From Tetrahymena thermophila SB210 (lineage: Eukaryota > Ciliophora > Oligohymenophorea > Hymenostomatida > Tetrahymenidae), in contig NW_002476166.1 in the NCBI RefSeq assembly GCF_000189635.1, positions 104,335-168,334 on the forward strand: 64,000 nt of DNA, written 5' to 3'. The notes beneath the pieces are model-generated. The model saw only the letters and a program-made list of their open reading frames with translations, was not told where the DNA came from and did not search any database. Position numbers and translations under genes: made by a program. The stretch's first letter is position 1, and the number at the start of each line of letters is the position of its first letter. Shown here piece after piece: positions 1 to 64,000 of the stretch.

Positions 1-58
1 TTTCTATAAATTTACCAGTTATTGTATTAATAATTATTAAAAGTAATCTTAATTATAT

Positions 59-3000
59 ATGGGAAGAACATCATATACAAACATTCCTACTAAACACTTG
101 CAGCAAAATCATTAGCCATAGTTATACTAGCAACAATAGTAAGACAGTTTAGGAGATACGGACAAATAGATTATAGAAGAAGATGAATTGGGATAAACTT
201 AATCAATTATAAATCCCGAACTTTAACTGAATGAATTGCAGTTCTAAAGGCCTGAATATAGTAAAATGAATAGTCCAAAAAGCGGAGTGGAGTCTACAAG
301 TTAGAAAAAAAGAGGAAGTGGCATCATGAGGAACAATTTAAGACAGATGAGTTATATGAAATATACAAATGACAATGCTAGTGACAATAAGACAGAAGCT
401 TAGCAAAGAGAAGAAAGTGTATTAAACATTCTCAATATCATGCTTGGATGGTAAGATTAGCAGCAGTAAAATAACCATACTCCGTGCCTTTAGAATCAAT
501 AAGTCTCAAGTGCAAAAATAAAATCATAAAAAAAAATAATTAATCAATAAATGTACTACACAAGCAATTCAGTAGAGCCTGATATTATCAATTCACCATA
601 AGCAGCAAGTATTGGACACCAGGTTTAAAGCACAACTTATGGCAAAGGTTTATCATATAATTAATCAACTATGGCATCTCACTCTTTAAATTAAATATAA
701 GCTAAATAGCAACAGGAATCCATTTAAACTATAAATAATGAACTCATTAGTAACAGCTTAGCTAAATAGCTTGATGTTAATAGAGAAAAATAGCCTACAG
801 TTAAAATTAATTAACAGCTCCAAAGTGACACCGAGTAAGCTTAGTAAGAAGAGTAGAACCCCTTTCAAGATCAAATAAATGCCAAATAAATACCTTGCCA
901 AAACAATGTGCCAAGCGCAGCAGCACTCTCTAGCAATAATACTTGTAAAAAAAAGTAAGGTGATGATGCAAAAGATTTTGATGAGTTACTTAAATAAAAG
1001 CAATAACTTGGATACATCCAACAGGAAGGTAATGTTTCTACTATGCAAATCGAATATTTGGGTGAGTAGTATATTCTTAAAATTATAATTCATCAAGTTA
1101 TTGTAGGATCTTCTGGAGAATAGTAGAAAGTTGCTATGATTGTAATGGAAAAGATGTGGTAAGATTTTATGATTAAAAAAGTTGAGGATTTAATCAAATA
1201 AAAGATGCAACTATTTGGGTCACTTTCTCATGAACTAAGAACTCCTTTGAATTGCTCAATATCTATGATGGAAGTTCTGCAAAACATTGCATAATCTGAA
1301 TAAAATCACCAAAGTTAGCTATTAAATTACATACAGCCTGCTCTTAATTCAAATAAACTCCTCTTGAATATGATTAATGATATTCTTGACTTTGTTCAGC
1401 TGGAAAATGGAAGTTTTAAGTTTGGTTATGTTGAATTTGATCTATAAAATCTTCTCAAAGAGTGTGTTTCGCTGGTTCAAATTTAAGCTAAAATGAAAAA
1501 CTTAACTATTGCATGCTATTTTGATCCATAAACACCAAAAATAATTAAATCTGACCCCAATAGAATTAGGCAGGTGATTCTAAATTTTTTAAGTAATGCA
1601 TTGAAATTTACAATTGCTGGACATATTATTGTTTATGCATCTGCTCACAAGGTATTTAATTAATTATTGATTCTTTATAATAATTATTTTAACATTTCTA
1701 TTAATTTTATAAAAGGGAATATAAGAAGTAACTATTGGAGTCAAAGACACAGGAATAGGAATAAATTAAGAAAATATAAATGAGATATTTAAAATATTTA
1801 ACAAAATAGATTTAGGTAATAATTCAAAGCTTAATCTCTAAGGCTGTGGTGTAGGCTTGGCTTTAAGTAATAGTATAGCAAGGGCTTTAGGACCTTAAGA
1901 TAACCAAGGAATATAAGTATAAAGTGAGAAGAATCATGGTTCTAACTTTTCATTTGTTGTTTAAAACTAAAATCCTCCTATTTCAAACAAGGAAGAAGAT
2001 ATTTATGAAAACGAAGATGTTTCAAACGAAAGATTATTTGCTAATTTCTCAATAATAAGACCATAAGTAACCCAAATAAATAAGGATAAAGATTTATTAT
2101 AACATTTTCAAACAAAACGTAGACACTCAAATATTTCTTTAAATAGCAATCAAGCTAATATCAAAGGTAGTATACGCTAGACAAGATTATAATCTTAAAC
2201 TTCAAATAGTAATTAAATAACTAATAGTATCAGTAATTCAATCATTAATGGATGCTAAAATAATAATAACAATATTTAGCAAATAAACTATAACCATAAT
2301 AACCATGCTAAAACTTTAACAAATTTAAATACAGCATGTAAAGATGGATAAAATGATGGAATGAGTTTTAGCAGTGATAATTCTCTATAAATTAATGCAG
2401 CAGACCAGAATTTAAAAATGAGATCTATCTCACTTACATAAATATCATTGAGCTAAAGAAAGAATATCATTAATTCATACAGCTCAGTAGCTCAAGAGCA
2501 GTAATCTCCAAAAGATTTTTAATAGAAACCAAAACAAGCACATCATTACTTCTACAATAACAATAATTCAACCATTGGAAATCCATAATCGCCATCAAGA
2601 AATCATTCTTAGTATGGTTAGATGTCGTTTGTAAATGTAATGAGTGTAGGTGAAAAAAAAGTTAGTCTTTTAGAAACAATAAAATCTAAAGATTTCTAGG
2701 ATATGCACTTGCTTGATCATTAAAAATATGAGTCACCTGCTGGATTTAATTCATATTATGAGGAAAAAGATTCTTAAGTTATAAAACGAAGTTTAGAATG
2801 CATTCAAAATAACATAATATAATTCGGATGCAATTGCCCTTAAATTTTAATAGTAGATGATTAAGAATTTAATCTATTTTCTCTAAGTTAACTGCTAAAA
2901 TAATTTTATGGTATAATATCTGATACAGCAATTAACTTTCCTTAGGTTATGGAAAAGATTTAAAGCAAGCTAAACTCTAAATGTTGTAAAACATATCGCA

Positions 3001-3275
3001 TAATTTTTATGGATATAAACATGCCTTAAAAAAGTGGTTACGAAGTAGCTCGGGAAATAAAATTCTTCTATAATAATAATGAAATTTTAGAACAAATAAA
3101 GCCAACTATTATTGCATGCAGTGCTTACAACGGTGAAGAGGACAAAAAGAAAGCTTATACTCATGGTATGGTAGATTTTGTAACCAAACCAATTATGAAA
3201 GCAGCTCTTGATGCTATTATTTCGAAATATTATGATAGCACTAGCTTAATCCCATAATAGCTTTTGAATAATTGA
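59..3275 (+). CDS. Hybrid histidine kinase with C-terminal receiver domain
   Basis: Two-component hybrid kinase of 1,050 residues: autophosphorylates a His and passes the phosphate to an Asp in its own receiver. Seen: H-box SHELRTP with His391; N-box with Asn513 (SNALKF); G1 box DTGIG at Asp542; G2 box around Gly574; receiver at ~905-1040 with acidic pair Asp912/Asp913, phospho-acceptor Asp964 (FMDINMP) and Lys1022 (TKP). Residues 1-380 and ~640-900 are Gln/Asn/Ser-rich. There is no membrane segment, PAS or GAF domain that I can see, so it is probably soluble or takes its signal through the low-complexity N-terminus. One intron, 1652-1715 (64 bp, phase 0), lies between N and G1 boxes. Stop TGA 3273-3275. 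Start chosen at the first ATG, but the frame is open back to base 1, so an upstream exon is possible. Confidence 0.9.
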
Positions 3276-4084
3276 TTATTCTAAATTAATATAATAAAAA
3301 TATTTTAAAATTAATAATAAACTAAGAACTAATACAAATAATAATTCAATTAATTATAATTCAAAGATACTGACTGACTTTTATAATCAATTTATATAAA
3401 AAACCTTACTTATATACAATCTTTAAATTATGTTTTAATGAATCTAATATTTTAACATTCTCCATTTTTATTGTAAAGTAGGAAAAAAAGTATTTATATA
3501 AAATCAACTAATCATTATTTATATATCAGTTTAATTTTATAAAAATGAATGAAAAGGAAGTTAAAACTATTGAGTCATCAAAAAATTTTATTTTAAAAAT
3601 AATTCAGAGGGAAATATCTTTATTTTTTTTAAAAAAACATTGCAAAATCATTTAAGATATTTGATTTTAGCTTTATTTTTCTCAGAACCTCAAATCAAAA
3701 TGTTAACTTTTTACTCTAGTTTTATTTTTAAATGGTTAAAAATCTTTGATTAAAAAACCGCTTTGTATGATCATTAAAAACATTTTATTTTACAGTGATT
3801 GAGTAAACAAATAAATTTCTATAAAATTTACTCATTTTAAAAAACAATTATTTTTTTTAAATATATTTTTTATAAAAAAATTTGTTTTAATCCTTTGTTG
3901 AAAAAAGTATAATTTGAAAATTGATAATTATAAGTGAGAGATTTCATGTCATTTAAAATAAGAATATTCTTCTATTATATCGTTTTATAAATTAAATTAA
4001 TTTGAATAATTCTTAAATAAATCATAAATTTATTACTATTTAAAAATATTAGATTAATTTTTTACAAAGAAATTTAGTAGAAAT
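3276..4084. other. Intergenic, AT-rich, no gene seen
   Basis: About 0.8 kb of A/T-rich sequence between two genes on the same strand. It should hold the 3' end of the kinase transcript and the promoter of the dehydrogenase. I see no coding pattern or repeat. Confidence 0.7.
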
Positions 4085-5268
4085 ATGGGATTTTGGATAA
4101 ATCTTTTACTTTTTGTAAGCGGTTCTATTGTGTTGTACTTCATTAAACAGTATTTTAATGGAGGAATATGCACTTTGAAGAAAGATATTTCAAATAAAAT
4201 CGTAATTATTACAGGAGCTTCAGGAGGAATAGGATTAGAAATAGCAAGATGTTTAGCAGCGATGGGAGGAACTATTATATTTGCATGTAGAGATGCTCAA
4301 AAAACTCTTGAAATTATTGAAGAAATAAAAAAAGAAACTGAAAATGAAAAACTAGAATATATTCCTTGCGATTTAAGTAAATTGGATTCTGTAAATTAGT
4401 TTTGCTTACTATTTAAGAGGAGGTTTAGCTAGGTTGATATCATTATCAATAATGCAGGTAAATAATGAATTAAATAAATTTATACAGGATATTTACTAAG
4501 TATGTGTAAATAAATGTATACTTGAGCACTAATTTAAATAAAAGGTACTATGAAGAATAGATATGATATAAGTGAAGATGGTTACGAAATGAATTATGCA
4601 GTTAATCATTTGGGACATTTTGCTCTCACATATTAACTGCTTGATTTGATTAGAAGAAATCCTAGATGTAGAGTTATCAATGTTTCTTCTTCATCTCATT
4701 CTAAAATTGACGAAATAGATATAGGAAAACTCTCTGATGAAGATTATTTTGACCCGTAAAAACAAAAAACTTGAATTATCCAATTTTATATTTATTTATT
4801 TCAATTTTTAGAAAATATTTTATGCTTTGATTTGAATTGAATTGCCAACAAAAGATAAATCAAAAATATTATTTTTTATAATAAAGCTATTTTTCTTATT
4901 ACAGAACCAAACTTTGTAATTTGTTATTCACTAAAGAGCTATAAAGAAAATTAGAAAAAGTAGGTGCTAAGGTAGTTGCAGTTCATCCTGGTACAGTTAG
5001 AAGTAATTTAATCGATGAAATTCTTGATGATAGTAAGTTTTATAAACTTATATTTTACCTTATATATCCTATATACTGGCTCTTTACCAAAGATACCTTT
5101 TAAGGAGCTTAAACTATACTCTACTGTGCTTTAGAAAAGCATGAGAGACTTAAAGAAGGTGGATATTATAGCGATTGTGAGTTAAATACTCCTTCAGAAT
5201 TATCAGAAAATAAAGAGTTAGCTAAATAGTTATGGGACGATAGTGCTGTTGCTTTAGGATTTATTTGA
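4085..5268 (+). CDS. Short-chain dehydrogenase/reductase (retinol-dehydrogenase-like)
   Basis: Membrane-anchored NAD(P)-dependent oxidoreductase of 321 residues. Seen: N-terminal hydrophobic segment ~5-22; Rossmann motif TGASGGIG at 43-50; NNAG; NYAVNHLGHF; the Ser strand NVSSSSH; catalytic Tyr199-x3-Lys203 followed by LCNLLFTKEL; and VHPGTVRS after the next strand. This order is typical of the RDH11-14/WWOX-like SDR group; the substrate cannot be told. Introns: 4458-4544 (phase 1) and 4756-4886 (phase 2). The second acceptor was chosen because only AG 4885-4886 retains the YxxxK Tyr; a second in-frame acceptor at 4903-4904 would remove six residues including it. Stop TGA 5266-5268. Confidence 0.9.
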
Positions 5269-6385
5269 ATTATTGATCAACCAAATTAAATTTATAATAA
5301 ATAAATATTAAATAATTATAAAATTTACTGTTATTTATTTAACTCTATAGGAATATTTTTAATTTCATTTAATTTTTAAAAAATTTTTAATTTATTTTAA
5401 AATAGAATTTATTTCTTCATAAATACTTCTTAGGGGAAAAAAAATGGTTTTCTCTTAATTAATATTCAATACTTTAATAATAAAAAGCAATTGTTTAACT
5501 CCACTAAAAATAATTTATAAACACATTTAACCTAATAATTAGTTAATTATTTATATATTAATCTTCTTATTATATATTTTTTAATTTAAAACAATCAAAC
5601 TTTTATTAATTTTTAAAAATAATTAAGTATTTAAGATATTTACAATCAAAATTCTAATTTAAAATTTTATTCAAAGTATTTTTATATCATTAAAAAAAAT
5701 TTCTTTCATGCAACTAAACCTAAAAATTAATAAATAAAAAGATAAAATTTGACATTTTAGAATAATTTTTCTCATTTTTATTTAGTTTATTATTAAAAAA
5801 TATTTTATTGTATATTTAATTACATTTTTAAACTGTAGGTAGTTTGTGAATTTTAAACCAAAATTAAAATCTATTTTTTTTACTTTATTTTTAACTAAAA
5901 TTGTAGTAAATCTTACAAATAATTTGAATTTAATATATTTATGATTATAATACTCAGAATAATTAATTATCAAAATTTTTAAATTTATCATAATAACAAT
6001 TTTTTTTCTTACGATTTTAATTTGATTCTGTAGGAATTATGTTTATTAAAAATGGATAAAAGTTAAATATTTAAAAAAAGAGAGGGTAAATAAATCTATT
6101 TAAAGATATAAAATATATAAGAATTATACTTGACCAAAAGTAAAAAACTTGAATTAGGGAAAATACAAATATGATCTCCTTAATTTGAAAAGTAATTTAT
6201 TAAAATAAATTAAGTGAGTAATTATTTCTTATAAATTATTTGGAAAATATCATACTTTATCAGCTGTTACAAGCTTTAATTTCTGGATTTGTTCTTTTTT
6301 TATTAATTAAAAATGAAAATTTTTTATTGTAATGATTTAATTAATCCAAAACAAAACTAATACATTAAAACCTAACAAATCTAAA
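5269..6385. other. Intergenic, AT-rich, no gene seen
   Basis: About 1.1 kb of A/T-rich DNA with long A and T runs. No frame looks coding on either strand. It presumably carries the dehydrogenase 3' end and the promoter of the aldo/keto reductase. Confidence 0.7.
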
Positions 6386-7273
6386 ATGAATAAATCAGTA
6401 CACTCTACTAAACTCAGCAATGGTTAAATCATGCCATTAATTGGATTAGGAACTTTTTTACTAAATAGTAAAGACGAAATGACTAACTTACTTAGAGCTG
6501 CATTAGATGCAGGATATCGCCATATTGATACTGCAGTCATTTACTAAAATGAAGCTATAATAGGATAAGCTCTTTAAAATATTTTTTAGGAGGGAAAGTA
6601 TAGTAGAAAAGATCTCTTTATTGTAAGCAAGGTTTTTCCTAACTAAGGAACCAACATTCTTGAATCTGTTAAAAAATCACTTTAAGATTTGTAACTTGAC
6701 TACATAGATTTATATTATCTGCATTTCCCTTTAGGTTTCCCAAATGAAAAGGGAGAATTCCATCACTTACCTGTTCATGTAGCATGGGCTTAGCTTGAAG
6801 AAGCAAATAGATTAGGCTTAGTTAAGTCTATTGGTGTATCAAACTTTAATGTTATGGCTCTTGTCGATCTTCTTAGCTATGCAAAAATAAAGCCAGTTTC
6901 AAACTAGGTTGAAGTCAGTGTTTTTATACAGCAAAAAAACCTGATTAAATTTTGCTAAAATTATGGTATTCATGTCACTGCCTATGCACCCTTAGCAAAA
7001 TACAACGATGTTGAGTCAAATCCTATTCTTCAAAAGATTGCTAAAAAGCACAATGCTTCTATTTCCTAAGTACTATTAGGATTCTTATTGAACTAAGGAC
7101 TTTCAGTAATCCCTAAAACTGATAAACCTGCTAGATTGAAACAAAATTTTGATTCCATTCATGTAAAACTTTCTGAAGAAGATTTCAAAGATTTAGAAAC
7201 CCTTAATAAGAATCAAAGAACCATCGATCCTTCTACTATGTAAATGTGGAATTATGTTCCATTCTTTGACTGA
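6386..7273 (+). CDS. Aldo/keto reductase
   Basis: NADPH-dependent aldo/keto reductase of 295 residues in one exon, cytosolic by appearance (no signal or membrane segment). Seen: the full catalytic tetrad Asp48, Tyr53, Lys82 and His113, in the contexts [19 protein letters not shown] and [15 protein letters not shown]; ending [15 protein letters not shown], the NADP-binding loop of the family. The numbering is within a few residues of mammalian AKR1 enzymes (Asp50, Tyr55, Lys84, His117), so the protein is intact. The substrate cannot be predicted; AKRs of this class reduce aldehydes, ketones or sugars. It lies downstream of another oxidoreductase on the same strand, with ~1.1 kb between them, which does not suggest cotranscription. 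Start is the ATG just before the first beta-hairpin; stop TGA 7271-7273. Confidence 0.93.
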
Positions 7274-8690
7274 AAAAGTAATAGATATCAACCTAACAAT
7301 AATATTTTTATTTTGATGACTCAAATTAGTATTCAATTTTTTATTTAGCTTTGTCTTAGGTTTAGATATTTTTATAATAGGTTTTATGTAATTATTTAAT
7401 GATTTTTTTAAAAGTTTAATATGCATTTAAGATTTATTTATTATTGCATTCCAATATTGAAACGAAATTTGGTTTTATAAATTATAATTTAAAAAATAAA
7501 TATTTTAAATTTTATTTTCTAAAAAAATAACTTTTATTTTAAAAAAATTTTTTAGCCTTTAATAAAATTTATTTTATTTCTTTATTTGAAATTAATTTTA
7601 TCTTCAATAAAATTATAAGTATAGCTGGATTTTATTTGGCAAATTTATTTTATGATAGGACAATTTAAGATTTATTCTACATATATTTAAACTTAATTTA
7701 TAGGTGAAAAATACATTTTCTTAAAGTGTCTTTAAAAAGATTAATCGAAATCATTTTTCTACAAATTAAAATTTGATTTTTAAATTAAGCAATATATTTC
7801 TATCATTTAAAATCAGGAAAATAATAATGTCTAAAAACAAACTTCTTTGATTTGTGAATATTCAAAAAAATTATTTTAATACTTAGGGCCATATTTATTA
7901 AAGTGAATAATAATTTTCAATCAAAGAAATATTATTAAAAGTTGAAAATTTAATACAAAATTTTACTTGTAGAAAATTTTATTTAATATGGAAAAGTATT
8001 TTTCAACTAAAATAAAAATTTAAGTGAATTAAAGTGCAAAATAGGCTTCAACAGCATATTCTAATTTGAAACTAAAAAAATAAATCTTTAACCTAGATTT
8101 TTTATTCAAAAATTAATCGTTTTACTTAAAATTTATAGAATAAATCTAACAAATATCCATTTTAATTTCTTGGCTAGAGATAAAAGTCTATTTAAAATTC
8201 AGGGAGATTTAACATTGATTAATTATGTCAAATTGATAAAATTGATAGAATTTAAATAAAAAATTAAATAAACTTAAGAAAAAAATTTAAATATGAAAAT
8301 TTTCTAAATTTATTTGTTTTTGTAAATTATTTTGATATAAAAATTGATTTTTATAAAACGCTGTTTCAAATAAATTTTAAAATATTTCATAAAAAATGAA
8401 ATAAGTTTTTGCTCAGAAATGTTTTATTAACTAATATGATCTCATTTTAAATATTTATCAACCAAAAAACTAAAAAATTCTAATCAGCTTTTTCTAGCAG
8501 ATTTATCTTTATTAATAATAAGTGAAAAATAAATTGCTAAAATCAAAGACAATAATAATTACAAAGACATATTTATTTTACCTATGTAAATCAAATTATT
8601 AATAAATATTTTTATAAAGATATATTTTTAGTTTTTAATATTTTATATAAATGTTGAGATTTAATTAATTAATTAAGTTGATTTGCAATC
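7274..8690. other. Convergent intergenic region
   Basis: About 1.4 kb between the 3' ends of the aldo/keto reductase (plus) and the NEK-type kinase (minus). It is very A/T-rich with no coding signal that I can find, so it should contain both polyadenylation regions and no promoter. Confidence 0.65.
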
Positions 8691-10627
8691 TCATCTATAT
8701 TGTTTACTTAGAAGAGATCTAACTTCTGTTTATACTCTTTTTGCTCCACCAAAATATAAAGCTTCTTTATTAGAATTCAAAGAAGAATATGGAAGAGGAA
8801 TGTCATTTCTAATTGAGTAAGGTTTTTTGATATATTAATTTGCGTTTTTAGAATCCCCACTGAAAGGATTCTTAGCACTATAAATATCTCTGTGAGGAAT
8901 AATTCTATTACTGTATTAGATATCATTCTCTTAGTCTCTATTTCTTTCATAATATGAATGTCTATCGCTTCTTTTTCTTTCGAATTATGTCGGTTTGTTA
9001 ATATAATTTAGATTGTAATGATTATCCTAGAAGAGCTATCTGTATTAGTAATTTTGGAAGTCTTCAGATATTTTTCTTTTTCTTAAATCCAAATTAGAGC
9101 TTGATGGGATATTTTGTTATGACTGCTAGGATAAGTATTCTCTTGAATTTAGATTATTTAATCTTCTCTGAATTTCTTATTCAAGCAGTAAATCAAATCT
9201 TTGATATTGCTGAGGCTAAGAGTTTTAAGATTTCAATTGTATTCCAGAATTAGATCTTACTCTCCTCATATTTTTCAATTCTTCTGAAGTTGGTGTTTGA
9301 TAAGTACCTATTTAGTTATTAGGAGTAAATTTTTTTATCTCCTATTAGCTATTAGTATTGTACGAAGGTTTAGGTAACCTTTCTTAAAGATTTTTCTTAT
9401 TAGCAGGAAACTTTATTTAATCAAGTACACTTAATTTTTAGTTGATTGCTTGAGCATTAGAGTCTTCTTTTGAAAAGGTTTCTAATTTTATATTTAAATC
9501 TTCTATTTTTTTCTTTATAATAGGTAGATTAAGTAGTTAATCGCAATCAGGTCTTGTGATCTAATTAATATTAAGACATTAGCTTATAAGGTTACTCAAC
9601 TCACTAGAATATCTATATTTTAGGAAAATAAAATTTATTTAACATAATTAATCAAATATGTTAAATTTTTAAATAGACAAATAAATAATTTGATAGTAAA
9701 ATATAAATTTAATTATTGTTAGCTCTGCTATCATTTAACTGAACATGAATGCATTAAAAATTGATTCAAAATTTAAATATTAAAGCATTAAACAAGATAA
9801 TCTACTTTAAATACTTTGATTTAAATGTTGAAGATTTATGAAAATTATATTTTGATGGAATTCATAATATTAAAGTTTAGAAAAATTTATGGCAACTGAA
9901 ATAATTTATTTTCAATAATTTACCTTGAAGGAATTCTTTCATAAATTCCCTTGCCAATTTTCTTGAAAAGCGAAGGCATATCAGATGCAAGGAAAGGAGG
10001 TTTTTGGGCACAGAGTTCATATATAAGACATCCAAGACTCCAGATATCACTTTTGTTGTTATACATTTAGTCTTTCCAAACTTCAGGTGAAGTATAGTAA
10101 GGAGTGCCAACTTAAGTTCTCGCCAAATTTGCCTAAGTTATTTTAGAGACATTCAAGTCTCCAATCTTGGCATTTCTTCTACTATCTAAAAATATATTAG
10201 CACATTTTAAGTCTCTGTGTAAAATTTTTAAATCATGGAGAGCTTTCAATCCATATAGCATTTAAATTGTCCAAATCCATATTTAATTTTCATCAAGGTA
10301 GGTTTTTGATTTAATGCAACTTTTCACTTATTAGTGTAAATCACCTCCAGCAGCATATTCCATAATAACAAAAAGACATTCAGACTATTCATCGTAGATT
10401 GCTTCTTTGTAAGCAATTACATATTGATTTTTGATACTTGCTAATATGCGCACTTCATTGAGAGCATTATCTTTATCTCTTTATTTCATTAATCCTATTT
10501 TGCATCTCTTCATAGCATAAGATTGTCCATCTGATTTTCTAACAACCTTGTAGACTTTAGCAAAAGATCCCTCTCCTAAAGTTTTAATAATATCAAAATC
10601 TTTCAGTTAGCTAGATGAGCTGCTCAT
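8691..10627 (-). CDS. NEK-family (NIMA-related) protein kinase
   Basis: Ser/Thr kinase of 541 residues; NEKs in ciliates act mostly on cilia and basal bodies. Seen: Gly-rich loop LGEGSFAKVYKV (17-28); Lys40 in YAMKRC; HRDLKCAN at 137-144 with Asp139; GDLNVSK at 156-162, where DLN stands in place of DFG; GTPYYTSPEVW in the activation segment; SDIWSLGC; and after the intron RYSSEL...LNINQITRPDCDQLL, typical of NEK lobe C. The last ~250 residues are a polar tail without a known domain. The single intron, 9613-9923 (311 bp, phase 2), splits the Arg codon of IPSR|YS; both sides match the NEK pattern, which supports the join. Start is the first Met just before the kinase domain; stop TGA 8693-8691. 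Confidence 0.92.
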
Positions 10628-11429
10628 TTATCTAGTAATTTATTTATTGCTATTTAACAGTTTAATTGCAAAATTTTAGACTAAGCTCTCTTTAAATATG
10701 TAAATGAAATTAAATAGATGTTTTTTTTAATTATTACCTAATTAATTATTTAATCAACTTCTTTCTTTTTTAAATTGATAAATTTTGTTTTCAAATTTTT
10801 TTACAATCAATGTAAAATTTATAGTCGTTGTATATTGTTTTTTATGAAGCATTTAATTCAATAGATTTTATAAAGCAATAACATATTTCTTGAATAATAA
10901 ATATGAAAACCATTACTTTTATATCTTATATCTAAATCTGCTATATTTTTTTATATCAAATATAGAACTATTAATTTTTGATGGTGTTAATTTATCTTTT
11001 TAATATTTCTATCAGATCATAAATAAATAAATTAATATTATTCGTTAACAATGTATTTCTGTAATTTATAAATAGTTAGAAAATTAACAACAACTAAAAA
11101 TTATTTATTCTTATTGATTAACTAACCAAAAATAATTGTAAAATTAAATAATGAGAATATGTAGAAGATTGATTTTCATTCATTTTCAAATATTAAAATA
11201 ATGCAATCTATTATTTTTATTATTAACATAATCACGCTGATTGATTAGACATATCATTTGAGTATTACTAATAATCTTTGTCTTCTATTTTAATATTCTA
11301 ATAATATTAGTATAATTCTTTTCAGATTTTTTTAGAATTTTTATTAATATTTTTTTTAAAAATTTGTTATAGCAGAAACTCCTATTTGATAACAAAAGAG
11401 CTAATCTAAAAAATCAAATAGATAAGATA
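10628..11429. promoter_or_regulatory. Divergent intergenic region
   Basis: About 0.8 kb between the starts of the NEK kinase (minus) and the GRAM-VASt gene (plus), so both promoters must lie here. The sequence is A/T-rich and I see no distinct motif. The role is inferred from gene orientation only. Confidence 0.5.
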
Positions 11430-13380
11430 ATGGACATAATAGTAGGAGGTATAAAGGGTTTAGCTTAAACCATCTCATTTAAGAAAAAAGAGCCTAACTA
11501 AGAACTAAAATTAAGATTTAGTGTTCCTGAAAATGATATTTGTGTTCATGATTTTAATTGTGCCTTACAAGATAAAATCCTATTATAAGGCAATCTTTAT
11601 GTTTATAATACCATGATATGCTTTCACTCATAATTTAACAAAAATTCTATAGTAGGGCTTCAAGATACGCTAATTACCATTCCTTTTGGTCAAATTATAT
11701 TGATAGAAAAGAAGAAAAAGTTTCTCTTTGATAATTCAATTCAGTTCACAACAGTTGACGAAAGCTTTTTCTTTACAAGCTTTTTATCTAGAGATAAAGC
11801 ATTTAATATTATTAGTGAATATCTTGAATTGTATCAAAAGATGCTTCCTAAGCCTTATTAGTAAATTTAAAATAATGACATATACGTTAGGTAATAATAG
11901 CTTAATCAAATAGACAATGAAGCAGAATGGCTGTAGCAAGCTATTTTATCAATTCAAAAAATGGAAAGCGATTAATAATAAAATTAGATTAGAGAATAGT
12001 AAGATTAAAATTTATAAAATGCTAACAATAACTTAAACAACAATAATAGAATTAACCAAGAAAATAATAACCATAACCATTAATAAATTGAACAATAAAT
12101 GACGCAATCAAGAATAAGAAGCTCACAACAATAAGATAACCTAGTTTAACCATGCTAAATTTCTTAATAAAATTTACAAAATAATTCTAAAATAAATAAA
12201 GCAAATAATTTAGTAGAGTAGTAGCTCTATTAAGATATTTAATATAAGGAGAGTGATTAATTATAGGCAAATAATAGGCTTTAATAAATGCACCATTCTT
12301 AAATTAAGTAAGAAGCTGAAGAAGAGAAAAGAAACAATGAAATTTAAATGGATATTGAAAATGACATTCAGCCTCTAGAATTACGAAAAAGTGTTATTAA
12401 GGAGTTTGAAGATAATGCTGCTATATACAAACCTCTATTTGATGAGAGATCTAATTCTATTAAAAGAAAAATCAATTCTGATTTTAATTCTGCAACTTTT
12501 TCTGAGTTAGTTTTAAAAAATATTACTGCAAGAGAAGTTTTTGGTATTTTTTTTTCAAATTAGATATTTGTATCAGATAGATTGTAGAGAAAGTTTACTT
12601 CCTTCCTAGAATTCTTTATTTTAGAGTATTTACATGGAACAAATGTTTCCGTTTCAGAAATTTAGCTTCCTCCACCTGAAATTTTTAACTCAATATACTC
12701 TAATAATTATCTCTAACTACTTGAATATCCAGAGTCTTCTGAAAGACACATTTCATTTACTCATAATATTCCTAATGCAAGTGCATTTCTTCCAAAAAGT
12801 CTTTAATGCTAAATGAAAGAGACAATCTATTGGTAATCACCTTAGAGCTTTACTTTAGTTAGACTTCTTTCATTGAAAGGTATATCATATCTATTTATTT
12901 ATTTATAAATTTATAAAAAATTGATAAAATACTTTAAAATAATAAGGAGCTCCTATAATAACGTGCGTAGAACCTAGAGTTGTGTTTTATGTTGACGAAG
13001 TTAATGGAAATACTATCCTTAGAAGCGGATTTTATGTACATTTTAAGAGCAATACCATGTTCAAAAAAATAATTGAAAAATCATCCAAAGAAGAAAATGA
13101 GAAAACATGGAACGAACTAAAAAATGTAATGTCGAATGTTAGTGAAGAATACATTAAAAAAAGAGATTAAAATAAATTAATTGTTTAAAAAGAAAATGAA
13201 TAAAATCTGGTTAAATTCAACCCAAATGAGTATGAACAATATGATGAAAATAATTTAGAACAAATTTCAAATCAATCTTATAAAATCCCATAATTGTAAC
13301 AAGATTAGCAATAGAAATATGAAGAAGAGTTAAGTAAAGTTGCTGCAAAGGCATCAAATCAGGCTTGCAATATATTTTGA
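11430..13380 (+). CDS. GRAM-VASt domain protein (Lam/GRAMD1-like) ending in a CaaX box
   Basis: Protein of 627 residues with the architecture of sterol-transfer proteins at membrane contact sites. Seen: a GRAM domain at ~25-137 (ELKLRFSVPENDICVHDF, then LQGNLYVYNTMICFHS); a Gln/Asn-rich linker ~145-305; a VASt/START-like domain at ~362-560, beginning ITAREVFGIFFSN and containing KETIYWQSP before the intron and GFYVHFKSN after it. Yeast Lam and animal GRAMD1 proteins end with a transmembrane helix; here there is none, and the chain ends CNIF, a CaaX prenylation motif, which could provide the membrane anchor. Intron 12880-12946 (67 bp, phase 1). Stop TGA 13378-13380. The fold assignment is from pattern; ligand binding is inference. 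Confidence 0.8.
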
Positions 13381-14489
13381 TTTATTTTTACTGAGGAAAA
13401 GCATTATTTGTGAATAAAAAATACTGAGTTTAAAAATTTATGTCAAATAATAGAATTATTTTGCTTTTTAAACCTATAGTAAAAATATAAAGAAAATAAA
13501 TATTAAAATTATTTATTAACTTAGTTTTTTGTGTTAATTTAATTTTTAAAATATATGTACTTGATATGAAAACATATATATATACTCAATTCAATTCTTA
13601 GAGAATAAGTTTGAACCTACTCATATTAATGAATATCAACTTTAAAAAAATAATTTGTTTTTTACTTTTACTTGAAATTTTACAATATTTTTTCATAAAA
13701 ATGGAAGTTTCATGCTGTATTTGCTTATGTGTAATGTAAAATATGATCTCAAGTTTTATTCAAAAACTTTGTAAAAAAAATATTAAAAATCTATGGAGTT
13801 AACTTTTTATAAATTTAAAATTCTTTATTTGTTTTTTAAACTTATAAATTAATTTTAGTAAATTTATTTATTAATAAATTCAAGCTGATTATAAAAACAA
13901 AAATTACTGCATTTTAAATTAATAAGTTTTCTAATACAATTCCAAGCTAAGATTTAAAAAAAAATGTTTTGTATTTCATAACTACATTAATTAGCTACTG
14001 CATAGTCTATTTAATGATTTTATTTTATTTTAAAAATAATGTTAATATGTTAATAAAACTGAAAAGAAAATAAAAAATTACTCGATTATTGATATTTAGT
14101 AATACATTTTGATCTATATTTTTACATATTTCTTACTGGAATTGTGGATTATATCTGATTATCTGATTAATGATATTTGAAATTAAAAGTATTTAAAATA
14201 AATAGTAAAATAAGCTTTATATAATACTATAATTATTCGATTTTATTCTTAGAAATTAGCTATTTAAACAAATGAATTGTTCCATCAATATATTATTTTG
14301 AAAGTTTATAACCAAACTATGAGGTTGGTTATTCCAGTAATTGATTTTCAATAACTTTTTAACAAACAAAATAACTAACTATAAAAGCAAGTAGAGAGTA
14401 AAATCTAATTCTTATAATTTTTTTAAGTTAATTAGATTTAATTATTAAAAAAGGAGATTTGTTTATCAATTTTTTTAGGAATTAGCTCA
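13381..14489. other. Intergenic, AT-rich, no gene seen
   Basis: About 1.1 kb between two plus-strand genes, A/T-rich, with no convincing reading frame, RNA gene or repeat. Confidence 0.65.
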
Positions 14490-15005
14490 ATGTTTAAGTA
14501 AAATTTAAAGAAGGTAGTGTCATTTCTCTTCTTACTTGCAAATGTCTTTGGTTATATCTGTTATACTCCTGCACAACATTAAATGAATCAGTTAGACCCT
14601 AGGATGTAATCTTATTGTGGAAATGTAATAACTTGGTCGATATCCCCAACAACCTTAAATGTTCATTATACTTATGATTACTTAGCACTTATGAAATATT
14701 AAGGAGTATATGCTAGATGGGTTGCATCTGGAGGCAGTAATAATAAAGATCCTACTAACGATTGTTTAGGAATTTTGAGAAGTGTAGTATGTGCGTATCA
14801 CTATCCTGTTTGCGACCCTAATAATGGAGATAGATTTGCTGTATGTGGTTGGTATTGCGATTATTTAAGAGATAGATGCCCTAAAGAAACAGATTTAATA
14901 AATGAGATTTGTTCTGAACCTTAATCCTCATGGTGTGCCTATTCAAGCAGAAATGCATTTAAATTATTTGTATTTTTTGTAATTCTTTTTGTTTTTATAA
15001 ATTGA
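14490..15005 (+). CDS. Small secreted/GPI-type protein with Frizzled-like cysteine-rich domain
   Basis: Protein of 171 residues in one exon. Seen: N-terminal signal peptide (~1-28, Lys-rich start then VVSFLFLLANVFGYI); mature part with ten cysteines; C-terminal hydrophobic tail (LFVFFVILFVFIN) of the type replaced by a GPI anchor. The core CLGILRSVVCAYHYPVC, then VCGWYCDYLRDRCP and EIC, follows the second half of the Frizzled CRD (C-x8-C-x6-C ... C-x3-C-x6-7-C), and ten Cys is the Frizzled number. Ciliates have no Wnt pathway, so this would be an older use of the fold, perhaps a surface protein. Homology by cysteine spacing alone is not proof. Start is the only ATG before the signal peptide; stop TGA 15003-15005. 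Confidence 0.75.
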
Positions 15006-16684
15006 AATAGCTATTTTCGTACTTTTATGAATTAAGGCTTACGAATACAAAATAAAAATAAATGCAAAGCAATTCTATTTTTAATAATAATAGAACCATA
15101 TAAAATCTATTTAATTTTTTACTAAGATGAAGCAAAATTATTTTTTTAGTTTTTTAATTCAAAATTTTCTTGCAAAAAATATGTGTTTGAAATATTTATT
15201 ACGACATTATTATTGAAATTATCTGACTAATAAAGTATTTTTGTTCTCATTTTTATGAAGTAAGTAATGAATATTTTAAAAGTTCGAGTACATTTAATAT
15301 ATAATTAATTTAATGAACTCAGAAATTTCTTTGAATACACAAAAAAATTTCATACGATGGCAATAATTTTTAAATAATTTTGTTAAAATTTGTAATATTT
15401 TAATTAAAATTTCATTCTTTCTATTCAAAAAACATTTTTAAAAATTAAAAACATAATCAAAATAAATTATTTGTTTAATTTACATTAAATTTACATGTAA
15501 AAAATTAAAGTTTGATTAATTGAAATTGGTATCAATTATCAACTCTAGTATTAAACTAACTAACCAACTAACCATTAACTAATTATACAACTAGAATTTC
15601 ATTTTAAATTAACAAAATTAGATAGTATATATCAAAATATTAATATTTTTTAAATTAAAAATTTTTAAATGATATCCAAAATAGATCAGAATAGTATCTC
15701 TCTGAAACATCGAGTTCTAATTCATAAATTGCCTCAATTTTCATTACCTCCTTTAGTAATAATTCTTAGCAAAATTTATTCATAGAGTCATGTAAACATG
15801 AAAGACCATATAAAATAAATTTTTTCATTCATAAATACTTCAAAAGAGTTCATAAAAGTTAGTTAAACATACATAAAAAAAATGATCCATATAATTGTCA
15901 CAGTTGAGTTTGGGAAAAAGAACGTGGGAAAAAGAGAAAAACTACCAGGCTGCTAGCCTACATTACACTTTACAATAATTACACTTTACGCCAATCAATT
16001 ACACAAATACCTAATACACTACACTAACAATTAAAATAATTACTTACTGGATTTGAAAAAAAAAGATTGAAGGAATAACCTTCTACTCTATGTTACCCAA
16101 TCGTTTTTCATTTACAAATTTGACGATGAGGGGAAAAAAGAGTACCTTTAAACTTTATTATTATTTTATTGATTACTCAAATGCTTAATGAATATTAGTG
16201 CATTTTACTTGTTTTTACACTAATAAAATCCAATTTTTTTGTAATTTTAAAAAGATTAAAAATAATTTGGATTTTTACACTTCTGAAGGGGGGAAGGGGG
16301 GAATTTGAGTTAATAATAAGTAAATTAAAATGGAAGTGGAAGTAAATTGCTTATCAAAGTGGTTATTATTAATTTTTATTTGATGATTATTTTTATTGTG
16401 GAATTTGTAATATAATTTATTATTTTTTTTATTTATTTATTATTAAAAGGTTGATCGACCTACAATCATAGGTGTTCCAAATAAATTAATGAGACTGTTA
16501 GAAGTTTTATATAGAGTGTTTGTGCAGCTTATATGCACCAGTATAACTTATGGCGAGTTTAGTTTAGTTTGTAAATAATTTTCAAGTAAAAGGATGAACA
16601 TTATTTGTTATATTGTATGTTGTTTTGTCATTATAAAATTATATAGTTGGAGGCTTAGAAAGCCAAATAAATTAATAATTAAAA
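15006..16684. other. Gene-free stretch with GC-richer block downstream of the Q/N-rich gene
   Basis: 1.7 kb between convergent genes. The first ~0.9 kb is plain A/T-rich DNA. From ~15890 the base composition changes: the word TTACACT occurs at 15963, 15979, 16215 and 16275, and two G6 runs separated by AA stand at ~16288-16301. This block follows the stop of the minus-strand gene at 16685. I find no gene in it. Confidence 0.6.
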
Positions 16685-18595
16685 TCATTAAAAGGGGTTC
16701 TTTATCTTGGAGTAGGTTTCCAAATTATCAAGGAGATCAATATCCTTAAAGCAGAGGAGGAGGAAATCGATAAAGACTTAGTGGAGTTCTTACATCTTTA
16801 CACTAGATTTTTAGAGATAAGATTAAGAGTGTTCCTTGAGGAATTGATGGAATACAACACCGTACTTGTCGTGTTGAACGAGTTGCTTGATGGAGTTGTG
16901 ATTGAATTTACGTTAGCTGAAGTATCTCTTAAATTTTTATTAGACATCTTTAGCATTCTGATTAGGGAAGAAGAGCTTTACAATCTAATCACTTGTTTTA
17001 CGGTTTAAGAAGTATTATTTAAAAGCTCTCATTAAATTTCTGACAACATTCTTCTTATTTGATTTTTACATAGCTTCGGTAACTTGTTCTTTTCTTTATT
17101 ATGAGTAGAATTCAGGATTTTCAGGTAATATATTCATAGTAGAAACCTTATTATTAGTAGATAATTCAGCTTCGTCTTCATCATCATGTTAATCACTATG
17201 ATGAGAAAAGTCATGCTCTTCATCTTCAGAACAATGCTTTAATTCCTCACAGGGAGAGATAGGTAAAGTATGAGATGAAGAAATAGAGGGAATATTGCTA
17301 CTCATTTGTTAAAGTTTGTTATCTTAGTTAACTTGCTAAAATTGTTGAATTGGTTATTCTTATTTTATTTCAGCTTAATAGTTTTAGATGACCTATTCTT
17401 ATTCTTCTTCCTTTGGATGTCCGAAAAAGTCTAAATTATCAACATTATTGCATTGTTAGTTAGCATATCCATAAATGGGAAGGGTGTGATGATCATCATT
17501 GAAATGCATATCAGATGTTGTTTCATCACAGCCATTTTCAGTAAAATTAAGAATGCTACTGGCATGTTAATCACCGTATGAGCATTCTTCAGAAGAAAGT
17601 TGTTAATTGAACAAAGGGATTTATTGTTATTAACAGTAATTTTAATTTTCATATAAAGTTTACTACTGTGTTTGATACTTGTTAGCCTAAAACATAGACT
17701 TTGATTACCCTTATTAATAAGTCATATAAGAAGAGGTTTATTGAACATTTTACCTGGAATTACCGTTATTACCTTTTACCTGGTTTTGTTGATTTACAAG
17801 ATTATTATTTTCATATAATTTGTAATAGTTAACCGGGGAAGGTGCAACATATTATACCGATTTTTGTTGTGAAAAAAGTGTGGAACAAGATTAAGATGAA
17901 AATGTAGAAGATGAAGAAGAAGAATGTTAAAATTATTAACTAACTTAATTGCTGTTGCCGCTATAACTGTTTGTAAAGACTTGAACAGTAGAAGCGACTC
18001 CAGCATTACCGATTTATTGTGATTGCTATTATTGTTACTAATAATTTTAATATTATTTTTATTACTACTACTACTATTATGAATAAATGTTATTTTGTAA
18101 TTAAATATTATTAAATTAATAATTTTAAGAAGCAGAAACTGCTAATTAAATGGAGGGAACGTTTGGAACTACTGAAGATGATGAATTCACCTTTTAACTG
18201 TTGTTGTTATTGTAAACATTTTAATAGTTTTGGGAAGTTTGCTATTATTAAGCAGGAGGATTCCAAATTAATTGTTAAGAAGTTTAATTATTTAATTCAA
18301 TAGGGAAAAAGCCATGGAAATCTTCATCATCTTAGTCGTGAATGTGGTCATATGAAATGTGACTACCGAAATAGCTGTCTTCAATGTGATTAGGGAGCTC
18401 TTGTTGATTAAAGAAAAGGTCTTCACCATCTTACTGCAACTACTAAAGAGAGTGGTTGTTGTCTTCAATTGAATAGAAGTTTCTTTCAACAGTAGGGAAA
18501 GCTTAAGGTACATCCTAGAATGATGAGAGCACTTATTAGGGAGCGTAGTAGGCAGATTGTTGGTAATAGGTGTTAGAGGGAGTGTTGAAGTACAT
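16685..18595 (-). CDS. Gln/Asn-rich protein with ciliate-type C-terminal helical domain
   Basis: 636 residues in one uninterrupted frame. I do not recognise a named family. Residues 1-~495 are low-complexity (Gln, Asn, Ser, Tyr), with a pure Gln run written as five TAG and two TAA codons near 18061-18084. The last ~130 residues (from ~504) are ordered and helical by pattern: KKNVVRNLMRAFKQYF, KRYFSQRKF, then FHQFLKEHSQSYL and an acidic/hydrophobic end. The same arrangement ends the gene at 58260-62846. Q/N-rich N-termini with one terminal helical domain are common in ciliate nuclear or RNA-granule proteins, but function here is unknown. GC content and C-ending codons are higher than in neighbours. 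The start is the first ATG after an in-frame TGA near 18775; an upstream exon is possible (see 18741-19157). Stop TGA 16687-16685. Confidence 0.8.
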
Positions 18596-18740
18596 GATAG
18601 GTGTTGGAGTTTCTTAGATTGGTTGTTGGTTGTAAGAAAAAATGGTAGGTGATGTTTTTTGTTGATTTGCTTGTATTATAATCAAGAGTGTGTTTTTGGT
18701 TTGTTGTAGAAGCAGAGGAGATTGACCTAGTTTCTTTTTT

Positions 18741-19157
18741 TCAGTGAGCTTGTATTTTTGATTTATGATTTTTCACCAGAATATAGCAGAAGCAGAGAGG
18801 TGTTCTTTGATTAATCAATTAATTTTAAAAAGATAGTTCCGTTGTGAATGTTCCTTTGAAGGAAAAAATCAGAGAAGAAGAGACAGAATTTTTATTAGTT
18901 TTTTTTCTTTTTTATGAAATTTTTTTAGTTAATAAAAATTATGATTTTTAGAGGGGAAAATCAGAGTCGATTTAAATCAAATCCTCTCGAGGAGAAAAAT
19001 TCAAATTTATTTGGACTTTTACACTATCTATTTTTGCTGTTACACTTGCCTAAGCTGGCTCAGGAGTCCATGAAAAAGTTGATAAATCAGTCAGAACCTC
19101 ACTGAGACTATCATGAGAAAAATATGGCTTTGAAGAGGAGTGATTTTCTTTTGCCAT
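18741..19157 (-). CDS. Possible 5' exon or upstream ORF of the Q/N-rich gene
   Basis: Open frame of 138 codons on the same strand, 5' of the gene at 16685-18595, beginning MAKENHSSSKPYFSHDSLSE. Its first ~45 codons look protein-like (LTDLSTFSWTPEPAQ); the rest does not. A splice from AGT|GTAAAAGTCC (phase 0, near 19023) to AAAAAAAG|AAACTAGG (near 18733) would join it in frame with the open frame leading to the ATG at 18595. The intervening DNA is GC-richer than usual for an intron here. It may instead be an upstream ORF in a long leader. Confidence 0.3.
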
Positions 19158-20411
19158 TTTTTTTTACAAAATTTTAAAAGAAGCTCTTTATAAATCCTTG
19201 TATTTTTTAATTAAAAGCATAAATAGAAGGAAAAATGGGGGATGATGCTCATCGATTTAATTAATAGCCTAAATATATTAAAGAATGAATGTATGAATGA
19301 ATGAGTGAGTGAATTTCTTTCTTTCCTAGTACTATTAGATTTAGGTGAAAAAAAAGAGGGCGGATCAAAATTTATTTAATTAATTAATGTATCAATCTCT
19401 ATTTTGAATGCAATTTTAAATGCTTTTTTAATTTTGCATCTCAATCAAATTAAAGTCGATGCTTAAGTTACTATTCAAAAAAAGTAAAAAAGGTCAATTT
19501 AAAATTGATTTGTTTTGACACACGACTCACATTAATTAAAAAACTAATTAATTGATATAGTAAATTCTTTTCTAAATTAAATGCTTGGGGGCTCTCTTTT
19601 GCCTATGAAAATTAAAGAGAAACTATAGAAGAAAGAGTCGCAACATTTCTGTCTTACTCACTTTTTTTCCTGTAGATTAATACATTCAATCTATCCATTA
19701 AAAATAAAGCGTAATTTATTTGATTAAACACTAAGCCCATTACATTACATTACTTTGTATATCTAGGGTGGGGTAAATAAAATTAAGTGTTTTTTTACTC
19801 TAAAATTTTCTGCCAATTTCCTATTAAGATTGCTCATGCTAATATAAGCTTGATTATATCTAATTCATTAATTTACACATTGATTTTAGACGAGCGCAAA
19901 TTGTTTCAAAAGCCAGCTTTCCATCTTTATTTGGAAAAGCAATTTTTTCAATTGTTTTCTTTTAAATTATGGCTATTTTTTTTCTATAATTAAGCAATTA
20001 AAAAAGATTAATTCTGATTACTACTATGAAATTCGCTTATAAAATACTTTATTCATAAAAAATAACATTACTAATTATATCTATCTTGTGAGAATATTTT
20101 CCTATTAGAAATAATTCAGAACAAACTATTTTATTCTTTCACAAGGCTAAAAATAGTGCTAAGGATAAATTCTTTGACTTTATAGGTAATCTTGAATGTT
20201 TTACAATACACCTAAAGAGAGTGATACAAACAAATTGAACATATGGTGAAAAACTAAAATAAGAATTAATTAACGCACTTAAACCTTAAAAATATTATTA
20301 TTTTATCATTTGCAGATAGACAACTTAAAAGCTGATTAATTTTTGCAGTATTATGAAACTATTTGTTGAATTTGAAATTTAATTTATTAGATATGACTAA
20401 TTAATTGAGAG
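19158..20411. other. Gene-free upstream region with simple repeat
   Basis: 1.25 kb with no gene that I can support. It contains a degenerate GAAT/GAGT tetranucleotide run at 19283-19314 and several relatively GC-rich patches. It lies between the promoter side of the minus-strand Q/N-rich gene and an uncertain plus-strand frame. Confidence 0.5.
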
Positions 20412-21164
20412 ATGAAATTGTCAGTGAAAATTCAAGAATTAAAAAATTCTATTCTATTTGAAATAAAATACGCCCTTCAGCCGCTATTCAGTTTTTTAAC
20501 CAATTACTTAATATATGAGTCAGCTCAATTCAAACAAGTTTTAAATTAATTAGCTAACGGCTTGATAAAAAAATAATCATTAAAGAATATAAAAGATTTG
20601 TTAAATTCTAAAAATAGAAACTTTTGCAAAAAATTTATTTTAAGGTTTAAATGCCTAAGACATTTGAATTAAAGCGTATCTTAATACAAGGAAACTATTT
20701 AATACAGACAGATGAATTTATTTCTATTTCAAAAACTTAAATTTTATTTACTCACGAATGAAACTAAAACGGATTTCGCGAAATTTTCTAATTTAAAAAT
20801 ATCCCTGAATTAATTGCTGATTCTTATTTAATTCGAAAGATAACTAAATAATATGCTTTGTAATTTCGCATTAGATGCCGCACTAATATTTTAAATTAAA
20901 AATTTACCAAATACCAAAAAGATATTATTTAAGCCTTACTCCAGCTTATTTTTAAAAAAATACCTACCCTTAGCTAATACTTACTTGTTTCATCACATTT
21001 TGAAGCAAAGTATCTATTTAAACATATTAATACATATCATCCATCATAAATTCGAACACTTGTAATTAAATAAAAATTAAATTTGCTCTTTTTCTTTCCC
21101 ATAGGAAATGAAAGGTCTTTAAAAAATAATCATTTTGAATAAATTAAAAAGAGTTAAGTGCTGA
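20412..21164 (+). CDS. Hypothetical protein, uncertain
   Basis: Uninterrupted frame of 250 codons from the first ATG after an in-frame TGA to TGA 21162-21164. The translation is Lys/Leu/Asn-rich with alternating polar and hydrophobic residues (VLNQLANGLIKKQSLKNIKD) and no motif I know. TGA is rare in all frames here: the neighbouring frame is also open for ~150 codons, so length alone is weak evidence. No intron seen. Confidence 0.35.
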
Positions 21165-23957
21165 TTTTTATTATTCAGTGCCAAGCAAGCCAATTGCTTT
21201 GAAAAATAAAATTTAATAAAGTTTCCTATTTTTAAACACTAAAAATTGTGCTTAGGTAAAAGGGGTTACTTACAAGTCTCTCTTCATTCTTTCATTTTTA
21301 ATAATATCTAATATAAGTAAAACTCTGATGAGATAATAACGAAATAACTATTTTTCTTTCTTTCTCTCTTAATTTTTACCTTTTTTGATTTAATTTCCCA
21401 TCTATCTTATTCTTCTATCATTTACAAAGAAGAAATAGAAATTAAGATGAATAATAAATATAAAAAGTAATAAATGATATAGACTGGTTTCATCAGTCAA
21501 TAAATATGAGATTTTATAGGCTTTCTCCTTTAATATTCATCATATATAAGTATATTTAGTTTGTGAAACGTTTAATTTCTGAGTTTTAATAAGTAACTTC
21601 AGTATTTAAAAGTATATTTAACTGCTAAAAATAGGAAATCACAAAAGTACCTCAAAGCAAGTATATTTATAGAGCAAGTAAAGGGATTCACACGATTTAC
21701 TTGCTTTAATGATTTTCTATGTTCAGTTGATTTGCATGTGTAAAAAATTGCAAATAAGGAGGAAAAAAATCCTTCTTTTTTTTTGTGGGGAGAATTCATA
21801 TGAATATAAAGACTTTAATAAATTAGGCAAAGAATGGACACAATTAATTTTTATACGGTCCTATTGCGCTTAAAAAGATAAGCATAATATTTTGTACAAG
21901 CACATCAAATTATCTGTTAAAAAAATTTGATTTGCTTTGTTTGTTAGTTTTTTTGTTTTTGCCTTTCTTTAGATATACCATGATGTACTAGTTTTTAATT
22001 AGGATCTTCAGTTTTTCAAATTTAATTTGGTATTTTTCCAAGCATATTTAAGTCTTACATCAAATTATTATGCTATGTTTACATGGGTAAGAAAGAAAGT
22101 AAATTTCATTAAGATGAGGTAAATATTATATTTTATCACAATTAAAATAAAATAGATAAATGTATCTTTTACATTTTTAAAAACTTTTATTATTTTTGAA
22201 AAATTTTTATAACTAAATACTTTTCAACTAATTAAGTGACTTTGAGTATGCAGAACATCACCCTACATTAGAAAAGGTATTGACAATATATCAAATGCAA
22301 AATATGAATAAAAGAAATGCATTAAGCTTGTCTACATTGTTAGTAATATAAATTTATAAAATTACTCTAACAATATAAACCAAATTAAAAGTAATATTTC
22401 GAACTAAGGCTATATTTAGCAAGAAAAAAATCTTTTTTGCCAAAAAAGAGTATCCAAAATTTTAATTTTGATGAAAGGAATGATTAAATTAAAAAAAGAA
22501 GTAAAGTTATGAGTCAAAAATCACATTAATATAAATTTTAGTACGGATAAATATATTCTATTAATAAACATTTTTTTTTTTTTGAGTATTATTCATAAAT
22601 TAATAAATATTAGATTACATTTAATCTATTTAGCTGGCACGTCTATCGAATCTTAATTGGAGTTTTATATTATTTGAACTAATAAACCCTTTTTAAATTA
22701 TTTCAGCTAGCATTTAAAACACATTTAAGTTAGCATTGTTTCTAATTCTTATCTCTCAAATTAATACTTGAGCTTTTCCTTAGTCAAATATGCTCTAATT
22801 TTATTTTTATTCTATGATAGGGTTCTATCATTTAAATTGAATTTAAAAATTGTTTTTTGAGAAAGAAATACCAAGCAAAAAATAAAAGATCTTTTTAAAA
22901 TCAACTTCGGGGTTCATTAGTCAAAACAAAAATAAAAATCAAATTTGATTTTTAAAAAGTAAATATATACTGAAATAATAAAAACTTCAGATAAAAAAAT
23001 GATTTCTTGGGTCATAAATAATCAAAATGTTATTACTCTTCAAGTTTACATTAATAGAAATTTTATTTTTGTACTCATTGATATATGATTGTTTTTAAAT
23101 TGAGTTAGATATCAACAGGAGAAAGGTTGTTTATCTATTGCTTAAATGATATTTTAACCCATACTTCTTTAGTATTTCACAAAAGATCTTTATGACGAAA
23201 GATCCTCTATATACAAAAGCAGCTTACTATTAAATAATCCAAAAATATTTATACTTTTAACCTAAAATAGTGAAAAAACAAAGATAAAAACTATTTTTAG
23301 AAGCAAAATTGATTAATTTCTTTGTAATTTAATAAAATATGATATGTACAAGTGTTTTTGCTATTATTAGTTTTAGGAGTGCTCGAGTAATAAAGTGCAT
23401 AAAAAATATATTTCTTTGCTTATTAGAGAAAAAAAGACAACTATCTAAAACTCCTATTTTTGAATAGGTTTTAACCACTGTTTCTTTAAAAATAAATTAA
23501 TGTAAATTTGATGGGAAGATAAATAAATACACAAAAGTTAATAAATAAAAAATATTCGGCCTAAGAGAAAATGAACTAGCGATGAAATAAATCAAATAAA
23601 AACATACATACGCGTATACCTTCATACAAAAATATACTTTCACTAATATTTGTAAGGTTAATAATTGTGAAATAATATACAATAATTAACTTTTTCTTTA
23701 GCTGCATTTATTAAAAAGAAGTCTTCGAGACACAAAAACCTCATATGCAATTTAATATTACCATTTGATCTCTTTCTCATATCTAATTTGATAAATATTC
23801 ATTCATACAGGTTAAATTAATAGATCAAAACTCTACCTGTTTAGGATAATTTTAATTATTAATAATATGGATGGATGGATAGATGAATGGGTTAGGAAAA
23901 AGTATATATTTTTTCACTGTAATTTTATATGAATAGTTAGTAAATTTTTTTGGCTTT
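21165..23957. other. Long gene-free stretch
   Basis: 2.8 kb, A/T-rich, without a frame that I can defend on either strand and without an RNA gene. An ATGG/GATG microsatellite lies at 23867-23890, just downstream of the stop of the minus-strand pseudokinase-MORN gene. Confidence 0.55.
23867..23890. repeat. ATGG microsatellite
   Basis: Short imperfect run of ATGG and related tetranucleotides in the 3' flank of the minus-strand gene ending at 23958. Confidence 0.8.
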
Positions 23958-26900
23958 TCATTAGTAGTTAAGAAGAATGTTTTATGACCATTCTGCTGTG
24001 ATGAATGATCCATCACTCTTATAAAAAGTACCACGACCATGTACCATATCATTTTTGAACCGTCCTATATATCTTTCGCCGTTTGAAAGATAAAGAGTTC
24101 CAACTCCATTTTTAAAATCATCTTTGAAATCACCTTCATATTTAACCCAATAATCATTAATTTCATTCATATTATGATAATTAAATGTTCCAACAAATTC
24201 AGCTGGCCTTTCGTTATACATTATTCCTTTACCATTAAATTTATCATCATCCCATTCTCCTTCATAAGCTTTATTTTAAGAAGGATAATAAAGCACTCCA
24301 TACCCATTCATGTGTCCATTTTACCATTCGCCTTAAAATGAGCCTCCATCTCCATAAAAGAATTTTCCTCTTCCATGACGGACTCCATTCATTTTTTCAC
24401 CCTCGTAATATGACCCATCTTCATAAGTCTCTATAACGTTTTCTTTGTTTTTCAAAAACTATATCATCTGAATATCACTAAACGTTTGATTGAATTGTGC
24501 GCTATCATCTTTTCTAGTGGGAGAAGGAGTGAATAAATAGTTTTTGTTTGGACTTAAATTAGAATTACTGGTATAATTCTATTAATTGATTTAATTATTT
24601 TTGCTGTTGTTGTTTCTGTCTGATTATTGAATATTGTACTGGTTTTAGTTTTAATTATTACTTTAAACTTAATTACGATTAGTCTTTTTAGGACTGTTCA
24701 AAAAATTTGGGTTAGCCATCATATTAGCTTGGTAATTAAAATTACTGGTTTCAATTCCTTCTTATATGTCTTAGTTACTACGCATCATTAGTAAATCAGC
24801 AGAAGCGTCAAAGCTTCTCTTCGAATTATATGTCTCATCTTCGTTTATTTTTTAAATGTTGCTAATATTTTAACACCCATCCATCACATTATTATAATAT
24901 TGCTAATTTTAGTATTAAAATTAATGTTCATCTGAGAAAGCAGCAACGTTTTCATTCTCAAATTCATATACCTGAATATTTGTGTTTGTGGGAGGAGTTT
25001 CGAGCTAATCTTTTTGAGGTGGTGTTATTGTTAACTTGTAAATGCTGCTACTACCACCTCCACTAAAGTTTCCATTATTGAAGTATTAGTTAGTGTTAAG
25101 TGGTGTTTTAATGTCTAATAGTTTAGAATTTATATTTTCCCCTTCAGAGATTACTGCATACATGTTCTATTCATTTTAAGTATTATTAATGTTTATTTAA
25201 TTATTTTAAACATAGTTTGATAAGAAATCATTGGGAATTTGATAAGCATTATTTTTTTCTACCCTGTCTAAGAAATTTTTAATTGCATCGTCTGAAGTTG
25301 GAGTAAGAACCTATTCTGAAGATTACTTTGTTTTAGGTGTTTTATATTCAATTACAGCTTCTCTTTGCAAATGACAGAACTAATTGTTTACATAATCCTC
25401 TCTTTAACTATCATTGTTGTTAATTATGAGAATGTTATTTGTTTCACTTCTATCTTCTTCATAAGTTTATTTGTTATTACTCTTCAATTACTCTCCTATA
25501 TTTTAATTAAATTTATTAGCTAGCTTATATTAAGCATCACCATAACCATTCAAATGATCAAATTTAATTTCGCTTTAATAGTTAGTACTAATAATATTTT
25601 CAATGCTATTTAAATTACTTTGCTAGCTTATTTAAGCAAAGCTAATGAAAGGAGGATTTATACCGTTCTAGCTATTAAAATTATTAAACTATGCACTCTA
25701 ATATTGTTAACTTAAATCTTCTGTAACGTAGTTGCCTTTCTTTATTGCATCCATAAGTGCAGGTGCATTAGTACCAAATGTGTTTTGTTTATAAATTTAC
25801 ATCTAAATATTATTTTAATCTCCTTCTTATTTCTTTTCATTAAGTGCTCTCTACAAATCATTTCCACTTTTATCAGTGTGTAAAATTTAATTATTAACAA
25901 AATTCCCATATGAATCTGTACCATTGTTTACTTAAGTTTAATTTTGCTATTTTTCTCCAAATAAATTTGTCTACTTTGGAAGTACGATTTGAATTGACTA
26001 ACTATTATTTGAGACAGAAGTATTTTATGAAATTTACTCTATGCTATCTTTATAACCAGCCATATTTTCATAATTTTATTTACTATTTCCTTTATAAACA
26101 GAACTTGCCTCTTATACATTCGAAGAAATACTACTATCTTGCTAAGTTTCTAAATTTATTTTTTCCTTCTCATTTTGATATTTCTCATTTATTGAATATC
26201 TTTTTTTAGCTTTAAGTTACTAGCTAAGTTACCCCTTTAATTCTTAACAATCTAGTCCTTGTAAAGCTTCAGCCTTCTACAGCTGAGAAAGAGGTATAGA
26301 GTGAATTTCTGTAAAGTTTTATTTAATGTAGCTGTTTGGGCTTTTTGGTAGATCTGCCCTACTTCCTACAACGGGGAAATCGTTAGAAGCTATTTTTTCA
26401 TCTTAAAAATTATTTAGACTTCCCTTCTTTTAAAGCTAAATTTAAGCTTTTGCATTAAATCCTGCAAAGCCTATTCCTATACTGTCACTTTCTACTCTCT
26501 TCATAATTCTTTCAGAACTAGCTGGCTAATCTGCATATTTTTCACCAGTCAAGTTGTTGTTCGATGCAATATTTAAATTAGTTTTATTTTACTAATCATT
26601 CTAATTTATATTGCTTGGAGAAACATTTTAATACTCATTTTACGATTGTGGTTGATTATTTAGGTCTGTTTTTGTAGCATAGTAGCTAGTATAGCTTGGA
26701 ATAATAGAGTTTGTGTTTTTTGACAAGTTTGTATTGTTTGGTTGAGTTATTTCTGCAGCATCAGATGATTATTTATTTGGTTGGTTATTGCTTGTTTATA
26801 TTTAACTTGTGATTTCAGATTTAAATTTAGCTATCAATTAATCAATGTAATCTGTACCAAACTCCTTAGGAGGTGAAGTCTTCTTAGGTTTTTCTTCTTC

Positions 26901-29900
26901 TTCCTTGTCTTCAGCTTATCCATTTTATAATATATCATTTTAAATTTATTCTTGATTTTAATTATCACTTGAGGGTTATTTCCCAAAAGTGCCTGTGTGG
27001 TTATATGATTTAAAGGGCTGATCATTTGTTGAAGAATAATTTTGATTGGAAAAAGGAAAAACAATATCAGAGGGAGTTTATCTAAGTTGATTGTCAAATA
27101 TGTGCTAGTCTATAATTGTGTTGATAGATTTCTATTTTTCTAATGTAGGTATTAAATTATTTTAATCTTCAGTAATTTTTGATGAAGAATTAACAATTTG
27201 CTATTATAATATTTACTGTTATTGCTTTTATCTTTCCATTTCTTCTTAAAGCTTTTTAGAAAAATTCCTATGTTTTTCTAATTCCCTGTTAATTTAACTC
27301 ATAGTGAGTTCATTTTTGATATTTTTGTTAGAAACCTCATTTGCATTAATATCAATTTGATTTGAATTTCTTTTTTGGATTTTATTTGCTGAAGATTAAC
27401 TTAAATTTGAAGATACAGACTATTTAAGAGATTTTTATTGACTTTCTTCTATTTATGCTTTTGATTTTGGTTAATCTTTGTTCTTGTTATTCGAAAATAA
27501 CTCGCTTGCAGGTTTTAGATCTCCTAGCCCTTCAATTAGTTTTCCCCCATTTTATTACTTGGAATTATTGAAATTTTAAGAGCTGAAAGCTTATTAATCA
27601 TTATTAGTATTTATGCACATTTTAGGGATGTATGGTTTGTATATAGTCTCTTACTAAGGCTTTTATTGTTGCTACTTTAAATTTAAAAGCTAAAGATTTG
27701 ATTAAATTACTGGAGATTTATCGCTTTTAAAAAAGTTATCGTAGAATTTTTAATTATCTTAAGTTATTACATCTTATTCATTCCCTATTTCTGTTTTACT
27801 TCTGTACTAAAATTAGTTCCCTATTTTTATTTTATAATAATTTAAATTTAGTTTTGTTTGATATTTTGATGAATTTTATGTTAAAAATTAATATAAATTA
27901 AACAAAAAACTAGTTTAATTGCTTATTATACCTGATTAGCTTTATCTATGAGATTTTTGAGATTATCGAGAGGAGCTTTTCATCTACTATGAAGATTCAG
28001 TCATTGAGTCTGTTTAGCTATTATTGTTAACTGAACTCTGAATGGATTACTATCCAAATGTTTGTTATTCATTAATTTATAAACTACCATGCTTTTAAGA
28101 TTTTACGTTTTAATTTATTCTTAAAACAGAACCTTTTTTTTAAGCAACTCCTGTATAATTTTTTTGGCTTTGAGGTTCATGTTAAGTTTAGTTATTACCA
28201 TTTAAATTGTTAGCTGCAGAAAGGTTGGATAATTTAGTAAGAGCAGGAGATTTATTATCAAACTAGTTTATAATCTATATATTACCATAGCTATATCTAT
28301 TAACAGTAGATTAAGATGAGAGATATGCTTAAACATTTACACCATTTGAAATTTAGCTTTTTTAAATAACATTTCAAATAAATTTACTTGATGAATTATA
28401 AATTAATTTACCTTTGGGGTGTAAAGACGTTTAGATTTTATAGAGATTGTTTATTTTATTGCAATGAAGATTTTAATGATGGAGGTTTCTATTATTACCC
28501 AATTTAAGAAGGAGCAAAAGTAGGTTATCTGCTAAAGGATATAATATCCTTTTCAACTGTTGAACTCTAAGATTAATATTTTGTTGGTAATATACTTTAA
28601 GGGTTAGAAATAGACAATTTTTTTAATGCAATTTAGTTGTTTGAATTTGTTGATTAATTGTTAGATAATTATAGACTTTGTTAGCTATTTTTTTACTCAT
28701 TTTTTTTATTCTGAATATGTTATTGTATTTAAATACTTGCAGATGAGGGTTTTTCTTCACTTTAATTAATCATTTTTTTTATTTGTTGAGTACTTTTACT
28801 TGTTATGGGAGAAGGTGATCTTGAACTGTTTACTAAATTAAATGCCTTAGATGAATCACTTATACTGTTTCTATTATTACTCAAATTACCAACTTGCTAA
28901 ATATTAATTGCAGATAAAGACTATCTTGATAATGTTGGCTTTGTTTCTTATTTTGTATTGATGGGAGAAACTGTACTCTGCTATTTACTCAAAGGTTGAT
29001 ATGAATTCTATGATTATATTTAGTTTGAATTTGAATTTTTTCTGCTCTAAGCTTTAGAATTGGTCAAAGTGCTAAATATATTTTATAAATTTGATTAAAA
29101 TTAAAAATAAAAAATTTGAATTTTACTTTTATGTTTCTTTGATTTTGTTTTGTTATTATGTAGAATAGTTGCTTATTGGAGATAAGTTTTAGTTGTTGTT
29201 GTTATTGTTTGTACTAATTGGTGATTTTTCTGTTTAGTATGAACTGATTGGAGAATAGCTTTACTAATAAAAAGGACTTGTATTTAAAGGATAAGATGAA
29301 TGATTAGATTGATTTATGCTCATTCTTACTTATGTAGGAGTATATTGGCTACTTATTATTTTATTGAAATCTGATTTCGGTGTAATTGGTTATTTCGAAG
29401 GGCTAGACTAATGATGCATAATTGGAGAAGTAGATCTTGCATGATATCTTTATGGATCAATTGAGCTTTCAGTTTTCAAGGTTCTTTGAATGTCTGATGC
29501 AGTACTTTCTGTTTTTATTGGAGAAACTCCTTTGTTAAAAAATGGTTATTGCTTAGTTTTTGTCAAAGGCGTTTGATTCAGTAAGTGCATATGTTTCTAT
29601 ATTGTAGTGTTATCAGGAGTTTACAGTCTTACTTAAGGTAAAGGAGTCATAAATCTGTAATTATTGTCTAAATTCTCAGCTAGTTAAGGTCTCTTTGGAG
29701 TTAACATATCATTACATATTGATTCATGTTTTTCAGATTTTGTTGCAATTTATGGAGAACTAGTTTAAGCATCTTATGAAGAATTCGTTATTGGTATCAA
29801 AGGAACATTATTTGGAGTTTTTTCTCTATTTGGAGTTAGTGATCTTGAATTAGCTTAGTTTTACAGTTTAGAATTTTTTTCGGTTATTTATAATTCTTTA

Positions 29901-31954
29901 CTCTTCCTAACTGTGTCTTAAGTGTATGGGTTTAAAATTTGAGTAAAATTATTTTATTTTTACTTAGCATCAGAGATTTATGTTATTTTTGGTGTTGCAT
30001 TCTATATCGATTGCTATTGATTTGATTCATTAGTCTTAGAAAATCTAGGTGATTAAGATGTAAATGATTAATCTGAAGGTTATATAATAATTGATGTTGC
30101 TTAAGGTATTGGTTTTTGGTTTGAAGATGTGGATGACGCTAATTTAGAATAAATTACGCTCTATGAATCATTTTTGGAAAGCTAAACAACTGCATTAGTA
30201 CTAGCATTAAATATTCCTAACTTTTAAGCTAAGGAGACAAAATCTGGTCTGATATCTTCATTTTCATCAAGCATTTAAAGTAAAAGAGATATTATAGATT
30301 GTGAGTATATATCTTTTAAATTTTCTGCTAGAATCTACAAACCTTCAACATCAACTAAACAGTATTCAGTGTAGTCGAAGTAGTTATCTAACTTATTTAA
30401 ATAAGCTATTTCTAACATTATCACAGCCAATGTGAAAACATCGCTTTTGTATTCGTTATGCTCAGGCTTTACTACTGAATATTCTACATTACTAACTAGC
30501 AAAGGTGATAAATATGCTCCACTGACTGATCTAGAATATTTTACAAATATTTTACTTAATTTCATTAATTATTTTTATTCTGAATTAAAAAAAAACTAAA
30601 ATATCAATTGAACTATTTCATAAAATAGAAATCTTACTTTTTAAAAATAAAATTTTTATATTTTTTTAATAAAATTGATCAAATCATATTTAAAAGTAAT
30701 TTTTTTAATATTCATTAATTCTTTAAATTAATTTAATTTGATTTTTTTTAGAATATAATTTTTATTTTTAAATTAAAAATATCTATAAAATATTTGAGAA
30801 TTTCTGATTACATTTTTGACTGTAATTAAATGTAACAATATGTTCAAGTCTATTATGAAAATTGTGTTTTTAAGATTAAATTTAGTATTATTGAACAACT
30901 AATTTTTTATTAAAGATAAAAATATATTTATATATTATTACTGCCCTTTGTAAATGTATGTGTAGAGAGAAGATTGATTAAACAAATGAGGGTCTGTGAG
31001 CTTGATAGTACCGTCTCGAGCTATGAAAATGGATGATGAGCGAAGACATTGATGAGTTCTATTCTACATTTATAGGTAACACAATCCTGATATAAGGGAT
31101 TTTAATATGTAAGTAAATTCTTTTTCCTAAAATCTGTAAGCATTATCCGATGCATTAAATTAAAAGTGGCTCCTATTTTTTATCTATTTTGCTATTGCTC
31201 CTCTTTTTTCATAAAAGTTGCCTTCATCTTCTCCTTGATCTTCTATAATGTTGTCATTTTCATGAGTGGAAAATACTTTTGTTACAATGAGTACACTTTT
31301 TCTTTAGATTTCTGAAAGTCTTTTTGAATGTAACATGTTGCTGTTATTTTTCACTTAAGATTAATTCTGAACTGCAACGCTGTTTGCAGAAAGACTTCTT
31401 TAGCTTTTTGAAGACAAGCTTACTTACATTTAATTAGATTTAGTTGTACTTTCCCCATTTTTAGGGGTAGCGCTTGATGTTGTTTTTTCAATTAATAATT
31501 TCCTAAAGAATAATTCTGTTGAAAGGTCTCTTGAAAGATATTCTGTTACAGTTATAAGCCTATGAAAAGAAGTGCACATAGAATTGTAATTATAATCAAA
31601 GTATTTAATAAGTTAAATTAAATTTTAATGCTATTAAGTGAAGCTTTCTATTTCTTTTAAATTTTCTACTTCCATTTAAAACTCAAACTAGTTTTAGAAA
31701 AAACTTTCTTAAACGGCTATTTGAATATTTGGATCGTTGGTTTCTGCCAATATGAATATTTCTCCATATATTCTGTGTTCTTTCTTTTCTAAGAATTTAT
31801 ATACTTATTCGTATTTAGGGAAGACATCTATTAAATTTTTCGTCTAGTCTAAATGCTTTAAATCCTAAATAACTTCAAGTTTGGATTTTATTTCTATATT
31901 TTTTGTAGGTCCATCAGCCTACTTCTATTTTTGCTTATTCAATATTTATCCCAT
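23958..31954 (-). CDS. Giant pseudokinase with N/Q/S-rich body and C-terminal MORN repeats
   Basis: About 2,470 residues. Exon 1 (31954-30942, 337 codons plus 2 nt) holds a kinase N-lobe: AlphaC-like VENLKEIESF, HQNLIQLIKYFDY, and YILKSLISGLCYL before the catalytic loop. The catalytic residues are lost: beta-3 Lys is Gln82 (IAVQES), HRD is His301-Gln-Cys, the loop Asn is Ser, and DFG is Asp321-Pro-His. Lobe C follows from ~30565 (GAYLSPLL, then HNEYKSDVFTLAVIMLE, then NEDIRPDF). The next ~1,900 residues are Asn/Gln/Ser-rich with many SP sites, ending in about six MORN repeats (e.g. YEGEWDDDKFNGKG) and a TGA at 23960-23958. Introns 29072-29126, 28357-28411 and 27821-27931 close in phase; the junction between 30941 and ~30580 does not with the obvious sites, so a micro-exon may be missing. 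MORN repeats bind lipids or membranes and scaffold cortical structures, so this is probably a non-catalytic scaffold. Confidence 0.82.
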
Positions 31955-32127
31955 TCAATTAATTTATGAAATAGCTTTGCTATATACAATAATAAGTCTG
32001 TTTCTGCTTCAATTATATAAAATCCTATATTTTTAAAATATAATTCCTTATTAATTTCCTATTAAGCTCATCTTTTCATCAAATAAATTTTAAATTTTGC
32101 AAAATAATAAATAAGCAAATTTCATTG
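31955..32127. promoter_or_regulatory. Short divergent promoter region
   Basis: 174 bases between the start of the minus-strand pseudokinase gene and the ATG of a small plus-strand frame. If that frame is not a gene, the region is simply the upstream side of the pseudokinase. Inferred from orientation only. Confidence 0.35.
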
Positions 32128-32448
32128 ATGGCTTCCAAAAAAGATCAAATTATTTAAATCGCTAATGAATAAACTAAATATCTGATTTATTATGCTATGA
32201 ATTAATATGAAATCATTAATTTACTGGAAAATCTATTCTTATTGCCACTCAAAAAGCTAATAAGCTTGTTTTATTCTATTTTTATTAAAAAAAGCGCTCT
32301 AAATATTTTGGTAATTATTATATTAAAATTTAATGATAATTTCAACTATCTTAATTTATTTATTTCTTTCTCCTTACTTTATTTTTTATTTATTTGTTCG
32401 CAATTTCAGTATTTTTTGCTTTTTAATTACAAAGAAGCTTAAGTTTGA
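32128..32448 (+). CDS. Small hypothetical membrane-type ORF, uncertain
   Basis: 106 codons starting MASKKDQIIQIANEQTKYL. The first ~45 residues look like an ordinary helical protein; the rest is Leu/Ile/Phe-rich with possible membrane segments (ISFSLLYFLFICS) but could be A/T-rich chance coding. Stop TGA 32446-32448. No homology recognised. It lies head to head with the pseudokinase gene. Confidence 0.35.
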
Positions 32449-33605
32449 AAGATTAATGGATAATCATGATTCGTTGAACATTTCTTCTTAATAATTTCAT
32501 TCATAACCATTTAATGTAATATGAATGAATAAATAAATAGATAATTCAACGACTATTTTTTAATTTTTACCTCTAATTTCCTGTTTACATATTTCAATTT
32601 TGATATTATCCAGTAATTAATTTTTAATTAATAGAATGGTTAATATTTGTGTATTTTTTTTTAATAAATAAATTTTAATAGCAATGCATGGTATTTTATC
32701 CTATTTATTTAGCTTTACTTACTTACACTTCAAATACTTTTTTGTTTTACAGCTTAATAAATATTTTAATTAATAAATTTTAATAAATTTATTTATGAAA
32801 TAATGTTCACTCAAATTAAATCAATAAGTATTATTTTGATAAAATATTTTATGAATTGATTATGAAAAACAAATAAATAAATTGAATAATAAAAAATTAA
32901 AAATTATTTTAAAAAAATATTTTTTTTATCAAACAAATAATAAGAATAGTTATTTATTTTTAAAAATGAAATGCAATAATAGTTTTTGATTTTAAAATCA
33001 AATTTTTTCATTTAACCTAAATATTAATTTAAACTGAAAAGCTAAATGTTAATTAAAGAAACAACTAACCTTGGAGAATTTTCATAAAAATATTTATTAT
33101 GAAAAATCAAATAAAGTAATATTATTTTTATCTGATTTGTTAAGAGTTTTTTGTCTGTGTTTTTTTATTAATTAGTTGTTTGTTTATTTAATAGGGAAAA
33201 GACCCTAACAAACTATTCTAGTCAAAAAATTTGATAAAATTGTTAATCAATGGATAATCAAAGAATGAATAAATAAATAAATGGTTTGGTTTATTTGTTA
33301 AATAAATAAAGAAAAAGAAAAAAAATATAATTTCTTCTTTTACCAATTAAAAATTACTTTCTAATAAAATAGTAGAGTAGAAACAATTAAATTGAATTAA
33401 TTTATAGCAGTAAGTAGTATCATTATATAAATAGCCATAAATAAATAGATTTCAGCTTAAAGCTAATTTGTTTAAAGAAACTCAAAGTAAGTAGTTAGCA
33501 GTCTCACAAAGTATTTTTGGTTCTGTAGAATTAAAGATAATATTTTAAAATAGTTTAACTTATTATAAAGCCTTAATTGAAAAATTAATATAAAGAACAA
33601 TTAAG
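32449..33605. other. Intergenic, AT-rich, no gene seen
   Basis: 1.15 kb upstream of the TPR gene. Repeated AAATAAATAAAT-like words, otherwise featureless. It should contain the promoter of the gene at 33606. Confidence 0.65.
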
Positions 33606-36600
33606 ATGCTCAAGAAACCATTGAAAAAACAAAATAAAATTATTGATAATGAAAAAGAGCCAGAACTGATTAATAAGATAAGTCCAAGAAGGAAAGAGTA
33701 ATTTGAAAATCATCATAAAGATGGAAATAGCTAGCAGAGTTAGAAAAATTCTCTTGATAATACATAAAACTAGACTTAAGGGAAAGGAGGAGGCAGCTCT
33801 TAAAATAGGAATAATTTAGAAGAGATAGTGAAGTTGTTACAAAAACCAATAATATTTTAAATTACTTTTACAAACAAATTGTAGCAATCTAAAATACCAC
33901 AGTAGTAAATTCAGTAATCATAGAAATTAAGTAATTAGTAATAATCGAATTTGTTAAGTGGAAACAACTATAAGCTTAGTTAAAACTTAGTCTCTAACTA
34001 AAATAGTAACAGTAATAGTAATTCTAACAACTTTTAGTCAATTAGCGAATCAGATATACCTAAATATATTGAGCAATGCATAGAAACAGGATTAAAGTAC
34101 CTAGAATAGAACAACCTGAAAGAATCAATATAGCAGTTTCGTAATGCAGAAGTTCTTATCGATACGTATATGTAGTAAGAAGGAAAAGTTTCAACTGACC
34201 TCATGCTTGCCGTTGTAATAAATTTAGGAATTTGTTTTTATAAAGCAGGGCTATTTGATGAAGCCTATTCTTGTTTTGAAAATTCTGATATGAGAATGAA
34301 AAAAAAAATTGCTGAAAAAGCAGCTTCATTAACTTAAAGCAATAAAAATAATAAAAATCCAGAATCGAAGTATTCAGCTTCAGCTGGTAAGTCTTTCTAA
34401 AGCAATCAATAATTCACAGATTCTAACGGTTTGCCTGTTCCTAATACAATTGGCGGTTGTATATCAGAAGCAGCTTTTATCTCATCATTTTCTAAAACGT
34501 TGAAAGAGGGAAGTTAAATAAATTAAAATGGATTTACTTCTCAGGGTATTGAAGATGTTTTAACATATTTTTCTAATTTAGGAAATAAGCTCAAGCGTAA
34601 AAAGTTGAGATTATCTCTGAATTTATAAATGTGTATTTTGTTTAGTGAAATAGGAAAGCATGAAGATGCCTTAGATTATGCAAAAAAATCTTCAAAAATT
34701 GCGATTCATATATTATATGATTGTCTTTGTATTTGTTACTTCATTCTCATTCGAGGAAACATGCTAAGTGCTAATCAAGCTGTTCTTCATACAGAAAATT
34801 CTGCAGTCAATTCATCTTCTGTAGCAAAAAGTTAAACATTAACTGAGCCTTCGTCCGAATCTACATTAAGTCTATCTCAAAAAGTATTGCTGTAATTCGA
34901 AAAACTCAATAGAAGCTCAAATAATTCTACTGTTTAAAGCTAAGCCCAGCAATAGTAGCTAATAATAAATAATAATTCGTTAAATAACTCTCACAGAAGA
35001 ATAAGAAGTGAATATGGAAATAATAATGTAACTTAAAATAAAACAACTAGTCAAAGCAATCAAAGAAACTCCTCATCTTCATGTGATAATAATCAAATTG
35101 CTTCTCCTGTAGTGAAGCAGCGCTCTGGCAGCACTAAAGGTCGCTTGCTAACTCCTACAAATCCTTTAGAAAAAAAATTATCTTCTTCTTCTGCTTATTC
35201 AAATTCCCATTTAAGTAATAATACAATGTCTGGATCTTCAAAAGGTCTCAAATAATGTTCAAGCATTTATGGTAATTTACTCAGTGAATCTTCTGATGCT
35301 CCAATTTTCTCTTAGGAAGAAGTAAATCTTGCTTTCAAATGCTTGCCTATTTTTCATTACATTACCAACAATTTTGGAGCTCTGAGAGATAACTTTAATG
35401 AAAAATTTGATAAAAAAGTCAAATTAGCTTTGTATATGAGATAAATATATGAGGAATTAATTTCATCGAAAGAGGTTGACCCCAAAAAGAGATTGAGTTT
35501 TATTCTTTCGCCATCTTAGCTTGATATGCACTTTATTAATAGTACAATAAAGGAAAATCATTGGTTATTAACATCAAATATACTCAATTTACTATAAATG
35601 AAACCAGTTTCTTTATCCACCATATCTTAGTTTACTCCAACATTTAACGAAATTATAGTAGAAAGCTCTTTAAGAAAGATAGTTGAATCTGCTATTTGCT
35701 TTTATTGCATTTCAACAGAAACAAGATTTATTGAAGAGTCCTCTTTTTTGCAAAACCCCAACCTCAGTTACAAAATTTCAGATTCGTAAAACAATTTTTT
35801 AAAAGAAATAATTTTTCAATAAAACTAATTTAATTAAAAAGAGAATTCTGGCTTGGTAAAAGTTTAGAAATTGCTTATACTTTAATTCCTTAAGATGCAC
35901 CTATGATTTCTCAAATCATTAATGTTTACACTAGATTTCATGGAGTTGATAAGCAAATTATCGTATAATAAATAAATACTTTCTTTTTTTATTTTTTAAT
36001 ATTTTTTTAAATTTAAAAGCCTGAAGAAGAAGAATTTCCTGACCAAGTAAAATTATTAAAACCTCAAAAAGGTGTGAATATAACAGCCTCATCTTCTATT
36101 GCCTTAAAAAATAATTTTTTTATTCCTGCAATAAGAACAACTAGTAAAAACTAAACTATTTAAAATAAAATTCATCATTTTCTTTTAATTTTAAAATAGT
36201 ACCAAAAAACCATGCTTAAGATTTGTACATCTTTTATCATTCATAACCTCATGCAGGAGAAAATTTAGAACTTTATAGCTCTGATAGAAAATCTAAAGAG
36301 TCACCCCAAGGAACTGAAAATATAGAAAAGAAGTAAAAGCACTTTGAAAAAGATATATAGTTTTAAAATATAGCAAAAAAAGTATAAATACCTAAAAGCA
36401 TAGAAGATCAAATGCTTTAACATGAACAGTAATTAATAGAATAATTTAGTCAATAAAATAATATAACCCAACCAAATAATAATGTAATCATTTCCAATTA
36501 ATAAAATATATCTGGAGGAGATAGTTTATTGCAAGAGGGATCAAATATACTTACTCCGTTAACATAAGAAAGCACTCATTCATAGACTATGAGTGCTACA

Positions 36601-39264
36601 CAATAATCTCTTACATTAAATGGGTCTATTTCATAAAAAGGATAATAATCAGAAACACTTTAAAAATAGTAAGAATAGTTTTAAGAAAATCAATAAAATA
36701 AATAAATAAAAACACATCATGTGTAATAAGTACATCCTGGAATAAATAATTCTTCATAAAGCGATGCTCTTTAATATTTTAATTAGTAGAATTTGAAATA
36801 ACAAAACTTGTTAAAAGCAGAGGAGTAATACCTTAATCAATAAAAGTACTAATAAGCTTAATATTTGTTTGAAAATAAAACTCGCTCTTTGAGTAGAGAT
36901 AAAAAGTAATCTACTGGGTAAAGCAATCCTAGCAACTCATCAGCAAATAGTAATTCCATTAAAGATTAACAATAAATACTGGATAAAATAGAAGAAATTG
37001 TTAAAAAGCAAAGACCTTAAAGCAGCTCTATTCATTCATCTTCCACCTAAGCAGGATCATAGAATTTAAATAATATAAATTAAAGTAACATCTTTGGAAC
37101 TTCTACAAACATAAAAAAATCTTAATTTAATAGCAGTAGCAACAACAATAATCAAGCTCAAAATAATTTAATTTCTGATATGTCTAATCAAATATGCTAT
37201 TCTGAGCCTTCAAATAGCTCTTCTAATAATAAAAACAATAATAAAATTAAGGTTTAAAACATAATGAATTCTAATAATAATCATGGAATTATCAGTGAAT
37301 AAGGAGTTTCAAAAAGCTAAGGAAGAAATATTCATACTTCTCCTCCTTAGCACCAACAGTAGCAAAATAATTTATAAATAAATAATGTAGGTGGTTAAAC
37401 AAACAATAACTTTTAGTAAATTTTTATTATTTAATAGTAATTGCTGAACCAAGCTAAGGCAAAAAGGAATAATCAGCAATTAACAAATAATTCGAATTAA
37501 CTTAATGCATAAAATAATACCAATTCCTCAGCTTAAAACTAACAAAAATAGCAAGGACACAACTTTTTAAAAAGTTTCAATTAGTTTTTAAAATAAAATC
37601 GACTTTAAGATGATAGAAAGTAAACAGAGCCAAAGAAACCTTCTGCAGCAAACAATAACAACAATAACAACAATAACAACACCCAAAACGGAAATTAAAT
37701 CCAGCAAAATCCGAATATGACATTGTCTTATTTTTAACAGTAAAATCAATAATAAAATATTAACTATACTTAACAGCAAAATCCACTAAACTTGACTGAT
37801 AAAATAACTGCTAAAAAAGTGATGAAACAAAACTTTTTTGAAAACCACAGACCATCTCTCCCTGAATAATTTGGTTTGTCTAATATTAGCTAATAAATTC
37901 CTACTTCTTAAAGCACAAAAAATAGCACAAATTCAAATAATTTAACTGGGAGCACAAATTTTGGAAATGGATCTCTTTAAAAATCCTTTAATTATAGTTT
38001 GTTAAAACCATAGCAGTAAAATCCCACTGAATTTGCAAATTAAAATGGTGCTAAAAATAACTAATTCAATAATGAAAATGTAATGCCTATCCGCCATTCA
38101 TCAGAACCTCACAATGCTCTAAAGGTATAAGGTTAGAACTCAAATAACTAATCTTTAAATAATAGCAAATAGCAAGATAACAATTATCTTTTTTCAGTTC
38201 TACTAAATCAATAACAAGGAAGGTAAAATTCTTAAGAAAAAGAAGCTGCTGCATAATTAAGAGAAAAGAAGCTTAACAGTTTTAAGCAAGGAGAAATTTA
38301 AATCAATACAAATTTAATATATCTACCAAGTACTATTAGTGGAGGTTCTTCAACGACAGCAGCTCACACAAATATTTCAACTACTGAAAATTCTCTGCTT
38401 CCATAAGAGAACTTTTTGAAGTAAATAGAAATGAATAATTATTCTCTCAAAAACTCACAAAAGAGAAACAATTCTGCAGGCAATAAAAACTCTTAAAATG
38501 CCAATTAAAATTTTAACACAAACTCTAACTTAAATTAATTAGTGTCATCAAATTAGTATATCTAAGAAAATTAACCCTTAATAAATAATTTTATACCAAA
38601 TAATAGCAACTTCAATTCATCTTTGCAATAAAGTTTTAATGGATAACATATACTTTAAAATATAGGTTCAATTTCTTCATCTAATTAGTAATATTAGCAA
38701 AACTTATCAGCTAGTCTAACTTAATAATCTAATAGTAAATAATAGTAAGTTTTAACTCAATCATCTATCAACCAATAACTAGCCTCTACTGTTATTTAAA
38801 ATAATATTGTTTTTTAATAGCCTGCTTTAGAATAAAAATCTCAAAAAGTAAATAGCAGATAACTCCATAAAAGAAAGATGGTTTCAAATAACATTCAATT
38901 TAACAACGAAAAATTCAATCTTATATCTGTTAAATCCCCTTCTAATTTTTCAACCCTACAATCACCCACCAATAATTTTCAAAGCATTCCTTCAACTACC
39001 AAATCTAATTTTGCTAAGATTTCTATGCCTAACTCAACTTAAGTGCAAACAAAAATTTAATTCCCCTAAAGCTCACAAGTAGGATAAGCTTCTGCTTCTT
39101 CAAGCTAATAAAGAAAAGATTCAGTTCATAGAAAGAGAAGAATAAAAACAGATTCTTATGATTCTGGGGCATTTAACTCTTTTGATATTGATAATAAACT
39201 TAGAAATTCGTATGAGCGTGCTCACAGCAATCAGCAAAATGCTAGACTAAAAACATAAAATTGA
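33606..39264 (+). CDS. Large TPR protein with Asn/Gln-rich C-terminal body
   Basis: 1,829 residues in four exons: 33606-35785, 35842-35962, 36020-36143 and 36200-39264. Introns 35786-35841, 35963-36019 and 36144-36199 are all 56-57 bp, and the phases (2, 0, 1) close exactly. Seen: TPR-like helical pairs at ~148-235 (LKYLEQNNLKESIQQFRNAE, then NLGICFYKAGLFDEAYSCFE) and ~325-385 (ILFSEIGKHEDALDYAKKSS). A further ordered region at ~560-800 continues over the first two introns (SLEIAYTLIPQDAPMISQII). Residues from ~860 on are Asn/Gln/Ser-rich with long Gln/Asn runs. TPRs mediate protein-protein contacts; large TPR proteins with Asn-rich tails are common in Tetrahymena, and no specific role can be given. 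Start is the first ATG of the frame; stop TGA 39262-39264. Confidence 0.85.
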
Positions 39265-39913
39265 TTTATAAATTGATATGCTTTAAGAGTGAGACTAAAT
39301 AAACAACCTAACAAATTTAAAATGAAAATTATAAAATTTAATTAATTAAAAAATATCTTATACTTATACATGCATCAATAAATAAATAAATACTTTTAAA
39401 ATTGATTTATATAAATAATTGAAATTCTTATTATTTAGCTAACAAAATATGTACATAAAATTTTACTAAGTAGAATTTTTATATGATTTTTATAAACTTA
39501 TATATTTTAAATTAAAGTTGATTTTATTCAATAAATTTTTGTTTTATTTTTTTTCAAATTTAAAAATTTAGGAGAAAGAAAGAAATTATTTTAAAGATTG
39601 TTTTTATTACTTAGTTATTTTTTTTGTATTTTTTGATGAATTTTCTTAGAAAAGCATAAAAAAATTTAATTAATGGTTGAAATAATTTTAATTATATAAA
39701 AATATATCCATTCAATTATCTATTTTCTTTTCTAAAAATTAATCTATTCTTTTATTTATTTATTTTTTTGTCAATTAAAAAATCAAGGAAATAGTTAATT
39801 TTTGAGATTTATTATAAAAAATCAATGACTTATTTTTCTAAAATAAAGAAATTAATCTATATAAAATAAATTAGTTAGTAAATTAGCGGTATTAGCTTTG
39901 TTATTATTGATAA
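39265..39913. other. Intergenic, AT-rich, no gene seen
   Basis: 0.65 kb between two plus-strand genes, A/T-rich with poly-T stretches. No coding signal. Confidence 0.65.
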
Positions 39914-41707
39914 ATGGGAGTCTGTTACAGCGAAGAATAAAAACAAAATGCAGTTAATGGAAATTTTAACACTCAGCTAGATAATAACACATTTGGTGGA
40001 TATGAATATAAGGGTTTATAGACATAAAATAAACAGGTGTACGCAAATCAATCCCAAGCTAATTCACCATCAAAAAATTAAGATTTTCAAACTGCTCAAA
40101 TTCTAAACAACGGCACTTAAAATTAAGGGAAAGAAACTTATAATATCTATAATAATTAGTAGGATTTAGGAAAAAATAATCAATCAAATAATTCATATGC
40201 AGCTAATTAGAATGGATTTAATTAAAATAGTTCTCCCAGCTAAATTATAAATAATGAAAATATATAATAAAATAGGGAATCTATAAGGCTTTCGAGAAAA
40301 AAAATACCCCAACTCTAGCCATTTATTTATGGACTCGATCCTCCAGATGAGAAAAATAAGCATAAAGAGTTTAGACAAGCCTAAAGGCTGCCAAACGGAT
40401 CTACTTATGTAGGTATATATAATTTATTATTTTATCCGCTTATGCCTGCTTATTAAATTATATTCGTTAAGGTTAGATAGATATATAGATATATAGATAT
40501 TCTTTTTTCAGTTAAATTCTTTTTATAAACTTAAAATATTTCAAAAAAGGTGAGTGGTTTGCTGATAAAATGCATGGTAAAGGAATTCTAACATGGCCTG
40601 ATGGATCTAAATATGAAGGATTTTTTGTCGAAGGAATGAGGCAAGGAAGAGGTCGTTTCACTTCTTCAGATGGTGACATTTATGAAGGTGAATGGAAAGG
40701 TAATAAAGCTGATGGGTACGGTACTCAGTACACAGAAATCTCTACTTATACAGGTAAGAATTAAGCATGAAAGCTATTTTATTTATTTTTAAATTATTAA
40801 TTAAGGGGAATGGAAAGATGATTAGTAGCATGGAATGGGAGAAGAAGAGTGGATAGATGGAAGCAAGTACAAGGGTGAGTATTTTAAAGGCAAAAAACAT
40901 GGAAAGGGAGTTTTTGTTTGGTTTGATTAAACACAATACGAGGGATCTTTTGAGGATGGATAAATAAATGGTTATGGCATAATGTCATATCATAATGGTA
41001 AAAGATATGAAGGAGAATTTAAAGACGGTAGACTGCATGGAAAGGGCTTCTTTACATGGCCAGATAGGAAATAATATTAAGGGGAATATGTAGAAGATAA
41101 AAAGCATGGCAAAGGTGTATTTATTTGGCCTGACGGAAGAAAATACGAAGGCTTTTGGGTCAATGGTTAACAACATGGAATTGGCATTTTTTATGATAGA
41201 GATGGTATCCCAAGGAAAGGAGAATGGGAAAATGGGCAGAGGAAAAGATGGTTTGAAGAAGATATTAATGCTAGTAATAGACTTTTAGCTGATCCAAGAA
41301 ATAAATTATACTAATCAGGTAACTCAAATACCTATAGTTAAAATTCAAATAATGTCTTTGGTGTAAACAAGTAACTACAAAGCAATTCTAATATAATAAG
41401 GCCTTTTAATATTGAAAATTTTAATTAAGATTTGAGTAACGATAGCTATAATTATGGATCGTAATACTAAACACCAAGCCACAACCCTGTAACATTTAAA
41501 AATTAAGATGAAGTAATTATGAATAATATGGGATATGCTAATAATTTTAATACAAACTCAAATTAAAATTATATGAGAAATCCAAGCTATTACTAGCAGA
41601 ATAATGAAAATTAGCAATACAACAACGTGTTTAGTAATTATAATAGTAACGGTGGAAGTAATTAGAATAATGAGCATATATCTCAAACTTATCAAAATAG
41701 ATATTGA
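39914..41707 (+). CDS. MORN-repeat protein with predicted N-myristoylation
   Basis: 534 residues in three exons (39914-40412, 40550-40753, 40806-41707). It starts MGVCYSEE: Gly2 with a small/Cys context fits N-myristoylation, and Cys4 could be palmitoylated. Residues ~10-155 are Gln/Asn-rich. About nine MORN repeats run from ~160 to ~390 ([42 protein letters not shown]), followed by a polar tail of ~140 residues. MORN arrays bind phospholipids and organise cortical or ciliary structures; together with acylation this suggests a membrane-cortex scaffold. Both introns (40413-40549, 40754-40805) fall in phase 1 in the same Gly codon of a MORN unit (TYVG|EW and TYTG|EW), so exon 2 is exactly three repeats. 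Intron 1 holds a TAGATA microsatellite. Stop TGA 41705-41707. Confidence 0.9.
40474..40500. repeat. TAGATA microsatellite inside intron
   Basis: Run of GATA/TAGATA units in the first intron (40413-40549) of the MORN gene. Confidence 0.8.
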
Positions 41708-42494
41708 TTTTAATGGTATTAAATAAGATTTGATTTGCATGTAACTATTAAAAAATTTGGAGTGAAATATGATACACGTTTAAATTAAAAACTTCGATTA
41801 TTCTAAATTAATTTTCTTTAAAAAAATAATCTTTAAACATTAAGTGTAAATAGGTAATAATCGTAAAGAATGTCATATTAATCCTGAATAAACTATATTA
41901 ACAAATTTTGTAAATATTATCTAAATTTATATTGAAATGAAAATAACTTATCTATATTTCCTCTCTTTGTATGTTAATTAGCTTAAAAATAAATAAATTA
42001 ATTATATTCCGCAAAAAATTTATTTCTCTTTACATAATGCCTTACTAAATATTATTTAAATAGATTATATAAATTTCTAAAAATAAACTTACAATTTTTA
42101 AGATTAAAGGGGGTAAGAGGATAGATATGCTTGTTTGTTTAATGTTTGTTTGTTTGTTTTGCTTGTATTTTCAGAATTATAAATTAATCCATCAACATAT
42201 AAAAAAATTTGTTTAATAATGATTTTGTATTCAAAGCAAAGAAAGACTGGTTTAAGAAAAAGAAATAGGAAATATTTGATTTTTTTGGCAGATTCATCTA
42301 CATTTGTTTTTTGCTTGGCTGCATAGTTCTATATAAGAAATTACCTATAAAATAGGTATTTTGATTAAAAAGAAATCAAAAAAGAAAGGAAAGAAATCTT
42401 ATAAAAAAAATAAAGAAAGAAAGAAAAGAAGAAACAACTTGAAATTAATAAAAGTATTAAAATTAACAACTCAAACAATTTCACAATTTTAACA
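41708..42494. other. Intergenic with TTTG microsatellite
   Basis: 0.8 kb between two plus-strand genes. A TTTG run at 42131-42160 is the only structured element. A purine-rich stretch (AAAGAAAG) lies directly upstream of the next ATG. Confidence 0.65.
42131..42160. repeat. TTTG microsatellite
   Basis: Imperfect run of TTTG tetranucleotides upstream of the gene at 42495. Confidence 0.8.
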
Positions 42495-45400
42495 ATGATA
42501 AGAAAGATTTTGAGATGTTTAAATGAGGCTAAATATGGGCCTTTACCAGAAAAGGTTAAACCAAAATAAGAAAACTCGAGCACAAAGCATGCTTTTACTG
42601 CCACTGTTATTGAATTCAATAACTCAAAGGAGAATTAATATGATGAATGGTTTAATATTGGTGATGTATGATATTTATAAATAAATTATGTTTTATTCCT
42701 AATGGATATAAAAAAATTTACAAGAAATATGCATGGTTTATTCTGATCATACATAAATGAACAAATTATTCGCGCAAAATTTTTTGAAATTTTTGAAGTT
42801 TTTATAAATTGTTAAGGAGATTTAACCATATTATAATATAAAATTAGGATATTCTAATCAACAAGAACTTTGTTATTGATACAAGAAAATACAGTGTTAA
42901 TTAATTTAACAAAATGAAGAGAGTCGAGTATGTTACTTTAAACTCAGACAGTAGTATAATTAATATATATTTTGAAGATTATATGAGATATCCTACTGTC
43001 AACTGGTAAGCCTTTTTTTAATTATGAAATTTTCTTGGATGAAACAAACCTTCGTTGTTAAAAAATAACTTAATTTTATAACACTTCTGGCTTCTTTTTA
43101 AGTCATCAATTTAAATTTTCGTCGATTGTAACCTTAGAGATATGTAAAAAATAATATAATTATTCGAGGATAAATGAATACAAACAATTGTCAAATTATT
43201 AATATTATATCACAAACCTTTTGACATAAAGTAAATTAAAAATTTTGGTTACAGTTTTTAAAATATTAAAAAAAAATGGATTGATTTAATTTCAGCCAAA
43301 CAACCTCAAGGTATTTTCATAAAACAAATAAACAGAAATATTGGACAAATTTATTTACTTCATACTTATATTCGTAAAGTTAAGCAAATTTATAGAATCG
43401 AGGATTTATTCACCACATAATTTCCATAGATGACTAATTTTATTTAAAATGAATCCTTCAAAAATCTTTACAAAGAGAAAAAGTGTAGAAACTTAATTGA
43501 AGATATAGCTCATAATTAAAATTAATTCTTGATTAGATAATCAATATAATTTTTAGAGCTGACGATTTATTGATTGATATCAATATTTTATCTGATTGTT
43601 GAAAAGTAGTATTCAAAATTATATGTCATTCGTTTTTAAATGACGAAATTTATTTATCTTAATCAATCAGATGCTTCTGAATTACTATTTATAATTATAA
43701 TTTTTACTCGTTTTTGTAAGAATTAATCAATCGATGAATATTAAGATTTCTTTACACTATTTGATTATTTTTTACTTATCTTCAATACAGTTTTTCAGTT
43801 TTTCGCTTCCTACCTGTAAAGTTGTTTATTTTCAAAGAAAATTAGTACATTTGAAATAACTGAAAAGCAATTTTAAAAATAAATTTACTCCTTCCTAAGC
43901 AGATTTTAATATTTTTATATCATTTTATTAGGAAAGAGATGGTTGACGCTCTGAAGGTTTCATAGCATGAAAGATTGGTACTTTTAGGTTAAAAAATAGA
44001 AGAGTTTAAGAGTAGTTTGAGGGAATTTGAGTAAAGGTTGCAAGAAGAATATAGTTTTGAAGATATTAATAATTAACCTTAAGTTGTCGAAGATGATAAA
44101 TCAGAAGAGAAGCTTGTGGAGTAGCGCCTGAGAAAGCACTTATAAGACCACCCTAATTCTGGAGGGTTTTATGTAAAGAGAGATTATGTTATGGGAAAGG
44201 GTTATATTGTGAAATCAGTTCATATCACTAAATCGCTTATAGATATGATTGGGTGGACTATGGAGGAATATTTGATGGAAACAGCCTTAACCAGATAACA
44301 TCCAGAGTAAGATTTTAACCAAAATAAATCAATTTTTATGTTAAATATACAATCAAACGGTTACTAACCAAAAAATTAATAATATGTCAAAAACAAATAA
44401 ATTTTAGATTTGTAGCTGATTTTAGCTGAATTTATAATTTTACACTTATTTTAAGATGTTAGTAACTTACAATCCTTTATAATTCAGCCTTTAATTTTTG
44501 CAATAATTAATATAAATTAATATTGTAATGAATATTTGACTCAAGACATTGGTCAGAGAAAACTTTGAATTATTTTTACCTAATCTGTAATATACGATTA
44601 AGTAATTACGCAAGACCCAATAAGCATACATTGATTATTTGTATAAATATTACTTAATATTATAAATATGTTAATTAACCCCTTTATTTCCACAAAATTT
44701 TATTATTAAACAAGGGAAAACAATTAAATTTTATCGCTGCTTCCAAAAGCTGTCTTCCCTCTTTCTCTAAATCTTCCATAAAATCTAAAAACAAACTATT
44801 TCCTTTCTCTTTCTCTTTCCAAAATATTTTTTTTTCTATTATCCAAGCAAACTATCAATTTAAATACAAATAATAAAGCCATTAAAAATTATATTAATTT
44901 TACATAAACAAAACATAATCACTCACTTGCAAAAAAGTCTTATTTAAAGAATATTCAAAATCTATTTGAGTGAATTATTTCAGTCAGAGTTTTTAGAAAG
45001 TTGATTTTATAAATTCAGCATTAACAAAATTAGCTGTTTTAAATGGATTGTATGGACAATTAAAAATTTATACTCTATTTACAAATAAAGATTAATTTTT
45101 CATTTATTTTTATGTATTATCTCAATTTAAAAAATATGTAAAGAGCTAATATTATAATTAATTAATACAATTTTATTTTCTCAAAATAGATGTATACTTA
45201 ATATGTACTATATGGAAAATTTAGTATAAACCTTAGAATGCATTAAATACTCCTTTTTACAGTAAGAGTATACTTCTTCTTAAGAAAATATTTCCATTCT
45301 TCACAAATCTTCACAGGTAAAACTCTATAAAATAATTTAAAAATTCTTTAAGATCTAAAATAATTATTTTATAAAAAGATATTCGAGGCTAGATGCTAAG

Positions 45401-45809
45401 CTCTCTCTATTCCTAAAACAGGGGATTTTATTATGCGTATTGAAATACCCGAAACCCTTTCATTTTCAGATGATTCAGCAACTGTAAATTAATTTTTAAT
45501 TTAATTTAGATATTTTATGAATTTATGAATGAATGAATACCTTTAAAAAACAAACAAATTCAATAGAACTAAATAAAGTTTTTAGGGATTCATAAGATTT
45601 TTGAGGAATTCATAGAAAATAACTCATATTAACTTTCGTAAATTAATTATAAAATGTAAAATAAAAGTTGCAATTGTTCAAGAAACCAAAGTAAAAGAAA
45701 TTTACTTATCAAGAGAAGTAATTCATCGAGTAATTTTATTCGCAAGTCAATGAAGATTCTGGAGATGATTAAGAAGAAAATATCAATAAAATATGCAAGT
45801 ATAGAGTGA
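42495..45809 (+). CDS. Unrecognised six-exon gene, coiled-coil protein
   Basis: Proposed 388-residue protein; I do not recognise the family. Exons: 42495-42665, 42848-43005, 43932-44306, 45190-45316, 45379-45483, 45579-45809. All phases (0, 2, 2, 0, 0) close to TGA 45807-45809, the main support for the model. Seen: MIRKILRCLNEAKYGPLPEK at the start; a coiled-coil in exon 3 (LLGQKIEEFKSSLREFEQRL); then HPNSGGFYVKRDYVMGKGY, which looks globular; exon 5 SIPKTGDFIMRIEIPETLSF; a Lys/Ser-rich end. Introns 2 (43006-43931) and 3 (44307-45189) are ~0.9 kb each, much longer than others here; small exons could be missed inside them. The final acceptor at 45577-45578 was chosen over 45594-45595-type sites because it keeps the coding-like frame. 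Confidence 0.65.
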
Positions 45810-48800
45810 TTTCACAAAATCCAATGGTTAGTTGCTGATAGCAATGAGATTTATAACATACCAAAAATTAATGAAATAGATAAAATTTGAGAATTTAAAT
45901 GATTATAATATCCCTATTCTCAATCTTTATTATAACACACACATAAACTAATTGAATTGGATTATAAATTGATAAATTAAAAAACACACTTCATTCATTC
46001 AAATATATATTAAAAATACTAAACTATTTAGATAGAACAGATAGATCTGTAAAATAATATAAACTATACCAAATCCACTATATTAAACAGTAAATCGTAC
46101 TTTAAAAATTTATTCAAAATTGTCGTCTAGAGATACTTAAAAAATACAGTTAACTAGTTTAAAACATCATTTTGAGTAATTTAAGACATATATAAGACTA
46201 AAAAATAGAAAGTGAAAGTTAAGATAGGCAAACTAACAAACAAACAAATAATTAAATCGGCTATATACTTTCTTTTATCAACCATTGTCTCTCTAACTTA
46301 CTTAATCCTCCGAACTTTAAAACACCTCGAACTTAAATATATACACTAAATTAAAAACAAATTGCCGTTTCTTGAAGAAAAAATTCAGTTTCTAAAATTC
46401 TGAAAACTCAGTTATACAATATTGATTAAAAATAAGAAGCTTAATTCAATTTAATAAGAGAAAAATTTGCTCAATAGCTAGCTACATCTCGTTTAATAGC
46501 AAAATATTTCAACTTAAGGGTTACTTAAATTTGAATGTATTAAAGTAAATTTAATCTTGATTGCTTAATTAGCGCCAACTTTAAAGAAAGAATGAGTGAA
46601 AGCTTATATTATTACTTTATTAACTTTTCTAATTAATCAACCAAAACTATTAATTGTATGACTGAAATAATTGAAAAACTCGTATCAAACATAAAGAAAT
46701 TAAATGACCATTAAGGATAGTCTTTTAAGATGATAAAGTATTGTGTTTTTCTTGACCTACTTATATAATAAATATAACTACTTCTATATAAAAAAATAAT
46801 TTATATAATATAGCTTATTTGTCTAATCAGTATTTCCTATATAAAATAGGCATTTTCGTATGAACTTTATAATATATTAATATTTTTCCAGCTTTCTATA
46901 CAAAATGTCAATATTAATCTTATCCTTTAAAGAAATTTATGAGCTAGCAAATATATATTTATGAATTTCTTGTTATGTTTTTTATCATTTTTGATCATAA
47001 ATAAAAATTTACTTGCGGTAAGCAAGATAAATGATTTATTTTTTTGAAATTAAAACTTACATTTCTAATTTCTTTTATATTTATAATGTACACAAATATT
47101 TACTCCTTAAAAATTAATATCTAGATTAATTTTTTTATTTATTTAACCTGTAAACAAATCAGTCTTAAATGATGACATCCATAAATACTTTTATAATTTT
47201 ATTTTTGTACTATTTAAATTCATTGTTTGTTTACATTCTTCATTGATTTAATTTATTAAATTTTTCAAAAATCTTAAATTAAGCTAAATTTTCATACACA
47301 AATTATTTCTAAGAAATTTTAAAAGAATTAATTTTACATTAATGAACGAAAATTATTCTAATTAAATATTCAAATAATTTTAAAATTATGTTGATTGAAT
47401 AACTGTTAGGATATTTGAAATTTATTAAATTGTTGTTATTGAAATATCAATATTCTTTTTGCATACTCATGTATCAATCAAGTCAAATTAATTTGTTTCA
47501 CCTTTATATTCTTTTATAAAGTTAAGAATTGACGTTTACAATCCTTTATATTAAAAATGAAATGACATCATATTTTATTCTTTATGATTTCTATTTTTTC
47601 TATCTAACCTTCTATTTATTTTAATTTTACAGATAGAAAACAATTGCAATCCAAATACAAGCAAGTCAAAATAGAATATCAAAAATTAGTTTTTCAAATA
47701 GGTCGAATTTCAAAAAATAAGCAAGAAAAATAAATTTTCTAAAATATTTCAACAAAAGCTTTAAAATAAAAAAAACTTATTTTTTATTCAACAATATTAA
47801 TATTTAGTTTAATAATTTTTAATTATTAAATAATTAAATTAAATTAACAAATATTTTAGTTCAAACTTTAAAATTAAGATTTAATGGTAATAAAGTTATT
47901 TAATAAAATATTAAATAGTTAAATTTTATATTTTTATAATATAAAAATTTTATTAAATCTACTAAAAATCAAGAATTTATTTTAATAAAATCAATTAACA
48001 CAGTGAATCCAATTCTGCCCAACTAAACTAGTCACATATGTGACATGATTACAAATTTTGTCTTGTTTATACATGTATTTTATAATGAAAATTTAAACTA
48101 AGATAAACATTTTTACTCATTTATAATAAGTGCTCAGTTTATAAGGGTGCCCACCTAGTTTGACAAGTTAATAATTATTTTAATCTAAAATTTACATAAT
48201 CTACAAAAAATAAAGCTTTTATTGTAATTAAAACTCAATCATAAAATTTAAAACAATTAATTATATATCTTAATAATTTTTATAATTTAAACAAAATTCA
48301 ATTCAAAAATCAAGATTTTGCTGTAATAAAATTAGTTAATAAAAAAAATAATTTTTTTTAAATTTAAAATTAATTATTGTGATTATTTTAAATATTTATA
48401 TTTTATTGTAATATAAATTTATTTTAAATATTCACATTTTATTGTAAATAAATTTATTTTAAATATTTTAGCTTGAATTTCATAAAAATAATCTAATCAA
48501 AAATATGTGAAATAAATTTTTAATAAAAATATTGATAATACAATTTGCTTTTTTGTTAAAGTATAATTCTTAAAAAATGTCAATAGGTTGTTTCTATGTA
48601 TAATGAATAGCTTAGCCATTTAGCCGAAACCTGAATAACTAAATACAAGTAATAGAATAAAATAAATCTTTATAAAATGATCTTTTTTTTTTGCTTAATT
48701 TTTCAAAACACTTAAAAATGCACACGTTTAACGTTTAGAATGAATATTGACTTAATAATAGTAATAGAATAAGTGATTAATATCTATCTATATTGCTTTG

Positions 48801-48919
48801 AGTTGTAATAATACTCTCTCGGTTGTGAAAATTTATTTACAAATTTATAATTAATTAATTAAAACAATATAATTATTAAAAATTCTAATAAAACAAAAAA
48901 ATCCAATTAAAAAATAGAA
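45810..48919. other. Long A/T-rich interval with one doubtful ORF
   Basis: 3.1 kb between plus-strand genes. Apart from the possible fragment at 46535-46942 I see no gene. 47780-48560 is especially A/T-rich with repeated AATTTATTTTAAATATT-like words; at ~48010-48060 a short GC-richer patch holds the palindrome-like CACATATGTGAC. Confidence 0.55.
46535..46942 (+). pseudogene. Possible unrecognised gene or decayed fragment
   Basis: Frame of 135 codons from ATG 46535 to TGA 46940-46942, starting MYQSKFNLDCLISANFKERM and containing MTEIIEKLVSNIKKLN. The same frame is also open and coding-like for ~50 codons upstream (FNLIREKFAQQLATSRLIAK), separated only by one TGA at 46532-46534. Either a gene broken by one stop, a gene with an intron I cannot place, or chance. 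No homology recognised. Confidence 0.3.
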
Positions 48920-49675
48920 ATGGACTCATTTAGCTAGACAAATTACAGTTAAGAAAATTAATACTAAGAAAGTTAGTAGCATGGAAATATTCTAAAGAAT
49001 GTTAGATTAGGATTTGTTAGAAAGGTATTTTCTATATTATCTATACAGCTTGCTTTCACAGCTTTAATGATATTTATGAGTTAACAAAGTCGCAGTTTTA
49101 GATTATTCTAAGCTCAAAATGTCTGGCTATTTACATTATCAACAGTTTTAACAGTTGCAATTTCTATCGGTATGTACTGCGTACCAGCTTTAACTAAAAA
49201 AGTTCCAATCAATTATTTTGCCTTAGGTCTTTTTACTGTTTGCGAAGGTTATACCGTTTCTGCCTTTACCCTATAATATAGCAAGTTAGTAGTACTTTAA
49301 GCAGGATTCCTTACTGCTGGAGCTACTATACTTCTATTTTTATATGCTTGCACAACTAAGAAAGATGTTACTATCATGAACAGCTCTCTCTTCATGTTCA
49401 TAAGTTCTTTACTTCTTGTAAGTATCATGAACTTTTTCTTCAGAAGCGAGTTATTAGTCATGTTAATTTAGTACGCAACAGTTTTGATATATTCTTTCTA
49501 CTTGATCTATGATATTTAGATAATCATGGGAGACAAAACCTTAAAGCTTGATATTGACAATTACATACTTGGATCCTTAATAATTTATATTGATATAATC
49601 AAAATTTTCTTAAAGGTATTACAATTATTAGGACAAAAAGAAGAAAAGGAGAAAGAAAGAGAAAGAAAAAAATGA
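48920..49675 (+). CDS. BAX inhibitor-1 / TMBIM (Lifeguard) family membrane protein
   Basis: 251 residues, one exon. Seen: short Gln/Ser/Tyr-rich N-terminus, then VRLGFVRKVFSILSIQLAFT, the characteristic entry to helix 1 of the family; about seven hydrophobic helices; CVPALTKKVPINYFALGLFT and CEGYTVS in the middle (family pattern P-N-Y-x-L-L...EG); YDIQIIMGDK and DNYILGSLIIYIDIIKIFL at the end, the family signature with acidic residues in the last helices; a highly charged Glu/Lys/Arg tail. TMBIM proteins are ER/Golgi/plasma-membrane calcium-leak and cell-death modulators in animals and plants; the role in ciliates is not known. Start is the only Met ahead of helix 1; stop TGA 49673-49675. Confidence 0.9.
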
Positions 49676-50377
49676 AGCAAGTGAACTATTTATCTATCAT
49701 TTAAAAAATTAAAAAGCTACATATATATTCTAAAATAAATCATATCATAATTATATTTATTCATTTTAAAAATATTTGTTAAATCATTTATATGTCGCCT
49801 TTTTTATAATACTATAATCTATTAAATTGATTTTTCACTTTTTCTATTTCAAAACTAATGCGCGATATCTTTTTAACTAAAAATTCTAACAAAAGATATG
49901 CAAATTTTATGAAATTAAGTCTATTTTTTTTCTTCTAAATTAAATTAAAGGAATTATAATTAATTGCACTAAAAAAATTCTTAATTTACTAGCTATTATT
50001 AGAAAATAAAAAAATATAATTTCTTCTTATCAATACCAAATAATTAATTAATTCATTACTTAAAAATTTACTATTTTATCTTAAAAATATTTTATGAAGC
50101 CACCTTATATATTTATTTGAAATAATTTTAAAAGAAATATATATTTTTTGATTTAGTAGATTTCATATGATTCTTAAAAAATATATTTAAAGAAAAATAA
50201 AGCTTTTGCTTGGTAATAGCTACTTGCAAGAAATAGATAAATAAATAGAACTTGGTTTTAAATTTAGGTGTATTATTGATTGATTGATAAATAATTTCAA
50301 GCTTATAAAATAATTAGTTAGAATTGTTAATATCTTATAAAAATAGGTTTATAAAAATAATAAATAGGAAATTTAAA
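49676..50377. other. Intergenic, AT-rich, no gene seen
   Basis: 0.7 kb between two plus-strand genes; no coding pattern. Confidence 0.65.
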
Positions 50378-50803
50378 ATGTCAAAATTAGTTAAGAATAT
50401 GATAAATTTAGTTTTTATTCTTCTAATCATTATCATTTAAATATAAGCTTAGACAGTTTAAGAGTTTAATTCTTGTCTAACGAAAAATTGTGGCGAAATT
50501 GCTTGCTGGACTGCAAATAATTCAACTAATTGTAATTAGTTTTTGAATAGTTATACAACTTGTACAAATAACTCAAAAAATTGCTAAACTTTTAATACGA
50601 ACTACACCTCTATTTAAAATTAAAGTAATTAAACCATGGTCAGCTATATTGCATGCTTCAATGACTGTTCTAACACAATTTCTAGCTATGAATATCTGTA
50701 TTACTATTATAAATGCTATTCTTAATGTTCAGATAATTCTTACTCTTTAATCATTAAGCATTCAATTTTAATATTAATTTAAGTTGTGATTCTCCTAATG
50801 TGA
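50378..50803 (+). CDS. Small secreted Cys-rich protein, probable GPI anchor
   Basis: 141 residues, one exon. Seen: signal peptide (MINLVFILLIIIIQIQAQ), a mature part of ~95 residues with ten cysteines and several N-glycosylation sequons (NNS, NYT, NQS, NQT), and a hydrophobic C-terminus (SILILIQVVILLM) that fits GPI-anchor addition. Cys spacing (SCLTKNCGEIAC, then ACFNDC and KCYSQC) differs from the Frizzled-like protein at 14490 and I do not recognise the family. Surface proteins of this build are common in Tetrahymena. Stop TGA 50801-50803. Confidence 0.75.
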
Positions 50804-52229
50804 ATGAATTATATAAAGAATTCTATTCAAATATCTTAATTTTACAAACATATTTTGCTTTGATACAAAATTCTTTTTAAAGAATATTTGTCTGAACTAA
50901 ATAGCTTGTAGAAAGAAATTTTCAATAAAAAACATTTAATTTATGAACTTTATAATAGGATTCAATAAATAGATAAATAATGGTTTAATTAATAAGACAA
51001 ATAAATAAATGTTTACTCAATTTAAAAATTATATCTAACCTAATTACATATATAATATATATAAATAGTTTATTTCAAATTATCAATTTACTATCATCAA
51101 AAAAAAAAGATATTAAATCCTCAACAATATTAATTAGAATACGTTAAGTTTTAATTTTAAGTCACACATACCTGTTATACAAATTGCATTTAGAATTTAA
51201 TTAAAAAAATTATTTATCAATTCTTTAACAAATATTTGTTTTAAAAATAAAAAAACTATTTTGTTTTAAATTAATATTAAAAAATTAGATGGCAAAAAGC
51301 ACAAAATAAAATTAAATATCTTCTTTAAAGAGTTTAGCTTGAATACAGTTTTTTAGCATACAAGGATGTTTAATTCTATAAATAAATATAAATTTTATAA
51401 AATATACTACAGCTAATTTAACATAGTTGGACATTATCTTTTTTAAGTGAAAAATATATTATTTCTTTTCTTAAATCAGTTTAATTTGTATAAATTTTAT
51501 TTTTATGTATTAGATATAGAACGTTATGGATATATATTGTATAAATATATACAATTTACAAAAGAAATATAACATAAAATAAATTACCTATCAATATAAA
51601 AAAGAATTTTGTTGTAAATATGCAAAAAATATAAATTGATAGATAGATACATTAATTAAGTAACAACTAAGATAATACAAATCAAAAATCTCTCTGCTTG
51701 TACTAGTTTAACTTTTTAAAATTTTATTTTATGCATTATGATAATAAATTAGGATTAAATAATATTTCAAAAAAAATTAAAATTTAACATAGTTTGAATA
51801 AATGAAATAAAATAAAAATTTGTTAAATTTACACAGAGACAACGATTGATCTTTTTATTTGTACTTTAAAAGTACTTTGATCTATTTAGTTATTTATTAT
51901 TGTTGATAGCTTTTAAAGTCAGATCTGCTTTAAATTATTTTTTTTAAATAAAAGTTATTTATTGTTGAGAAATAAAACATGTAAGCAAATTTACAATATT
52001 ATTTGTAAATTCTACTGCGTTGGGTTTTGCTAAAATAGATTTGCATATTCTAAAAATCGAGTAACAGTTTAAATATAATTAAAGTGTAAATTTGAGTATC
52101 AATCAATACCAATTATTTAGAATTATAAGCTTATTAAATTAAATCCACAATTTTTTTATACAATTATATTGTTAATTTTATAAATATTCATAACAGAGCA
52201 ATCTATTTTTTAATTTTTATTTATTTATT
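50804..52229. other. Intergenic, AT-rich, no gene seen
   Basis: 1.4 kb between two plus-strand genes. Very A/T-rich, with no supported frame or RNA gene. Confidence 0.6.
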
Positions 52230-55200
52230 ATGAGCAGTATATTACATTCCATAAAAAAGAAAGCAGATGAATCTGATTTTTTTGAATTCAATATTAATAA
52301 CAATGATTCAAATTATTAAAAGAATTCAGTTTTGCTCAAAGACATGATATTTTCTTCTAAAGTAGATAAAGCTACTTAAAATATAATTAATAATAAAAAG
52401 AACAACATTATATTATAGAAATGGAATTTGCATGAAAGCTAAAGAAGTGGTTTGAATTCATAAAAAACTCAAGAGCTCAAAGAAGAAACTACTTCTTCTC
52501 CTTAAAAATAGAGAAGATTAAGTCAGACTTCTACTGGCAAGAATTTAGATTCAAAAGGAGCTTCTCCAAAAAAAATAAATGAAGCATCACCAAATATTTT
52601 TTAATAAGATTACAAAAAATAAAACCATTTTTAAGATACTAATAGAATCCACTCTTAGAGAAATGATAGTAGTAGATAAGCTTCATCTCCAAAGGAATTA
52701 GTCAAAACAGTAGAGCTTTAGTTAGATACAAATGATAGATATACAGAAAATCTAAATAAAATAAATTTTTTTACAGAAAGAACATCTAGTCTTATAGAAA
52801 TGAATAAGAAAAAGAAAAATAAAGAGTAGAAATCTTATTAGAAATCACCTCAAAATGCATACTAAAATAAAAACAATGAATTTGATAGTAATAAAAATTT
52901 TTAATAAACTCAATCAGGAAATAATTAAGAGGAGACGTTAAAAAATATTATCATGAGGACTAATTTTAGCAATCTTCTTACAAATTAAGGTAATCAATCA
53001 ATCTATTAAAACAATCATAAGAATAGTTAGTTAGATATGCTTATTACCACAAAAATATTTAAAAAAGTTTTAATATTCTTACAAATAAATTCATAATAAG
53101 GATAGATTATTCATAATTTTTGATCTACTTTATTACATTTAAGTATATTTAAATTTGTTAAATTGAGAAATATTTGCTAATTAGATTAAATTAAAGGGTA
53201 AAAATGTTATTTTAAAAATTAATGCTTATGTTATATAAAAAAGGTAGCAATGTAAATATTGTTGGATAAGATAACTAGTTCATAAATGAAGTCAATAGCT
53301 AATAAATTTTAAGACATCTGATTGTGGGAGTTGATGGAAATAACAAAAAACGAGATAGAAATTCAATTTTAAATAAATCTGATAATGAAATAAGGTTTGG
53401 ATAATAGGAAGACTTAGATAAAAAAGAATAAAATATGTCTCAATCAGATATTTATCTTTACAGTGGAGAAAAATATATATAGCCTAAAAGAAAATTGTTA
53501 GAATTTCCTTAATAAGAATCAAAATAATTTCACTTATAAAGCTAAAATAGGCATCAAGTTAAAAAACCTTTTATCAGTGGAGCATAAAGCCATATCAACA
53601 ACTAAGGATCTAATCAACTTCCTAATATAAAATAAAATCTAAAAAAAAGCAGCTAAAGCCCATTTCGTTATACAAAGCATGAATTGAACATAAATGATAA
53701 TACAAGCAGCAAAAATAATTAAACTTTGATATCTGAGTACTTAAATAGAACTATATATTCACCTAATTAAAAAAATGACACTAATACCATTCAAGTATCT
53801 GATTCATAGATGTACAATACATAGTATAAAACGAATACTCGAAGCAATAATAATAATATTTTAGCTTAAAATGTAGGCTTACCAGATAACAAAGCAATAA
53901 CTTAAACTCAGGTGTCAGAAAATTAAAATAAATTTAGCGAAATAAATAACAATAGAAATTTCACCCAAATTGATTTTTTCTAGGTAAATCAACTATCTCC
54001 TTTGGTCATGAAAAGGAGTAAAATAAAAAGTAGTAGTATGAATCAGTAAAGAAATAGCGATTTCATTGAGATAAATAAAAAGAATTTAAAATTTATATCA
54101 AATAAAAAGAAAAATGCTTACAACTAGATTGTAGATTCCATAATAAAATAGCATGAAATAAAGGAGAAAGATGAGAAAAAAGCTGCTTCTAAGGATAAAA
54201 GAATAAAATTATAGCAAATGTTTAAATAGAAAAGCATTTAATCTAAGAATCAAATACAGAACAACTAAAACCAAAACTTAAGTAATTTTAGTCACAATCT
54301 GACGACTACAATTGCCAGTGATTTTAACTAATATGCGAACAGTAATCATGCTTCTCCAGTAATGAGAGCTAATACATCCCTTACTAATAGAAATACTCAA
54401 AACACAGATACAGATTTTTTCTAGCCATAGGGAAAAGCTCTTAGAAATAAGTAATACAATGAATAAATGCAGAAATTAAACTAGCAAAATATTGAATAAT
54501 AAATGAAGTAAAATTCTCAAACAACAATGAGTTTTTATCCTCCAAATGAAAAAATCCCTTAATTGTAAGACAATTCAAATAACCCAGTTTAGCAGTTTGC
54601 TATTTCTTACTAGCTTTAATAGTAGATTCAGTTTAAAAGAAAAATGAAGAGTAGACAAAATAGAAAATAAAAATAAATAACAGTTGAAGAATAAATAAAC
54701 AATGAGCAAATTAAACAAAAATTAATTAATTTATAATAGTAAAAGAGCTCAGCTTATAATTTAAATTTGAGTCCACAAAATAAATTATCAAACACCTTAA
54801 TTAATGATTCTAAAATTTTAAATAACAGCTAAATAATGTCAAATTTAGCTGCAGATTAGCTTTAAATGGCTTTGAATTTGTAAAAGTAAGCAAGTTAAAT
54901 AAAAAGACAATAGTAATAAATCACGAAAAGCGATTAATAATCTTAGTTGGTTTAGAATGCTTTGAGCAGTGCTGGATAAAATATGCTGCTTATAAGAAAA
55001 TGGAATATAGATGATAATAGAAATAATAATAATGACTACTCAGAAAAAATTTATTTAAAAAAATCAACAACATCTGCTGGGCCAAGAAAAAAATAAAATC
55101 AACAAAATGAGTCAGAGGTGACTTTAGTTGATGAAAATATATTTAGTGTCAATTATCGCCCAAAATATGTTCATGATAAAACTGAATTAGGTCATAATAA

Positions 55201-55399
55201 TTATCTTACAAGTAAAAAGAAAGTAAAAAGTTCTAAAGGGATAAAAATTAATGAATCCAATGATATAACTTACACAGTTAAAAATCGAGATTATGACTCT
55301 TCTCCTAAATTTAAGAATGAAATTCTACCATGGGAGATTAATGATTAACAATAATATTATGAAGAGTCAGAGGATATATGCAATCCCTCAAGAGTTTGA
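52230..55399 (+). CDS. Asn/Gln/Lys-rich hypothetical protein
   Basis: 971 residues in two exons, 52230-52989 and 53244-55399; intron 52990-53243 (254 bp, phase 1) joins TNQG to SNVNIVGQDN and the total closes in frame at TGA 55397-55399. The protein is basic and low-complexity (Asn, Gln, Lys, Ser), with coiled-coil-like patches rich in Lys/Glu around codons 580-620 (AAAGATGAGAAAAAAG region, ~54170) and no domain that I recognise. The last ~90 residues (TLVDENIFSVNYRPKYVHD onward) are more ordered and carry acidic and aromatic residues (ILPWEIND), perhaps a short binding motif. The intron boundary is the least certain part: other donors exist nearby but only this pair restores phase with GTA...AG-type sites. 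Confidence 0.75.
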
Positions 55400-58259
55400 A
55401 TAAAAAATAAATAAAAAAGTTGATTTGTTTAATTAAAAACAAAAATTTAATTAAAAAACAAATAAATAAATAAATAATTAATTAATTAAATATAAACATT
55501 ATTATTTGATATTTTATTATCCTAAACATACCATAATTTCATCAAATTAATAAATTAGAAATCAAAGAAAATATTTTTAGGAACTTACTAGTTTTTCAAA
55601 ATTTTGCAAAATTGAACCTTAATTAATAAGTACCTAAATAAAAAAGAATTTACAGTACCATAAATGTAGATCTCTTAAAACTTTATTCTTTGTAAGTAGC
55701 ATTCTTTACTTATACATTTTGGTAGTTTAAAAAATTATTTATATTATTTGCAGTAAACAGTAATTCATATTAATTAGTATTTCACACAAATAAATACAAA
55801 AAGTTAATCATCTTTATTATTTATTTTTATTCTTTTATTTAGCTATATTTTATTATTTTAATGAATTGATCAATATTAGAAATAATACCAAAATGTTTTT
55901 TGTAAAATTTTTTTTATTTGTTTAACTTTTATGCAATTTGTATTTCATAGAAAGTAAATTTGCTTAAATAAGATTAACAATTTTTAATTTGTTAAAATTT
56001 TTAGTTTGTAAGATTATTAAATTAATCTTAATAGGATAAAAATTAAAAAATAATTAATATTTATTAATAGACTTTTTGTGATTCGATTAATATATTATAA
56101 AACTAGTAGATATTACTAAATTCATTCTCTAAAATTAGCATTTTATTTAGCATATGCATCTCTAGTGAATAATTAAAAATGAATTACTTTGAAATTTCTT
56201 ATTTATAATTTGATAATTCATTAAATGTTAATTTAATTAAATATAAATTGTACAACTTTTTAAGGTTTTCTATTTTAATAGTAATGTTTCTAATCTATAC
56301 TATAAAATAAGAATTCTCATTCAGTATATTGAGCTGACTTATTACTGTGGCCAATAGAACAATTTAATTAATTTTAAATTCGACAATTAATCTATGAATT
56401 AATATTTTTGCTCACTTATAAAGATTATAAAATACCTACTAAGTTTAATTCAGCAAATATTCAAAATAATTAATAATTATAAATAATTAAATGCTTAGAG
56501 TTTTAACACTTAAATTATATCTATGTATCTTCTTTTGATACAAAATTTTTTTCATCTTCCTGCGTAATTAAAATATTAGTTTAAATTATTATTTTGCTTA
56601 AATTAATTAAAAAATTTAAAGTTACTGAAATTATAAATATATTAAAATACAAGTGATTAAATTAATGAGTGAATGATGCTTTTTCTAGGAAAAGCATCAT
56701 AAATTAATTAGATAGGAAGTAACAAATATTTATTCATGCTTTCTTTAGATTTGAAAAGCCTATTTAAAACTTCTAGAAATTTTTTAAGCGTAAACATTTT
56801 TAGTTATAAATTTAATAAAATATAAACATTTTCTATCTAAAAGCATCAAAATGTTAGTATTTTTTATTGAATGAAGCTTAAAAATTAATATTTATTTTTT
56901 TTTAAATGGTATTTTAAAAATAGTAAGTCAAAAAATATATAATTTTTTTTAGCATAATTTTAGAATAATTATTTTTTAAAAATTTTTTAATTTATATTCT
57001 TAGCTTAAAATAAAATAGAAATCTAGAGTTTAACTGTTAATTTTACATTTTAAGACTTTTCCAAACATGAAAAATCCCTTTAATTAGTAAATTCAAGAAG
57101 TTTATCTTATCAAATAATAAATTTCCTAATGAAAGCGAACATAAAATTATGCAAATAATGAGCGGCTAATAATTTTATCTAATTTCGTTCTATCTAAAAT
57201 TTATGTTAACTTTAATAAAAAATTTACTTGTCCTAAAATCAAAAGCGGCAAATAAATTAATCTTACAGATTAAAAAATTTAATTTATAATATTTATTTTT
57301 TAAGTCTAAAAGATGTTAAATATTACCCTATTGAAATATTTACAAATATATTCCAAAATTATATTACATTACTATATTTATTTGCTAATTGACATAAACT
57401 TTTTCTGACAACTAATTAATAGCTGCCATTAATCTTAGTAAAAATTGTTTAATCAAAGAAAATCTGTCTTCTAAAAGATTAATATTTGCATTTCTTTTTG
57501 GTAAAGCAAAATATAATTTTCAAGAATTATTAAGGATTAAGTAGTTATATGGTTCAGATTAAATTGAAATTTTTTGTGGTAACGATAAAGAAAAGGGTTA
57601 ATATTATAACATAAATAATTTATCTCATGTATCTTTTTGATAAGATTTATATCCCTCCCAGAAATTTTTATATCAACTCTTATTTATTTTGTTAGTTAGT
57701 TAGTTTTTTAAACTAAATAAAGAAAAGTGATATTATGGTGAAACGAATGTGCTAGTTAAAAAATTAAAGGATAGAAAGTAAATTAGTTAGTTAGTTAGTT
57801 ATTTAATAGAAGTGGAAAAAATAAAATAAAATGGCAAAACATTTACATTATGAATGAAAATATACGAAGATTATCTATAATGTGATGATAAGTAGGTAGG
57901 TAAGTAGTCAGGTTGATTGATTGATTAATTGACTGATTCTTTGTGTAAAATATATATTAATTTGTGTGGATGAATGATTGAATTATTAATTTTCGCATTA
58001 AAGCTAACAAGCAAGACAAAGAAACACATTATATTTTTTCTTAGATAATTAATTACTAATTTAAAGAAAAAGAAAAAAAAGATCCAAATAAATAGTGAAG
58101 GATTATTTTTTGCGAAATAATAATTCAATAAATAATTTTGAGGCATTTACAAAAGAAACTGCAATATCAACTAATACTGAATCTATAGAAAATAATTATA
58201 ATTAGCAAGATAGATTAAAAGACTTCAAAGTATAAGCAAGAAGTTTTCTTATTAGAAAA
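55400..58259. other. Long intergenic with TTAG and GATT repeats
   Basis: 2.9 kb without a gene that I can support. The distal 0.5 kb, just upstream of the next gene, holds TTAG runs at 57691-57704 and 57781-57800 and a GTAG/GATT-rich run at 57891-57940. An inverted repeat with arms GATGCTTTTTC and GAAAAGCATC lies at ~56675-56700. Confidence 0.6.
57691..57800. repeat. Two TTAG/GTTA microsatellites
   Basis: Short tandem GTTA units at 57691-57704 and again at 57781-57800, separated by ~75 bases of unrelated sequence. Confidence 0.75.
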
Positions 58260-61200
58260 ATGGCTGATCAAAATTTAATCAAAAATCATGAATTTTTGGA
58301 TGATGAATTCGATGTTTTTAAATAGGATGATATAGAGCAATAGTAATATTAACAAAGCATTGTCGATCCATCGCATGGTATGGGGATGAGTAATTATAGC
58401 CATAGCATGATTTATACCAAAAACTTGCCTATAAACTAAGTAAGCAATTAACTTTTGTTTAAGAGGACAACATTTCAAGCAACCACATTATTTTTAGATG
58501 AAAAAACATATTTTTTTACCTCAGTTGTTTTATGATGAGAATAATCAATCAACGATTCGCGCTTAATTAAAATTATTTAATTGATATTAAATAGAATATG
58601 CTCATGCAGCAAGTTCAAAAAACAGTCGCAGATTACTCTGATGAAGAATAGGATGATAATTATAAAGCAATAAAGTGTCTAACAGGTCACTACTAGACGT
58701 AACACGATTAAGACCATGTAGAAGACCAAGTAATTAATATATAAAATATTAATTCAAGCTTTTAAAGAAGTGCATTTTGAAGAAATTAATATAAAAGCAA
58801 AAATTTTAAATATTCAGCAAAGGAGGATGTATAAAATATTCTAAAATAAGTAAGCAAATAAAAATTTAGCTACTATACACAATGAATTGAAATTTTTTAC
58901 TTAGTTTTTAAATGTATTTTATTGATTAAGATCAAAAATTTCATTATATAAATTAAAAGAAGCATCAAAATTTTTTTTTGCGTGAATTTTATAGTAAAGA
59001 ACATAAATTTTATCTAGAAGAAATACTTCGAACAGTAATTAGCTTTTAGAAGAGAGTGAAAAGAACTTAAATATCATTATAATTTATTTTAAACTAACAG
59101 TAATAAAGTTTGATATTTTTAAGTAGAGCAATATATTTATTTGTTTGCTCTTTTCCTCTTTATTTTGGAAAAAAATTAATAGATTAGGAAAAATTAATTG
59201 CCTACTTTTTATAACATAAAATATTCTTCGCACATTAAAATTAATCAAGTAAATAGAGGAATTAAGTCTCCTTTCCAAAAGAAGAGCTCTTTTATCTAAT
59301 TTAAATAGCTATTATTTTACTTTTTTTATTCTTCTTAAAGCTCTAAAAGTCCTCAATTATTTTTATAATTATATTCATTTATACTTCTCATCTTTTTAAA
59401 ATGCTTTTTCTGTTTCTTAAGGTCTTATCCTAAACTTATTTTTTTATGAATGCTCTTCAGACATTAGCTTAATTTTTACAAGTATTTTTCATTTTTAATC
59501 AATCTATTAATTAATAAATATTGAATACTCCTCAATCACTATTATCCCGTTTTTATTGACCTCAATCCTTTTTAAATTTTTTCCTTATTTTAGAATACTA
59601 TTTTCAAAATAAAAAAACGGTATTTTTATCGTTAGTTATTTTCTGACTTTTCTTATTATTATTGTTAAATCCATCATTTAATCTAGTTTGCAAATCATCT
59701 TTTTCCATTTTAGGAGTTTTAAAAGAGCTAATTTTTTGTTTGATTAAACTTTATTCCAACTTATTGATCATACAAATAGTTTTCCCTGTTTTATAAAAAA
59801 GAAGCCAATTAAATAGCAAAATACTTTTTAATTTTTAAACTAATTCTATTTTATATTTCATAGAACTTCGAACTAAAGAATTTATAGATATTTTTTTAAT
59901 CTATTTATTACTTTTAATTAATTTAAATATTTATTTTGTATCAATTAGTGGAATGGGTAGATTGAAAATTAAGGTGAGGAATATTAGGATGACATCAATA
60001 TTCAAATTATTCACAGTGGCGAAGGAAATATGAATAAAGCAGCTGATGCTAATGGGTCTGCTGAAACTATGATCAATAAATATACATCAAACAATTTAGT
60101 TTTTAGTGCAAGTAACTCTATAATAAAAGAACAGTAAAATGGAAATAACAATCTGCCTACCAAAGGAAAGACTCTGATGGGATCAAGTATTATAGCAGGA
60201 GTTGGAGCTCCTTTAGATTAGAGCAATATATCCTAAGGGTAGTAATAACTAATGTAGAATTAACAAAAATCAATTTAATCATCTCAATCGCTACAAAATA
60301 ACAAATAAGGTTTTAAAATGATAAAGAAGGAAAAGAACAACAATCTCTTAAGTAGCAGCAGCCTCCTTCAGCCAAAATCAATGACAAACATAGATTAGCA
60401 ATAAATGGGTGCAGTTAATATAATAAACAACAATAACTCTTAATTCTTATAATAAAATCATCAAAATAACTTAGATGCAAGCGATTATAGAGATTCATTA
60501 AATAATAACAACAATAACTTGCGCTCATCTATAAATAATGGGCTAGGTGATAGCAGTATTTTAATGCACTCTCTTAATAATGGAATTTCTCATAGAAATC
60601 CTGCCTAGAGCATTTAATACAATGATATAAACTATTACACTAAGAATGAGTTCAAATAGAACTAAAATTATTTGGGTAGTTCCTTGATAAATCCTTAATA
60701 AGAATAAATTCAAAGAGTATAGCATTAATTTTAGCAAGAAGACTAACAAATTCAATAGCAACCATCATCATCTATGATTCAATAGCAGCAATAATAAATA
60801 ATTTAAAATGACAACAACATTCTCAATAAAGTAAAAAGCGAAGACTGCTCAAGCACTAATGAATAATAACCTATAAATTAAATTAATGGAACGAACTCCA
60901 CACATAACAATATCAATTCATCTATAACTGCTCCTTTAAATAATAGTGCAAATAATAACAACAGCCAAACTATATCTCCTTAAATACCTACATAGATGGT
61001 TACTCCTCCCCACTAAACGACCAATTCAGCTGTTAATAATTAATCAGGTCACTTCTCATACAAATAAACAAAAGGATCAAATGCAAGTACTGCTGAAATA
61101 AAAAGAACAACTAAGAAAGTTGAAGTTGTTACACCTAATCAGAATTAAATGAGCTTACACCATAGCTAAAATCCCTAATAGTAATTATTACCACCTCCTC

Positions 61201-62846
61201 CACCTCCCTAACAACTTCACTCTCAATTTTAATAAAACTTTTTAAGCTAAATACCTAACGGATTGGGATATCCAAACCCAAATTAACCTCCTGCTCCTCC
61301 TCCTTAATAGACCCCTTACGGCTATCCTTATTCTCAGCCCCCTTAACCCTAGCCATAACAGTTTGGGTCTTAGCAAGCTTCTAAAGGCTTTATCCCTCCT
61401 CATTATGGCTAAAATCCTCATTTATAATCTTAATATAATTAATATTTAGAATAGTAGCACTAATAAAATTTACTTCCTGCTACTATCTAAAATCCTTACT
61501 CTTAAGAATTAGAAAATATGTAATATAGTGCCTTTTTATAATCTCCTTTTCAACCAGGAGGTCCTTAATAACCTAATCCTGCTCAAGGTTAAGCTCCTGG
61601 TTATGAATATATCAACCCAGGATTCAATGGTCTTCCTTATAATGCTTACAATTAAAACTATCCCTAGCACCAACCACCTAATTAAGGTTTGTCTGTTCAC
61701 TAATCCCATCACTTATTTTAGCACCTTCCCTAAATTAACTAACCAAATGGGTTTAATCCAGCATTCCCCTTAGGTTTGAGACCATAAACTACAAATCTAG
61801 CAACAAGCAGTCATGATTTAAATTCTTAATAATTTAACCATGTTTAAAGCAACTAAAGTGCATAGATATCTTAATTTAAAATAAAAGAAGAAGCTATGCA
61901 AAAAGGAATGGACGAAAAAAATTCATCATCTTCATAAAACAATAATAATTACCAAAATGGAAATCTACTACCTCCATAAAATTTAGGCAATAGTAACTAA
62001 ATGGCTCCTGCTTTAAATGGCTAATCAAATTAAAATTTGTAAAACCAATACAATCTACTGTAAGGACCTAACTAATACGCCCAAATGATGTTACCAAAAT
62101 AAGGATAATAATTATTATAGTTTTAAGATGGATTAAATGGATAGACTAATATCTAAGATCCTCTTAAGTTAGCTTAAAATTAACCATTCTTAGGTGCTTA
62201 GTTGAATCAATTCAATACTCAGCATCAACAACAATAATTTTTAAAATAAAATCATTTGCTTTAGCAGTAATAGTTAAAAGTATAGTAACAGCAGTAATAA
62301 ACCCGATTAGTAACAAATAACAATCTTGATGATGAAAGTAGAGAAAACGATGATGAAGAAGATGATAATGTAAATAGTGATGGTAATGGAGAGCAAGAAG
62401 CTAACAACAGTGGAAAACCAAAGAGGCCTAAAAATGAAACAAAAAATATACCTAAAAACTATGCAAAGGCATTTTTAAGGTACATTATAGATAAAGATAG
62501 AATAGATGAAATGAAGAAAATATTAAAGTAAATAGATGCAAATCTTGAATATGATGATATTAAAAAAGAAGCAAAAAATTTCAAGAAAAATATGAATGCT
62601 ATTAAAGATGTACGTAAAATTTGGCAAGATGATACAAATGAAAGAACCCGTAGCATCAGCAAGTTTATGCGTATAGCTTCTCATTAATTCTTATAAAAAG
62701 AAGCTATATCTTATATATTTTCTTCAAATAAAATTAAAAATTCAAAATCCCATATAATTTATCGCCATGTAATGGGACTAGCCATGGCTGATCCTGAAAA
62801 ATTTAATAACATAAAGAGTTTATATAAAAATGCCTACCAAGAATGA
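58260..62846 (+). CDS. Gln/Asn/Pro-rich protein with C-terminal helical domain
   Basis: Proposed 1,079 residues in four exons: 58260-58439, 58595-58729, 58823-58849 and 59949-62846, all phase 0. The last exon (966 codons) is solid; the first three, including a 27-nt exon (EDVQNILKQ), are less certain, and the ~1.1 kb last intron may hide more. N-terminus acidic and Gln-rich; body Gln/Asn/Ser-rich with Pro/Gln tracts near 61190-61330 (LPPPPPPQQL) and an acidic patch before the final domain. The last ~145 residues are ordered: KNIPKNYAKAFLRYI, then HQFLQKEAISYIFSS, then HVMGLAMADPEKFNNIKSLY. This resembles the C-terminus of the gene at 16685-18595. The low-complexity body plus one terminal domain suggests a nuclear or condensate protein, which is inference. 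It is the last gene before the telomere. Stop TGA 62844-62846. Confidence 0.8.
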
Positions 62847-63804
62847 TTATCAGAGTAAATAAAAGCAACTGCAAAATTAATAAATTGTGATAAATACTTT
62901 TAAAATGACTTTTTTTATTTACTTGGTAAATCAATGAGCAAATAAATAAATAAACTAATTAACTATTCAGATAAAATCATCCTAAAAATATTTAAATAAA
63001 TAAATAAATACCCTTTGTAATATAAAATTGTTTTAAAAATTTACGAATAACTTAACTTTTAATCTAGAATAATAATCCTTTATAGTATTTTACTCTACAA
63101 AATATGAACTATTATTCCAATCTATCTATCTTTGTAAAATTAATGTAATTGAATACTCTATTATCATTCAAAAAATGGAAAACTATTTTCATCTTCATTG
63201 GCATTAGAAGAAGAAATAGTATTAATTGTAATAATAACAACATATTTATTTACTTCATACATTTAATCAAACTTATTATTGATGAAAATATGCATTGATT
63301 CTATTCTTTTATTTATTATAGTTTTTAAAATATTATTCAAACAAGCAATTATCTAAAATATCCATCCTTTAATAAACATTCATTTCATATGCAAATTTTC
63401 ATCATAGTTTATAGAAAATGTTATTTCGTAAATCATCTATTCCTGTTCTTTTTCTTTAATTATAATATTTACTCTTAGGATTTCAGTTTACTATTTTACT
63501 ATTTATATTTAATTTGAATAATAATTAGTTTATTTCATATTTTTTATATCACTTTTATAAACTACCAAATTAACTTTCTCATTAAACCCCTTTATTTTAT
63601 AGATAATTTTATTTTATCTTAAATAAAAGCTTGGTTAGTTTAAATATTTATTAAAATTTTTAAGTCATTTTTTTAAAATTCATTAATCGTTATGTTTAAT
63701 AGGTAGTTTTTAATGATTTAAAATTAAAATAAAACTTCATTAAATTATTAAAATTCTCAAAAAAATTAAACTTAAATAAACTTTCAATTTTAATTTTAAG
63801 AAAA
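62847..63804. other. Subtelomeric gene-free segment
   Basis: About 960 bases of A/T-rich DNA between the last stop and the telomere repeats, with no gene or subtelomeric repeat. Macronuclear chromosome ends in Tetrahymena are made by breakage and telomere addition, so unique sequence up to the repeats is expected. Confidence 0.7.
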
Positions 63805-64000
63805 TTGGGGTTGGGGTTGGGGTTGGGGTTGGGGTTGGGGTTGGGGTTGGGGTTGGGGTTTGGGTTGGGGTTGGGGTTGGGGTTGGGGTTGGGTTTGGGT
63901 TTTGGGTTGGGTTGGGGTTTGGGTTGGGTTGGGGTTGGGGGTTGGGTTGGGTTGGGGTTGGGTTGGGGTTGGGTTGGGGTTGGGGTGGGGTTTGGGTTGG
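63805..64000 (+). repeat. Telomere, (TTGGGG)n, running off the window
   Basis: G-rich strand of the ciliate telomere repeat, 5'-TTGGGG-3', continuing to the window edge. The inner ~60 bases are perfect six-base units; further out there are GGGTT, GGGTTT, GGGTTTT and GGGGGTT variants. This marks the right end of a macronuclear chromosome. Confidence 0.97.

Follow-up and report, generated by a model that had tools for sequence, protein, structure and literature searches.

The locus discussed here raises the question of what a protein might do that joins a kinase-like head devoid of key catalytic residues to a tail of MORN repeats through a very long low-complexity linker. The gene lies in a window of 64,000 nt (the whole stretch of DNA analysed) situated at the right end of its contig, with GGGGTT telomere repeats present at 63807-63890. 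Translation follows the ciliate code (table 6), and this code together with the telomere repeats suggests a Tetrahymena-like macronuclear chromosome. A tRNA scan of the 64,000-nt window found none.

The initial annotation had described a single minus-strand gene, and its coordinates, strand, start and stop were all found to be correct by translation and by gene prediction. From the ATG at 31954, the frame runs unbroken over three GT-AG introns to the TGA at 23958. We used a simple ab initio gene finder; parts of 12 paralog loci served to train its codon table, the window being excluded. Applied to positions 22500-33300, it predicted a single gene with the same ATG, the same TGA and the same three introns, plus a fourth. 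Thus, the three introns first annotated were all recovered and the frame to the TGA was kept, but intron 4 (27931-27821) had been missed. As this intron is in frame, the predicted protein is most likely 2,454 residues long rather than 2,491. After splicing, the 2,454 codons contain no TGA. The features of the gene are collected in the table.

Table. Predicted features of the MORN-tailed kinase-like gene (window positions)
Feature	Position	Strand	Description
Whole gene	31954-30942, 30530-29127, 29071-28412, 28356-27932, 27820-23958	-	5 exons; 2,454 aa predicted
N-terminus MGQILNKQKQKQ	31919..31954	-	candidate N-myristoylation signal, then lysines
Probable pseudokinase domain, residues 46-446	30206..31819	-	split by intron 1; Ser-rich insert at about residues 157-262
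Gln82 (codon TAA) in place of beta-3 Lys	31709..31711	-	translation, family alignment
Catalytic loop HQCLRSSS	31031..31054	-	HRD Asp replaced by Cys303, Asn by Ser308; translation, alignment
Asp-Pro-His, residues 321-323, in place of DFG	30986..30994	-	translation, alignment
Intron 1	30531..30941	-	411 nt, GC 12%, in frame; interrupts the activation loop
Intron 2	29072..29126	-	55 nt, GC 7%
Intron 3	28357..28411	-	55 nt, GC 13%
Intron 4	27821..27931	-	111 nt, in frame, GTATAA...AAATAG, GC 11.7%; gene finder
Asn/Gln/Ser-rich linker	24411..30205	-	~1,860 residues spliced; 40% Asn+Gln+Ser
MORN array, residues 2305-2445	23988..24410	-	Pfam and family alignment
Insert between MORN repeats, YNERPAEF...DYWVKYEG	24132..24218	-	recurs in the family

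The kinase-like nature of the head, also proposed in the initial annotation, was borne out by sequence. With the Ser-rich insert omitted, the spliced head scored 49.5 bits against the Pfam family PK_Tyr_Ser-Thr and 42.1 bits against Pkinase (cut-offs of 23.1 and 31.7 bits, respectively), and the first ORF read through without splicing reached 28.6 bits with PK_Tyr_Ser-Thr, above its cut-off. No PIPK catalytic family was present among the Pfam matches of the protein, and no SAM domain was found in it at E-values up to 1. Plant PIP5Ks combine MORN repeats with a lipid kinase; the ciliate protein has MORN repeats and a kinase-like domain in common with them, but the Pfam matches of its head are to protein kinase families. 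The single sequence used as a query against the PDB matched B-Raf best (2.8e-6), whereas a profile of 12 family kinases, which collected 2,051 distinct sequences at E-values up to 0.001, matched NEK1 best (6.1e-23), followed by NEK2. The top match therefore varies with the query, being B-Raf, CDK11B or CDK9 for single members. The alignment of the same 12 rows shows hardly any variation at Pro, Lys, Gly and Arg positions that are characteristic of the kinase fold. An AlphaFold2 model of the head, run on the single sequence with the intron read through, had a mean pLDDT of 32.8, too low to be informative about the fold. One PDB chain among the kinase matches, 9fqr_Xr, is named CFAP251; entry 9FQR is associated with mammalian axonemes.

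The HRD motif of the gene reads H301-Q-C303. Q82, C303 and S308 stand where the catalytic Lys, the HRD Asp and the Asn would be expected, and the DFG motif reads D321-P-H, as had been annotated; by sequence, these losses make the head a pseudokinase, which is probably catalytically inactive. We considered whether Q82 might reflect a base error and judged this unlikely, since the sister of the gene in the family tree, L046, has a Gln in the same column. The retained Asp321 of the DFG motif makes nucleotide or metal binding, or an unorthodox activity, conceivable.

The low-complexity body, first put at ~1,900 residues, measures about 1,860 residues after splicing. The Pfam MORN family matched the tail with 84.2 bits (cut-off of 22.5 bits), with five stretches passing individually, and about six repeats, one of them degenerate, can be counted by eye, the number initially annotated. 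A chance match is unlikely in view of the Pfam scores and because the layout recurs in paralogs. The nearest solved chain is MORN repeat-containing protein 1 (1.7e-36), and the tail also matches axonemal MORN chains such as FAP266, FAP207 and radial spoke proteins. According to the available part of PMC7725318, MORN1 proteins dimerise via their C-termini; that text reports that TbMORN1 engages in protein-protein interaction and did not bind membranes or vesicles. As the nearest solved chains are MORN1 proteins, the tail suggests assembly. The lack of membrane or vesicle binding reported for TbMORN1 in the same text makes MORN repeats alone weak evidence of a membrane location, and we did not use them as proof of one.

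We searched for relatives in the genome (101 Mb, 445 contigs) with the kinase domain as a query. This gave 33 non-self matches at 26 places, of which 20 were fetched; the six left out are on contigs C172, C122, C341, C50 and C267, together with a second one on C295. Eighteen fetched loci yielded a family gene, and the two that gave none, L047 and L048, were dropped. L049, picked from a second search for its adjoining MORN match, and the window gene bring the family to 20 genes. Searches with other members yield further candidates, and 20 is therefore a lower bound. A kinase domain, an Asn/Gln/Ser-rich linker and a MORN array occur in one predicted protein in half of these genes (10/20): the window gene and nine paralogs, L033, L038, L039, L040, L041, L043, L044, L045 and L049. 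Because L049 was chosen for its MORN neighbour, the unpicked rate is 8/18, to which the window gene and L049 are to be added. The layout, for which the initial annotation knew of no other protein pseudokinase, is thus not unique in this genome. Most MORN calls in the paralogs rest on a home-made HMM built from 32 repeats; four paralog arrays (C114, C65, C264 and C214) were also matched by Pfam MORN, for which 150 of 672 candidates were scored.

The MORN tails can be aligned along their length, and an insert of the YNExP...DYW-KYEG type between repeats is common to the family. Among nine members, the mean pairwise identity is 46% for the MORN tails versus 25% for the kinase domains, with the tail being the more similar part in all 36 pairs. 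Two comparisons with the window gene fall outside these pairs and show the opposite trend, that of L043 (28% for the kinase domain, 24% for the MORN tail) and that of L046 (28% and 15%); they are also the two exceptions among the ten paralog tails compared, the other eight being 37-56% identical to that of the window gene. Linkers in the 10 genes measured range from 136 to 1,860 residues, with 26-48% Asn+Gln+Ser, and the window gene has the longest. The MORN tail used as a query detected at least 10 further places with E-values below 1e-16, on C167, C173, C154, C134, C241, C145, C97, C127, C221 and C160. No kinase match within 20 kb and on the same strand was found for these ten places among the matches listed. 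They may correspond to tail-only genes or to genes with undetected heads.

Catalytic residues vary across the family. The HRD Asp is retained in nine of the 20 genes, including two of the 10 with a MORN tail (L039 and L040). Three genes, L035, L039 and L036 (the Lys of the latter by hand), combine the Lys with the HRD Asp, the Asn and the DFG Asp, and L039 is the only one of them with a MORN tail; the Lys column is unreadable in L038 and L043, both of which already lack the HRD Asp. The DFG motif is changed to DPx in five of the 10 MORN-tailed genes (the window gene, L038, L039, L041 and L043) versus none of the 10 others. The DPH sequence therefore seems to characterise MORN-tailed members and not to reflect decay of this one gene. 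In the phylogenetic tree, the window gene is sister to L046 (95/85), and most deep forks are weak. With 10 MORN rows, the MORN label requires four changes, a single MORN clade having a p-AU of 0.183. Counting L046 as a MORN protein by eye, although its tail fails the Pfam MORN cut-off, reduces this to three changes (p-AU 0.355). A single origin of the MORN fusion is thus neither supported nor rejected by the tree.

A second feature of the family is at its N-terminus. The ab initio models start with Met-Gly in 17 of the 20 genes (the window gene and 16 paralogs), and a Met-Gly start was located by hand in the other three: inside the predicted protein for L034, in a separately predicted N-lobe gene for L036, and upstream for L043, as a candidate that may join the kinase exon. 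Of 28 other predictions with a length of 150 residues or more, two start with Met-Gly (1/18 in the loci and 1/10 in the window; Fisher p 3.8e-8 for 17/20 versus 2/28), with some of these controls being short, doubtful predictions and one of them, L036_g1, the N-terminal piece of the family gene L036. The consensus of the 12 aligned rows starts with MGxxxSK, in which Met and Gly are invariant because the rows were entered from the Met-Gly start, while Ser and Lys do not depend on that choice. One Cys, residue 127 in the window gene, is also invariant in the 12 rows. We take MGxxxSK to be a typical N-myristoylation signal. The PS00008 pattern fits 16 of the 20 starts, including that of the window gene; the misfits are L029 (Pro at position 6), L038 (Glu at position 6), and L039 and L043 (Lys at position 3). 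In L038 and L043, a Cys-rich stretch follows the start. Met-Gly starts are also present in family members without a MORN tail. Together with the trailing lysines, they suggest a myristoyl anchor, and as a feature shared by the family genes examined they are a stronger argument for a membrane location than the MORN repeats.

The anatomy of the gene is secure at the sequence level, as regards its predicted structure, domain order, residue losses, Met-Gly start and homologous tail. On this basis, we see about an even chance that it belongs to a family of pseudokinase scaffolds that are anchored in a membrane and have expanded in ciliates. In the mechanism that we infer, which concerns myristoylation, location, inactivity, dimerisation or assembly, and docking, the N-terminal Gly would be myristoylated and, with the trailing lysines, would tether the kinase-like head to the plasma membrane, the alveolar sacs or the ciliary membrane. 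The head would have kept the fold but, with catalysis apparently lost, would not phosphorylate and might instead act in docking or regulation. The conserved MORN tail suggests an assembly module; beyond the flexible linker, it may bind other MORN tails or cortical proteins, and the whole protein would then bridge the membrane and a submembrane assembly. A membrane- or cortex-bound scaffold had initially been offered as a guess and is supported as such, but the main argument, the Met-Gly start, had gone unmentioned. A more speculative extension, to which we attach little confidence, is that these lipidated, ciliate-expanded pseudokinases share the MORN platform while their heads have diverged into interchangeable modules for sensing or docking. 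Assembly of paralogs through their tails under the membrane would then present a variety of heads, forming a combinatorial cortical scaffold in which the few relatives with a complete catalytic set would act as active partners.

Other explanations were considered. The protein might instead be a MORN-based cytoskeletal or axonemal component, whose tail joins microtubule or epiplasm proteins, with the head as filler and the Met-Gly not lipidated. The matches of the tail to axonemal chains and the absence of vesicle binding by TbMORN1 in the available text of PMC7725318 are in line with this possibility, which we consider unlikely as it leaves the Met-Gly starts unexplained, including those of members without a MORN tail. 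Somewhat less probable still is a divergent active enzyme, in which another Lys and another acidic residue would substitute for the lost ones, or which would transfer a group other than phosphate. The conserved Asp321 and the three relatives with a complete catalytic set would fit such an enzyme; nevertheless, Lys, HRD Asp and Asn are each missing from this head, and the HRD Asp is rare among the MORN-tailed genes.

That the gene is a duplicate drifting towards pseudogene status appears improbable. The variability of catalytic residues in the largest family and the length of the linker, the longest of those measured, could be taken as signs of drift, but the spliced frame is free of TGA codons and the MORN tail has kept its similarity to all compared paralog tails other than those of L043 and L046. 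Finally, we rejected a wrong join of two adjacent genes as very improbable. The model is predicted from the DNA sequence, but the frame is open through all exons, the gene finder prefers no second start or stop, and the pairing of a kinase domain with MORN repeats was found again in nine paralogs.

With the preferred reading of a membrane-anchored scaffold in mind, we compared the family with known systems. A MORN pseudokinase is already known in Apicomplexa, PfpTKL, whose kinase domain binds ATP without activity and for which a scaffold role was proposed (PMC6544628, available part). Both proteins are from alveolates and combine MORN motifs with a kinase domain lacking catalytic residues, and the same text describes Asn/Lys/Ser repeat regions and a putative N-myristoylation site in PfpTKL, which there lies inside MORN2. 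However, the domain order is opposite: PfpTKL has N-terminal MORN motifs, a SAM domain and a C-terminal kinase domain, an arrangement that defines the pTKLs and that the ciliate protein does not have. PfpTKL also harbours RVxF motifs and belongs to the TKL group, whereas the ciliate family profile scores best with NEK kinases and single queries with others. Other apicomplexan TKL kinases likewise join a kinase domain to MORN repeats in an alveolate, with both SAM and MORN N-terminal to the kinase, and PfTKL-3 is reported to phosphorylate substrates (PMC3227725, available part); a Plasmodium kinase with MORN repeats is also noted in the part of PMC4177888 at hand. As for the tail, the solved chains that it matches best are the MORN1 proteins of Trypanosoma, Toxoplasma and Plasmodium. 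Unlike TbMORN1, which is made up solely of MORN repeats (PMC7725318, same part), the ciliate tail has six or so repeats, an insert and a distant kinase-like head.

A search of an open-licence literature library gave no paper on a ciliate family of Met-Gly pseudokinases with MORN tails among the matches listed. If the anchor is real, ciliates would possess many membrane-tethered pseudokinases of one architecture, at least 10 of the 20 examined in one genome having a MORN tail, as an independent counterpart to the reversed arrangement of Apicomplexa. They would provide a natural series for asking what role a kinase fold plays after the loss of catalysis, in the setting of a ciliate cortex built on alveolar sacs. 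Ciliates have large kinomes, in which many families are ciliate-specific and pseudokinases are likely to occur, in Ichthyophthirius among others (PMC3341644). The available part of that source speaks of no MORN tail and no Met-Gly start; the ciliate-specific or ungrouped kinases that it describes possibly include relatives of the Met-Gly family.

Two of the MORN-tailed genes of the family, L038 and L043, encode a Cys-rich stretch after the Met-Gly start, which is the predicted gene start in L038 and, in L043 (L043:1088), was found by hand upstream. The invariant Cys of the N-lobe is part of a motif of the C[ST]xFFK type and is placed between strands. Three family genes without MORN repeats, L032, L034 and L036, have in common a short VQEALEMTRQTIKK-type motif downstream of the kinase domain, which perhaps represents an alternative type of tail.

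The second MORN gene of the window lies ~8 kb from the pseudokinase gene. The N-terminus of its product, MGVCYSEE, combines a Met-Gly start, as also found in the pseudokinase gene, with a nearby Cys residue, and based on these sequence features we propose the protein as a candidate for myristoylation and palmitoylation. The predicted kinase gene of the window retains the HRD and N catalytic motifs, with DLN in place of DFG. Elsewhere in the genome, the run of similar kinase matches on contig C99 is apparently a tandem array. The irregular part of the telomere repeats at the contig end is perhaps a read-consensus artefact.

Features of the window and of a further contig of the same genome
Feature	Location	Strand	Description
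Invariant Cys127 of the pseudokinase gene product	window 31574-31576		conserved in 12/12 aligned family rows
Predicted kinase gene	window 109-10627	-	Pfam Pkinase, 203 bits
Second MORN gene	window 39914-41707	+	predicted 534 aa; 9 Pfam stretches of MORN
GGGGTT telomere repeats	window 63807-64000		regular initially, then irregular up to the contig end
Run of similar kinase matches	own genome, C99:258753-285987	-	~30 kb span, among the matches listed
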